This document shows positions 1-64,000 of a stretch of 64,000 nt of DNA, one piece after another. The position numbers were made by a program, and so were the translations under genes. How positions within the stretch are numbered: position 1 is the stretch's first letter; each line of letters opens with the position of its first letter. The notes beneath the pieces were generated by a model. It saw only the letters and a list, made by a program, of their open reading frames with translations, did no database searches and had not been told where the DNA came from. This stretch comes from Kutzneria viridogrisea. GTDB taxonomy: Bacteria; Actinomycetota; Actinomycetes; Mycobacteriales; Pseudonocardiaceae. The stretch is from contig JACJID010000007.1 of assembly GCA_014138725.1 (NCBI GenBank), forward strand, positions 248,001 through 312,000. The letters are read 5' to 3'.

Positions 1-1
1 G

Positions 2-607
2 AGCGCGGTGGCCGCGGGCCGTGAGCTGATGCGGCTGGATCCGTTGCCCCGCATCCTCTCGGTGGACGAACCGGCTGTGGTGGCCACCTTCCCGGCCGAT
101 CCGGCGATCCCGCTCGGCCGGTTCAGCGTGCGCGCGGTGATCGACCGGCCCACCGAGACGGCCGCCCGCGCCGCCGTCACCGCGCACGGCGGGGTCGTCG
201 AGGACGTGCGCGGCAACGGTGCCGCCTACCTGGCCTCGTTGTCGTTCAACCACATCACGCACCGGGCACGCAAGGCCCGGCCGGAGCTGTGCCACCTGCA
301 GATCGCCGGGGACGCCATGATCACCCGCGGCGAGGAGCTGCGCGCGCTGCTGCCGGACACCATGGTGCACCTGGACGGGTTCACCATGGACCGGGCCGAG
401 GGGCCGACCTTCGCGGGCATGCTGCTGTGCCGGTTCGAGAGCGCCGAGAAGCTGTACGCGGGCATCGAGCGGATGCGCGAACTCGGTGTGCAGGTCGACG
501 ACCCGCACACCTGGCTGCTGGGCGGGGACCTGACCGCCACCAGGGCGGCTGCCCGCCGCTTCGATCCGGCCGGCCTGCTCAACCCCGGCAAACTGCCGTC
601 GGAGTAG
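2..607 (+). CDS. FAD-linked oxidoreductase, C-terminal part (truncated by window edge)
   Basis: The reading frame is open from the left edge (codons starting at base 2), so about 202 C-terminal residues are visible and the start lies outside. The tail FDPAGLLNPGKL is the hallmark end of GlcD/PCMH-type FAD-linked oxidases, and the internal FNHITHRARK block resembles the substrate-domain motif (NHTT-like) of that family. Such enzymes oxidise hydroxy acids, alcohols or sugars with bound FAD; the substrate cannot be read here because the FAD-binding half is missing. A GTG at 8 could in principle start a short protein, but the family tail implies a roughly 450-residue enzyme. It ends 40 bases from, and converges on, the UvrA-like gene. 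Confidence 0.75.
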   Translation, partial: SAVAAGRELMRLDPLPRILSVDEPAVVATFPADPAIPLGRFSVRAVIDRPTETAARAAVTAHGGVVEDVRGNGAAYLASLSFNHITHRARKARPELCHLQIAGDAMITRGEELRALLPDTMVHLDGFTMDRAEGPTFAGMLLCRFESAEKLYAGIERMRELGVQVDDPHTWLLGGDLTATRAAARRFDPAGLLNPGKLPSE

Positions 608-647
608 CAGACCGCGAGGTGCGGACCGGCGGGCAGCCGGGCCTGGG

Positions 648-3038
<2,391 letters not shown>

Positions 3039-3120
3039 CGTGTCTCCATGTTGTTGCCAGCTGCCGTCGCGCACCAGCTCGCGGTCGGCAGGTCGTTCAC
3101 TGCGGCGGCGAGGGTCGGTC

Positions 3121-3477
3121 TCATCGGTCCTGGAGCAGCCCGAGGACGTTGCCGTCCGGGTCGGTGAAGGTGGCCACCCGGCGGCCGCCGCCGACCTCGT
3201 GCGCGGGCTCCTGCACGGTGGCACCGGCCGCGGTCACCTCGGCCAGCTTCGCCTCGATGTCGGAGACGTGCCAGTAGGCCACCGGCGAGGTCATGCCCTG
3301 CGGCCCACCGCCCGGGACCAGCCCGATGTGCTGGCCCTCGACATCGAAGCCGACGTAGTAGGGCCCCTCGGCCTGCGGCTGCACACCGAGCAGGGCGGTG
3401 TAGACCGCCTTGGCTGCCGCCAGGTCGGACACGGGGTGCAGCACGGTCTTGATGCCCTGGGTGGAAGAGCCGGTCAT
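3121..3477 (-). CDS. VOC-family (glyoxalase/bleomycin-resistance-like) protein
   Basis: A 118-residue single vicinal-oxygen-chelate fold protein. It opens with a TVLHPVSDLAAAKAVY beta-alpha unit and ends with FTDPDGNVLGLLQ, the classical C-terminal VOC strand. Members bind metals and act as lyases, dioxygenases or drug-binding proteins; this short form cannot be assigned a substrate. The ATG at 3477 is preceded by AGGAG at good spacing, so the longer open frame to 3582 is rejected. It is immediately upstream of the UvrA-like gene on the same strand, an arrangement that suggests a small protection operon, although that is inference. Confidence 0.85.
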   Translation of the reverse strand: MTGSSTQGIKTVLHPVSDLAAAKAVYTALLGVQPQAEGPYYVGFDVEGQHIGLVPGGGPQGMTSPVAYWHVSDIEAKLAEVTAAGATVQEPAHEVGGGRRVATFTDPDGNVLGLLQDR

Positions 3478-3688
3478 GGTCACTCCTGAAGACGAACGGG
3501 AAGCCCCGAGGTGGACGCGCCGGGCTGGTCGGCGGGGCCGACCGCGACCCAGCGCAACCCGGCGCATGTGCATGTCGGTCACACTAGGTGCGGCCCGGCG
3601 GACGCGCTTCTCGATTCCTGATCGGTCTACTCACCCGTTTCGCTACACCCGGCAAACTACGCAGCGTGACCGTTCCCGCACCCACCCC

Positions 3689-3701
3689 TTAACGTCGTTA
3701 A
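3689..3701. promoter_or_regulatory. 13-bp perfect palindrome TTAACGTCGTTAA
   Basis: Six-base arms around one central T lie in the 256-base gap between the VOC start (3477) and the end of the beta-lactamase-like gene (3734). The AT-rich arms stand out in GC-rich DNA and could bind a dimeric repressor of the VOC-UvrA transcript. No regulator is identified. The rest of the gap shows nothing clear beyond a possible TAGTGT -10 element on the minus strand at 3586-3581. Confidence 0.35.
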
Positions 3702-3733
3702 ATTCGCGGAGGTCGAGCAGGAAAGGGACCCGG

Positions 3734-4627
3734 TCACCGTCGCAGCCAGTCCACCGCCCGCTCGGCGGCGAAACCGATGAAGGCGTCCCGCCGCGGAACC
3801 GCCGACCGGACGTCGACGGCCTGGGTGAACACGCCCACCGCGTAACGACCGCCGTCGGGATACTCCACGACGCCGACCTCGTTGCGCACCGAGGGCAGGG
3901 TCCCGGTCTTGCCGCTGACCCGCACCTCGTCGGTGGCGAAGCCCGACCGCAGCCGGTGCGGCCACACCTGTAGTCCCATCCAGCGTCGTACGTCCGCGCA
4001 GGCCGCCGCGGGCGCGGCCTCGTCCCGCCAGATCATGCCGAGCAGCCTGGTGATCTCCGCGGCCGTGGTCCGGCAGGTGTGCTCGGGTCGCAGCGCACGC
4101 AGCTCGGCGAGGCGTTCGGGCGGCAACCCCGCCAGCTGCCGCTCGTCGTCGGCATAGGACTCCCCCAGGTCCTCACCGATGGTGCGCAACAACTCCCCGC
4201 AGTCCTGGGGAACCGATGTGTGCACGAACCCGAGCCGCCCCAGCAGGGACGCGACCGCCGGCTTGCCCACCTTGCCCATGATCAGGTCGGTGGCCACGTT
4301 GTCGCTGATGCCGATCATCAGGACGGCGAGGTCGTACCAGGACATCGTGACCGCGTGCCGGAAGGTCGCCAGTCCATAGGGGCTCGCGGTCGGATGGCCC
4401 GGCGCCACCCTGACCTGCTCGGCGAGGTCCAGTTCGCCCACGGCCCCCTGCCGGGCCAGCTCCAGCGCCACGGGCACCTTGAACACCGAGGCCGTGACCA
4501 CCGGCGTGGTCGCGTCGATGCCTACCTGCCGCGATCCGTCCAGGTCCACGGCGTGCAACTGGACCCGCACACCCACCTCGGTGGCACGGTCGGTGATCGT
4601 CCGGATCAGCTCGGTCTCAGTGACCAT
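3734..4627 (-). CDS. Class A beta-lactamase-like serine hydrolase
   Basis: The 297-residue protein carries the three class A/PBP-fold signatures: S-V-F-K (SxxK, Ser47, Lys50), S-D-N at 108-110 and K-T-G in SGKTGTLPS near the C-terminus. No signal peptide is visible from the ATG at 4627, so it may be cytoplasmic or a non-lactamase esterase/peptidase of the same fold. A true omega-loop Glu is not obvious, so penicillin hydrolysis should not be assumed. It follows the MFS gene by 42 bases on the same strand. With the aminoacylase operon further upstream, a role in amide or peptide metabolism is as plausible as resistance. Confidence 0.85.
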   Translation of the reverse strand: MVTETELIRTITDRATEVGVRVQLHAVDLDGSRQVGIDATTPVVTASVFKVPVALELARQGAVGELDLAEQVRVAPGHPTASPYGLATFRHAVTMSWYDLAVLMIGISDNVATDLIMGKVGKPAVASLLGRLGFVHTSVPQDCGELLRTIGEDLGESYADDERQLAGLPPERLAELRALRPEHTCRTTAAEITRLLGMIWRDEAAPAAACADVRRWMGLQVWPHRLRSGFATDEVRVSGKTGTLPSVRNEVGVVEYPDGGRYAVGVFTQAVDVRSAVPRRDAFIGFAAERAVDWLRR

Positions 4628-4669
4628 GTGGCTGGCCGCTCCCCTCTGGTCGGGTCAAGTGGTTGCGTT

Positions 4670-5959
4670 TCAACTGTTCTCGGCCGGTGCCAGCACCGGC
4701 TTGCCGCCCTGCGCCCCGGGAAAGGTGAACTGCGCGGCGTTCTGCGGGACCCAGAAGGCGATCACGACGGTGAGCAGGGTGGTGCCGATGAGGAAGCCGA
4801 ACGCCGCGCCGTAGGAGAACTTGTCCGCCAGCCACCCCATCGCCACCGGGGCGATGACACCGGCCACCTGGCCGCCGAAGTTCATGACCCCGCTGCCGAC
4901 CCCGATCAGCGCCGGCGGAAGCACCCGGAACGGGAGGCCGAAGATGCACATCATCGCCATGCTGAACACACCGCTGGCCAAGGTCTCGTAGACGGTGAAC
5001 TCCGTTGTGCTGCCGGCGGAAACCATCAGGGCCAGCAGAACCACGGTGGCCGTCGCGATGGACACCAGGTACCACCTGGCCCGGTCGTGGAAGTACCGGT
5101 CGAACAGCCAGCCGCCCAGGATGGTGGTGCCGATGCTGACCAGCATCGGGATGGCGGCCAGCACACCGGTCTGGTCCATCGACAGGTGCCGGTCCTCGAT
5201 CAGGTAGCTGGGCACCCAGGTGACCAGGCCGTAGCCGAGCATGTTCATCACGCAGAACAGCAGGGCGAACTTCCACACGTGCAAGGACTTCAGCACCTGC
5301 GCGCGGGAGATCTCCGGTGTCGGCGCGGCCTCGCGGGGCAGTCGGCTGAGGTGTTCGGGCAGCGCCCTGGGCAGCATCGCCCACATCGCGATGCCGATCA
5401 CCGCACCGCAGCCGGCTATCCAGAAGAAGGTGTGCCGCCAGCCAACGGCCATCAGCAGCGGGCCGACGATCAGCGGCGCGAGACCGGCACCGATCCCGCT
5501 GGCGGACAGCACCACCCCGGTGGCCGTCGCCCGGTTGGCCGGGGTCGTCCGCTCCGATACGGCCTTGAGCGAGGCGGCGGGAAAACAGCCCTGGCAGACT
5601 CCGAACAGGCCACGGATCACCAGCAACATGCCGAAGGAACCGGCCGTCCCGGTCGCCGCGGTGAACACCGACCACAGCACGAGCGTGATCAGCATCGGCC
5701 TGCGGGCGCCGTACCGGTCGGCCAGGAAACCCGCCGGAATCTGGCTGACCATGTAGACCAGGGCGAAAACCGTGACCAGCAGGCCCTGTGCGGTCTTGCC
5801 GAGCCCGAACTCCTGACCGATCGACGGCAGCGCCATGCTGATCGAGAACCGGTCGATGTAGTCGACCGCGTAGGCGAACAGCAGGACGATCATCGTTATC
5901 AGTGCGGTTTTTCTGATTCGCCGCGGTGTCCATGTGACGTCCGCCGTCCCCGCCGTCAT
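4670..5959 (-). CDS. MFS transporter (anion:cation symporter-like)
   Basis: A 429-residue, strongly hydrophobic protein with about 12 predicted membrane helices. The first cytoplasmic loop has the MFS motif LADRYGARRPM, and an early D-Y-I-D-R-F segment is typical of the anion:cation symporter branch that carries organic acids and sugar acids. The ATG at 5959 follows GGAGG with five-base spacing, better than the long open extension to 6127. It lies 195 bases downstream of the PucR regulator and just upstream of the beta-lactamase-like gene, all on the same strand. It could import the substrate of the N-acyl amino-acid operon, but specificity is not readable. Confidence 0.9.
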   Translation of the reverse strand: MTAGTADVTWTPRRIRKTALITMIVLLFAYAVDYIDRFSISMALPSIGQEFGLGKTAQGLLVTVFALVYMVSQIPAGFLADRYGARRPMLITLVLWSVFTAATGTAGSFGMLLVIRGLFGVCQGCFPAASLKAVSERTTPANRATATGVVLSASGIGAGLAPLIVGPLLMAVGWRHTFFWIAGCGAVIGIAMWAMLPRALPEHLSRLPREAAPTPEISRAQVLKSLHVWKFALLFCVMNMLGYGLVTWVPSYLIEDRHLSMDQTGVLAAIPMLVSIGTTILGGWLFDRYFHDRARWYLVSIATATVVLLALMVSAGSTTEFTVYETLASGVFSMAMMCIFGLPFRVLPPALIGVGSGVMNFGGQVAGVIAPVAMGWLADKFSYGAAFGFLIGTTLLTVVIAFWVPQNAAQFTFPGAQGGKPVLAPAENS

Positions 5960-6154
5960 GGCAACCTCCGTGCTGATAGGTTGGCGCGAAAGGTACTTCA
6001 GGCACACACGACGATCGGAAAGCGCCGGACTGCCGTCGCGTTGAGGACTCATTCTGCGCAACCGGCGAATTGGTGAGTTCGTGTGATGCCACGAACCTCT
6101 GGTCGCTTTTCGGGCCGAACCCACCAACCGGAACCTGGCCTGGTGTGGCCGCGC

Positions 6155-7852
6155 TCAGTCCTCGTTCCTCGCCGCTGGCCGCGCACCCCCGGCCGGGGCC
6201 ATGCCGCCAGCCAACAGCCGCAACTGCACCATCGCGGCGAACCGCTCCCCCGGGTTGGTCAGATCCATCTCGCCGACCTCGGCCACTCGCCGCAATCGGT
6301 ACCGGAAGGTGTTGGGGTGCACGAAGGCCATCGCGGACGCGGCGACCACGTCACCGAAGGCGTCCAGCCAGCACCGCAGGGTGTGCACCAACTGGGACTG
6401 GTGCTGGGCGTCGTAGTCGAGCAGCCGCGCGACGGGTCCGGCGACGAGGTCTCCACGCGCGGCGGCGAGGTCGGTGAGTTCCAGCATGAGCGCGTCGATG
6501 TGGACCTCTTCCACGGTGGCGACCCGTCGCGGTCCACCGTTGGTGAGCAGCACCCTCAGCGCCCGGTCGGCGCCCTCGCGGGATCGGCGCAGGCCCGAGC
6601 CGTCAACGGCGAGTGGTCCGATCCCGATCGCCGCGGCCACCCGCTGGCCGGTGCGTTCCAGGAAGGTCGTTGCGATGCGGAGCGACCGGTCGCCGCAGTC
6701 CGCCTGGTTGCCTGGCATCGGCAGAATCCCGTAGGCGAACTCGCCCACGAGTGCGACGGCCGAACGTGGCTGCACCGCGCTCAGGTGCATGGCCAGCGCG
6801 TCCGCGATGCGCTGGCGGTCGGCGATCCGGCGCAGGTCCTGCTCCGGGGAGGGCTCCCCGGTCGAGCCGCCGAGCAGCCCCATGGCGAGCACGATCGCCG
6901 GTTGGCCCAGCAGGCCGAGCCGGGCGATCGCCTCCGGCGCCGCCGCGCCGCCCTCCAGTGCCGTGCTCACGAGCTCGGCCCGCAGCCGCCGTTCCACGTC
7001 GGCGCCCGCGCGCAGCCGGAGCATGTGCAGTGCGACCAGTTTGCTGGCGTCGACGAACGCCTGCGTCCGCTCCTCGGTCAGCGGCCCGTGCACCGCCGCC
7101 CAGATCGAGCCCAGCACCTCGTCCCCGGCACGGACCGCGTGCGCCACCCGCGGCATGACCCCCTCGGTGCCCTGCGACTCCGGCTCGACGTAGACGGGCA
7201 CGTTGTCGCGGTAGAGCCGTTCGAAGACGCCATTTCGTTGCAGGGCCCGGGTGAACCGCTCCGGCACCTGGCGCCCCAGGATGGTCTCCACCCGGCTCTG
7301 GTCGGCCTCGTCCTGGCGGCCGGAGAACGCCAGCACCCGTGAGCTGCGGTCCTCGATGGTCACTGGCGCGTCCAGCAGCGCGGCCACCGCGTTGGCCAAC
7401 GCGAACAGGTCGCCCGAGGGCATGCCGCCCAGCGTCTGGGGCGACACGTCGCCAACGTCCTCCTCGGCGAGCAGGGTCCTGAGCATGGCGGCAACCTGCG
7501 TCCAGGAGGCGCCACGGGCGAGGCCGAGCAGGGCGACGCCGGAGGTGGTCGCGGCCTGCCGGATCTGCGGCGTCGAGGCGAACGGTGCGCGGACCACGAG
7601 CGCCGCGGCGCCGCTCTGGCCGAGTTCGTGCAGGAGCCGGACCACCTCGTCCGGATCGTGCACGCCCACGCCAAGCACGACTGCCCGCGCCGGCAGTTCC
7701 GACTCGTCCACCGGGTCGTGGATCACCACACCGCCGAGGAGCTGCCGCGCGTTGCTGCCGTCGGCGATCGACTCGAGCAGGACCTCCCCGAGGTCCTCGA
7801 GCACTCGGGCCAGACTTGTGTGCGGCTTGCCAGGCACCGGAGTCAGCACCAC
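6155..7852 (-). CDS. PucR/CdaR-family transcriptional regulator
   Basis: A 565-residue activator-type regulator. The N-terminal half resembles a PucR ligand-sensing domain, the middle is GGDEF-like/GAF-like in texture, and residues about 495-555 hold the C-terminal helix-turn-helix typical of the family (LDAFGDVVAASAMAFVH then NTFRYRLRRV). Such proteins control purine, sugar-diacid or amino-acid catabolic genes. It sits between the aminoacylase-acyltransferase-racemase genes and the MFS transporter and probably senses their substrate. The start is GTG 7852 or the adjacent GTG 7849; neither has a convincing ribosome-binding site. A perfect inverted repeat begins 16 bases upstream, a candidate operator. 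Confidence 0.88.
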   Translation of the reverse strand: MVLTPVPGKPHTSLARVLEDLGEVLLESIADGSNARQLLGGVVIHDPVDESELPARAVVLGVGVHDPDEVVRLLHELGQSGAAALVVRAPFASTPQIRQAATTSGVALLGLARGASWTQVAAMLRTLLAEEDVGDVSPQTLGGMPSGDLFALANAVAALLDAPVTIEDRSSRVLAFSGRQDEADQSRVETILGRQVPERFTRALQRNGVFERLYRDNVPVYVEPESQGTEGVMPRVAHAVRAGDEVLGSIWAAVHGPLTEERTQAFVDASKLVALHMLRLRAGADVERRLRAELVSTALEGGAAAPEAIARLGLLGQPAIVLAMGLLGGSTGEPSPEQDLRRIADRQRIADALAMHLSAVQPRSAVALVGEFAYGILPMPGNQADCGDRSLRIATTFLERTGQRVAAAIGIGPLAVDGSGLRRSREGADRALRVLLTNGGPRRVATVEEVHIDALMLELTDLAAARGDLVAGPVARLLDYDAQHQSQLVHTLRCWLDAFGDVVAASAMAFVHPNTFRYRLRRVAEVGEMDLTNPGERFAAMVQLRLLAGGMAPAGGARPAARNED

Positions 7853-7867
7853 CCGACGGTAGGCTCA

Positions 7868-7897
7868 GTCGGGCCGAACCCGTTGGTTCGGCCCGAC
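7868..7897. promoter_or_regulatory. 13-bp perfect inverted repeat with 4-base loop
   Basis: Arms at 7868-7880 and 7885-7897 match perfectly around CGTT. It lies between the racemase stop (7925) and the PucR start (7852), both on the minus strand. It can be a terminator for the racemase operon, although no T-run follows, or an autoregulatory operator for the PucR gene. Confidence 0.5.
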
Positions 7898-7924
7898 CAA
7901 ATCTAGCACCGGATTCGTTCGCGG

Positions 7925-9031
7925 CTACGAACCGATCCACTCCTGTGCCGTGCTGACCTCGTCCAGCAGCTCGGGAATCGGGGTGACGCCGAGGCCGGGT
8001 CCCGTCGGCACGGGCAGGTGACCGGACTCCAGCACGAACGGCTCGGTGATGTCCGTCCGGTAGAACCGGTCGGAGGCCGAGGTGTCGCCGGGGAGCGTGA
8101 ACCCCGGCAGCGAGGCGAGTGCGACATTGGCGGCCCGGCCGAGGCCGGTTTCGAGCATGCCGCCGCACCACACGGGAACCCCGTGCGCCGCACACACGTC
8201 GTGCACCCTTCGCGCCTCCAGGTAGCCGCCGACCCGTCCGGGCTTGATGTTCACGATCCGGCAGGCGCCGAGTGTGATCGCGTCGGCCGCCGAGCGGGCG
8301 GAGACGATGGACTCGTCCAGGCAGATCGGCGTTCGGATGTGCCGGGCCAGTTCCGCGTGACCGAGCACGTCCTCCTCGTCCAGTGGCTGCTCGATCAGCA
8401 GCAGCTCGAACGGGTCCAGGCGGGCCAGTTGGGGCACGTCGGACAGCGTGTAGGCGGTGTTGGCGTCGACCTGGAGCAGCAGGTCGTCCCCGAAGCGCTC
8501 CCGCACCGCGCGTACCGGCGCGACATCCCACCCGGGTTCGATCTTCAGCTTGATGCGCACGTAGCCGGCGTCGAGGTAGCCGCCGACCACGTCGAGCAGT
8601 TGCGGGATCGAGTCCATGATGCCCACCGAGACGCCGCAGGGCACACGGTCGCGGGTGGACCCCAGTGCCGCGCCGAAGGACTGGCCGTGCGTGCGGAGCT
8701 CGGCGTCGAGAACCGCCATCTCCAGTGCGGCTTTCGCCATCCGGTGCCCCTTGTACTTCGCCAGGTGGACCGCGACGGAACTCGCGGTGACCTCCCCGAC
8801 ATGCAGGAGAGCCGGAACCAGGAAACGCCGCAACACGTGCTCGGCGGCGTCGACGTACTCCGAGGAGTAGAGCGGGTCCTGCATCGCGACGCACTCGCCC
8901 CAGCCCTCCGCCCCCGGCGTCACGACGCGGATGAGCAGCACCTCGCGCACGGTCTGCGTGCCGAACGAGGTCCGGAACGGCGCCACCAAAGGCATCCGCA
9001 CACGACGGAGTTCCACACCGCTGAGTTTCAC
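7925..9031 (-). CDS. N-acylamino-acid racemase / o-succinylbenzoate synthase-like enolase
   Basis: Starting at GTG 9031 the protein is 368 residues, the usual length of actinomycete N-acylamino-acid racemases. Enolase-superfamily catalytic residues are all present at the canonical positions: K161-x-K163, D189 (QVDAN), E214 (IEQP), D239 (CLDES) and K263 (NIKPG). The family racemises N-succinyl or N-acetyl amino acids with Mg2+ and often also has o-succinylbenzoate synthase activity for menaquinone. Here the context favours the racemase role: its start overlaps the GNAT stop as GTGA, and a D-aminoacylase lies upstream in the same run. No menaquinone genes are nearby. Confidence 0.95.
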   Translation of the reverse strand: MKLSGVELRRVRMPLVAPFRTSFGTQTVREVLLIRVVTPGAEGWGECVAMQDPLYSSEYVDAAEHVLRRFLVPALLHVGEVTASSVAVHLAKYKGHRMAKAALEMAVLDAELRTHGQSFGAALGSTRDRVPCGVSVGIMDSIPQLLDVVGGYLDAGYVRIKLKIEPGWDVAPVRAVRERFGDDLLLQVDANTAYTLSDVPQLARLDPFELLLIEQPLDEEDVLGHAELARHIRTPICLDESIVSARSAADAITLGACRIVNIKPGRVGGYLEARRVHDVCAAHGVPVWCGGMLETGLGRAANVALASLPGFTLPGDTSASDRFYRTDITEPFVLESGHLPVPTGPGLGVTPIPELLDEVSTAQEWIGS

Positions 9032-9939
9032 CAGGACCGCTCCCTTGAGATCACGTACCAACCGGCACGGTCGAATCCGAGGACCTCGCCCCCTTCGGCC
9101 ATCAGGCCGCCCAACACCTCCCGCAGGGCCATCCGCCACGACCTGCCCTGGGCCGGGTCGGTGCGGCGAAGCGCCTCGATGTCGGGTGGCACGGCGACGA
9201 GCAGGGTGGGGCCGTCTGCCGAGCCGATCACCGGTCGCCCGTCGGAGGCGGCCGACAGGGCCAGCGCCGCACCTCGCTCACGAAGCGCGGCGGCGTCACA
9301 GCGAACCGGTTCACCCCGCGCGGCGGCGCGGACGGGGGAACCGGTGAGCTCCCAGGCGACCATGAGCCGGTCGGTGTCGTCCGATCCGTTGATGCCGTCC
9401 CGCATCGGGCCGTAGAAGTCGGGCAGGTACCGCGCTGGACGGGCGCCCAGCTTCGAGAGGTTGAAGTGGGCGTTGCGCCGCACCAGAGGATCGAAGGTCC
9501 ACGTGATCACGGTGACCTCCTGGGCCAGTGCCCAGGCACGCTGGTGCAGTTTGAGGGCGAAGCCGAGTCCACGCCCGTGCGCCTTCGGCGCCACCCCCGC
9601 GATGTGGCTGTGCAGGCTCCCCTTCGACGGTCGGCCGAAGAACCCGAAGCAGGCACCCAGAAGTTCGTCGCCTTCGTACGCGCCGGTGACGTAGTTGCCC
9701 GCCGCGGTCATCGCCCGAAGCAGTTCCCCGGTCACCGGCGCGCTGCCGGGATCCGTGCGCCAGATCGACTCGAACAGGGTGGCGACCGCGGTCAGGTCGG
9801 CAACCTCGGTCAGTTCCCGGATTTCCACGCCCGCGGCCGAGGCCGCGGTGGTCGCCGCAGTGGTCGCCTCGTCCCGCACGGCCGCGGAAACGAGGTCTGC
9901 CGCACTCGTTGCAAGATCCGTCACAGGACTGTTCGTCAT
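9028..9939 (-). CDS. GNAT-family N-acyltransferase
   Basis: A 303-residue protein with a GNAT acetyl/succinyl-transferase core at about residues 38-190. The acyl-CoA-binding motif appears as VAPKAHGRGLGFALK, and TWTFDPLVRRNAHFNLSKLG follows as in COG3375-type acyltransferases. Proteins of this type are found beside N-succinylamino-acid racemases, where they acylate amino acids so that the racemase can act; that link is established for some bacteria, and its application here is inference. It overlaps the upstream D-aminoacylase stop (ATGA) and the downstream racemase start (GTGA), so the three proteins are probably made in a coupled way. The N-terminal 35 residues are Ala/Thr-rich low complexity. 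Confidence 0.85.
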   Translation of the reverse strand: MTNSPVTDLATSAADLVSAAVRDEATTAATTAASAAGVEIRELTEVADLTAVATLFESIWRTDPGSAPVTGELLRAMTAAGNYVTGAYEGDELLGACFGFFGRPSKGSLHSHIAGVAPKAHGRGLGFALKLHQRAWALAQEVTVITWTFDPLVRRNAHFNLSKLGARPARYLPDFYGPMRDGINGSDDTDRLMVAWELTGSPVRAAARGEPVRCDAAALRERGAALALSAASDGRPVIGSADGPTLLVAVPPDIEALRRTDPAQGRSWRMALREVLGGLMAEGGEVLGFDRAGWYVISRERSW

Positions 9940-11411
9940 CGCGGCTCACCCCGCACCGGCCGACCGGGCAGGGCGTCGGTCCGCAACTGCCCCTCGCTGA
10001 CCACGGGGACACCGGCGACGAACAGGTGCCGGACGCCGACCGAAGGCCTGGTGGGGTCGAAGTAGGTGGCGGCGTCGGTGATGGCGGCAGGATCGAGCAC
10101 GACGATGTCGGCGTCCGCTCCGGCGGCGAGATGTCCCTTGCCGCGTGCGCTCGGCGCCACCCCGTCGAGAACGCGCGCGGGTAGGTAGGAGCACCGGCGG
10201 AACGCTTCCAGCCAGGTCCAGGCACCGCTCTCGCGCACCATCAGGCGCAGCGTCTTGGCGTAGGTGCCCGCGGTGCGGGGATGCGTCCTGCCGCCCGATG
10301 GCAGCGGCCACTCAGTGCTGTCACGACTGCCGTCCTGCCAGTAGACAGGCAGCGCGTCGCTGGCGACGATGGCGTCCGGGAAGGCAAGTGCCCGGTGCAG
10401 CATTCCGCGTTCGTGCGGGTTCTCCTCGTCGAGGAACTCCAGAATGCAGGGTGCTCCCGGATCGCTGTGCCGCACCTGACGCAGGCGAGCCTCGTCCGCG
10501 ATGCGTTCCCCGGATTCGAGCATCACCACGCTTGACGGGGAAAGTCCCTTCATACGCAACCGATCCGGTTCGATGAATGCGGCACCGACCGCCGTGCTGC
10601 CCGCCCCGTACGGATAGGCCTCCACGGTCACCCGAGACCCGGCCGCCCGCGAGCGGTCCAACGCACCGAGCACCCGGTCGATGTGGTGGCCCGAGGTGCT
10701 GTTGACGTGGCAGTGGTGCATCGCGGCCCCCGTCTCGGCCGCGGCGATCGCGATCTCCTCCGAACCGTCGGCCGGGGTGCCGGGGTCCACTTCGACCAGC
10801 TCGCGGACGTGCGTGTACGTGGGGACCCCGGCAACAGCGGCCAACCGCGCGACGGCGAGGAACTCACTGGGGTCGGTGCCGGGCGCATACCCCAGCAGGA
10901 CGCCGATGCCGAGCGCCCCCGCGGCCAGCTCACCGTCCAGTGCGGACAGCCATGTGGCGAGCTCACGTGCTGAGGAGGAGCGTTGCCACGCAAGGTTTCC
11001 GAGCACCGCGAGGCCAGAATCGATATTCGCGTCGGGCTCGATCCCGGCGAGCACCTGCGCTCGGGCGGAACCCCATGAGGCGGAAAACCCGTAGTGCAGC
11101 GGACGGCCCTGCGCGGCGGCCTCGGCGTACGCCCGCTCGATGGGCATCAGGCCGGCTTCCAGGTCGAGTGCGGTCGTGACGCCGTCCATCGCCTGCAACC
11201 GTTGCCCCGCGATCGAGTGCACGTGGCTGTGCAGGTCGATGAACCCTGGACCGACGACAAGGCCCGTCACGTCGAGGACAGTGCACCCCGGCGGCTGGGC
11301 GAGTCCGGCGCCGACGGCGGTGATCACGCCCTCGGACACGAGCACGTCGGCAACCCCGTCGAAACCAGTACCCGGATCGACAACACGTCCACCGCGCAAG
11401 AGCGTCTGCAT
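9936..11411 (-). CDS. D-aminoacylase-like amidohydrolase
   Basis: A 491-residue amidohydrolase of the N-acyl-D-amino-acid deacylase / dihydroorotase-like group. Metal-ligand motifs are HSH (His61, His63 in DLHSHVHS), later histidines in YTHVRE and HCHVNS, and the late aspartate in VASDALP. Such enzymes remove the N-acyl group from D-amino acids. The ATG at 11411 follows GAGGAG, better than the GTG at 11426. It is the first gene of the coupled run aminoacylase-GNAT-racemase. Acylation, racemisation and D-specific deacylation in one operon would net-convert L- to D-amino acids, or run in reverse for D-amino-acid use. Confidence 0.87.
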   Translation of the reverse strand: MQTLLRGGRVVDPGTGFDGVADVLVSEGVITAVGAGLAQPPGCTVLDVTGLVVGPGFIDLHSHVHSIAGQRLQAMDGVTTALDLEAGLMPIERAYAEAAAQGRPLHYGFSASWGSARAQVLAGIEPDANIDSGLAVLGNLAWQRSSSARELATWLSALDGELAAGALGIGVLLGYAPGTDPSEFLAVARLAAVAGVPTYTHVRELVEVDPGTPADGSEEIAIAAAETGAAMHHCHVNSTSGHHIDRVLGALDRSRAAGSRVTVEAYPYGAGSTAVGAAFIEPDRLRMKGLSPSSVVMLESGERIADEARLRQVRHSDPGAPCILEFLDEENPHERGMLHRALAFPDAIVASDALPVYWQDGSRDSTEWPLPSGGRTHPRTAGTYAKTLRLMVRESGAWTWLEAFRRCSYLPARVLDGVAPSARGKGHLAAGADADIVVLDPAAITDAATYFDPTRPSVGVRHLFVAGVPVVSEGQLRTDALPGRPVRGEPR

Positions 11412-11599
11412 GCTTCGTCTCCTCACGAACGCGCCGGTGCCGCGTCCGCAACCCCGCCGATCCCGTTCGAGATCACCCTAGGACCTCTCCCGGGAAGGCC
11501 GTTCGTTCGAGACGACGAATCCGCGACGGTGCGTCCATCCGCCCGGACGAAGCGCACCGTCGGACAAGGCCCCGTACCTGGGCGGGCGCCCGGTTCGGA

Positions 11600-12313
11600 C
11601 TACCAGGGCAGAGTGCCCTCGGCGTCGAAGTAGCCCCCGGTCGGGCCGTCCGGGCCCACCTGTGCCATGCGCACGATGATCTCGGCGCCCTGCTCGACGG
11701 TCTGGGTGCCGGAGTTCCCGTTCAGGTCGGTCTGGGTGAAACCGGGCTCCACCGCGTTGATCCGCATGGCCGGGAACGCCTTCGCGTACTGCACGGTGAT
11801 CATGTTGACCGCGGTCTTCGACGCCGGGTACGCCACACCCGTGTAGCCGTAGGCCGGAGTGCCCGGGCTGGTGACCCGGGTCAACGAGGCCAGGCCACTG
11901 CTGACGTTGACCACGGCCGGAGCGGCGGATCGTTGCAGCACCGGGAGAAACGCGTGGATCACGCGCACCATGCCGAAGACATTCGTCTCGAAGGTCTGCC
12001 GCATGATGTCGGCGGTCACCTCAGCGGCACCGATCACGGTGTTGTCCGCACTCCGCCATTCGCTGGCGATGCCAGCGTTGTTCACCAGTACGTCCAGTCC
12101 CCCGTCGGCCTCGATGGTCCGCACCGCGGCCTGCACGGACGCGTCCTCGGTGACGTCGAACTGGACCGCCCGCGCACCCAGTTGCTCGGCGGCCCGGCGC
12201 CCGCGCTCGGCGTCCCGACTGCCGAGGTAGACGGTGTGCCCCGCGGCGACGAGTCGCCGCGCGGTCTCGAAGCCCAGCCCCTTGTTCGCCCCGGTGATCA
12301 GTGTTGTGGTCAT
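11600..12313 (-). CDS. Short-chain dehydrogenase/reductase
   Basis: A 237-residue classical SDR. The NAD(P)-binding motif TGANKGLG is at the N-terminus, NNAG follows at mid-protein, and the catalytic triad is seen as the Ser in VNVSSG and the Tyr/Lys in YPASK. The TGANKGLG form resembles plant and animal carbonyl reductases. It is probably an NADPH-dependent reductase of carbonyl compounds; the substrate is unknown. It stands alone on the minus strand, 188 bases upstream of the aminoacylase operon and 69 bases downstream of the secreted esterase, and could be a stand-alone unit. Confidence 0.9.
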   Translation of the reverse strand: MTTTLITGANKGLGFETARRLVAAGHTVYLGSRDAERGRRAAEQLGARAVQFDVTEDASVQAAVRTIEADGGLDVLVNNAGIASEWRSADNTVIGAAEVTADIMRQTFETNVFGMVRVIHAFLPVLQRSAAPAVVNVSSGLASLTRVTSPGTPAYGYTGVAYPASKTAVNMITVQYAKAFPAMRINAVEPGFTQTDLNGNSGTQTVEQGAEIIVRMAQVGPDGPTGGYFDAEGTLPW

Positions 12314-12382
12314 GCCCGCACGCTACGAACTGGAGCGCGCTCGAGGTCAAGCCCCGGTCGGCCAGTTCGTGCGTGCGAGAGG

Positions 12383-13453
12383 TCAGGAGGCGAAGGCCCT
12401 TTCCAGCCTGGGGATCAGGTCACGGAGGTCCTGTTCCCAGCACCCGCTGTTGTGGCCACCGTTGCACTGGGTTCCCCAAGCGGAACCGTCGCCGTAGTCG
12501 ACGTAGTAGTAGGGCATCCGCAGGGCGTCCATGGCCGCCTTGGTGTGCTTGGCCGCGCCCTCGATCCAGAATTCCGGTTCAGTAGCCCTGCCACCGCCGT
12601 TGCCGACGTAGAGCGAGACCCCGACCCCGGCGAGCTTGTCCATGTGCTGTGAGGGATCGGCCTCGTTCCACCGCCAGTCGCCGTTGAACACCGGGTAGGG
12701 CGTGCCGAACAGGGCGTCGCTGCTGACCCCTGGCTTGTAGGGGTCGTTGGCGGGATCGCAGTCACCGGAGGCCGAGCCGCAGAGCGCGCCGGTCGCGTCG
12801 ATGAGCGAGGCGACGACCGCCATGCGCAGGCCCATGGAGTTGACCGACAGATCGGTGTCCCCCGACAGGGAGGCGGTCTGGCTGAACAGGTCGGGGTGGT
12901 TCTGGGCGTAGTGCAGGGCCCCGAACCCGCCCATGGAGAGGCCGGCCACGGCCCTGGCCTTCTTGGTGGCGATGGTCCGCAGGTTGGCGTCGATGAACGG
13001 GATCACCTGGTTGATGTGGAAGTTCTCCCAGTTCTGGGCGCCGACCGCGGTGTTCTGGTCGAGCCAGTTGGCGTACCAGCCCCGCGCACCGCCGTCCGGG
13101 ATGACGGTGATCATCGAGTTGGACGTGCTCAGCGCCGGGTAGTTCTGCCTGGCCGGGTCGTCGGGCGAACCGTGCAGGAAGTACATCACCGGGTAACGCC
13201 TGGCCGGGTCCTCGTAGTAGCCGCCCGGCAGAATGATCTTGATGTGGTGCTGCCCCGACACCTGGGGTGTGGTCACGGTGAGGACGAAGTTGGTCGCGGT
13301 CCCGGTCGCGGTACCGACCTGGGTGAGACCGTAGCCGTCCGTCAGTGGCGGCGGCGCCGTGCCGCCGGAGGCCTGTGCCGTGCCCGCCGTCATGACCAGC
13401 CCGGCGGCGGCCAGCAGTGCCACCGCCCTTCGCCAGCGGCCTGAGTTGCTCAT
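12383..13453 (-). CDS. Secreted alpha/beta-hydrolase esterase (Ag85/feruloyl-esterase-like)
   Basis: A 356-residue protein with a clear signal peptide (basic MSNSGRWRR, hydrophobic core, cleavage near AQA-SGG). The esterase core has MYFLHGSPDD (oxyanion region), the nucleophile elbow GLSMGG and a late His in GGHNSG, the layout of the esterase D/Ag85 family. Substrate could be a feruloyl ester, a lipid or a peptidoglycan-linked ester; the sequence does not decide. The start at ATG 13453 gives the signal peptide directly, while the extension to 13504 does not. It follows the secreted acylase by 43 bases and is probably cotranscribed with it. Confidence 0.87.
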   Translation of the reverse strand: MSNSGRWRRAVALLAAAGLVMTAGTAQASGGTAPPPLTDGYGLTQVGTATGTATNFVLTVTTPQVSGQHHIKIILPGGYYEDPARRYPVMYFLHGSPDDPARQNYPALSTSNSMITVIPDGGARGWYANWLDQNTAVGAQNWENFHINQVIPFIDANLRTIATKKARAVAGLSMGGFGALHYAQNHPDLFSQTASLSGDTDLSVNSMGLRMAVVASLIDATGALCGSASGDCDPANDPYKPGVSSDALFGTPYPVFNGDWRWNEADPSQHMDKLAGVGVSLYVGNGGGRATEPEFWIEGAAKHTKAAMDALRMPYYYVDYGDGSAWGTQCNGGHNSGCWEQDLRDLIPRLERAFAS

Positions 13454-13496
13454 CGCGGAACGCCCCTTCGGATGTCGTGACCGCACAACGTGGTTC

Positions 13497-15947
13497 TCAG
13501 GCAAGGACCTTGACCTCCAGGGCCGGTGAGGCCGCGATCTGGTCCTCGGTGAACCGCTCGGTCACCCACTGCCCGGCCGAGAACAGCTTGGTCTGGTCGG
13601 CGTGGTGCGGCGAGTTCGGGTTGGCCGACTGGGAGTAGGTCAGCAGCGAGGAGGTCTGCGGCGGGCCGTCGGCGGTGAACCGCACCTGCTGGATGAAGCT
13701 GGACCCGAAGACGATGTCCAGCTTGCCGTCCGCGCCCTGCCCCGGAGCGATCACGTTCAGCACGCCCAGTTCGGACAGCGAGCCGTGGATCGGGATCTGC
13801 TCACCGTTGCGGGTGACCTTCTGGACGTCCGACAGCGGGGCGTCCAGCGGGATGCCCGCCTTGCGCAGCGCGAGGACCGCTCGGCCGAACGCGGCGCGCA
13901 CCGCCGACTTCCCAGTGTCCAGCGAGTTGGGCGTGTGCACCGGGTCCGCGGGGTCGAAGGGCACCCGCCACGGCGCGCTGTCGATCGACTTCCCGCCGAG
14001 CAGGTAAGCCCAGTAGTTCTCGAACAGCCAGGACCCCCGGCTGTCCAGCGTGTAGTCGTGGCCCTTCCATGCGGCCAGGATCGGACACGCCTCGCTCACG
14101 TTGACCAGGGTGCCGTCCACCAGGATGAGCCCGCCGAGCAGCCCCTTGCACATCGTCACCGTGGCGTCCAGGGCCAGGTCGGCCGCCCGACTGTGGTCGG
14201 CGAACAACAACTGCCGCATGTTCTCGGGGGTGAAACCCTTGCCAGGCAAGCCATCGGTGCCGTTGATCCGGTTCTGCGCGGTCAGGATCAGCTGCTGGGT
14301 CCGCAGCGACCGGGGTGCCGCCGCATCGCCCATCACCCTGGGGTAGGACAGTGGCTGCTCGGGGTTGGCCAGCCACGCGCTGTCGTTGGCGTTGCCCACG
14401 AAGTCCGAGCGGATCAGGCGTGGCTGCTTGTGCGGGTCCAGCAGTCCGGGCGCGGCCGCGTTCGGGTCGTTGGGCCAGTCACACTCGCTGCGCTTGCCGT
14501 CGAAGATGGAGATCGGCGGCACGTTGGGCAGCCGCACCTGGTTGAACAGCAACTGGCCGGTCATGGTGAGGCAGGACTTCGCGTGCTCGTCGGTGATGTT
14601 CGGGGCGGCCTGGATGTCCGCGTACAGCGCCTTGCCCGTGCGGTCGGTGGCGATGGTGTTGAAGAAGGGGACGCCCTGCGTGGTCTCCAGGGTGTGCACG
14701 ACCTCGTTCACGTCCCTGGCCTGGTCGAGGTGGAACCAGGTGTTCATCGCCCGCAGGTTGTCCATGTTCGCGTCGCGCACCGCGTGCGCGCTGACCACCC
14801 AGGGCAGCGGAACGCCCTGCACCGAGGTGGTGATCGGGCCGTAGCGGGTGGACCACAACGTCCTGGTGACCTTGCCGAGAGAGCCGTCCTTGTTCAGCAC
14901 GTCGACGCTGACCTGCTGCGAGGTCATGTCCGTCCACTTGCCGTCCACCAGGTACTTGGTCGGGTGCAGCGGGTCCACCTGCACGTCGAACAGCCCGAAC
15001 GGGGCCACCGTGGCGACCGTGTGGCTCCAGGCGACCTCGTTGTTGTGCCCGATGTTCACCGCGGGGAACCCGAGCAGGCTGGCCCCGGACACGTTGATCT
15101 TCCCGGGGATCGTCAGCTGGCTCTGCCACATCCGGTTCTTGCCCTGCCAGGGAAAGTGCGGGTTGGCCAGCAGCATCGCGGTACCCCCGGACACGCCCTG
15201 CGAGCCGACCGCGAGCGCGTTGCTGCCCATGCCCTCCCGGTGGCTGGCAGCCATCGCGTCGGCGATCTGCCCGCCCACCGCCTCCGCTGAACGTGGCTGC
15301 TGCGCAGCAGCCGAAGTCCCGGCCGGTGCCGCGTTGACCTCGCCGTCCAGCAGCGGATCGGCGCTGCCCATGATGATCTCGGCGTGCGCGTGCCGGTAGA
15401 CGTCCAGCTCCGTGATCGGCCGCACCCAGGCCGCACCACGGCAGGCCGGGTCGGAGATGTTGTCCGCCCCGGTCTCGGCCAGGTACCGGTTGTACCCCTG
15501 GACGTAACCGCGAATGGCCTCCCTGACCTCCGGCTCCGGCCCGTTGGGTGCGGGCTGCTCGACAAGCCGCTCCACCACGCGGTTGTCGTTGATCCGCTGG
15601 AAGTACAGGTCGCTGTTGAGATTGGTGGTGGTGTTCTGGTTCTGCCCGGGACTCGCCTTGCCGTCGGGCCCCAGGTATCGGGACCGCTGGGCGTTGACCA
15701 TCAGGTACGTGTCGGCCAGGGTGCAGATGTTGTCCTTGGCGGCGGCATAACCGTAGCCTTCGCCCAGCCCCGCCCAGTCCGCGGCGATGATGTGCGGGAT
15801 CCCGTACTCGGTGTACCGGATCGTCGGCTTGTCCGGCCCGCTCGCGGCGGCCGTCGGCAGCACCTGCACCGCCGTCGCGGTCACTGCCAGCACCGCGACC
15901 ACGGCCGCCATCGGCAGCCGTCGGCTCCCTGTCCCCCTGCGCGGCAT
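13497..15947 (-). CDS. Secreted Ntn-hydrolase acylase (penicillin/aculeacin acylase family)
   Basis: An 816-residue precursor with an N-terminal signal (hydrophobic stretch 13-33). The autocatalytic cleavage site is visible as Gly241/Ser242 in GMGSNALAVG: the new N-terminal serine would be the nucleophile of the beta chain, and the segment before it is a short alpha chain plus spacer. The family hydrolyses acyl amides such as penicillins, echinocandin/aculeacin side chains or acyl-homoserine lactones. The SNALAVG start resembles actinomycete aculeacin/AHL acylases more than E. coli penicillin G acylase. It heads a two-gene secreted operon with the esterase. Quorum quenching or antibiotic deacylation is possible; neither is proven. 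Confidence 0.9.
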   Translation of the reverse strand: MPRRGTGSRRLPMAAVVAVLAVTATAVQVLPTAAASGPDKPTIRYTEYGIPHIIAADWAGLGEGYGYAAAKDNICTLADTYLMVNAQRSRYLGPDGKASPGQNQNTTTNLNSDLYFQRINDNRVVERLVEQPAPNGPEPEVREAIRGYVQGYNRYLAETGADNISDPACRGAAWVRPITELDVYRHAHAEIIMGSADPLLDGEVNAAPAGTSAAAQQPRSAEAVGGQIADAMAASHREGMGSNALAVGSQGVSGGTAMLLANPHFPWQGKNRMWQSQLTIPGKINVSGASLLGFPAVNIGHNNEVAWSHTVATVAPFGLFDVQVDPLHPTKYLVDGKWTDMTSQQVSVDVLNKDGSLGKVTRTLWSTRYGPITTSVQGVPLPWVVSAHAVRDANMDNLRAMNTWFHLDQARDVNEVVHTLETTQGVPFFNTIATDRTGKALYADIQAAPNITDEHAKSCLTMTGQLLFNQVRLPNVPPISIFDGKRSECDWPNDPNAAAPGLLDPHKQPRLIRSDFVGNANDSAWLANPEQPLSYPRVMGDAAAPRSLRTQQLILTAQNRINGTDGLPGKGFTPENMRQLLFADHSRAADLALDATVTMCKGLLGGLILVDGTLVNVSEACPILAAWKGHDYTLDSRGSWLFENYWAYLLGGKSIDSAPWRVPFDPADPVHTPNSLDTGKSAVRAAFGRAVLALRKAGIPLDAPLSDVQKVTRNGEQIPIHGSLSELGVLNVIAPGQGADGKLDIVFGSSFIQQVRFTADGPPQTSSLLTYSQSANPNSPHHADQTKLFSAGQWVTERFTEDQIAASPALEVKVLA

Positions 15948-16037
15948 CGAGCCGTCCCCCCTCTGCCCAGGCGTTCCTCGAACGCGGGAACCCTACAGAG
16001 GGCCGATGAAATCTCGATGAATCCCGGCGCGTACCTG

Positions 16038-16075
16038 GCTGGTCTGCCCGGGCGGCGGCGCCCGGGCAGACCAGC
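16038..16075 (-). terminator. Strong hairpin terminator after the acyl-CoA carboxylase
   Basis: Perfect 17-bp arms at 16038-16054 and 16059-16075 enclose a GCGG loop. The hairpin starts 6 bases past the carboxylase stop (16081 on the minus strand). There is no T-run, as usual for high-GC actinomycete terminators. It also insulates the acylase promoter. Confidence 0.8.
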
Positions 16076-16080
16076 AGCGA

Positions 16081-21534
<5,454 letters not shown>

Positions 21535-21832
21535 CGACCGAGCCTCCTGCGATAGACACGTGGTGGGCTGGCACGCCCACGCCTGCAGTGAACATTCTCG
21601 TGTACCGGCCGCTAGCGGAATGCTGCAATCGACCGTGTCGGGTGCCGGATTTTGTGGAGACCCGCCAAAGGATGATCTCGATCACGTGCGGGCGGAGGTG
21701 CGCCGCCGGTCTTTGACGGGGTTTTCGGCGCAGGTGACCGTCATCCCGTCCGCCCTGGTCAGTGGCCGCTCGTGCGCCGTCCGGAGCCACACCTCCCCGA
21801 CCGGCAACGAGACAATCCGGACAGGGGTGCCG
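21535..21832. other. 298-base intergenic region upstream of the carboxylase
   Basis: Holds the expected promoter of the carboxylase (minus strand). A 10-bp palindrome CCGCTAGCGG is at 21609-21618, but I could not place a convincing -35/-10 pair. No gene is seen. Confidence 0.4.
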
Positions 21833-23176
21833 TCACGGCTTGAGCTGGTCGGCCTCCCGGACCTCGTGGAGGTGGATCAGCACCTTGAAGGCGCGGGCAA
21901 GCGCGAGGTCGGCGGGATCGACGGGGTACATCGTGCCGATGTTGCGCGTGGGTCGGGCCAGGTCCAGCCAGGCGCGCGCGGCGGCCGGGGCGTTGCGGAG
22001 GTCGAGGTAGTAGTTGCGGTAGCGGACCTGGTCCAGGGTGTACTCGTTCGTCCCGGGCTCGGCGGCGCCCACGGTGAACTTCTTCCAGTCGCCGCCGAGG
22101 GCCGCGTCCTTGGACAGGAAGGAGCCCTGGTTGAAGGTGAGGCCGATGGCGAGGTAGTCCGCGCCCATCGTGTCGCGCAGGAAGGACCCCTGCGTCTTGG
22201 GGTACATCACAGGATCGCTGGCGAGGTAGCCGACGTGGCTGTTCTGCGCCGACAGCAGCACCTTGTGGCCGGTCCGCCGCTGCCACCAGGTGACGTTCTG
22301 AGCCATCACCTCGTCACGGAAGCGCTGGGCGGCGGCCACCGAGTCCGGGTCGGCCACGTCTATGGTGAGGAACCTGGCGGTCTGGGCGATGGACCGGGCG
22401 TTCTGCACGGCCCACTCGGAGGCCTCCGCGTCGGAGCCCTGCTGGCTACTGACCAGTTCCAGCGCCTGCTGTGCGTTGACGGCGAGCCGCTGTCGTTCCA
22501 CCAGCGGCTTGCCCAGGTAGGCGAAGACGTCCTCGATCGGGCGCAGACCGGTGTAGAGCTCGTTGAGCCGAGGCAGCGACTCCGGGTGGTTCTGCCGCAC
22601 GTAGCCGGTCACCCGGCCGAAGAACTCCTCGCTCAGCGTGGGGGCTCCGACGTCGTCGCCGATGAAGTGGACGGTGTGGCCCGGGTGGCGGCGGTTGTAG
22701 TCGCGCATCCACTCGATGAGGCTCAGGAACTCCTCGCGGTCCCACGGGGAGTTGGCCAGCGTCTCCTTGGCGATCGCGCGGGCCTCGCCCTTGCCGGTCT
22801 GGAGGTACTCGTCGATCCGGAGGCCCGCGGACCAGCTCAGCTCCAGGGCGAAGGTGGTGAAGCCCCTCTCCTCGACGAGGTAGCGGAACACCCGCTGCTT
22901 CATGGTGAAGAACTCGTGCGAGCCGTGGGTGGCCTCGCCCAGGCCGACTACCTTGGCGTCGCCGATCATCACGCCCAGGGCGCGCAGGTCGGCCGTGTTC
23001 CTCCCGGGCTCGGTCGAGCGCAGCGGGTGGGCCGCCCGCTGGAGTGCGCGGACCGGGTTCTGCTCCCCGCCGACCGGGGCAGCCTGGGCCGCTGTCGGGG
23101 CGAGGACCGCTCCCGCGGCGATCACCGCCGCCGTCAGCAGTCCCCGCCGCCTGATGCGCTTCCGGTTCCCAGCCAT
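21833..23176 (-). CDS. Secreted erythromycin-esterase-family protein
   Basis: A 447-residue protein of the Ere/EreA-like family. It has a signal peptide with a double-arginine stretch (RRRGLL followed by a hydrophobic core and AQA), so Tat export is possible. Family residues seen are GLGEATHGSHEFF, the acidic TFALELSW segment and a later QNSHVG. Known Ere enzymes open the macrolide lactone, but many family members have other or unknown roles; secretion is unusual for a cytoplasmic resistance enzyme and argues for a different function. It is monocistronic-looking, 121 bases from the upstream class C-like hydrolase. Confidence 0.88.
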   Translation of the reverse strand: MAGNRKRIRRRGLLTAAVIAAGAVLAPTAAQAAPVGGEQNPVRALQRAAHPLRSTEPGRNTADLRALGVMIGDAKVVGLGEATHGSHEFFTMKQRVFRYLVEERGFTTFALELSWSAGLRIDEYLQTGKGEARAIAKETLANSPWDREEFLSLIEWMRDYNRRHPGHTVHFIGDDVGAPTLSEEFFGRVTGYVRQNHPESLPRLNELYTGLRPIEDVFAYLGKPLVERQRLAVNAQQALELVSSQQGSDAEASEWAVQNARSIAQTARFLTIDVADPDSVAAAQRFRDEVMAQNVTWWQRRTGHKVLLSAQNSHVGYLASDPVMYPKTQGSFLRDTMGADYLAIGLTFNQGSFLSKDAALGGDWKKFTVGAAEPGTNEYTLDQVRYRNYYLDLRNAPAAARAWLDLARPTRNIGTMYPVDPADLALARAFKVLIHLHEVREADQLKP

Positions 23177-23297
23177 GCTGTCTACCCCTCACCGTGCGTG
23201 TGCGAACTCGGGAAGGAGCATCGCCTGCGATTCCACTGCCGCGCGCTGGGGCCAGCTTGCGTCTTCCTCCGGGGGCCAGCCCCAGGTGCCGAGCCGC

Positions 23298-24647
23298 TCA
23301 GGAGGATCGCGTGAGCTGGCGCCTGAGGGCGGTTCGGCCGCCGAACTCCGCCATGACCACCTGGCCCTGCTCGTCACGCAGGAAGCGGGTACCGGGCCTG
23401 CGGGTGTCGGCCGCCCTGGCCACCACGTCCTCGCCGACGAAGGCGACCTCGAAGGCGGGTGGGGAGTCGGCCAGGTTCTCGCCCAGGACCATCCGCGCCC
23501 ACAGCGAGCCGTCCCGGACGGTGAACTCGCACGCCAGCTCCCCCGTTTCGTACCGTCCGGCGTAGTGGGCCAGTCGCTCCGGTGACCGCGGCAGCGTCGG
23601 CTGGCTCTCAACCGGGGGCAGGCCGACCAGGTTCTCCAGGCACCAGTCGACCACCTTGGGCCCCAACGCCGAGCCACCGGCGCTGTTGGTCAGCACGGTG
23701 ACGGCGAACCCCTCGCTGGGCAGCGTGACGAACTCCGACACCTGGAGGTTGCTCACGTTGCCGCCGTGCCGAACCAGTTCCGCGTCGCCGTGCCGGGTGC
23801 GCAGCCAGCTCAGCCCGACCTCCTCGAAACCGAGTGCGGCCCTGCGTTGCGGCCGCCACAGTGCGGCCCTGGTGGAGTCGCTGATCGGCGGTGTGCCGTT
23901 GGCCTGTCCCGTCAGGAAGAACCGCGCCCAGCTCAGCTGATCGCGAACCGAGGACCACAGTCCACCGGCCGGCCCGGCCGCGCGTGACAGGCCCACGGTG
24001 TGCGCGACGGCGGGCACCCCCTCGCGCACCGTGTGACCGACCGCGTGCCTGCGGGTGAGCACCTCCCACGGCAGGAACATCGAATCGTCCATACCCAGCG
24101 GTTCCAGCAGCCGAGCACGGACGAGATCCTCGAACGGGGTGTCCGCCACCACCTCCGCCACCCGGCCGGCCAGCATGAACCCGGTGTTGCTGTAGGAGAA
24201 CACCGCACCGGCCGGGAACACCTGCGGCAGCACGTCGAACTGCTCGACGGCGGCGGCGAGGGCACCTGTCCCCCAGCCGGTGTCGATGTCCACGTCCCCC
24301 AGGAATCCGGCCGAGTGGGTGAGCAGGTGCCGCACTGTGATCGTCTTCCGCGCGAGCGGATCGGCCAGCCGGAGGTCGGGGAGGTACTCCACGATCGGCT
24401 CGTCCAGTGCCAGCAGGCCGTCCTCGGCCAGGGCCAGCACCACGGCCGCGGTGAACGTCTTGCTCGTCGAGCCGATCATGAACAGCGTGTCGCCGTCCAC
24501 CGGCAGCGCGGTATCCACATTGGACACTCCCGTGGCCAGCACCGACTCCTCGCCGCCGTGCAGGACGCCCACCACGGCTCCCGGCACGGCGGCCTCCGCC
24601 GCCCACTGGTCGAGCAGGACCTGGAGTTCCTGGCTGGCCTTCGGCAT
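23298..24647 (-). CDS. Class C beta-lactamase-like serine hydrolase
   Basis: A 449-residue protein of the beta-lactamase/DD-peptidase/esterase fold (Pfam Beta-lactamase). The S-T-S-K tetrad (SxxK) is at about residues 60-63, the Y-S-N motif is in VFSYSNTGF, and H-G-G replaces KTG in LVRHGGNVS, as in class C esterase-type relatives. A lipocalin-like C-terminal domain (AGRYE...) follows the catalytic domain, as in many such proteins. No signal peptide is visible. Substrates of this group include D-peptides and esters, so beta-lactam hydrolysis is not assured. The ATG at 24647 has a GAGGGG upstream at slightly long spacing. Confidence 0.87.
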   Translation of the reverse strand: MPKASQELQVLLDQWAAEAAVPGAVVGVLHGGEESVLATGVSNVDTALPVDGDTLFMIGSTSKTFTAAVVLALAEDGLLALDEPIVEYLPDLRLADPLARKTITVRHLLTHSAGFLGDVDIDTGWGTGALAAAVEQFDVLPQVFPAGAVFSYSNTGFMLAGRVAEVVADTPFEDLVRARLLEPLGMDDSMFLPWEVLTRRHAVGHTVREGVPAVAHTVGLSRAAGPAGGLWSSVRDQLSWARFFLTGQANGTPPISDSTRAALWRPQRRAALGFEEVGLSWLRTRHGDAELVRHGGNVSNLQVSEFVTLPSEGFAVTVLTNSAGGSALGPKVVDWCLENLVGLPPVESQPTLPRSPERLAHYAGRYETGELACEFTVRDGSLWARMVLGENLADSPPAFEVAFVGEDVVARAADTRRPGTRFLRDEQGQVVMAEFGGRTALRRQLTRSS

Positions 24648-24799
24648 TCCCGCCGCCCCTCACACCGTTGTTGTGCTGACCTCGCCATCGTTTCACCGAG
24701 GCGCCGCAACCGGTTCGTTGGCGACGAGGAATCGAGGCGGTCCGCTTCGTCGGTCCACGCGAGGATGTCGCCGCGTTGGGCAGGTAGGCGGCTGCCGTA

Positions 24800-25405
24800 C
24801 TAGTCGGCGGGGTTGATCGATGGTCCTTCGTAGAGGAGCACATCGGCGCTGTCGTAGACCCGAACCCTGACCTTCGACATTTCCGTTCGCGACTCCGACA
24901 TCAGCTTCTCGAACTCGGCCCGGCCCTCCTCGGAGGTGCTCTCAGTGGCCTCCAGCCTTTCCCTCGCGTTGCGCAGGCACACCATGTCCACGACCATCTG
25001 CACGGCGAAGGTGTGGTCCACGACCTCGGCTTGGGCGACCGCGCCGTCCTCGCTGACCAGTTCCACCCGGGCGGCTTCGGGAGCGAGTGCTCCCAACAGC
25101 CGAGTGGGCTGGCCGTTGTAGGACGGCATCCACTGCCAGACCGAATACGGCCGCTGGCTGAAATCCCGGCTGTGGCCACGGGGTTCCACGTTCAGCCACA
25201 CACCGCGACCGTCCTGCAGGATGCAGATGCCATCAGCCCCGGAGTCGTTGTAGGCCACAAGTGATCCGCTTGCCGCGGTGGCCCCGATCCGCGCACCGGG
25301 ATGCCATCCCTCCGCGGGGTACGGGTCCACCTGGGAGCGGCGTGTGCTGTGGCCCTCAATGGTCGCGGCGAGGGCAGAAGCGAGTTGCTCAGCTGGTGAT
25401 GTCAA
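24800..25405 (-). CDS. Hypothetical protein
   Basis: A 201-residue soluble protein that I do not recognise. It is rich in Glu/Ala, has a central beta-rich part (GICILQDGRGVWLNVEP) and a helical, possibly coiled segment near residues 145-180. No signal peptide or membrane helix is visible. The start appears to be TTG 25405, with GAGGAG about 11 bases upstream. It is divergent from furA-katG across a 442-base gap, so its promoter region contains the 27-bp palindrome. Confidence 0.6.
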   Translation of the reverse strand: MTSPAEQLASALAATIEGHSTRRSQVDPYPAEGWHPGARIGATAASGSLVAYNDSGADGICILQDGRGVWLNVEPRGHSRDFSQRPYSVWQWMPSYNGQPTRLLGALAPEAARVELVSEDGAVAQAEVVDHTFAVQMVVDMVCLRNARERLEATESTSEEGRAEFEKLMSESRTEMSKVRVRVYDSADVLLYEGPSINPAD

Positions 25406-25688
25406 GGTGGACTGTCTCTCCTCAGGTCAACGAGTATCACAACGCTCAGGCACAGGACGATCGTTCGTCCACATTGGCACTGCTCGACGGCAGCCACATC
25501 CGGGACATTCCCTGAGTTTCCCAAACCAGGGCCGGATTCCCGCTGCCCGCCGATTCCACGAACCGCGGCCGCACTGCCAGCACCCTCGTTCACCTGAGCC
25601 ACCTTCGGGTGAATGTGCGAGTTCGGATCCGTGCACGAGACCGCGACAGGAGCAACGCCAGCCACGACCGCGGGCGCCGACGCGGGCC

Positions 25689-25745
25689 GTGTCGTGAAAG
25701 TGCCGTTCAGGACACTGGGTGTCCTGAACGGCACTTTCACGACAC
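25689..25745. repeat. Perfect 27-bp inverted repeat with 3-base loop
   Basis: Arms at 25689-25715 and 25719-25745 are perfect complements around TGG. The arm contains AAAGTGCCGTTCAGGAC. It is not at a gene end: both flanking genes point away from it, so terminator function is unlikely. From memory, closely similar sequences recur between genes in Pseudonocardiaceae, which would make it a dispersed palindromic repeat; this is unverified. Confidence 0.75.
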
Positions 25746-25811
25746 CGCAGCCTCGGCCCGGACCGGACAGACCGGTCAAGCGAGCGCGACACGCCCAGTT
25801 CGCCCGACAAC

Positions 25812-25847
25812 TTGATTGATTCCAGAAACTGGGCCAGACTCCGGCAT
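25812..25847 (+). promoter_or_regulatory. Predicted furA-katG promoter, leaderless
   Basis: TTGATT at 25812-25817 and CAGACT at 25835-25840 are 17 bases apart, placing the transcript start at about 25847-25848, exactly on the GTG of furA. The stretch TTCCAGAAACTGG just after the -35 resembles the autoregulatory FurA box I remember from mycobacterial and streptomycete furA promoters. No ribosome-binding site precedes the GTG, consistent with a leaderless mRNA. Confidence 0.6.
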
Positions 25848-28543
<2,696 letters not shown>

Positions 28544-28550
28544 TCCCGGT

Positions 28551-28583
28551 GTCCAGGTCGGCCGCTCGTCGGCCGACCTGGAC
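28551..28583. terminator. Bidirectional hairpin terminator between katG and the STAND gene
   Basis: Perfect 14-bp arms at 28551-28564 and 28570-28583 enclose CTCGT. It starts 8 bases after the katG stop and lies between two converging genes, as expected for a shared terminator. Confidence 0.85.
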
Positions 28584-28619
28584 ATCCGCGGTTCCGTGTC
28601 GACCTGGCACGGAGTCCGG

Positions 28620-30821
28620 TCAGCCCTGCAACCTGCGGCGGGCCGCGGCCTCGCCGACCGTGACGGGGTTGAGGCCGTTGTGCAGGCGCGTGGCCTGCGC
28701 CCAGAGGTCGGCGGCCTCCTCGGGTCGACCGGCAACGGCCACGAGGTTGCCCAGACCGGTCTTGGCGCGGGCAACCTCGAAGGGGCTGCGACCGCGCTCG
28801 CCGAGTTCGGCGGCTTGTTCGTAGTGCGCGGCGGCCTCCGCATGCCGGTCAGCGCGGAAATGCACCCAGGCCACGCAGTTCAGGGACATGGCCAAGTCCA
28901 GCTCGGATCCGCGGAAATCCTCGTGTGCCCGCTCGGCGTGGCGCAACGCGTCGGTGAAGGCGCCCAGTTCGACCTCGGTCAACGCGATCCCGCGCAGGGT
29001 GATGGCGGCGTTGCGCGCCGAACCGGTACGCCGGTAGGACTCCAGGGCGACCCTCATGTCCCGCAGGGCGGCCTCGTGTTCGCCGAGGTAGAGGTTGACC
29101 CAGGCGAGGTTGGACAGCGCGCTGGTGGTGCCGTTGTCGTCACCGGCCTCGCGGAACAGGGCCAGCGCCTGCTCGTAGTGGTCGCGGGCTAGGTCGAGGT
29201 CGCCGCGGTCGGCGTAGGCCATGCCGAGGTTGTTCACCGTCATCGCCACGGCGGTGGTGTCGCCGACGGCCCTGGCCGAGGCTGCGGCGTGCCGGTGGGT
29301 CTCGATCCACGGGTCCCACAGCTTGGTGCGGAAGAAGAAGTCCCGCAACAGGAAGGCCAGTCGCCAACAGCGTTCGTGCTCGCCGCGGTCGGCAGCCATC
29401 CGGCACATCGCGACCAGGTTCGGCCACTCCACGTCGAGCCAGGACAGCGCGGTGTCCCACTCGGGGAACCCCTCGTCCGCCGACAGCGGTTCCACACCGG
29501 GCACCGGCGAGGGCCGGAACCGTTGCGGGGCAAGCAGTTCGTCGCAGGCTCTCGCCCGGGACAGCGCAAGCGTGAGCAGTCTGCGCACCGCGGTGTCGCG
29601 ATCAGCGCTGGGCACCTCGCTCAGCGCGTGCTCAGTCGCGAACATCCGCACCAGATCGTGGAACTGCCAGTACCCGCCGGGCCGCGGCATGATCAGGTGC
29701 GCGTCCGCCAACTGGTCGAGCAGCCGCTCGGCCTCCCCGACGCCGACCCCGGCGAGGGCCGCGGCGCTGTGCGTGGCTATGTCGCGACCGGGGTGCAGCG
29801 CCAGCAAGCCGAACAGGCGGCGCAACTGCTCGGGCAGCCGCTGGTAGGACAGGGCGAACGCGGCGGCGACACTGCGCTCGCCGTCGTCGAGGGCGTTCAG
29901 CCGCGCGGCCTCGCCCGCGAGCCGGCTGGCGAACTCCTCGAACGTCCACGTAGGACTGGACCGGAACCGGGCGGCCGCGATCCGCACCGCCAGCGGCAGT
30001 CCACCGCAGCACGCGACGACCTCGGCCACCGGTTCGTCCTCGGTGGGCATGCGTTGCCGCTCCCCCACGACGGATCTGAACAACTCGACGGACTCCGCCG
30101 TGGAGAGTTCGGCGATCGGCACATGTGCCGCGTCGTCGAGGGCGTTCAGCCGATTCCTGCTCGTGATGATCACTCGGCACCTCGGTTCAGCGGGTAGCAG
30201 TGGTGCGACCTGCTCGGTGCTGCGGACGTTGTCGAACACGAGCAGCATCCGCTTGCCCCGCAGTCGATCGCGATACAGGTTGGCTCGACCGTCCTGGTCG
30301 GGCGGGATGTCGGCACCGGAGACCCCCAGGGTGCGCAGGACCCGGTCCAGCGCCTCAGCACTGGACACCTCGGCGCCGTGCAGGTCGAAGAACAGGCAAC
30401 CGTCGGGAAAGTCCTGTTCGGCGTTCCAGGCGGCGCGCACGGCCAGCGCGGTCTTGCCCACGCCGGCCATGCCGGTCAGCACGCTGCACCCCGTCGCGGT
30501 CGCCTGGGCCAGCGCCGTGCCGATCAGGACCAGTTCCCCGTGCCTGCCGGTGAAGTGCGGTGTCGCCATGGGCAAACCGGAAATGCCGCCGCCCGGACTC
30601 GGCGCCGCGACGCGCGCCAGCTCCGAGAGCGCCCCCGCCGCACCGAGCACGGCATCACAGGCTTCCGCGAAGTCCCGGCTGGGCCGCGCGAGCCCGTTCT
30701 CGACCTTGCTCACGTGGCCCTTGCTGAAGTGGATTCGCTTGGCCAGGTCTGCCAGCGAGTACCCGGCGGTCTCGCGCCCCCGCCGGAGTCGTCTGCCGAA
30801 CTCGCCCGCCCCCTCGCTCAT
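28620..30821 (-). CDS. HTH-STAND (NB-ARC) ATPase-TPR regulator
   Basis: A 733-residue multidomain protein. Residues about 8-65 form a Xre-type helix-turn-helix (SLADLAKRIHFSKGHVSKVENG). An NB-ARC/STAND NTPase follows with Walker A GMAGVGKT at 117-124, Walker B LLVFDN and sensor IITSRN, then a winged-helix segment. From about 510 to 720 there are TPR repeats (for example LGMAYADRGDLDLARDHYEQAL). Such proteins are signal-dependent switches, used as antibiotic-cluster regulators or as sensors in conflict systems. It borders the TIR/CHAT island. The ATG at 30821 has no ribosome-binding site, but CATAAT lies about 7 bases upstream, so the message may be leaderless. Confidence 0.9.
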   Translation of the reverse strand: MSEGAGEFGRRLRRGRETAGYSLADLAKRIHFSKGHVSKVENGLARPSRDFAEACDAVLGAAGALSELARVAAPSPGGGISGLPMATPHFTGRHGELVLIGTALAQATATGCSVLTGMAGVGKTALAVRAAWNAEQDFPDGCLFFDLHGAEVSSAEALDRVLRTLGVSGADIPPDQDGRANLYRDRLRGKRMLLVFDNVRSTEQVAPLLPAEPRCRVIITSRNRLNALDDAAHVPIAELSTAESVELFRSVVGERQRMPTEDEPVAEVVACCGGLPLAVRIAAARFRSSPTWTFEEFASRLAGEAARLNALDDGERSVAAAFALSYQRLPEQLRRLFGLLALHPGRDIATHSAAALAGVGVGEAERLLDQLADAHLIMPRPGGYWQFHDLVRMFATEHALSEVPSADRDTAVRRLLTLALSRARACDELLAPQRFRPSPVPGVEPLSADEGFPEWDTALSWLDVEWPNLVAMCRMAADRGEHERCWRLAFLLRDFFFRTKLWDPWIETHRHAAASARAVGDTTAVAMTVNNLGMAYADRGDLDLARDHYEQALALFREAGDDNGTTSALSNLAWVNLYLGEHEAALRDMRVALESYRRTGSARNAAITLRGIALTEVELGAFTDALRHAERAHEDFRGSELDLAMSLNCVAWVHFRADRHAEAAAHYEQAAELGERGRSPFEVARAKTGLGNLVAVAGRPEEAADLWAQATRLHNGLNPVTVGEAAARRRLQG

Positions 30822-31061
30822 GGCAGCATTATGCCCGTTCAGCCACGTGGAGAACTCAACTCAGAACAGCAGGAAAAAATGCGTGTGCACGGTCAGTTCA
30901 CCTCCCCCGAGGGGCCTTTCGGCACCACCTGAAATCGAGGGAAACCCTCGGCGGTGACGATCCTGGGCCCGAAGACCTCGTAGCTATTGTTCCCGAACCC
31001 CGCGGGACCAGTCCCGATGGCTCAAGTGTGCACGCCAGGTACCCGCCAGCACAGGGCGCGG

Positions 31062-31086
31062 GGGTTTCCAGAACGAGTGGAAACCC
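31062..31086. promoter_or_regulatory. 9-bp inverted repeat GGGTTTCCA/TGGAAACCC
   Basis: Perfect 9-bp arms are separated by 7 bases. The centre-to-centre spacing suits a dimeric DNA-binding protein, and the Xre-domain STAND regulator encoded next door is an obvious but untested candidate. Confidence 0.4.
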
Positions 31087-31163
31087 AGGAAACCGCCATG
31101 AACAGCGGCGATGCGATTCGACTCGCGGCAGGTCACCCGGTACCGCTGCACACACGCACCCCC

Positions 31164-31169
31164 TAGAAT
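31164..31169 (+). promoter_or_regulatory. Candidate -10 element TAGAAT
   Basis: Matches the actinobacterial housekeeping -10 consensus and lies 30 bases before the ATG at 31199, leaving room for the GGAGG ribosome-binding site. No good -35 is seen. Confidence 0.35.
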
Positions 31170-31198
31170 CCTTCCCAATTCCGATTCGGAGGAAGCCG

Positions 31199-32206
31199 AT
31201 GGACCCGACAATCATCGAACTCAAGGCCGAACTGCGGGGTTTGTGCAGGGGAAGGGGGGTGCAGGACGCGGATATCGGCGAACGGGTCGGCCCGCACCTG
31301 GCACAGCTCTGCGGCATCGGGCCCGGTGACCGAACAGTGCGGGTACGCGGCCTGCTCGTCGACTACCTGCGGAATTTGATCAAGGACCTGCCCGACGAGT
31401 TCCTGCTGGTCACCGTCGCGGCCTTCGGGCTCAACGACACCCTGCGCGGACCGTACCTGGACGCGCGGCTCGCGAAGGTCAAGGACCAGATCGACCGGGA
31501 GAAGCGCACAGTTCTGCGCTGGCTGGACAAGGCATGCCTGCTGCTCGCGCAGGGTGCGGTCGAGCGGGCGGAACCGGAGCGGACAGCGCCTGGTGCCACC
31601 GGTCCCTGGCACACGGCCGAGCTCCAGGCCTCGGTGGTGCTGGACCTGCCGGTGCCCGAGGTGATCGAAACGCGCAGGATCGTCGCTGATCAGGACGATC
31701 TGGAGGCGGTCGAACTCTCCATGACCCTGGAACCCCCGCCGGGGTGGACCGGGGAGGGATCGCCGCGGGAACTCGGGCTGGACGTGCTGTACGGCGGCTT
31801 GCTCGCGAAACGGGTCATGAAGTCGACCAGGCGGGTGGGGTTCGTGCTCCGACTGCCCCACCCGCTCGGCCGGAACAAGGAGCACGAGTACGCGGTGCGC
31901 GTGCGGTTCTCCCCGAACCAGCCGATCGCGCCGTACTACGTGTGCACCCCGAGCTACCCCTGCCGCCTGTTCCGGCTGCGCGTCCGGTTCGGCCCCGAGC
32001 GCGTCCCGGGATCGATATGGCGGCTCCACGAGGCCTTGGCGACCGAGGTCGGCGACTCGCCGGAGAACCGGAAACAGGTCTTCGCGGATCCGTGCGGGGA
32101 GGTGTACTCGGAGTTCTCCGACCTGGTGCCGCGCTCCTCGTACGGGATCGCCTGGAGCCAGGACCTCAGCCCCGTCGGGGGCGCAGGTGGCCGATCCCCG
32201 AGTTGA
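31199..32206 (+). CDS. Conserved actinobacterial protein of unknown function
   Basis: A 335-residue protein. The first 115 residues are helical (LKAELRGLCRGRG..., then LARVKDQIDREKRTVLRWLDKA-like text) and resemble an N-terminal domain I have seen in many streptomycete proteins of unknown function. The C-terminal part is beta-rich with PSYPCRLFRLRVRF and ends in SSYGIAWSQ, also a recurrent pattern in that group. The ATG at 31199 follows GGAGGAAG. Its 3' end overlaps the 3' end of the converging TIR gene by 41 bases, so the two share antisense sequence. It could sense or regulate the conflict island, but no function is known to me. Confidence 0.7.
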   Translation: MDPTIIELKAELRGLCRGRGVQDADIGERVGPHLAQLCGIGPGDRTVRVRGLLVDYLRNLIKDLPDEFLLVTVAAFGLNDTLRGPYLDARLAKVKDQIDREKRTVLRWLDKACLLLAQGAVERAEPERTAPGATGPWHTAELQASVVLDLPVPEVIETRRIVADQDDLEAVELSMTLEPPPGWTGEGSPRELGLDVLYGGLLAKRVMKSTRRVGFVLRLPHPLGRNKEHEYAVRVRFSPNQPIAPYYVCTPSYPCRLFRLRVRFGPERVPGSIWRLHEALATEVGDSPENRKQVFADPCGEVYSEFSDLVPRSSYGIAWSQDLSPVGGAGGRSPS

Positions 32207-33029
32207 CCAGCTTGTGGATCATCTCCGGGGGCAGTCCGGAGTACCCGTTCGTGCGGTAGGTGGTCCGGCAGACCGTTCCGTCGCTGTCCCAGGTCTCCAG
32301 TTCGACCTCGAGATCGATCATGCTGCCCTCGGTGATGTGCAAGGCCGGAAGCGGCTGGTCGGCGATCTCCTGCCCGCGATGGCGCAACTGGTAGTGGAAG
32401 GTCAGGCCCACCTTGCCGCCCAGTTCGGTCACCTGGTCCGGAAGCGCGAGCGACGTGCGCACGGCTTTCTCCAGTTCTCGGCCGGTGGCCGAGGAGGGCA
32501 CCGCGACCGTGTGCGCCACGGACAGGGCCCGGTTGCGCACGTAGAGCACGCTCGTCGGGCCCTCGCCCAGGTCCACGCCCACGGGTGCGGGCAGCACCGG
32601 CAGCCCGACAGCCTGGTCCCGGCGCCAGGCCGCCGCGAGTTCGTCCGCGACCGTCTCCCAGCTGCCGAAGGCGTCCAGGTACCGGCGCATCGTCAGGATC
32701 AGCGGCAGCGGGGTGTCGTCGAGCCGCACCACGAACAGGAAGCAGCGCCGGTCCTCCAGGTCGCGCGCGAGCGCCGTGGTCCACTCCAGGTCCACCCAGC
32801 GGCGGCCCACCGTGTTCCGCGACCACAGCAACACGAAGTAGTCGGACTGGGTGAGGGCGTCGTTGATGGTCAGCACGAGGTCCTGGCCCGGCAGGATGTC
32901 CCGCGCGTCCACGAATGGGGTGACACCGCGTTCCCCGAGTTCCCTGCCGAGCCGCTCAGCCATCGGCCGATCGTTGCCCGCGAAGGAGATGAAGACCTTG
33001 GGTCGGCCGGACCTTGCGGTGAAAGGCAA
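32166..33029 (-). CDS. TIR domain protein with ubiquitin-like C-terminal domain
   Basis: A 287-residue protein. Residues 11-135 are a TIR domain: KVFISFAGND (first strand and loop), ILPGQDLVLTINDALTQSD, and WVDLE at 78-82, fitting the WxxxE helix whose Glu is catalytic in NAD+-cleaving TIRs. Residues about 155-245 read like a beta-grasp/ubiquitin-like fold: VAHTVAVPSSATGRELEKAV, then QLRHRGQEI, then HITEGSMIDLEVEL. The TIR call is firm; the ubiquitin-like call is pattern-based. The start is TTG 33029 with GGAGG four bases upstream, inside the 3' end of the CHAT gene (74-base overlap). It is the last gene of the minus-strand run and may be the NAD+-depleting effector. Confidence 0.85.
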   Translation of the reverse strand: MPFTARSGRPKVFISFAGNDRPMAERLGRELGERGVTPFVDARDILPGQDLVLTINDALTQSDYFVLLWSRNTVGRRWVDLEWTTALARDLEDRRCFLFVVRLDDTPLPLILTMRRYLDAFGSWETVADELAAAWRRDQAVGLPVLPAPVGVDLGEGPTSVLYVRNRALSVAHTVAVPSSATGRELEKAVRTSLALPDQVTELGGKVGLTFHYQLRHRGQEIADQPLPALHITEGSMIDLEVELETWDSDGTVCRTTYRTNGYSGLPPEMIHKLVNSGIGHLRPRRG

Positions 33030-35748
33030 AGCTCCTCCACTTGTCGAGTTCCCGCCGCAGGCGCAGGCGGGTCGGGCCCACCCCGGTCTGCGGGCCGGTG
33101 TCGCCGTGCAGCGTCCAGCAGGCCCACCAGGCAGGGTGGTCGTGAACGGTCAGGTCCGTCCGGGTGCGCAGGGCGCCCGCCTGGACGTCGAGCAGGGCGC
33201 GCTGGAGCGCCACGTCACGCGGCAGGTGGCGGATGTACCGCCCGAACCTGTCGAGCACGAAGGCCGCCACCCGGTCCTCGGCGACCCACCTGGACGCCAG
33301 CACCGAGGCGGCACCCGCGACCACCGCGGCACGCACCAAACCAGTGCGTTCCTCCCGGCCGCGGCGCTTGGCCATGCCGGACTCGCAGGCGCCGAACACC
33401 ACGGTTCCGCAGTGGCTCAGGTCCATCCCCTGCAGGGATTCGGGCCTCAGGTGCCCCTGCGGGCCTTCCGGAGCGAGCTCCAGGTACGACTGCGCTGGGT
33501 CCTCGTGCGCGTGCTTGCCGTGGCTGTCGATGCGCACCCAGTGGTGGCGGTGGGCTCGCAGGCGCTCCCGCAGCTCACCCGGCGTGGCCTTCTCGCCCTT
33601 CAGCACGTTCCACCACTTCCAGGTGAAGTACCGGCTGGCCTTGGTCAGATCGGAGGCGGGCGGCCGCACCAGCAGCGGGCGGTCACCGCGTTGCCGCTGG
33701 GCGCGCCGCCGGAGCGGGCCCAGCGCGGAAAGGCAGGGCAGGTCGGACAGCGCGTACCGCAGACCGAGGCGCTCACCGGTGCCCGGTACCGGCAAGCCCG
33801 CGAACGGGACGTCGGACAGCGCGCCACCCGCCACGATCGCGATCCGGCTGACCCCCGGCGGGATCACCCGCCCGACCACCTCGGCGACGCCGATCCTCTC
33901 GGCGAGCACGGCGAGGGAGCGTTCGAAGCTGCCATCGCTGATGGCGTGGTCCAGGGTTTCCTCGCCCCAGAAGGCCTTGTGGCTGTCAACCGCTCCTTCG
34001 AGGTCTTTCCGTTCCACCGCAACGCTGACGTAGTCGACCCGGTCGCGGCTGACAATCGCGTGGTGGACCTGGCGCCGGGTCACGTGCATCATCCAGACGG
34101 CCTGGGATTCGGGCAGCTCACGGGTTGTCCCGCACAGCCACCGCCACGAGCCCACGGGGTCGTTGGGCCGGGGCAGGCCCCGGGTGAGCGCTGTCGCGTC
34201 GGGGTCGATGGCGCTGAGGATCGTCGCGCCCCGCGCCGCTTCCATGGCCACGACGACACCGGCCGCGGCTTCGGCCCTCGCTCGGTTGCGGCTCGCTTCC
34301 CCGCCAGGGGGCGAGGTTCCGGCGTGGCTCCGGTACGCCGCGGCGGCGGCGATGACCTTCTCGTCCTGTTCGGTACGGGCGGCCTGGAGCATCTCGACCC
34401 GCACCTCACTGCGCTGCCGGGCGGCCACGTCCTCCTCGATGCGGTGCGCCTCGTCCCAGCACTGTGCGGCGCGATCATCGCCTCCCTCGTCCCCGGCCAG
34501 CCGGAAGTACGCGTGGCCGAGCAGGCGCAGTGCGAATGCCCTGACCTCCGCCAGCGGGGTACCCTCGGCCCGGTCCATGACCGTGACGAGGTGCTTGACG
34601 GCTTCGACGAGGTGGACGCGTTCGCCGGTGAAGTTGTACCCGGCCAGTTCGAGTTCGCCCGTGACGAGGTGCCAACTGGTGACAGCCCGGTCACCGCACG
34701 CCCAATCGCGGACCCGTAGCAGTGTGCTTTCAGCCTCGTCCAGCCGCGAGGCACGGTCCTCGTCGCCGAGGTGGCGATCGTGTTCGAGGTCGTTGAGCCG
34801 GGTCTCGGCGATCAAGCGGTGGGCATGCCAGAGGCCGCTGTGGAAGTGCGGTGTGGCAGGCAGGACCGTGCTGTTCACCCTGGCCAGCATCTCCTCCGCC
34901 GCCGCGCGGTCGGGTGCCTGCGCGGCGGCCTCCGCCAGCCGTGCGTACAGCTGTTCGGCCGCCGCGTACTGGCGGATCATCCGGAGCAGCACGATGAGTT
35001 CGCATACCACCGGCAAGCGCTGGGCTCGATCGACACCCGCATCGTCCACGCCGCGCCGAAGTACGTCAGCGGCTTCCTCGAAGCGCAACTCGCGCTTGAA
35101 CGCGAGAGCGAGTCGCAGGTAGTCGGCGGCGGTTCGCGGCGGCGTGTCCCGGAGTTCCTCGGGCGATGCCGTTGTCTCGCCCTGGTGCAGTCCGATCAGG
35201 ACCCGGTCGTGGTCGATCCGCGCGACCCCGGTCTGGTTGCCCGCCGAACCAAAGGCGTTCTCCGCTTCATCCAGCCGTTGCCTGGCCAGGTCGAGGTCCC
35301 CGCGGTCGGCTGCGGCCAGACCCTCGACCCTGAGCAGTCGAGCGTGGTTGTCGGCGCTCAGCAGCCAGGTCTGGTCGCCGAGCGCGGCGCGAACCGACCG
35401 GGTGTCGGCCGTGGCGGCGGCGTGGCTGCCCAGCTTGCTGCGGATCTCAGCTCGCACCAACAGGATCACGGGATGCTCCCGGTCGGAGCGGCCGAGGTGC
35501 TCCTCACAGCGGCGCAGGGCAAGCGTGGTGTCCCCGAGCGCGAGCAGTTGCGCGAGGTGTTCGATGACCAGCGCGGTCCACAGCTCCTTGTCGGCGGCCA
35601 AGGAGCAGGCCCGGCGGTAGGCGTCGTCCGCACCGCGCAGGTCCTTGCGCTCGCACGCCAGCTTGGCCGCGGTGACCGCCCGCGCCAGCGGACTGCCCTC
35701 CACGATGGGGATCGGCCCTCCGTTGCGCGGAGTCCTCGGTGCCGTCAC
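32956..35748 (-). CDS. TPR-CHAT caspase-like protease
   Basis: A 930-residue protein. The first ~530 residues are tetratricopeptide-type helical repeats (for example ADRGDLDLARQRLDEAENAF). The C-terminal 330 residues are a CHAT domain, a caspase/separase-clan cysteine protease, with the catalytic pair apparent as His743 (IDSHGKH) and Cys788 (FGACESG). CHAT proteases act in programmed-death and conflict systems, for example gasdermin or Csx29-like contexts; the target here is unknown. GTG 35748 overlaps the lipoprotein stop as GTGA. The gene continues 74 bases past the TIR start, so the two are tightly coupled. Confidence 0.88.
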   Translation of the reverse strand: MTAPRTPRNGGPIPIVEGSPLARAVTAAKLACERKDLRGADDAYRRACSLAADKELWTALVIEHLAQLLALGDTTLALRRCEEHLGRSDREHPVILLVRAEIRSKLGSHAAATADTRSVRAALGDQTWLLSADNHARLLRVEGLAAADRGDLDLARQRLDEAENAFGSAGNQTGVARIDHDRVLIGLHQGETTASPEELRDTPPRTAADYLRLALAFKRELRFEEAADVLRRGVDDAGVDRAQRLPVVCELIVLLRMIRQYAAAEQLYARLAEAAAQAPDRAAAEEMLARVNSTVLPATPHFHSGLWHAHRLIAETRLNDLEHDRHLGDEDRASRLDEAESTLLRVRDWACGDRAVTSWHLVTGELELAGYNFTGERVHLVEAVKHLVTVMDRAEGTPLAEVRAFALRLLGHAYFRLAGDEGGDDRAAQCWDEAHRIEEDVAARQRSEVRVEMLQAARTEQDEKVIAAAAAYRSHAGTSPPGGEASRNRARAEAAAGVVVAMEAARGATILSAIDPDATALTRGLPRPNDPVGSWRWLCGTTRELPESQAVWMMHVTRRQVHHAIVSRDRVDYVSVAVERKDLEGAVDSHKAFWGEETLDHAISDGSFERSLAVLAERIGVAEVVGRVIPPGVSRIAIVAGGALSDVPFAGLPVPGTGERLGLRYALSDLPCLSALGPLRRRAQRQRGDRPLLVRPPASDLTKASRYFTWKWWNVLKGEKATPGELRERLRAHRHHWVRIDSHGKHAHEDPAQSYLELAPEGPQGHLRPESLQGMDLSHCGTVVFGACESGMAKRRGREERTGLVRAAVVAGAASVLASRWVAEDRVAAFVLDRFGRYIRHLPRDVALQRALLDVQAGALRTRTDLTVHDHPAWWACWTLHGDTGPQTGVGPTRLRLRRELDKWRSFAFHRKVRPTQGLHLLRGQRSADG

Positions 35749-38700
35749 TGCTTGCACTCCGGCACATCCGGGGTGTTCTCCGGGCAGACGAGCAGGATCG
35801 GCACGACACCGGTCGTCTGCCCCGAGGCGGCGGGAGTTGTGGGGCTCGGGCTCGTGGTCTGCACCGTGCTGGTGGAGACCCTGCCCACGGTGCCCGTGGT
35901 GCCGCGCAGTGGCGGACCAGAACCGCCGGAACCGCCGGCGCGGACGAGCTGCCACCGCTTGCCCGCGTACTCGCGGAGGTCGGGGTGCAGGTCCACGGCC
36001 TTGGCGGTCTGCTCGGCCACAGCCGGAACGACGACCACCTGCGCGTCGCGGGACACCTCATCGGCCATGATCGAGCCTTCCCGCAGGCTGTAGGCCACAC
36101 GGGCGCTCTCCAGCAGGTACACGTCCCTGTCCTGCCCCAGCGCTTCGCCGAGCTTCTCGTGTTTGACCTGTCCACCGGGTTCGGTGCTGACCTTCGTCTG
36201 GCCGACGTGCAGGATGCTCTTGCCCTGGATCTGGAACAGCGGTGCCGCTTCACCGGGGACGATCGCGTGGAGCGCGATGGGTGCCCAAGGCTCGAAGTTC
36301 GAGACGAGGACCACCCGGTCCGCACCGACGAGGGCCACTCCGTTGCCATCCAGCGCGAGTGCGCGGTAGTAGCCGTCCTTGGCCTTCGCCGCCTGCTGCA
36401 TCGCCGCGTCGATGACCTCGAACTTCGCGAGCGCGGCCGCGTTCTCCGGCTTGCCCGCCAGGTCCTTGCGCTGCACTGCCCAATGATCGTCCTCCCGGTA
36501 CACGGTGAAGCCGTGGCCGTCCGGGGTGGTCACCGAGATCTGCCTGGCGTTCTTGTCGGGTGCACCGGCAGGCGAGATCCTCGCGGGTTGGTCCTTGGTC
36601 GCCAGGCTGACCCGCAACCACTGGTCGGGCCCACCGAGATCGGGCGGCCCGCGCAGGGTTGCCTGGCTGAACTCGGCCGTACCGCCCTGCTGGCGCGGGG
36701 CACCGAGGCGGAAGGTCAGTTCGCTGCCCGGCGGCTTCGCCCCCGGGGTGGTCTCCAGCCAGGGGCCGTCGATCCCACCCAGCTGATACTGGACCTGCCC
36801 GGACGGGTCCTGGTGGCTGAGCACGGCACCGGAGCCCGGTTCCACCCCCGGCCGGCTCTGTTCCGCGTTGAGCAGCCGCAGTGCGTTGTCCACGACGCTG
36901 GACTGCCACGCGAGGGTGACCGAGTCGTGGTCCTTGCGCACGTCGAGCGCGCCCAGTTCCTTGCCCTGGACCTCGACCCGCTGCGTGATGTGCCCACGGT
37001 CGGCGGACGTGTCGTTGCGGACCTGCCGAGGAGTGCCCGCGTCGAGGTTGACCTTCACACCGCCGAGCGAGCCCACCTTGCGGCCGCTGGCCGTGGTCTC
37101 CACGGCCACACTGCCCTGGGCAGGTGCCGAGAACGTGTACTGGCGGTAGCTTTCAGCCTTGCCCGCGTCGTCCAGCGACACCTGCTTGAGGTGACCGGTG
37201 CCGGTCGCGGGGTCGTAGGCGGAGCCCTGGTCGTACACCCCGGCCCGCCCCACCGACGAGGGCAGGTCCGGGTGGTGGTCCCGCTTGCCCTGCCGAGTGA
37301 GCAGGTTGCCGAGCGAGACGCCGCCGTTGATCGCCGTGAACCCGCACTCCTCAAAGGTCTTCGAGGGCTTCGACAGGACCGCTTCCGTGTCGCCGGCCGA
37401 AGGGGGCGACACGAAGTCGATCGCGGACCGTTCCCGAAGTTCGGTATGCTTGGCGTACCACTCGGCAAACTTGATCTTGGGGTCCGCCGTGCCGCCCGTG
37501 TCCGGAAGTCGCTTGCCCGCCTTGGTGACCAGCCACTCCAGCGCGCCGCTCCAGCGCATGATCTGGTCGAGCCGTGCAAACTGGACTTCGTAACTAGCGA
37601 CGGCATCATAGTTCTGGTCCCACCACGCGAGGCCGCGGCCGAACGCGTAGCTGGGTTCCACCTCGCCCGCGTCGCCGTTGGACTTGGCGAACAGCCGCGT
37701 CGCCTGGGCTCCGATGGTGACGCGGTTGGCGGTGTAGGCGAACCCGGATTCGTTCTGGCCGAACCACAGCCTTCCCGACTCGCTGATGGGTTCGCTGCTC
37801 TCGGGGCAGTGTCCCCAGGGGATCTTCGCGTCCGGGTCGGCGACGAATCCGGGGACGGCCTTGTCGGGCACGCCGCCACCCACGCCGGTGGACCACTGCT
37901 TGGCGATGTAGTCACCGTAGTAGAGCGTCATCCCGACTTCGGTGCCCGCGAGCGGTCCGTCGTACCGCGCCTGGGAATAGCCCGACTGCCCCTCGAGTAA
38001 CTGCTTGAGCGCCCACAGCCGGGTGCGGTCCGCGGGCAGCCCCGCAGGCGGCGGTGTACCGCCGAAGAGCGCGTCGACGACCTCCTGCCGGAGCTGGTGC
38101 ACCTCGGGGCTGTCGCTCTTGGCAGCCACCGCCTCCGCCACGCTCAGGCTCAGCCCGGGAACAACCGCCAGCACGTCGGCCGCGGTCTTCACCGGACCGG
38201 GATCCAGGGAGAAACCGGGTGACGGGCCGGAGGTCGCGGTGTAGCCGCGCTGGATGACGGCGACGTCCTCGGCGCTCAGCGGTGCGGCCGGTACATCCGG
38301 CCAGTTCCAGCCCTCAGCCCAGACCTCGTTGCCCCGCAAGGACAACCCGGTGAGATGGCGGGTCTTGGCCAGGAAGCCGATCAGCCCGCCCGCCTCGTCC
38401 ACGCGCTGGGTGACGTACCCGTTGGCCGCCCGGACCTCCGGCGTCGCGACGGCCTTGCCGAGTGACACCGAGATGGCCCGTTGACCGGTGAGTAGCTCGT
38501 AGTCGTGCACCTGGACCTGCGGCGGATCCTCGCCCGCATCGGCGCGGTACTGGTCCACCAGCAAGCCGATGGTCCGGGCCCGATGCTGGTCACCACGTGG
38601 CACCAGCAGGTGCAGCACGCCCTTGCCGTCGTAGAGGGCACGTCCCGGCCCCGTGGGCTGCCGGGACAGGTCGCTCAGACCTGGGTCGCGCACCGGCAGT

Positions 38701-38990
38701 GAGTCGTAGGTCGCCTCGCGCAGCCGAGCCGCGTCCAGCTCCAGGTACGAAGCGAGCCCGGTGCGCGCCCAGTCGCGGAGCTGGGCCTCTGCCGTAGCCG
38801 GGTCCAGCCCGTCGAGCCGTGCTGCGGCCGCCGCGTAGGACAGCACGAATCCCGGCTCCGCGGGTGGCGCGGGATTGCCCGCGGGTGGCGGCGCCGACGA
38901 ACCTGTGCACCCGGCAACCGCGGTCAACAGGACGCAGAGGATCGCAGCGACCAGTGTTCGGTTCCCACGGAACCGGCTTTGCTGGAACAT
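35745..38990 (-). CDS. Very large secreted lipoprotein of unknown function
   Basis: A 1081-residue protein with a lipoprotein signal: basic start, hydrophobic helix and lipobox V-A-G-C in LLTAVAGC, then a proline-rich linker. I recognise no enzyme domain. The body mixes a helical segment near 100-250 with long beta-rich stretches toward the C-terminus (repeated strand-turn text such as RVVLVSNFEPWAPIALHAIV), and a Thr/Ser/Pro-rich tail near 1030-1060. It should sit outside the cell, anchored to the membrane, in the same transcript as cytoplasmic CHAT and TIR proteins. ATG 38990 follows GAGGAA; GTG 39008 is less likely. Confidence 0.75.
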   Translation of the reverse strand: MFQQSRFRGNRTLVAAILCVLLTAVAGCTGSSAPPPAGNPAPPAEPGFVLSYAAAAARLDGLDPATAEAQLRDWARTGLASYLELDAARLREATYDSLPVRDPGLSDLSRQPTGPGRALYDGKGVLHLLVPRGDQHRARTIGLLVDQYRADAGEDPPQVQVHDYELLTGQRAISVSLGKAVATPEVRAANGYVTQRVDEAGGLIGFLAKTRHLTGLSLRGNEVWAEGWNWPDVPAAPLSAEDVAVIQRGYTATSGPSPGFSLDPGPVKTAADVLAVVPGLSLSVAEAVAAKSDSPEVHQLRQEVVDALFGGTPPPAGLPADRTRLWALKQLLEGQSGYSQARYDGPLAGTEVGMTLYYGDYIAKQWSTGVGGGVPDKAVPGFVADPDAKIPWGHCPESSEPISESGRLWFGQNESGFAYTANRVTIGAQATRLFAKSNGDAGEVEPSYAFGRGLAWWDQNYDAVASYEVQFARLDQIMRWSGALEWLVTKAGKRLPDTGGTADPKIKFAEWYAKHTELRERSAIDFVSPPSAGDTEAVLSKPSKTFEECGFTAINGGVSLGNLLTRQGKRDHHPDLPSSVGRAGVYDQGSAYDPATGTGHLKQVSLDDAGKAESYRQYTFSAPAQGSVAVETTASGRKVGSLGGVKVNLDAGTPRQVRNDTSADRGHITQRVEVQGKELGALDVRKDHDSVTLAWQSSVVDNALRLLNAEQSRPGVEPGSGAVLSHQDPSGQVQYQLGGIDGPWLETTPGAKPPGSELTFRLGAPRQQGGTAEFSQATLRGPPDLGGPDQWLRVSLATKDQPARISPAGAPDKNARQISVTTPDGHGFTVYREDDHWAVQRKDLAGKPENAAALAKFEVIDAAMQQAAKAKDGYYRALALDGNGVALVGADRVVLVSNFEPWAPIALHAIVPGEAAPLFQIQGKSILHVGQTKVSTEPGGQVKHEKLGEALGQDRDVYLLESARVAYSLREGSIMADEVSRDAQVVVVPAVAEQTAKAVDLHPDLREYAGKRWQLVRAGGSGGSGPPLRGTTGTVGRVSTSTVQTTSPSPTTPAASGQTTGVVPILLVCPENTPDVPECKQ

Positions 38991-39096
38991 GGAATTCCTC
39001 GGGTTCACTGAGATCGCTCAAGGGAATGTCGACGATAAGTCGTTTCGAGCGGTGTGCACGCAGCATAGTCGCCAGACGCGCCGCCGAACTGGTTTG

Positions 39097-40914
39097 TCAT
39101 TCTTGTGTCTCCGTTGTGCCACAGGCATTGCACACTGTTTCGGCGGCATACTTCCGCGCCAGTTCCCCGGTGGATCGCGCCAGCACCTTCCGCAATCCCC
39201 GGTCGTCCTGTGCGCCGAGGGTGCCCGGCAGCGCGGCCGGGTCGCCGCTGAACACGAGGCGCCCCTTCGTCCCGATCACGACCACCTGGTCGGCGAACCT
39301 GAGGTCCGCCACGGAGCGCGCGGTCATGAGCACCGTGCAGCCGAGGGCGGCCACCTCGCGGAGGCCGGACATGACAGGTCGGGACATGCGGAGACCGAGG
39401 CCGGAGATCGGCTCGTCCAGCAGCAACAGCCGTGGCTCAGCGAGGGCCTCGACCGCGATCGACAGCTGCCTGCGCTGCCCCTTCGAGAGCTGATCCACCC
39501 TCTTGTCCACAAAGGACTCCAGGCCGAGCAGGCGGCACACGCGGGCGACCGGGGCGCGCAGCTGCCCGGACCGGTCCGGCCGGATGTCCGACGGGCGCTG
39601 TGCGCGGTCCGCGTGCTCGAGCTCCCTGCGTACCGTCCACTTCCCGCGCAGACGGGGGTGTTTCGGCACAAACCCCGTCCAGGTCCTGATCTGGTGCAGG
39701 TGCGTGCGCATGTTCAGGCCGTGCAAGTGCAGAGCGCCGCTGGAGGGCGACTCCCCCAGCAGGGCCGAGAACAGCGCGACCGAGCCGGGCTGGGTTGGTT
39801 CGAGGATCGCCAGCACGGTCCCGGCCCGCTGGGCGAAGGACACCCGGGTCAGCTCGGGCACCACCTTGTCGCCGTGCACCACGTGGCTGGACAGAGCGCG
39901 GACGAGGAGCCCGAACCGGTCGACCGGGGTCCTGATCAGGTGCTCGCCGTCCGCGCTGACCCGGAAGCGGTGATCGGCGAGGTAGAAGTCCGAACCGGGT
40001 TCGAGGTGGACCCGTCGCGCAGGCCTTCCGGCGTGGCAGGTCCGGCTACCGCGACCGAGGTCACGCAGCAGGGTGCGATCGCCTTTCCTGGTCAGCACGG
40101 CATGTCTTGCCGCCACGCCGTAGCCAGGCACGACCAGGTCGGCGTGGTCCGCGCAGGATCCGATGACCAGCCCGTCGCGGATCGGGTGGATTTCGCCGTC
40201 CAGCTCGGGTCTGGGCGCCTGGTCCACAGCGGGCGCCAGGTCGGGTGCGGGCGGCAACGGGGTTGGCTCGGCGAGCCCGGCCTGCTCCCGCAGCCATTCG
40301 GGCAGGGTGGGTTCGAGCAGGTCCATCGCCTGCGCCACCAGCCCGGCCCGGGGATGACTGCGGACCAGCTCGCTTCGGTACGACGCGAGTCGCCGGTGAC
40401 AGCGCGCCTGCACGACTCGTACCCGCTCCCCCACGCCCTCAGCCTGTCTTCGGAGCCACGTCTGGGTGGCCGCCAGTTCCCGCTTGCTGTCTTGGACTTC
40501 AGTCCGCGCGGCCCGCACGGCTTGCCTGGCAGTCAGCAACCCGCGTGCGTGCTCGCGCAGCCTGCGTCGCCGGATCTCCGGCGCGGCACGGCGCTCCTCC
40601 CCCGGCCTGCGGTGGGTCAGCACCCCGTCCTCCGGCTGGACCACCAGTTCGCGAGCCCGTTCCCTGGCTCGCCCCAGTACGGACTCGGCCTGCCGCAGCC
40701 TGTCCAGCGCGCGGGCACGTCGGCGCTGGTAGTCGGCGTGGATCGCTTGGTAGCGCAGGCGTTCCTGCTCGTACTGGGCGCAGGCCCAACCGGTCAGGCG
40801 ATCGCGGTGCGGGGTGGACAGCGGTGCACGACCGGGCAGCGGTATGCCCGCGCTGCCGTCGCGCCACCCGTGCCACCGGTCCGCCAGGCGCGCCACCGGG
40901 TCGTAGGAGGTCAT
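39097..40914 (-). CDS. FHA-like/ABC-ATPase-like protein with degenerate Walker A
   Basis: A 605-residue soluble protein. Residues about 45-190 are a charged coiled coil. Residues 240-325 look like an FHA phosphothreonine-binding domain (IGSCADHADLVVPGYGVAARH), but the usual GR and S-x-x-H residues are altered. Residues 345-560 are an ABC ATPase: signature LSKGQRRQ at 475-482 and Walker B LLLLDEP at 496-502 are intact, whereas the Walker A position reads LEPTQPGSVA with no lysine. It resembles the FHA-ABC exporter Rv1747 in layout but lacks a membrane domain. Probably a non-hydrolysing signalling or scaffold protein. Confidence 0.82.
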   Translation of the reverse strand: MTSYDPVARLADRWHGWRDGSAGIPLPGRAPLSTPHRDRLTGWACAQYEQERLRYQAIHADYQRRRARALDRLRQAESVLGRARERARELVVQPEDGVLTHRRPGEERRAAPEIRRRRLREHARGLLTARQAVRAARTEVQDSKRELAATQTWLRRQAEGVGERVRVVQARCHRRLASYRSELVRSHPRAGLVAQAMDLLEPTLPEWLREQAGLAEPTPLPPAPDLAPAVDQAPRPELDGEIHPIRDGLVIGSCADHADLVVPGYGVAARHAVLTRKGDRTLLRDLGRGSRTCHAGRPARRVHLEPGSDFYLADHRFRVSADGEHLIRTPVDRFGLLVRALSSHVVHGDKVVPELTRVSFAQRAGTVLAILEPTQPGSVALFSALLGESPSSGALHLHGLNMRTHLHQIRTWTGFVPKHPRLRGKWTVRRELEHADRAQRPSDIRPDRSGQLRAPVARVCRLLGLESFVDKRVDQLSKGQRRQLSIAVEALAEPRLLLLDEPISGLGLRMSRPVMSGLREVAALGCTVLMTARSVADLRFADQVVVIGTKGRLVFSGDPAALPGTLGAQDDRGLRKVLARSTGELARKYAAETVCNACGTTETQE

Positions 40915-40929
40915 CGGCCCTCGCTCGCC

Positions 40930-42108
40930 TCAGGCCGAACAGGTGATGTTCATGATCACCTTGCGGTTCTGGCCCGCCGGTCCCGGCAGCAGCCGTCCGT
41001 CCGGACCGACGTCGGCCAGGTGACCCGGCCAGTCGGTGCCGACCCCGCGGGCGGTCAGGTGATCGGCCGCCACCTGGAACTCGACCAGCACCGCCTTGAC
41101 CGCCTCGGCTCGCCGCGTGGACAGCTCCACCCGCCCGGCCATCGGGCCGTCCGTGGCGGTCGTCCCGATCAGCTCGGCGCGGTGCCTGCCGTCCCGCAGT
41201 ACCTCGGCGAACTTCCTCAGGGTCTCCCGCGCCGCCTGCGGGTCCCGGAAGGTGTCGGTGTCGGCGTTGAACGAGATGTTGTCCCGCTCACCGAGTTCCA
41301 CCGTCCCGCACAGCTGGGGAGCCGGTGCCGGTGGCGGCGCGACGACCGCGACCTCGGGTTTGTCCTCGACGGACTTGTCCGTGTTGCCCTGGGCAATCGT
41401 GACCACGCAGGCGCCACTGGCCTCGGCGACGGCCTTCCACGTGTCCACCACCTTGGCGCGCAGGTTGTTGTCCAGCACCGGTTGCGGCGGGGCGGTGTTG
41501 CCCAGTCCGACCAGGAGCACGGTGCGGCCGTGCAGGTCGGGCAGCAGCCTGCCCTCGGTGAGGTACTTGGCGACCTCCGCCGGGTTCGCCTGGAGCAGGC
41601 CGTCCTTGGCGAAGTCCAGCGGGGCGACGGTCTGCAACCCCGAGTCGACCAGCACGACCGTTCCGCCGGGCTGGGTGGTCCTGGCACCGACGGACAGGGC
41701 CGTCAGTACGTCCGCCTGCGGGGAAACCGCCGTGATCTGTTTGCCGAACGCCGACTGCGCCTCGGCGAGGTAGCTGGTGACGGCCTGCTTCTCGGCTTCG
41801 GGGTTGCCCGCGGTGGGCGGCGGCGCCTGGTCGAAGACGATCCGCGGTTGCCCGTCAACCCTGATCAGGGTGAGCCGCTGATGGTTCTTGGCCGCCGCCC
41901 GCATCAGGTCCTGGACTTCCGGGGGCAGCTTGGGCTTGGGCACGTTGGCCCGCGCACCGACGGCGACGGCCAGCGGTGCCGAGTTGGACAGCGGGCAGGG
42001 CGAGGCCGGTGTGACGGGCTGGACCGTGGAGGGAGCCGGCGCGCAGCCGCACATCAGCAGCGGCAGAACGGCCAGCAGGGCGGCGGAGAACACGGCGGTG
42101 CGCTTCAT
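40930..42108 (-). CDS. OmpA-family lipoprotein
   Basis: A 392-residue secreted protein with a signal peptide ending in a Cys-rich lipobox-like LMCGC. The middle (about 45-210) resembles a von Willebrand A-like fold (TVVLVDSGLQ, TVLLVGLGN). The C-terminal ~120 residues are an OmpA-like peptidoglycan-binding domain (ISFNADTDTFRDPQAARETLRKFAEVLRD..., then STRRAEAVKAVLVE and RKVIM). It would tether to the cell wall. It starts 15 bases after the membrane-protein gene and ends 15 bases before the FHA/ABC-like gene. Confidence 0.85.
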   Translation of the reverse strand: MKRTAVFSAALLAVLPLLMCGCAPAPSTVQPVTPASPCPLSNSAPLAVAVGARANVPKPKLPPEVQDLMRAAAKNHQRLTLIRVDGQPRIVFDQAPPPTAGNPEAEKQAVTSYLAEAQSAFGKQITAVSPQADVLTALSVGARTTQPGGTVVLVDSGLQTVAPLDFAKDGLLQANPAEVAKYLTEGRLLPDLHGRTVLLVGLGNTAPPQPVLDNNLRAKVVDTWKAVAEASGACVVTIAQGNTDKSVEDKPEVAVVAPPPAPAPQLCGTVELGERDNISFNADTDTFRDPQAARETLRKFAEVLRDGRHRAELIGTTATDGPMAGRVELSTRRAEAVKAVLVEFQVAADHLTARGVGTDWPGHLADVGPDGRLLPGPAGQNRKVIMNITCSA

Positions 42109-42123
42109 GATCCTGTCCTGTGA

Positions 42124-43389
42124 CTACGCGCTTGCGGGATAGGTAGGGGCTTGGCCGCCGGGAGCCGGTACGAGGTGGATGAGCGCGTCGGTCAGCGCCG
42201 GGTCCTGCGCCTTGGCCGCGATGAGCTCCCGCGCGTAGCTCTTGAGCTCCTTGGCGAACGCGAGAACGATCTCCCGGTGCCGGTCGCGCTTCTCCTCGGC
42301 GGCGGCCAGAGCGGAGAAGTGCGTTTCCGCCAAGGCTTTCTGCCGCTGGTACGCCGCGGTGCTCAGGGCGACCCGCTGGACCGCTCGATCGTGAACCTTG
42401 GCTGCTTTCAGGTAGGCGCTCTGCAACCTGTTGGTGGTGAGGTAGGCCCCCACCCCGGCCACCATCCCGCTGCCCAGGTAGAGGGCGAGGAAGGTCGCGG
42501 CGGCGGGAACGGCGAAGGACTCCCCCGACTGCGACTGGTCCGCCTCGCCCAGCGAGAAGTCCCCAGAGGTGACCGGCACACTACCGAACTTCAACCGCAC
42601 CCAGGCGGCGAGCAGGCCCAGCAGGAGCCAGAGCAGGGCGCACAGCGGCGCACCGGCCGCGGGCACCCACCGTACCCCGGCCTTGCGGTCACGCAGCATC
42701 ATTCCGGCGCAGTGCGCGAGGGCGAGCACGATCGCGGTGAACCCCAGGACCAGTACCAGCGCGACGGCCTGGGCCTGGTCGCGCATCACGAGTTGGATCA
42801 CCTGGAAGAACGCGGAGATGTCGGCGCCCACCGCGAACAGCAGCGCGATGAGGTAGGCGTAGCTGCCCCTGGTGCGACCGGCCAGCAATGCCGTGTCGGC
42901 GTAGCCGGAGTCCGCGTACGGCACGCTCGGCGGTGCCTGCGTGGCACCGGGCTCCTCGGTGGCCCGCGGTGCGAGCACTCCCGGCGAGGCGTTGCCGTGC
43001 ATCCTCGCCTCGGCGGTGTCGCGCGCCTTCCTCAGTTCTGCCAGGCGGAGTTCCTCGTGCCTGAGCTGGATCTCCAGCCTGGGCAGGGCCGCGTTCGCCC
43101 GGCCGGCCCGCACCTCCGTGTGCAGCCGGTAGTCCTGGTAGTCGCAGTCGAGCTCCCCCAGCCGCTGCTCCGTCCTCGCGTCGATCCACGAGTCCAGGAC
43201 GTCACCGCTGGCCTCGTCCACCGCGCCGGGCGCCAGCCGTTCCACGTGTTCGGCGATCTCCCGGTACGCCGCGGTGCGGCCGACCGCCGCGGGCTCGAAC
43301 TCGCTCACGTTCGCACCAGTGAAGTCAGCACGCCGACCACGACGAAACGCCACGCGCGGAAATTTCATGATTGCCATCGGCTTTCTCAT
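42124..43389 (-). CDS. Four-helix membrane protein with flanking coiled coils
   Basis: A 421-residue integral membrane protein. A charged coiled-coil segment is at about 85-130, four hydrophobic helices are at about 176-200, 208-231, 245-265 and 291-318, and a second coiled coil follows at about 325-400. I recognise no family. The topology, helices bracketed by coiled coils, suits a membrane-anchored scaffold or channel. The ATG at 43389 overlaps the upstream gene stop as ATGA; ATG 43377 and 43368 are alternatives. It is the second gene of the minus-strand run. Confidence 0.75.
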   Translation of the reverse strand: MRKPMAIMKFPRVAFRRGRRADFTGANVSEFEPAAVGRTAAYREIAEHVERLAPGAVDEASGDVLDSWIDARTEQRLGELDCDYQDYRLHTEVRAGRANAALPRLEIQLRHEELRLAELRKARDTAEARMHGNASPGVLAPRATEEPGATQAPPSVPYADSGYADTALLAGRTRGSYAYLIALLFAVGADISAFFQVIQLVMRDQAQAVALVLVLGFTAIVLALAHCAGMMLRDRKAGVRWVPAAGAPLCALLWLLLGLLAAWVRLKFGSVPVTSGDFSLGEADQSQSGESFAVPAAATFLALYLGSGMVAGVGAYLTTNRLQSAYLKAAKVHDRAVQRVALSTAAYQRQKALAETHFSALAAAEEKRDRHREIVLAFAKELKSYARELIAAKAQDPALTDALIHLVPAPGGQAPTYPASA

Positions 43390-44258
43390 GTTTGCTCAGC
43401 CACTTCCGTCGGCGAAGGAACCGCCGGAACGAATCGCTCGTTGACCTCACCACCCTGCGGATGGCTCCGGACGAAGGACGCCCAGTAGTTGAAGATCCTT
43501 CTCGTTCCGTGCGCGCAGGCCTGCTGGACGCGGCTCCTGGTCACGTCGTCGAGGATTGCCATTCCGGATTCGACGGCGGCGACCCGCTGGAGCAGTTCGC
43601 CGAGGCGCTCCTTTTCCTTCGTGTAGTGCTCGACCGCCGCCACCCGGCACCGTTCGAGCTCGGCGAGCCGCCGTCGCCGCACGTAGCACTCGGAATGCAG
43701 CACATCCGCCCCGCGCGCCCACCTGGTCAGGTCCTGGTCCTTCTCGAGGTCGGCAAGCGCCTGGGCGGCCAACTCGGTGCGCTCGATCTGCCCGTCCAGC
43801 GGCGCGAGGTGCTTCGACCGCAGCCGCTGCATCCAGGCCTGCTCCCGGTGGTGCCGCGCCACCTCCCAGGACATGCGCTGCTCGGTGAGGCTCACCAGTT
43901 CCGCCACTCGTGGCGTGGTCACGGTGCGCCGACCTGCCTCGGGAGCGGTTTCCGGCACCCCCACGATGCGCCTGCGGCCGTCGCGACGGCCGGCGCGCGC
44001 GTCAGCCCAGCGCGCCGTGGGCCAATAAGCGACTTGCCGAACCGACCGGCGCCGCCACCCGAGATAGGGGTTGTGCAGCGCCAGCCAGGACGGGACCAGA
44101 AACGATCCAGAAATAGCATCCCCCAGGCGAATGGCAAATACGTACTCGTGGGCAGATTCTGCATCTCGCACCATTTGCACATCAAGTACCAAATCAGTGC
44201 CATTGCTAGGACACGGTAGTGACATCCGCCCGGGCAGGCGGATCGATGACACTTCCAC
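43386..44258 (-). CDS. Hypothetical coiled-coil protein
   Basis: A 290-residue protein of unknown function. The N-terminal ~75 residues are beta-rich (LVLDVQMVRDAESAHEYVFAIRLGD), followed by an Arg-rich linker, and residues about 120-250 are strongly helical and charged (coiled coil: LAALDGQ-like, KEKERLGELLQRVAAVESG). No signal peptide is seen. The start is uncertain: GTG 44258 gives the listed length, ATG 44225 is an alternative. It heads the minus-strand run and is divergent from the SLATT-type gene 83 bases away. Confidence 0.6.
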   Translation of the reverse strand: MEVSSIRLPGRMSLPCPSNGTDLVLDVQMVRDAESAHEYVFAIRLGDAISGSFLVPSWLALHNPYLGWRRRSVRQVAYWPTARWADARAGRRDGRRRIVGVPETAPEAGRRTVTTPRVAELVSLTEQRMSWEVARHHREQAWMQRLRSKHLAPLDGQIERTELAAQALADLEKDQDLTRWARGADVLHSECYVRRRRLAELERCRVAAVEHYTKEKERLGELLQRVAAVESGMAILDDVTRSRVQQACAHGTRRIFNYWASFVRSHPQGGEVNERFVPAVPSPTEVAEQT

Positions 44259-44341
44259 GCCACTTCACGGACCTTCCTGTCCCAAGCCGTCACGGGTCAT
44301 AAGCTCCCGTTCAATCGAAGCGCGCGGAGGGGATGCGAGGC

Positions 44342-45244
44342 GTGGTCACCACGGAACGAGGTCTGGTCAACCCGGATCTGCCCGGACTGTTCGAGGCCGC
44401 GGACTCCGCTTCGCTGGCCGGACAGCGGCAGTACGCCGCAACGGTGCGGCTGCGCCTGCTGCTCGCGATCCTCGCCGCCATCACGGGGACGATCAGCTTG
44501 CGGACGGGCCCGGCCGGGGTCGACCTGGCCGCGGTGTGCACCGCGATAGCACTGACCGCCATCTCGCTGACCCAGCTCAGTCTCAAGACCAACCGGCCGG
44601 AGGAAAGCTGGTACGACGGGCGGGCTCTCGCCGAGTCCGCCAAGAGCCTCGCCTGGCGCTACAGCGTCTGCGGGGTGCCGTACGCCAAGCAGGACAACGA
44701 GAAGGACGCCGAGCACCGGCTGGTCGAGCAGCTGTCCCGCTTGTTGGACGAGGCACCGACCACGAGCGTCAAACTGTCGCGGCGGCCCGCGGTCACCGCG
44801 ACCATGCACCAGCTGCGCGCCGGGGACCTCGCCACCCGCAAGGCCGCGTACCTGCGGTTCCGCATCGGCGACCAGCAAGCCTGGTACGCGCGCAAGGCCG
44901 AGTTCCACGAGCGTCGCGCGGCCCGGTGGCACACCGCGCTGCTGGTCATCGAGATACTCGGCGTCACGGCGGCGTTGGCCAAGGCGGCCCGGTTCATCGA
45001 CCTGGACCTCGCGGGCGTCGCCGCGGCACTCATCGCCTCGGGCACGGCGTGGATCAACCTGCGCCAGCACGCCACGCTCGCGCGGGCCTACACCTTCGCG
45101 GCCAACGAGTTGACGATCGCCCACTCGCGCCTGGAACTGGTCGAGGACGAGCAGACCTGGGCGGTCGAGGTCGCCGACTCCGAGGAAGCCGTGAGCAGGG
45201 AGCACACCATGTGGCGAGCATCCCGGTCGCGCCCGCAGGACTGA
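44342..45244 (+). CDS. SLATT/DUF4231-type membrane protein
   Basis: A 300-residue protein with two pairs of membrane helices (about 27-45 and 55-75; later 205-250). Between them is the conserved ESWYDGRALAES...LAWRYSV segment of DUF4231/SLATT-type proteins, and helical NEL-rich text follows the second pair. SLATT proteins are predicted membrane effectors in nucleotide- and NTPase-dependent bacterial conflict systems; pore formation is a prediction from the literature. GTG 44342 is chosen because GGAGG lies 11 bases upstream, while ATG 44333 is only 2 bases from it. It converges on the PKS with only 16 bases between stops and no visible terminator. Confidence 0.8.
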   Translation: MVTTERGLVNPDLPGLFEAADSASLAGQRQYAATVRLRLLLAILAAITGTISLRTGPAGVDLAAVCTAIALTAISLTQLSLKTNRPEESWYDGRALAESAKSLAWRYSVCGVPYAKQDNEKDAEHRLVEQLSRLLDEAPTTSVKLSRRPAVTATMHQLRAGDLATRKAAYLRFRIGDQQAWYARKAEFHERRAARWHTALLVIEILGVTAALAKAARFIDLDLAGVAAALIASGTAWINLRQHATLARAYTFAANELTIAHSRLELVEDEQTWAVEVADSEEAVSREHTMWRASRSRPQD

Positions 45245-45260
45245 GCGCGGGCCTGGCCGT

Positions 45261-48200
45261 TCAGTCGAAGGCGCTGCGCATCCAGTCCTCCATCAGAGCC
45301 GCCGTGTGCGGGGCGTGTTCCTCCAGCATGGTGAAGTGGTTGCCGCGAGTCACGGCGGCAGTGTGCTCGAAGGGCCACACCGGCTCCCAGTCCGGCGGCC
45401 ACCCCTCCAACGGGCTGCCCGCACGCACGAACAGCGATGGGATCGGCAGGTCGGTGGGCGTCCAGTCGAACCTCTGGTAGTGCAGCATGGCGGTGATCCA
45501 GCCGTTGTCGCCGGACAACGCGTAGTTCGGGTCGTCCAACCGGTGCTGGAGTTCCTCCCCGAGTCCGGGCAACAGGCGGACCAGCCGCTCGTACTCGCTG
45601 GGGATGTAGCTGTCGAGCATCACCACCCCGGCGGGCGGGGTGCCCTGCTCGTACAGGTGCCGGGCGAGTTGGTGGGCGACCAGGCCGCCGGAGGACAGCC
45701 CGGTGAGCACGAAGGGCCGGTCCCCCAGTTCGGCACGCAGTCCCGCGGCGTGCACCTCCAGCAGCAGGTCCCGGGTCCTGGGCAGTGCCTCGTCGCGGAG
45801 GAACCCCGGCTGCCGCAGCGCGAAGACGTCCCGCGTACCGTGGAACGGCCTTGCCAGGCGGGAGTACTGCACCGGATCGGAGGTGCCGACAACCGCGGTG
45901 ACGCACACCAGCGCCGGTCCCCGTGCGCCGGTGGCCAACCGGACCGGCCGGGGCGGTCGCGGCAGCTGGTCCAGCGAGGTGAACCAGGCGCGCGACTGCT
46001 CCCAGTCAGAGGTCCCGGCTCGGATGATCTGCTGCCTGACGTCCTCGCCCTCGTCCGCCGCGATGGCGTCGTCCTCGCCCCTGGCCAGCAGCTCCGCCAG
46101 GTATCGGGCCAGTACCACCGGGGTCGGGTGGTCGAAGGTGGCGGTGGCCCGCAGCCGCAGTTCCAGCGCCTCGGCGAGGTGGTTGCGGATGCGGACCGCG
46201 GCCAGCGAGTCCACCCCCATCTCCAGGAACCCGGCGTTCGGGCTGAGCTCCGCGGTGCCGTCATGCCCGAGGGCCAGCGCGACCTTGTCCAGCACCAGGT
46301 CCACCAGTGCCCGTTCCCGCTCCACGCCGGTGAGCGGGTCGAACAGCGGGCGCAGGCTCCCGGCCGGGGTTTCCCGCCGGTCCACCAGTTCCCGCAGCAG
46401 CGGCCGGTCCTGGGCGCCGACCAGGGTGAGCCGGGCGGGCACCAGCACGGGGTTGGCGAGGCCGACCGCGGCGTCGAACAGCGCCAGTGCCTCCTTTGTG
46501 GACAGTGCGTCGACCGCCGGGTCGAGGTGGCGGGTCATGTCGCTGCGCTCCGCCCACAGGCCCCAGGCCAGCGAGATCGCGGGCAGTCCCTGGGCACGGC
46601 GGTGGTGGGCCAGCCCGTCGAGCACGGCGTTGGCGGCGGCGTAGTTCGACTGGCCCCCGCTGCCCGCGGTGGCCGCGGCCGAGGAGAACAGCACGAACGC
46701 CTTCAGCGGCAGGTCCCTGGTCAGCTCGTGCAGGATGAGCGCGGCCTCCGCCTTCGGCCGCAGCACCGTGTCCAGGCGCTCCTGGGTCATGGTCAGCACC
46801 ACGCCGTCGTCGAGCACCCCGGCCGCGTGCAGCACGATCGTCGGCCGGTGCTGCTCGAGCAGCCGGGCCAGCTGCTCCCGGTCGGCCACGTCGCAGGCGG
46901 CCGTCGTGGCGGTGGCGCCCAACTCGGCGAGCTCGTCCACCAGGTCCGGGGCGCAGCCACCGCGGCTGACCAGCACCAGCCGTCGCACCCCGTGCGCGGT
47001 CACCAGGTGCCGGGCCAGCAGCCCGCCGAGCGTGCCGGTGCCGCCGGTGATCAGCACGAGGTCCTCGGCCCCGGCGAACCTCGCCGGGGCGGGCGGGTGG
47101 ACCCGCACCAGGCGGCGTGCCAGCACCCGGCCGCCGCGCAGGGCGAGCTCGGGTTCGTCGGCGGCCAGCGCGGCGGTGATCGTCAGCGGGGTGATCTCGT
47201 CGGCGTCCAGCAGCACGAAGCGGCCGGGTTCCTCGGTCTGGGCCGATCGCACCAGACCCGTGACGGCCGCGCCCGGCAGGTCGCCGACGTCCTCACCGGT
47301 CACGGCCGCCACCGCACCCGAGGTGAGGAACACCAGCCTGGACGCGGCGAACTCCGGGCGGGTGATCCACCGCTGGACCAGCGCCAGCGCGCGGTGCGTG
47401 GCTTCCCGCACCGATCCACCGGAGCCGGCGACGAGCACCGCCCTTGGCGCGGGCAGGCCAGCCGAAACCACGTTCTCCAGCGCCTCCAGATCCGCGAACA
47501 CCGGGAAGTGATCGGTCTCGATCCCCACGGCCGCAACGACTTCCGAGGCAGTACTGCTCGCGGCGCGCACTTCGACCCACTTGCTCCGGAACAGCGCGTC
47601 CCGCGGTGCGTCACCCCGTGCGGCGGCCGGTCGCAGCACCAGCGAATCCACCGACAGCACCGGTGCACCTGTTCCATCGGTCACGGTCAGCCGCACCGAG
47701 TCGTCCACCGAGCCCCGGAGCCGCACGCGCAACACCGCCGGTTCAGTGGCGTGCGCGGTCACCCCGGTCCAGGCGAACGGCAGCACCGCTCCATCGGTTG
47801 CCGTGACCTCACCCCCGAACCCGATGGCGTGCAGCGCCGAGTCCAACAGCGCTGGGTGGACCACGAACCCGCGGACGTCCACCGGGCAGGCCACCTCGGC
47901 GAAGACCTCGTTGTCGCGCCGCCACACCGCCCGCAATCCCTGGAACGTGGGACCGTAGCGCAGACCGCGCCCGACCAGTGCCGGGTAGAGACCGTTGTGC
48001 GACACCGATTCCGCGCCCGCAGGCGGCCACTGCCCGATCGGCTCGGGCTCGGCGTGCTCCCGGCTCAGCACACCTTCGCCGTGGCGTACCCAGTTCGCAC
48101 CGTCCACTTTGGCATGCAGGAGCAGGTTGCGCCGCCCGGTGCCGTCCGGCGCGCCGACCCGCAGCTGGACCGTGGCCGCGGCGTCGTCCGGCAGCACCAA

Positions 48201-51080
48201 CGGCCGCTCCAGGGTGAGCTCCTCGACCACTGGGCAGTTCGCGGCAGCGCCCGCGCGCAGGGCGAATTCGAGCCACGCGGTGCCGGGCAGGACCACCTCG
48301 TCCAGCACCCGGTGATCCGCCAACCACGGCGAGGACGGCACCGACAGGCGGCCGGTCAGCACCAGTTCCTCGCTGTCGGCCAGTTCCACCGGCGCGTCCA
48401 GAACGGGGTGACCACTGGTGCGGGTCTCCCCCGGTGTCAACCAGAACCGCTTGCGCTCGAAGGGATAGGTCGGCAGCTCGACGAACCCGGGAGCGTCCGG
48501 CCCCGCCCAGACGGTCCACTTCGGACGCAGACCGCGGACGTGGAGTTCGGCGAGCGCGGCGAGAAACGCGCCACGGCCGCTTTCGGCTCGGCGCAACGTC
48601 CCGGTGACCACGGCCTGGTCGCCGACGGCCGCCAGCACGGCGGGAACGAGCACGGGGTGCGGGCTGACCTCCACGAAGAACGAGTGCTCGGGCACGGGGA
48701 GCCCGGCCACGGCCTCGTCGAACCGCACCGGCATGCGCAGGTTCCGGTACCAGTACCCGGCGTCCAGTTCAGTTCCGGCGAGCACGGTCGCGGTCACCGC
48801 GGAGTGGAACGGGATGTCCGCGGCCTTGGGCGACACTGGAGCCAACTCGGCGAGCACCCTCTCGCGGACCAGCTCGACCTGGGGCGAGTGGGACGCGTAG
48901 TCCACCGCGAGCTTGCGCACCCGGACACCGGATTCGGCCAGTTCCGCCAGCAACTGGTCGAGCGCGTCGAGGTCCCCGGCGACCACCGAGGACTCCGGGC
49001 CGTTGACCGTGGCGATCGCCAGCCGCTCGTCCAACCGGGGCCGCAACTGGTCGGCGGGCAGTTCCACCGAGGCCATGCCGCCGCGACCGGACAGCGTGGT
49101 CAGCGCCTTCGCGCGCCGGGCGACCACCAGCGCGGCGTCCTCCAGCGAGAGCGCACCGGCGACGTGGGCGGCGGCGATCTCGCCCTGGCTGTGCCCGACC
49201 ACCGCTTCCGGTTCGATGCCGCTGGCCCGCCAGAGCGCGGCGAGCGAGACCATCACCGCGAACAACGCGGGCTGCACCACGTCCACCCGGTCCAGCGATG
49301 GCGCGTCCGGCTGCTGCCGCAGCACCGCCAGCAGGTCCCAGTCGACGTGCGGTGCCAGTGCGCGAGCGCAACGGTCGACGTGCTCCCGGAACACCGGAGA
49401 GGTCTCCAGCAGGTCCCCGGCCATGCCCGCCCACTGTCCGCCCTGCCCGGGGAAGACGAACACCACCTTGCCGGTCAGGTCGGCCACGCCTGTCACCAGG
49501 CCAGGCACGGCGGCGCCCCGGCTCAACGCGGTCAGCCCGGGCCTGGGGTTGGCGTCGAGCACCACGGCGCGGCGCTCGAACGTGCCGCGCGAAGTGACCA
49601 GTGCGTACGCCAGTGCCGCCGGATCCCTACCGTCCATATGCGACAGCAGCTGTCCGGCCCTGGCGCGCAGCGCGGAATCGGTGCGCGCGGAAAGCACCCA
49701 CGGCAACTGCTCCACCGCGACGGACGCGGCTGACTCGGCCTGCGGCGCCTCTTCGATGATCACGTGCGCGTTGGTGCCGCTGATGCCGAACGAGGACACC
49801 CCGGCGCGCCGAGGTCGGCCCTCGACCGCCTGCCAGGGACGGTTCTCGCTGAGCAGCTCCACCCCGCCCGCGCTCCAGTCCACTTGGGAGGTTGGGCGGT
49901 CCAGGTGCAGCGTCTTGGGCAAGGTCCGGTGGCGCAGTGCGAGCACGACCTTGAGCACCCCGGCGATCCCGGCCGCGGCCTGGGTGTGCCCGATGTTGGA
50001 CTTCACCGAGCCCAGGGCCAGCGGGGTTTCCCGGTCACGGCCGTAAGCGGCCTGCAAGGCCGAAGCCTCGATCGGATCGCCGAGCCGGGTACCCGTGCCG
50101 TGCGCCTCAACGGCGTCCACATCCTGGCCGCGCAGCTCCGCGTTGGCCAGCGCGTCGCGGATGACCCGCTGCTGCGCGAGCCCGTTGGGCGCGGCCAACC
50201 CGTTGGAGGCGCCGTCGGAGTTGACCGCGGTGCCCCGCACCACGGCCAGCACCGGGTGACCGTGCGCGAGGGCGTCGGTGAGCCGCTCCACGACCACGAC
50301 CCCGCCGCCCTCGCCCCAGCCAACCCCGTCCGCGGCCTCGGCGAAGGCCTTGCAGCGGCCGTCAGCGGCGAGCGCGCCCTGGTGCTGGAAGGCGCTGTAC
50401 AGGCCGGGGGTGGACATCACCACCACGCCCCCGACCAGCGCGAGGTCACACTCCCCGGTACGCAGCGACCGCACCGCCAGGTGCAGGGCCACCAGCGAGG
50501 AGGAGCACGCGGTGTCGATCGAGACCGACGGCCCCTCCAGCCCGAACAAATAGGCGACCCGGCCGGACAGCACGCTCGCCGCCGTGGCGGTCGCCAGGTG
50601 GTCGGTGTGTTCCTCCATGTTGGCGCTCAGCAGTCGGCGGTAGTCCTGGTCGCTGGTCCCGGTGAACACCCCGGTGCGGGAACCACGCAGGGTGGACGGG
50701 TCGATCCCGGCCCGCTCCAGCGCCTCCCACGAGATCTCCAGCATCAGCCGCTGCTGCGGGTCCATGGCCTGGGCCTCGTGCGGGCCGATGCCGAAGAAGC
50801 CCGCGTCGAACCAGGCCGGGTCGGACAGGAACCCGCCCGCGCCGGTGAGCCCCCGCGGCCAGCCGCGGTCGGTGGGGAACGGGGTGGTGGCCTCGCGGCC
50901 AGCCTCGATCAGCCGCCACAGCGCGTCCGGGTCGTCCGCCCCGCCGGGAAACCGGCAGCCCATGCCCACGATGGCGATGGGCTCGCGGGCACCGGACTCG
51001 GCCGCGCGCAGGCGTTGCCTGGTGTCCCGCAGCGCCGTGGTCAGGCGTTGCAGGGTGTCGAGCACCTTGTCGTCAGCCAT
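45261..51080 (-). CDS. Type I PKS, module 2 with thioesterase (KS-AT-DH-KR-ACP-TE)
   Basis: A 1939-residue protein. After a coiled-coil docking start (residues 1-30) come: KS (Cys192, His327, His365); AT (Ser631 in GHSQGE) with YASH at 728-731, the methylmalonyl signature; DH with His923 and Asp1080, where the motif reads [10 protein letters not shown] (Gly replaced by Asp); KR with TGGTGTLG at 1345-1352, Tyr1480 and LDD at 1423-1425 (B-type); ACP with Ser1625; TE with Ser1796 (GLSSG), Asp1823 and His1915. No ER. It would add an alpha-methyl, trans-alkene unit and release the chain. It starts inside the stop region of the upstream PKS gene (ATGGCTGA), so the two are translationally coupled. 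Confidence 0.95.
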
Positions 51081-54000
51081 CGAGGAGACCCTCCGCTGCC
51101 AGGGAGATTTCCCGTTCGGCCCGGCTGAGCGCGTCGTCCAGGTCTGTCGCCTCAGCCTGCGCCGCCGGGGGTTCCGGTGCCGGTTCGGGGTGCGCGTCCG
51201 GGGTCAGCTCGGCGTCCAGGTACCCGGCCAGCGCGGTGGGCGTGGGGTGGTCGAACAGTGCGCTGGCGGGCACCCGCAGCCCGGTCCGCGAGCTCAGCTG
51301 GTTGCGCAGCTCCACCACGCCCAGGGAGCTGAGTCCCTGTTCGTGGAAGGGTTTGCCGGGCTGGACCTGCGCGGCCGAATCGTGTCCGAGGATCAGGGCG
51401 GTGTGCTGGCACACCAGTTCGCGCAGCGCCCGGACGCGTTCGGCCTGGGACATCCCGGCCAGCCGCGCCACGAGCTCGGACGCCTCCGCCTGCGGCTCGG
51501 TGTCCTTGCTCTGGCGCACTTCCGGCAGCTCCGCGAGCAGTGGGCTGTGCCGGGTGGTGGCGAACACCGACAGGAACCGGTCCCAGTCCACGTCGGCGAT
51601 CACCAGGCCGGACTCCTCGCGCGCGAAGGCCGCGGCCAGCGCGGCGATGCCCAGCTCGGGGTCGAGCACCGTCATGCCGTTGCGGCGCAGCCGGGTGCCC
51701 ACGGCCGCCGCGTCCGCCCCGTCCACGGCCATGCCACCGGCGCCCCACGGTCCCCAGGCCAGCGAGGTGGCCGCCAGCCCCTCGGCGCGCCGCTGGTCGG
51801 CCAGCGCGTCGAGGTAGGTGTTGGCCGCCGCGTAGTTGGCCTGACCGGCGTTGCCCACCGCGCCGGTCGCGGAGGAGAACAGCACGAACGCGTCCAGCCC
51901 GCCCGCGAGTTCGTGCAGGTTCCTGGCGCCGCCGACCTTGGCGTGCAGGACCCGGGCCAGCCGCTGCGGGTCCAGTGCGTCGATCACGCCGTCGTCGAGC
52001 ACCCCGGCCGCGTGCGCGACCGCGGTCAGCGGCCGGTCCGCCGGGATCCCGGCGAGCAGGGCCGCCACGGCCTGCCGGTCGGCCACGTCGCAGGCGACCG
52101 CGTCGACCTCGGCGCCGAGCGCGGTCAGCTCCGCGACGAACTCGGGATCGTTGGCGTGCCTACCGGTCAGCAGCAGACGTTGCACGCCCTCGGCGGCCAG
52201 CCACCGCGCCAACTGCCTGCCCAGCGCACCGAAGGCGCCCGTGATCAACGTGGTGCCACGCCGCGGCCACTCGCGCGGTGCCAGGTCCCCTCGGGTTCCG
52301 GCGGGCGCGCGCAGCAGGCGCCGGGCGAACACACCGGAGGCGCGCACAGCAACCTGATCCTCCGAGGCCGAGAGCACGCCGGCCAGGCGTTCGGCCACAG
52401 CGAAGTCCAGTGTCGAAGGCAGATCCACCAGCCCGCCCCACCGCTGCGGGTGCTCCAGCGCCGCGACCCGGCCGAGCCCCCACACCATGGCCTGCACCGG
52501 GGAACCGAGCCGATCACCGTGCCCGGTGGACACCGCCGCCTGCGTCACACACCACAGTGGCACCTCGAACTCGGTGTCCCCCATGGCCTGGATGAGCGCG
52601 GTGGTCAGTGCGAGCCCGGCAGGCACCTCGGTCGCGCCCGGGTGCGGCCGCTCATCCCAGGCCAGCAGGGACAGCACCCCGTCGACCGGTTCGCCGTACC
52701 GCCAAGGCGCGAGCAACTCGGCGATGTCGGCGCGACCGGCACCGGCCTGGACGGGCAGCACCACTGCGCTGAGCGCCGCGCGGATGGGCTCCGGCACGGG
52801 CAGGTCCGCGGAGTGCACGACGATCCAGTTCCGCTTGCGGGCAACCTGGTCGGCAACGGGCTGCCAGGTGATCCGGTACCGCAACCGGTCCACCGCGGCG
52901 TCCTGGTCGTGGCTGCGCCGCCACCGTGCCATCGCGGGCAGCAGCTCGGTGACCTTCGGGTCGGCGCCGGTGCCCAGCAGGTCGCCCAGGCGCTGGAGGT
53001 CCTCGCTCGCCACGGCCTCCCAGAACACCGAGTCGGCCTGCGGGGTGCGGGGGTGGTGCACCTCCTCGGGCATCAGCCAGAACCGCTTGCGCTGGAAGGC
53101 ATACGTGGGCAGGTCCACCCGCCGTGCCCCGCTCCCGGCGTACCACGCCGACCAGTCCGGGCCGTGGCCGCGCACGTGCAGTGCCGCCACGGCGCCAAGC
53201 ACGTCCTCCTCGCGCAGGCCGGGGATCACGGCCGAGTCGACGGCTTCGGTGAGGCAGTCAGCGGCCATCTCGGTGAGCGTGGTCTGCGGCCCCAGCTCCA
53301 GGTACGTCGTGACGCCCTGGTCCTGGAGGGTCCGCATTCCGTCGAGGAACCTGACCGTGCCGCGCACGTGGTCGACCCAGTACTCGGGGGAACACAACTG
53401 TTCGTCGGTGGCCAGCCGACCGGTCAGGTCGGACACGATCGGGATCCGGGGCGGCTGGTAGTCCAGACTCCTTGCCACGGAACGGAACTCGTCGAGCATG
53501 GGGTCCATCAGGGCGGAGTGGAACGCGTGGCTGACCCGCAGGCGCTTGGTCCGGCGCCCCTGCGCGCGGAAGCGCTCGGCCAGCGCGGCGACGGCCTCCT
53601 CGGTTCCGGAAAGCACCACGGAGCGGGGGCCGTTCACCGCGGCCAGGGACACGCCCGGGGGCAGCTGCTCGACCTCGTCCACGGAGGCCGCCACCGCGTA
53701 CATCGCGCCCTGCGGCGGCAAAGCCTGCATGAGCGAGCCCCGCGCCGCCACCAGCCGACACGCGTCCGGCAGCGACAGCACCCCGGCCACGTGGGCGGCG
53801 GCCAGTTCGCCGATGGAGTGGCCCAGCAGCAGATCCGGCCGGATGCCCCAGCTCTCCAGCAGCCGGAACAGCGCGACCTCGAAGGCGAACAGGCCAGTCT
53901 GCGCGAATTCCGTGCGGTCCAAGGTGTTCTGGTCCGCGCCGAACACGACGTCCCGCACCGGCAGGCCCAGTCCCGTGCACACCTCGTCGAAGGCCGCGGC

Positions 54001-57000
54001 GAAGACCGCGTACCGCTCGTGCAGCCCGCGTCCCATGCCTGTGCGCTGGCTGCCCTGTCCGGTGAACAGGAAGGCCAAGCCGCCCTCTGCAACCGCGCCG
54101 ACGGTCAGGCCGGGATCGGTCCTGCCCGCGGCCAGCGCCGTCAGCGCACGCCGCAGCTGGTCGCGGTCGCCGCCGGTGAGCACGGCCCGGTGCGCCAGCG
54201 CGGAGCGGGTCGTTGCCAGCGAGAAGCCCAGGTCGCGCTCGCCGAGCTCGGGGTGGGCCTCGCAGTGCGCGGCCAGCCGTGCCGCCTGCGCGCGCAGTGC
54301 CGCCTCCGACCCGCCCGAGACAGTCCACAGTGGAGGAACATCGGCACCGGGTTCCGCCGGGGCCTCCGATTCCGCCGGGGGCTGTTGCAGGATCACGTGT
54401 GCGTTGGTGCCGCCGATGCCGAACGAGGATACCCCGGCCCGCCGGATCGGACCCTGATCGGGCCACGGGGTGGACTCGGTCACCAACCGCAGCCCAGCCG
54501 CCCAGTCCACATGGGAACTGGGCCGATCGACGTTGAGGGTGGCCGGGACCGTGCCGTGCCGCATGGCCAGCACCATCTTGATCACGCTCGCCGCCCCGGC
54601 CGCGGCCTGGGTGTGCCCCAGGTTGGACTTCAGCGACCCCACCAGCAGCGGCCGGTCCGGCGGCCGGTGCGCGCCGTAGGCCGCCAGCAGCGCACCGGCC
54701 TCGATCGGGTCGCCCAGCTGCGTACCGGTGCCGTGCGTCTCCACAACGTCCACATCGGACGGTCGCAGCCGGGCGTCGGCGAGCGCCGAGGCCAGCAGCC
54801 GTTGCTGGGCGGCGCCGTTGGGCGCGGTGAGTCCGTTGCTGGCTCCGTCGGAGTTGACCGCGGACCCCGTGATCAGCGCGAGCACCGGGTGGCCGTTGCG
54901 GCGTGCGTCGGAGTACCGCTCCAGCAGGAACATGCCGCCGCCCTCGGCCCACGCGGTGCCGTCGGCGCCCTCGGCGAACGGTTTCGCCCGCGCGTCCGGC
55001 GCCAGGCCGCCCTGCCTGCTGAACTCCACGAACACCATGGGCGAGGACAGCACGGTCACCGCCCCGGCCAGTGCCAGCGAGCACTCGCCCCGGCGCAGCG
55101 CCGTGGTGGCCAGGTGCACGCCCACCAGTGAGGAGGAGCACGCCGTGTCGATGGACAGGTTGGGGCCCTGCAACCCCAGGGTGAACGAGATCCGGCCGGA
55201 GGCCACGCTGGCCACGGTCCCGATCGCCAGGTGCGGTCGCCCGGTGACACCGGCGTGCCCGGGACCGGTGCCGTAGTCGCTGTGGGTCAGGCCCGCGTAG
55301 ACCCCGGTATCGCTGCCGCGCAACGTGGCCGGGTCGATGCCCGCCCGCTCCAACGCCTCCCAGGACAGTTCGAGCAGCAACCGCTGCTGCGGGTCCATCT
55401 CCAGGGCCTCGTGCCCGCCGATGCCGAAGAACGCGGGATCGAACTCGGCGGCCTCGTGCAGGAATCCGCCCTCGCGCACGTAGCTGGTGCCCGGCCGCTG
55501 CCGCTGCGGGTCGTACAGGGCGGCCAGGTCCCAGCCGCGGTCCTCGGGCATCGGCGCGATGACGTCACGGCCGGAGGCGACCAGCTGCCACAGATCCTCC
55601 GGGGACTGCACGCCGCCGGGGAAGCGGCAGCTCATCCCTACGATGGCGATCGGTTCCTCCGATCCGGTGCGGCGCGGCACGACGGCGGCGGGCCGGGGCG
55701 CGCGGCCGTCCAGGTGTGCGGCCAACTGGTTCGGGGTGGGGTGGTCGAACAGCGCGGTCGCGGCGATCCTGAGCCCGGTTCGCCTGCGCAGCCGGTTCAC
55801 CAGCTCCACGGCCGCCACCGAGTCCAGCCCGAGTTCCAGGAACGACCGGTCGGGCCGGTAGTCGGCCTTGACCAGCGACTCGGCCTCGGCCCGGATCAGC
55901 CGCGGCAGGTCGGCTGCGCGGGATTCGGTGCGGGCGGGCTGGGCCACCTCGGTGGGTAGGTGCGCGCGGCGGCCGCCCCAGCCGCGGAACACCTCCGACC
56001 AGGCCACCGGGACCCCGTGGCCGTGCAACTCCCCCAGGGTGCCCAGCACCGCGCGCAGGTCGGACTGGCCGCCGCGCAGCGCGGCGGTGACGAGCACGTC
56101 CCCGGCGGCGGCCTCGGGCAGGGTTTCCTCGACCAGGGCCGCGAGCACCCCGTTGGCGCTCATGTCCACGTAGGTGTCCACGCCCGCCGCGGCCAGGCCG
56201 GTCACGCAGTTGAGGAAGTGCCCGGTGCCGCGCACCTGGGCGCCCCAGTACTCGGGCAGGCACACCACCGCTGGGTCCGCACCGAGCCCGGTGTGCACCG
56301 GGATGAGCGGGATCCGCGGCGGTCGCGCCGACAGGCCGCGCGCGAACTGCTCGAAGTCCCCGGCCATCGCGGCCATGTGCGGGGAGTGGAAGGCCCGGTC
56401 CACCGGGAGCTGCTTCACCTTGCGGCCGCGGTCGGCCCACAGCCCGGCCACGCGCAGCACCGCCTCGCGGTCACCGGAGACGACCACGGAGTTGGGCGCG
56501 TTGACCGCGGAGATCGCGGCCAGGTGCTCAAGCCCGGCCAGCGACTCCCGAGCCTCGGCCTCGGTGACGCGCATGGCCACCATCGCGCCGCCGACCGGGG
56601 TCTTCTCCCGGAACAGCCGGATCCGCTCGGCCAGCAGCGCGCACACGTCGGGCAGCGAGTACACCCCGGCCGCCGTGGCCGCGGCCAGCTCGCCCACCGA
56701 GTGGCCGACCACGAAGTCCGGGCGCACGCCCCAGTGCTCGAACTGCCGGAACAGCGCCACCTGCAAGGCGAACAGCGCGTCCTGGGTGTACAGCGCCTCG
56801 TCGGCGGGCGCGACCTCGGGACGGCCCTCACCCAGCAACAGCTCGCGCACCGACCAGGTGGACACCGCGTCCAGGTGGTCGCACACCTCGTCGAGCGCGT
56901 CGGCGAACACGTCGAACAGCGGGTACAGCTCGCGGCCCATGCCCGGCCGCTGCCCGCCCTCGCCGGGGAACATCAGCGCCACCTTGCGCTCGGTTCCGGC

Positions 57001-57966
57001 TCGCACCGCACCGCCCCGGCCCGCGGCCAGTTCCGCGAGGCCCGCGGCGAGCTCCGCCCGGTCCCCGCCGAGGACCACGCCCCGGTGCGGCAGGTGCGAC
57101 CGCGCCAGCGCCAGGGTGTGCGCGGCGTCCAGCAGGTCCGGGGCTTCGGGTCCGGCCAGGTGGGCGCGCAGGGTTTCGGCCTTGCCGCGCAGGGTCTCCT
57201 CGCTGTCGGCCGACAGCACCAGCGGCAGCACCGGCACCGAGGCCCGCGCCGGGGGCAGCGGGCGCGCGGGCGGTTCGGACAGCACCAGCGCGCAGGCCGT
57301 ACCGGCACCGTCGGCGGAGCTGAGCACCGCGGTCAACCGGCGGTCCAGGTCCAGCGGCACGCCGGGCACCGGGATCTGCCTGCGGTTGAGCAGCACGGGC
57401 AGTTCCAGCAGCGCGGCCGCCGCGTCGTCCTCGTCCAGCGGCTGCTCGCCGTCGAACAGGCCGTCCAGCACGGCCTCGCCCGAGTGGTACCCGCGCCGCC
57501 ACAGGAAGTGGATCGCGTCCTGGTCCACCCCGGCGCGCTCGCAGGCCTGCCGCACGACCGGTCCCCGACCCAGCGCACTGCCGTCGAGTACGCAGTGGAT
57601 CGGATCGCCGTCCGCGATCGCGGATGTAATCCGTTTCAGTACGAGGAATCCGCACACGTCCGATAAAACCCCGGCCAGCGCCAGTTCGGATTCACCCATG
57701 TGAACACTCTGTGCGGCCAGATGTACTACCGCGGCGGGCTGGATATCAGCCGACAGCACGGGACCCAGCACGCCGATCTCGGCGGCGATCAGATCGGCCT
57801 GTGCCGTGCTGAACACGCCGACCGTCGCGTTCCCGAGCGATTCGGGAACGATTCCGGCGTTCTCCAGGGCACGGCGTGCCGCTTCGGCGGGCGGCACGGT
57901 CCACGGGCCGCTCGACATGCCGATCAGCGCGATCGAAGAGGGAGGCGTGGTGCTGCCGAACCGCAT
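51073..57966 (-). CDS. Type I PKS, loading module plus module 1 (KS-like-AT-ACP; KS-AT-KR-ACP)
   Basis: A 2297-residue protein. The first ~240 residues look like a shrunken ketosynthase without the catalytic Cys and His residues. A loading AT follows (Ser423 in GHSVGE, RAFH near 524), then an ACP (Ser716). Module 1 has KS (Cys943, His1078, His1118), AT (Ser1384, HAFH at 1480-1483, malonyl type), KR (TGAFGALG at 1909-1916, LDD at 1989-1992, Tyr2045; B-type) and an ACP (Ser2214). There is no DH or ER, so module 1 should leave a hydroxyl. The C-terminus carries a docking helix. ATG 57966 with AGGTGG four bases upstream is preferred to 58050. The next PKS gene overlaps by eight bases. Confidence 0.94.
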
Positions 57967-58089
57967 TGGACCACCTGTCCTGTCGTCATACACCCTCGGC
58001 CGAAAAGCGCCGAACCGTGCCGCGGACACGTCATCTCCGGGAGATGTCACACATTTCCCGTTCCCCCGACAAAGGGCAGTGAGATTTCC

Positions 58090-58119
58090 ACCCTAGTCAG
58101 GCCCATTAAATGCCTTCAA
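58090..58119 (-). promoter_or_regulatory. Candidate PKS promoter (TTGAAG - 18 - TAGGGT)
   Basis: Read on the minus strand, TTGAAG (58119-58114) and TAGGGT (58095-58090) are separated by 18 bases. The predicted start near 58083 would give a ~115-base leader before the PKS ATG at 57966. Confidence 0.4.
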
Positions 58120-58148
58120 GGCTATTCACCCACGCTGAGTAGTCATTT

Positions 58149-58162
58149 TAGTGAATCCACTA
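58149..58162. promoter_or_regulatory. Palindrome TAGTG-AATC-CACTA
   Basis: Five-base arms are separated by four bases in the centre of the divergent region. Candidate operator for a cluster regulator; no such regulator is encoded within this window next to the cluster. Confidence 0.4.
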
Positions 58163-58263
58163 GTCTTACCGACCGGGCACTCGACGGTAAGCGCTCTCAT
58201 GCCATGGTGGGATCTCTGGCACAGACGAAGTCCGGCTCGAATAGTCGAATTGACCACTCAAAG

Positions 58264-58276
58264 CCCTCACTGAGGG
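58264..58276. promoter_or_regulatory. Palindrome CCCTCA-C-TGAGGG
   Basis: A perfect 6-bp inverted repeat around one base, 97 bases upstream of the acyl-ligase start. Candidate operator for the plus-strand operon. Confidence 0.4.
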
Positions 58277-58372
58277 TCTGCTGCCCACGAATCCGGTCTT
58301 CGATCCCTGATGTCCGCGCCAACACACCGGAAATCCGAGGGCGAACCCTACCGACCACCGAGGGGAATCAGC

Positions 58373-60085
58373 GTGCGGCGAACCATGCGACCTGCCCTGC
58401 TGGACGGGGAGACCCTGGGCGAGAGCCTCGCCCGGCTGGCCAAGGCCTCACCGGACTCGCGCGCGAGATTCCCCACCGCGGGCGACGAGATCACCGCGGC
58501 CGAACTGGACCTGGCCGCCACGGCAGCCGCGCACGAATTCCTGCGCGCGGGGATACGCCCCGGGGAGGTCGTGGGCGTGCTGGTGCCCACCGCCGCCCGG
58601 TTCCTCACCACGATCTACGGGCTCTGGCGTGCCGGGGCCGCCATCAGCGTGCTGCCGGTCCAGGCCGGGTTCGGCGACGTGGGAGGCACCGCGCGCCGGC
58701 TGGCCCGCATCGCCGGCGCCGCCGACATGCGCCACCTCGTGCTGGATCCCAGCCATGACGACCTCGCCCGCGCCCTCGGCGAACTGCGCACCGGGGTGGC
58801 CCTGGTGCCCCCGCCCGCACCCGATGGCACCGGCGACCCGCGCGCCCTGCCCACCGTCGACCCCGAGGCGCTGGCCATCGTGCAGTTCACCTCGGGCAGC
58901 ACGAGCCTGCCCAAGGGCGTGATGCTGCCGCACCGGACGACCATGGCCGGGTTGCGGTCCTGTGTGATCGCGGGTGCCTTCAGCCCCGACGACGTGTTCG
59001 TGCAGTGGGTGCCGACCTTCCACGACATGGGCCTGATCGGTCTCCAGTCGCACTGGCTCAACGGCGCCGACGTGCACGCCTTCGCCCCGACCACCTTCCT
59101 GCGGCGACCGGGCGCGGTGCTGGAGCACTTCGCGGCGCACGGCGGCACGGTGATGACCGGGCCGAACTTCTCCTATGACTACGTGCTGGACAACGTGCCC
59201 GCCGAACAGTTGGCCGCACTGGACCTGTCCAGCTGGCGGCTGGCGTTCAACGGTGCCGAACCGATCAGCGCGGCCACCGTGCGGCGGTTCACCGAGGCGC
59301 TGGCACCCAGCGGGGTGGACGCGTCGGTGATGTACCCGGTGTACGGCATGGCCGAGGCCACCCTGTCGATCAGTTACCCCGAACCCGGTGCCACCGCGCG
59401 CATCCGTGCCGTGGACCGCAACGAGCTGGCCAGGACCGGGGAGGTGCGCGCGGTGGCCGAGACCGCGCCCGGCGCCAAGCCGGTGGTGTCGGTGGGCCGC
59501 CCGGTGCACGGCATCGACCTGCGCGTCGTGCGTGAGGACGGCGCGGTGGCCGCCGACGGCGCGCTCGGGGAGATCCAGATCAGCGGGGAACCGGTGACCA
59601 CCGGGTACTTCCGCAACCCCGAGGCGACCGCCGAGGCGTTCGACCAGGGCTGGCTGCGCACCGGGGATCTGGGCTTCCTGCTCGACGGCGAGCTGTACGT
59701 CACCGGGCGGTGCAAGGAGATGGTCGTGGTGCACGGCCAGAACTTCTTCCCCGACGACGTCGAGAATCTCGCCCGCACCGTGCCGGGGGTCTACCGCCGC
59801 CGCTGCGTGGCCTTCTCCGACCTCGACGCCGAGGGCGGCGAGCGGATCGGGGTGATCGTGGAGACCGGGGAGGACCCCGCCGCGGTGTGCGAGGAGGTGC
59901 GCAGGCGGGTGGCCGCCGAACTGGACCTGTCCCAGGTTCAGGTCTACGCGGTGAAACCGCGCTGGATCCCGCGCACCACCAGTGGCAAGTGGCAGCGCGT
60001 GCTAGCCGCGCAGCGCGTGACCTCGGGCGAGGCCGAAGGGGTGTTCCCCAACACCGCAAGTGCCGATCAAGGAGAACGGGTGTGA
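58373..60085 (+). CDS. Fatty acyl-AMP ligase (FAAL)
   Basis: A 570-residue adenylating enzyme of the FAAL/acyl-CoA-ligase superfamily. Motifs in order: P-loop FTSGSTSLPKG, FHDMGLIG (typical of FAALs), FNGAEPIS, YGMAEATL, LRTGDLGF, GRCKEMVVVHGQNFFPDDVE and the catalytic lysine in RTTSGKWQR. FAALs activate a fatty acid as acyl-AMP and pass it to a carrier protein rather than to CoA. The free ACP two genes downstream is the natural acceptor. GTG 58373 follows GAGGGGAA; ATG 58310, in frame, has no ribosome-binding site. Its stop overlaps the next start as GTGA. Confidence 0.92.
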   Translation: MRRTMRPALLDGETLGESLARLAKASPDSRARFPTAGDEITAAELDLAATAAAHEFLRAGIRPGEVVGVLVPTAARFLTTIYGLWRAGAAISVLPVQAGFGDVGGTARRLARIAGAADMRHLVLDPSHDDLARALGELRTGVALVPPPAPDGTGDPRALPTVDPEALAIVQFTSGSTSLPKGVMLPHRTTMAGLRSCVIAGAFSPDDVFVQWVPTFHDMGLIGLQSHWLNGADVHAFAPTTFLRRPGAVLEHFAAHGGTVMTGPNFSYDYVLDNVPAEQLAALDLSSWRLAFNGAEPISAATVRRFTEALAPSGVDASVMYPVYGMAEATLSISYPEPGATARIRAVDRNELARTGEVRAVAETAPGAKPVVSVGRPVHGIDLRVVREDGAVAADGALGEIQISGEPVTTGYFRNPEATAEAFDQGWLRTGDLGFLLDGELYVTGRCKEMVVVHGQNFFPDDVENLARTVPGVYRRRCVAFSDLDAEGGERIGVIVETGEDPAAVCEEVRRRVAAELDLSQVQVYAVKPRWIPRTTSGKWQRVLAAQRVTSGEAEGVFPNTASADQGERV

Positions 60086-60948
60086 ACAGCAAGACGACAT
60101 CGCCTGCCGGAGTGCCCCTGCTCGCGGACGAGCGGATGCACAGCGCTCGGGTGTTCGCCGGCTACCAGCACGCGACCTGGGAGATGCACCACATCCCGTG
60201 GCAGGAGTTCCGGCCGGACCTGGTGCTGCCCGAGCACATCGTGTTCGCCAAGGGCGCCATCGTGGGCGAGTCCAACGTCATCGCCGCGACCCACGGCCTG
60301 CTCAACGAGTTCGGCATGGACTACGACTTCTCCCAGTTCGCCTGCATCTGGGGCTACCAGGAGATCCAGCACCACCTCGCGTTCCAGACCTGGCTACAAC
60401 TGGCCGGGCACAGCATCGACCACGGCACGATCGCCTCGATGCGCGAGGCGTACCCGCCGGGCGTGACCAGGGCCGCGACGCTGGCCACCAACGTCATCTG
60501 CGAGGTGCTGGCCACCCACGCGTACAAGTGCGTTGCGCGCAGCATGCAGGAGCCGGTGCTCGCCGAGATCCTGCGCAAGGCCAGCGGGGACGAGGCCCGG
60601 CACGCGCGCGAGTTCGTGCACTACACCGCCCAGCAGTTGGCCGAACGGCCCGAGGAGTGCGCCTCGGTGGTGGAGACCCTGTACATCTACATGGGCACCA
60701 CCCGGGACCTGTACCGGCACCCGGTCAGCCGGTTCAAGGGCAACCTGCCCGAGCTGGCCAACCACGAGACCATCGACGAGATGTTCGCCTACTTCGCCGA
60801 GGTCGACGAGGGCGGCACCGAGTGGGCCAAGTGCTGTGAGCAGCTGTTCAAGTACTTCTCCGCGCTCACCGGCTACAAGCTGACCAAGATGGCCGACGTG
60901 CGGCGGGCGATCGCCGAGGAGTCGCTCAAGGGCGGGGTCGGGGTATGA
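60082..60948 (+). CDS. Soluble diiron acyl-ACP desaturase-like protein (1)
   Basis: A 288-residue ferritin-like four-helix-bundle protein. Diiron ligands appear in the acyl-ACP desaturase order: E63, E94-I-Q-H97, E141 and E171-A-R-H174. Plant and actinobacterial relatives (for example DesA) insert a double bond, or oxidise otherwise, into a fatty acyl chain held on ACP, using O2 and ferredoxin. No electron-transfer partner is in the window. It overlaps FAAL (GTGA) and the thioesterase (ATGA). Regiochemistry is not readable, and hydroxylation is possible. It is only distantly similar to the second desaturase at 62607, so the two likely act at different positions. Confidence 0.88.
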   Translation: MNSKTTSPAGVPLLADERMHSARVFAGYQHATWEMHHIPWQEFRPDLVLPEHIVFAKGAIVGESNVIAATHGLLNEFGMDYDFSQFACIWGYQEIQHHLAFQTWLQLAGHSIDHGTIASMREAYPPGVTRAATLATNVICEVLATHAYKCVARSMQEPVLAEILRKASGDEARHAREFVHYTAQQLAERPEECASVVETLYIYMGTTRDLYRHPVSRFKGNLPELANHETIDEMFAYFAEVDEGGTEWAKCCEQLFKYFSALTGYKLTKMADVRRAIAEESLKGGVGV

Positions 60949-61475
60949 GCGCCGTCGCGCACACCGCGGGCGAGGAGATCGAACTCCCCTGGCACGCCGA
61001 ACCGTCCTTCAACTGCTTCGGCTGCTCCCCGCGCAACCCGGTCGGGCTCAAGCTGCGCATGCGGCGGCTGCCCAACGGGGACCACGCGGCCGAGACGGTG
61101 TTCTCCGCGGAGTACGCCTCCTACCCGGGGATCGTGCATGGCGGCATCGTGCACGTGCTGCTGGACGAGGTGATGGGCGACACCCTGGCGCTGGTGCACG
61201 GCATGCTCGCGTTCTCGGTGACCCTGCGCAGCAAGATGTTGCTGCCGCTACGGGTTGGCCTGCGGTACCTGACCACCGCGCGGATCACCGGCCGGGGCAA
61301 CGGGGTGCTGCACACCGAGGCCGAGATCACCGGGCCCGACGGCGAGGTGCACGTCATGGCCAGCGGGACCTTCCAGCCGATCCGCTCCGAGCAGGCCAGG
61401 AACCTGATGGAACTGGACGAGGCCGCGTTCGGCCGCGTCCGGCACTACTTCGACCACGGAACAGGAGAATCATGA
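60945..61475 (+). CDS. Hotdog-fold thioesterase (PaaI/THEM4-like)
   Basis: A 176-residue single-hotdog protein. It has CFGCSPRNPVGLKLR near residue 25 and the family block YPGIVHGGIVHVLLDEVMG, whose HGG and Asp/Glu belong to the PaaI-type active site. Such enzymes cleave acyl-CoA or acyl-ACP thioesters. In this cassette it could release the finished acyl group from the ACP, or proofread wrong acyl groups; it may also simply bind acyl-ACP. Overlaps of four bases join it to the desaturase before and the ACP after. Confidence 0.88.
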   Translation: MSAVAHTAGEEIELPWHAEPSFNCFGCSPRNPVGLKLRMRRLPNGDHAAETVFSAEYASYPGIVHGGIVHVLLDEVMGDTLALVHGMLAFSVTLRSKMLLPLRVGLRYLTTARITGRGNGVLHTEAEITGPDGEVHVMASGTFQPIRSEQARNLMELDEAAFGRVRHYFDHGTGES

Positions 61476-61747
61476 GCGCCGAGTCCACCACCCGCGAGCA
61501 GATCGCCTCGGTCACCGCCGAGTACCTGGCCACCGAGCTGAAGATCTCCGCCGACGGGATCAGCGGCGCCGACGTGCTCCGGGACCTGCCCGGCGCCGAC
61601 TCGATGAAGCTGCTGCGCGTGGTGTCCAAACTGGAGCGCCAGTGGGACGTGGAGTTCGAGGACGAGGCCATCTTCGCCGTGAAGACCGTCGACGAGCTGG
61701 TCGCGCTGGTGGAGAAGAGCGTCGGCGGGGACCTGGCTGCGTCATGA
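61472..61747 (+). CDS. Free-standing acyl carrier protein
   Basis: A 91-residue ACP with the phosphopantetheine serine at Ser44 in L-P-G-A-D-S-M. The flanking helices (LLRVVSKLERQWDVEFEDE) fit the usual four-helix fold. It is placed between the thioesterase and methyltransferase genes and overlaps both by four bases, so it is probably the carrier on which FAAL, desaturases and methyltransferase work. It has no PKS docking extension, so transfer to the PKS would need another step. Confidence 0.92.
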   Translation: MSAESTTREQIASVTAEYLATELKISADGISGADVLRDLPGADSMKLLRVVSKLERQWDVEFEDEAIFAVKTVDELVALVEKSVGGDLAAS

Positions 61748-62610
61748 CCCTGACCCCGCAGGAGGCGTACCAGGCGACCAACAAGCACTACGAACTGCCT
61801 GCCGAGCTGTTCGCCATCTACCTGGACCGGCGGTTGAAGTACAGCTCCGGGCTGTACACCGACGAGCACACCGACCTGGACCAGGCGCAGACGAACAAAC
61901 TGCACTTCGTCGCACGGCAACTGGGCCTGCGCGGTGGCGAACGGCTGCTCGACATCGGGTGCGGCTGGGGCAGCCTGATCCTGTTCATGGCGCAGGAATA
62001 CGGCTGCCACGCCACCGGCGTCACCCCGTCCCGGCCACAGGCGGACTACATCCGGGCTCGGGCGGAGGAGACCGGTGTCACCGACCTGATCACGCTGCGG
62101 CCGGGCTCGTTCACCGAGGTGGAGGTGGCCGGGCAGTTCGACGCGGTGACCATGCTCGGTTCGATCGTGCACATGCCCAACCGCACCGAGGTGCTGCGCA
62201 AGGTGCACGGGCTGTTGCGGCGCAACGGATCGCTGTACCTGTCGGAGAGCTGCTTCCGCGACCACGCCACCTACCGGGAGTTCTCCCGGCGGCCGGGCAC
62301 CACGCACGTCACCGAGGCAATCTTCGGGTTCGCCGACATGGTGCCGGTCTCGGTGCTGGTGGAGGCCGTGGAGTCGGCCGGGTTCAGCCTCACCGGGCTC
62401 ACCGACCTCACCGCGCACTACCACCGCACCATCGAGCAGTGGGAGCAGCGGGTGCAGGAGCAGCGCGAGCGCGTCGAGCAGGTGGCGCCAGGTATGGGCG
62501 AACCGCTGATCCGGTACCTGCGGACGGCCAACGCGGGCTGGGGCTACACCACCAAGCACTACGCGCTGAGCGCGCTGAAATCCCGGATGGGTCCGACGGA
62601 GGCACCATGA
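61744..62610 (+). CDS. Cyclopropane-fatty-acid-synthase-like methyltransferase
   Basis: A 288-residue SAM-dependent methyltransferase of the CFAS/mycolic-acid methyltransferase family. N-terminal HYELPAELFAIYLD with YSSGLY matches the lipid-binding start of CmaA/PcaA-like proteins, and the SAM loop is LLDIGCGWGS at 68-77 with TGVTPSRPQ after it. Family members add a methylene across a cis double bond (cyclopropane) or methylate it. A desaturase product on ACP is therefore the logical substrate. The ATG at 61744 overlaps the ACP stop; the longer frame from 61642 lies inside the ACP gene and is rejected. Overlaps the second desaturase by four bases. Confidence 0.93.
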   Translation: MTLTPQEAYQATNKHYELPAELFAIYLDRRLKYSSGLYTDEHTDLDQAQTNKLHFVARQLGLRGGERLLDIGCGWGSLILFMAQEYGCHATGVTPSRPQADYIRARAEETGVTDLITLRPGSFTEVEVAGQFDAVTMLGSIVHMPNRTEVLRKVHGLLRRNGSLYLSESCFRDHATYREFSRRPGTTHVTEAIFGFADMVPVSVLVEAVESAGFSLTGLTDLTAHYHRTIEQWEQRVQEQRERVEQVAPGMGEPLIRYLRTANAGWGYTTKHYALSALKSRMGPTEAP

Positions 62611-63476
62611 ACGACCCCCTGGCCGAGCCCCCGGCGCACCGGGTGCACCCGGGCATCGACCCCGCGCGGATGCGCGAGCTGACCAGCAGGGCCGTCAGCC
62701 GCGCGAGTACCCGGCAGTGGTCGATCGAGGAACTGCCCTGGGCCTCGCTGCGGCCGGAGGAGCTCACCGACACCGATCGCTCGGTGGTCCGGTTCATCAC
62801 CTTCATCGAGGACCACATCCCCGGCTACCTGACCTACTTCCTCGAGGCGTTCCCGGTCTCCGGCGGGGACCTGGCCATCGAGGAGTTCTGCTTCAACCGG
62901 GAGTACTTCCGGTTCCTGATCTCCTGGGCCAACGAGGAGGAGCGGCACGCCTCGGTGCTGACCAGGTACCAGGTGGAGGCGGGCATCAACGATCCCGACA
63001 CGCTGATGTGGGAGCTGGCCGAGGAGGGGCGCAAGAAGTTCGCGCTGCCCTACGAGACCCCGGTGCAGGCCTTCACCTACACCCTGGTGCAGGAGAAGGC
63101 CACGCAGCTGTTCTACCAGCGGTTCAAGGCCGTGGTCACCGAGCCGGTGCTGCGCGACCTGCTGCACCGGCTGGCCAGGGACGAGGCCAGGCACTTCGCC
63201 TTCTACAGCGAACTCGTCGGCGCCTACGTGCAGCGGCACGGGCTCGCGGCGACGGTGCCCGACATCAAGGACGTGCTGGCCACCTTCCGGATGCCGTTGG
63301 CGGACACGCTCAAGGGGTACTGGCGGTGGTCGATGAAGATCACCGACGCCACCTCCTACGACCACACCGAGGCCTACGACGCGCTGGTCCGGCTGGTCGA
63401 CGACTTCGCGACCGCGGGCGGGCGCGCGGCCGGTGCGGACCTGACCGAGTTCGTGCACCGGATCCGCGCGATCTGA
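62607..63476 (+). CDS. Soluble diiron acyl-ACP desaturase-like protein (2)
   Basis: A 289-residue ferritin-like diiron protein. Predicted ligands: E68 (TFIEDHIPGY), E111-E-R-H114, E163 (VQEKATQLFY) and E193-A-R-H196, again the acyl-ACP desaturase order. It is closer to the actinobacterial DesA-like pattern than the first one. Two desaturases in one cassette suggest two double bonds or two oxidations of the ACP-bound chain, one of which the CFAS-like enzyme may consume. Its 3' end is 16 bases from the converging P450 gene. Confidence 0.88.
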   Translation: MNDPLAEPPAHRVHPGIDPARMRELTSRAVSRASTRQWSIEELPWASLRPEELTDTDRSVVRFITFIEDHIPGYLTYFLEAFPVSGGDLAIEEFCFNREYFRFLISWANEEERHASVLTRYQVEAGINDPDTLMWELAEEGRKKFALPYETPVQAFTYTLVQEKATQLFYQRFKAVVTEPVLRDLLHRLARDEARHFAFYSELVGAYVQRHGLAATVPDIKDVLATFRMPLADTLKGYWRWSMKITDATSYDHTEAYDALVRLVDDFATAGGRAAGADLTEFVHRIRAI

Positions 63477-63492
63477 GCACCCGCCGTCCCGC

Positions 63493-64000
63493 TCACCCGT
63501 CCGCGCGGACCGGCAGGCGGGCCAGACCCCGGAGGAGGATGCTGTTGTGCCAGCTCAGTTCGCTGGGGTCCACGGCGAGGGTGAGCGTGGGAAACCGTTC
63601 CAGCAGAACGCGGAAGGCGATTTCCCCTTCGAGCCGGGCCAGCGCCGCACCAAGGCAGTGGTGGATGCCGTGGCCGAAGGCCAGGCTGCCGCCCCTGGCG
63701 CGGTCCAGGTCCAGTTCCCCGGGCCGCTCGAACAGTTCCGGATCCCGGTTGGCCGAACCGATGCCCAGCAACACGACCTCCCCGGCCGGGATCGTCGTGC
63801 CGCCGATGGTCACCGGTTCGGCGGCGAACCGCATGGTGGCCACGTTGACCGGGCTCTCCAGCCGGAGGAACTCCTCCACGGCCCCGGGCAGCAGCGCCGG
63901 GTCCGCGCGCAGCCGCGCCAACTGCCCGGGATTGCGCAGCAGCGCGAGCACCCCGCTGCCGATCAGGTTCACCGTGGTCTCGTGCCCGGCCACCAGCAGC
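63493..64000 (-). CDS. Cytochrome P450, C-terminal part (truncated by window edge)
   Basis: About 168 C-terminal residues are visible; the 5' part lies beyond the right edge. The I-helix AGHETT, the ExxR motif in EEFLRLES, and the haem loop FGHGIHHCLGAALAR with its Cys ligand are all present, so this is a normal bacterial class I P450. Together with the desaturases it would tailor the polyketide or acyl chain, probably by hydroxylation. The frame is open through the edge (no stop), so a start near 64000 is not implied. The gene suggests the cluster continues to the right. Confidence 0.92.
   Translation of the reverse strand, partial: LLVAGHETTVNLIGSGVLALLRNPGQLARLRADPALLPGAVEEFLRLESPVNVATMRFAAEPVTIGGTTIPAGEVVLLGIGSANRDPELFERPGELDLDRARGGSLAFGHGIHHCLGAALARLEGEIAFRVLLERFPTLTLAVDPSELSWHNSILLRGLARLPVRADG

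Follow-up and report, generated by a model that had tools for sequence, protein, structure and literature searches.

A rare LP-CHAT-TIR-Ubl cassette adjoins a separate membrane module in Kutzneria viridogrisea and may link envelope sensing to a CHAT protease

Do seven closely packed genes of Kutzneria viridogrisea, a filamentous soil bacterium, form a single conflict island, and how could envelope proteins act together with cytoplasmic CHAT and TIR domains? The genes lie in a 64,000-nucleotide stretch of DNA (the window). A preliminary description had proposed one envelope-linked island of seven minus-strand genes with small gaps or overlaps, plus a divergent SLATT gene. The open reading frames confirm this layout: all seven are present and co-directional, with gaps of 15 bases between FHA-ABC and OmpA (40915-40929) and between OmpA and TM421 (42109-42123), an ATGA overlap of TM421 and CC (43386-43389), a GTGA overlap of LP and CHAT (35745-35748) and a 74-base overlap of CHAT and TIR (32956-33029). 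A codon-bias caller, which was trained on the same seven genes and is not independent of them, called 7/7 and gave later starts for five. The divergent gene (44333-45244, plus strand) encodes a two-transmembrane protein with SLATT_3 (1.3e-41) and SLATT_1 (3.1e-36) matches in Pfam; this SLATT pair recurs in a related genome, as part of a GAP1-like protein. On the other side stand a 335-aa protein without a Pfam family (31199-32206, plus strand) and a STAND protein (28620-30821, minus strand), in which NB-ARC, HTH and TPR parts were all matched in Pfam. The 335-aa gene lies beside TIR-Ubl in three Saccharothrix loci, where the STAND gene recurs beside the same cassettes, and it is also found near module A (see below) in five loci. 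No promoter or terminator signal exceeded shuffles, no Rfam family matched the window, and no repeat array was found at 30.5-46 kb.

Three of the seven genes make up module B (32166-38990). LP (35745-38990, minus strand) is a large lipoprotein-like protein with a lipobox, of predicted exported type. It has no relative in NCBIfam, PADLOC or the PDB and, like the CC protein CC290 and the 335-aa protein, no Pfam match at E 0.1. Its start is more likely the ATG at 38990, behind GAGGAA. Counting residues from 39008, Cys 401, 555 and 1085 are present in 23/23 rows and Cys 1075 in 20/23. The CHAT protein (32956-35748, minus strand, GTG start) joins a TPR-like N-terminal part to a Pfam CHAT domain (7.7e-26), and in the PDB it matches designed TPR proteins and CHAT domain proteins. 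Its His743/Cys788 dyad is found in 21/21 aligned rows; Cys788, named beforehand as a residue to mutate, is counted from the GTG at 35748; the alignment begins one codon further upstream and numbers it 789. The window protein thus has both the CHAT domain and the His-Cys dyad of a caspase-like CHAT protease. TIR-Ubl (32166-33029, minus strand, 287 aa, TTG start) matches Pfam TIR_2 (4.6e-25), and its closest solved structures are the bacterial TIR proteins 7uxr, 7uwg and AbTIR. Glu82, the other residue named, was found in the alignment as expected. A catalytic-type Glu occupies this position in 12/16 aligned rows, the window counted, and is replaced in 4/16. With a TIR domain and a catalytic Glu, the window protein is a predicted TIR NADase. 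The Ubl label given to its C-terminus remains plausible: no Pfam Ubl match was obtained among 13 rows, a redesigned ubiquitin came second in the PDB list (E 0.45), and hhalign comparison with the two YukD domains of the genome was collinear but weak. This domain may have a ubiquitin-like beta-grasp fold.

Module B is a rare, conserved actinobacterial cassette. CHAT adjoins LP in 30/30 distinct LP loci (26 and 4 from two collections), and TIR-Ubl comes next in 23/30, so that LP, CHAT and TIR keep together elsewhere, as had been anticipated. In five loci (G013, G157, G185, G301, L101) CHAT and TIR-Ubl are fused. NAD+ loss as a common output, also suggested beforehand, is weakened by the 7/30 loci where TIR-Ubl is missing and by the rows with a replaced Glu82; the catalytic-type residue of the window itself stands. 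The cassette could belong to a housekeeping envelope or developmental system that uses CHAT and TIR in cell-wall stress, secretion, division or sporulation-linked death. Such a role would suit the fused CHAT-TIR-Ubl gene found at one syntenic site in 20 Lentzea-type genomes, unlike a mobile island, and the fact that LP gave no match among 72,556 plasmid records and was confirmed in no viral contig. We nevertheless regard it as distinctly unlikely: LP is patchily spread, with matches in 20/297 genomes of the family and 0/395 others across the phylum, it was lost repeatedly, the protease decayed, and STAND, DO-GTPase and TIR genes are neighbours at various cassette loci. The conflict-type character ascribed to the genes is supported.

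The fate of the protease follows that of LP. The CHAT dyad is intact in all 24 LP-bearing rows examined from the 30 loci, whereas it is broken in 10/16 LP-less rows at the Lentzea-type site. Every break falls on an LP-less row, with 4 changes on the tree. Because the dyad is intact with LP and often broken without it, LP and the protease appear to act as one unit. Inside the Lentzea-type genus alone the association gives a Fisher p of 0.087, an independent-pairs test had too few pairs, genome G197 kept the dyad after losing most of LP, and 6/16 LP-less rows retain it. On the tree, LP changed state three times or more, loss being the simplest explanation, and the CHAT-TIR-Ubl gene persisted. 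If LP were the immunity partner restraining a lethal CHAT-TIR toxin, its adjacency to CHAT at every LP locus would be readily explained. The loss of an antitoxin, however, is not expected to leave behind CHAT-TIR-Ubl with an intact dyad (6/16 LP-less rows), and LP and CHAT are predicted to lie on opposite sides of the membrane, which makes this arrangement highly improbable.

The remaining four genes form module A (coiled coil-4TM-OmpA lipoprotein-FHA-ABC), which is a separate operon elsewhere. CC290 (43386-43922, minus strand) is related to the N-terminus of FHA-ABC; its start is probably near 43922-43907, the frame being readable from 44258 and the coding signal beginning at about 43922. TM421 (42124-43389, minus strand) has four hydrophobic segments, set between charged regions of coiled-coil-like type, and no Pfam match above its cut-off. 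The OmpA-like lipoprotein (40930-42108, minus strand; Pfam OmpA 1.3e-11) adjoins TM421 homologues in 20/20 loci. The 605-aa FHA-pseudo-ABC protein (39097-40914, minus strand) joins an N-terminal coiled-coil-like region to an FHA domain (8.4e-5) and a degenerate ABC ATPase (ABC_tran 5.6e-14). It was rightly called a pseudo-ABC: compared with five homologues it lacks Walker A, the switch His and a membrane domain of about 280 aa, and the homologue in L075 retains ABC2_membrane (9.1e-16). The proposed envelope link also holds at the level of prediction, with LP and the OmpA protein looking exported and TM421 having its hydrophobic segments. TM421 homologues occur in 39/297 family genomes. Some module A loci are surrounded by CHAT, TIR, phosphorylase and NACHT genes. 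Across 20 module A loci, LP, TIR-Ubl and SLATT went unmatched, and CHAT gave a single weak match (L080, 40 bits).

Modules A and B could be unrelated neighbours, each working alone, with SLATT as a third unrelated gene among conflict genes. They stand apart in G013, G112 and G311, which carry both, and TM421 matches in 4/20 LP genomes against 39/297 overall (p 0.31) are not beyond chance; co-occurrence across genomes gave no sign that module A and LP depend on each other. At the other LP loci fetched, tblastn (E 1e-3) gave no TM421, CC290 or SLATT; the FHA-ABC matches were ordinary ABC ATPases only (3/4 scanned), and OmpA gave a single match, in the Micromonosporaceae locus L101. Membership of SLATT in a conserved unit was rejected, since tblastn (E 1e-3) found it beside neither module elsewhere, in 45 LP-locus stretches (18 family stretches, 26 contig loci and L003; many of them overlap) and 20 module A loci. 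Against chance juxtaposition, the modules of the window lie on one strand, 88-106 bases apart (106 because the LP start is more likely 38990), and a weak scan found no terminator-like site between them. The junction protein FHA-ABC, without its membrane domain and ATPase motifs, looks as if rebuilt. LP is enriched in FHA-ABC genomes (3/5 against 16/291, p 0.002; a small sample, and a comparison chosen after seeing the data). Finally, the distant L101 also has genes for an OmpA protein and a TM421-like protein upstream of LP-CHAT-TIR-Ubl on one strand, making 2/30 loci with such a pair before the cassette. The L101 OmpA gene matches the module A profile (hmmsearch E 1e-25), and no other gene called at the LP and tubulin loci does so significantly; the membrane protein ranks 1/67 against the TM421 profile, a resemblance that is weak alone (hhalign probability 17%). 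Gene order in L101 differs from the window and there is no FHA-ABC. We judge mere juxtaposition unlikely. A conserved seven-gene island is not borne out either: conservation of the neighbourhood holds for LP-CHAT-TIR and fails for the whole set and for SLATT, L101 softening the verdict on module A.

Many relatives have another system beside the cassette. A tubulin-like gene lies in the same stretch in 13/30 LP loci, accompanied by genes for DO-GTPase or membrane vWA proteins; four or more arrangements occur, and DO-GTPase homologues are present at L096, L097, L113, L117 and L118. In this the loci resemble the actinobacterial DO-GTPase conflict systems of the GAP1-N2 type that contain tubulin (Kaur et al. 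2020, eLife, PMC7159879), which were predicted from sequence. A vWA-tubulin-kinase-like-DO-GTPase-GAP1-like core was present in 11/12 tubulin loci fetched elsewhere, the twelfth having no vWA. A GAP1-like protein of a related genome has a C-terminal SLATT, matching the description in PMC7159879; the label GAP1-like rests on gene order and similarity, Pfam GAP1 having matched neither the window proteins nor the GAP1-like proteins of L033, L123, L124 and L127. The word CHAT has no occurrence in the main text of PMC7159879, and its available part names no LP-like protein. A long tubulin match is found in 18/20 LP-matching family genomes against 37/297 overall. Within-genus shuffles gave p 0.057 on 51 genomes and p 0.008 on 60, with nine Lentzea-type genomes added, both sets being incomplete, and the association is partly a between-genus effect. 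G289 has LP without a tubulin or TM421 match. The window genome, estimated as 100% complete, differs from these systems in having neither Tubulin_2 (PF13809) nor DO-GTPase2 (PF19993), with 0 matches each.

Other known systems resemble parts of the locus. The nearest natural solved CHAT relatives are 8d9f and 7x8a ("CHAT domain protein"; E about 1e-3, ranked below designed TPR proteins), which we take to be the Craspase/Csx29 TPR-CHAT protease of type III-E CRISPR. Craspase shares a CHAT protease with a TPR-like part; in the window, however, the partner of CHAT is an exported-type protein, and no Cas protein matched among the ten window proteins, which sets the locus outside type III-E. Thoeris and other bacterial TIR defences share a TIR with a catalytic-type Glu. 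PADLOC TIR models match TIR-Ubl in part (best PDC-S66, 1.1e-9), but ThcB4 reached 37 bits against a cut-off of 220 and ThsB_TIR 20.4 bits, below the Pfam cut-off of 21.2, no ThsA-type match was found among the ten proteins, and the window TIR has a Ubl-like tail and a Glu that is not universal among relatives. Module A, with a partly coiled-coil-like membrane protein beside an OmpA-domain protein, resembles Zorya (ZorA/ZorB); neither protein gave a PADLOC match at E 0.1. MoxR, vWA and VMAP of the VMAP/MoxR-vWA ternary system were absent among the ten proteins scanned. According to the available part of PMC10907252, CHAT and TIR are combined in one polypeptide in a DGR-diversified target protein of Thiohalocapsa; the DGR and Trypco2 adaptor described there were not seen here.

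Taken together, we slightly favour (probability about 0.53) a reading in which an envelope sensor licenses a cytoplasmic CHAT protease, with TIR as an auxiliary and with exchangeable membrane relays. The two modules stand head to tail in the window. LP, anchored outside the membrane, would sense an envelope event and thereby license CHAT, whose cleavage of target proteins would be the core output; TIR-Ubl would be a replaceable effector or adaptor, possibly cleaving NAD+. An exported LP cannot touch cytoplasmic CHAT, and a membrane relay would therefore be needed. In many relatives the vWA/tubulin/DO-GTPase system, linked to the cassette or elsewhere in the genome, could play this part; in the window genome, tubulin and DO-GTPase being absent, the adjacent module A is the likeliest substitute. 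We infer that the whole would serve defence or programmed death. A more far-reaching version, which we hold only tentatively and consider rather doubtful, makes LP the receptor of a bacterial membrane death receptor that licenses a caspase-like protease and TIR-Ubl across the membrane through interchangeable relays: tubulin/GTPase in many relatives, or OmpA/4TM here and in a distant member of the Micromonosporaceae, FHA being here a phospho-reading scaffold derived from a stripped ABC transporter.

The literature searched contained no report of the input or action of tubulin/DO-GTPase conflict systems. The cassette connects these systems, through several unrelated arrangements, with a single exported protein and a single intact protease, and so names inputs and outputs that can be tested; the LP-less Lentzea-type relatives provide a natural series of losses. 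Should LP prove to be a receptor, a caspase-like protease of Gram-positive bacteria would have its trigger on the envelope side.

The genome carrying the window (10.25 Mb in 11 contigs) shares its family with Lentzea, Saccharothrix, Crossiella and Saccharopolyspora. The seven minus-strand ORFs of the preliminary description, with their gaps and overlaps, were recovered by ORF reading, Pfam searches and a gene caller. The divergent SLATT gene (44333..45244, plus strand) and the neighbouring HTH-STAND-TPR gene were likewise present by ORF reading and Pfam, and alignment confirmed that TIR Glu82 and CHAT Cys788 had been correctly named. For the large lipoprotein-like protein (LP), ATG 38990, preceded by GAGGAA, is the more likely start codon, and the coiled-coil gene probably begins near 43922. 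A 31-codon ORF (39101-39006, minus strand) begins inside the stop codon of the FHA-ABC gene (ATGA) and fills the gap preceding LP; it may be a remnant or encode a small peptide coupled to its neighbours. On the plus strand, 31199-32206 encodes a 335-aa protein without Pfam match. It recurs next to TIR-Ubl in three loci of Saccharothrix and, in five loci, close to module A (coiled-coil, TM421, OmpA-like lipoprotein and FHA-ABC genes), and may therefore be an accessory common to module A and the LP-CHAT-TIR-Ubl cassette (32166-38990, minus strand). Two large polyketide-synthase-like genes (45261-57966, minus strand) lie next to the SLATT gene, and at 25812-28543 (plus strand) the gene of a Fur-like regulator stands ahead of one resembling catalase-peroxidase; all four were recognised from their translations.

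Searches of Pfam, NCBIfam and PADLOC returned nothing related to LP, and its best PDB match had an E-value of 0.47. It was matched in 20 of 297 family genomes, including G197 with two end fragments only, and, beyond the window, in none of 395 genomes across the phylum. A pattern-based scan of 84,980 species, one genome each, found 26 loci, every one of them with an actinobacterial title; these (15 shared with the family hits) and G000, G106, G239 and G299 make 30 distinct LP loci. The TPR-CHAT protease gene (CHAT) directly follows LP in all 30, LP being split by the gene caller in L104 and L118. TIR-Ubl comes next in 23, a count that takes in L096 (tblastn, same contig, L032) and L101 (confirmed within the CHAT frame), and is missing from G106, G239, G299, L114, L116, L119 and L120. 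CHAT, TIR and the C-terminal domain form a single polypeptide in G013, G157, G185, G301 and L101, and these five fusions show directly that the predicted CHAT and TIR-Ubl proteins are functionally coupled. All 21 aligned rows retain the CHAT His-Cys pair. TIR Glu82 is kept in 12 of 16 rows and absent from L098, L113, L117 and L118. Of the cassette's predicted activities, the constant one is proteolysis rather than NAD+ cleavage.

Of the 297 genomes, 30 were matched by the C-terminal TIR-Ubl query. One Lentzea-type genus (g8) accounts for 22 of these, and 20 of the 22 carry a fused CHAT-TIR-Ubl gene at one syntenic site. Within this genus, only G013, G157, G185 and G301 have a complete LP, and G197 has just its ends. 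Among 18 fetched stretches, tblastn gave six weak LP fragments (E 0.01 to 9.6). Since three of these (E 0.01, 0.03 and 4) map to the CHAT start or immediately ahead of it, in the CHAT orientation (rough p 1e-5, assuming a 200-base target), loss of LP is likelier than gain. The catalytic dyad (His743/Cys788) is broken in 10 of 16 LP-less rows (15 aligned Lentzea-type rows and G197), once through deletion (L168), versus none of 24 LP-bearing rows examined (21 aligned and three more, out of the 30 loci). This count omits G287 and G292, with a 250-aa piece only, and L165, a second gene of G157. Fisher tests, which ignore kinship, gave 9e-6 over all rows and 0.087 within the genus. A tree of the window, L101 and 19 rows of the genus (L168 left out) needs three LP changes and four dyad changes, with few independent pairs. 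Every broken dyad falls on an LP-less row, so the protease is likely worth keeping only alongside LP; the same pattern of loss counts against LP being an antitoxin.

A tubulin-like gene (Tubulin_2 Pfam match in L042, blastp homologues elsewhere) was found in 13 of the 30 LP loci, in fetched stretches of up to 23 kb that often end at contig ends. It precedes LP with DO-GTPase and GAP1-like genes in L096 and L097, accompanies a DO-GTPase gene in L113, L117 and L118 (L117, when scanned, also held a CRP-like regulator and one more TIR gene), is divergent with a vWA gene in L100, and comes after both CHAT and a vWA membrane protein in seven loci. Protein clusters c3, c4 and c5 are kept in all seven tubulin-linked LP-CHAT loci L037-L043, c4-c5 being divergent from LP; their L042 members had no Pfam match. 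Long tubulin matches occur in 18 of the 20 LP-matching family genomes versus 37 of 297 overall (57 before 20 genomes with short matches were dropped). The overall Fisher p of 1e-16 ignores kinship; within-genus shuffles gave p 0.057 (51 genomes) and p 0.008 (60 genomes), both sets being limited to genomes with a listed genus. In 12 fetched tubulin loci from LP-positive and LP-negative genomes, tubulin, c33, kinase-like, DO-GTPase and GAP1-like genes are common to all and vWA to 11. The tubulin-DO-GTPase-GAP1-like loci resemble the actinobacterial GAP1-N2 systems described by Kaur et al. (PMC7159879), the GAP1 label being by gene order and likeness only, as GAP1 profiles did not match the proteins scanned. 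One GAP1-like protein of G013 (L123:2993-4954, minus strand) ends in SLATT_3 and SLATT_1, the pair seen in the free-standing window SLATT gene. Profile searches of the window genome gave no Tubulin_2 or DO-GTPase2 match.

TM421, the module A protein with four hydrophobic segments, matched 39 of 297 family genomes and adjoins the OmpA lipoprotein in 20/20 fetched loci, five of which (L075, L076, L077, L079, L080) have a window-type FHA-ABC. The window FHA-ABC has lost Walker A and the switch His together with its ABC-2 membrane domain; these five homologues have all three (that of L079 lacks an N-terminal part as called). A TIR_2 protein lies beside module A in L077 (scanned), with the same cluster in L075, L076, L078 and L079, and phosphorylase or NACHT genes in L080 and L081. 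The scanned neighbours in L083 and L091 included no conflict genes (methyltransferase, metal ATPase, VKOR, glycosyltransferase). A large-protein cluster occurs near module A in L085-L090, L094 and L093, with Pfam CHAT in all three scanned (L086, L088, L093) and a kinase and ClpB-like ATPase in L086. Large CHAT-type, coiled-coil, membrane, OmpA, kinase and ClpB-like ATPase genes recur as a set in L085-L090 and L094; we know of no named system for it.

Co-occurrence of module A and LP is no better than chance (4/20 LP genomes, p 0.31); FHA-ABC and LP co-occur in 3/5 (p 0.002, a subset chosen after seeing the data). In L101, from a Micromonosporaceae metagenome-assembled genome, TIR_2, weakly STAND-like, 284-aa (no Pfam match), OmpA and membrane-protein genes at 3231-9756 (plus strand) are followed on that strand by LP and the CHAT-TIR-Ubl fusion. 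The TIR_2 gene is related to module A neighbours (E 2e-17). The OmpA gene (Pfam OmpA 1.1e-14, plus weak vWA matches) was the sole significant match to the module A OmpA profile among LP/tubulin locus gene calls (E 1e-25). The membrane protein was missed by hmmsearch with the TM421 profile and ranked first of 67 LP-locus membrane proteins by hhalign (score 32.4, next 24.4; probability only 17%). As such an OmpA/membrane pair precedes the cassette in two far-apart loci of the 30, a working link is supported, without being proved.

The strict lipobox pattern is present in 7 of 23 LP rows and the aligned Cys in 14; in several further rows, inspection by eye shows a hydrophobic N-terminus, and the gene caller probably misplaced some start codons. 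All 23 rows have Cys 401, 555 and 1085, as would fit a predicted exported protein. In TIR-Ubl no hydrophobic segment was seen; CHAT has a single borderline one, within the CHAT region. With LP predicted outside and its partners lacking a clear membrane segment, a signal would have to cross the membrane. It might be relayed by the tubulin/vWA system where present, and by module A in the window genome; CHAT would then cleave TIR-Ubl or other targets. Searches of open-access main texts, including PMC7159879, PMC11237479, PMC8195603 and PMC10907252, turned up no LP-CHAT-TIR cassette. We call the cassette a putative uncharacterised envelope-linked module, attached to yet separable from NTP-dependent conflict systems.
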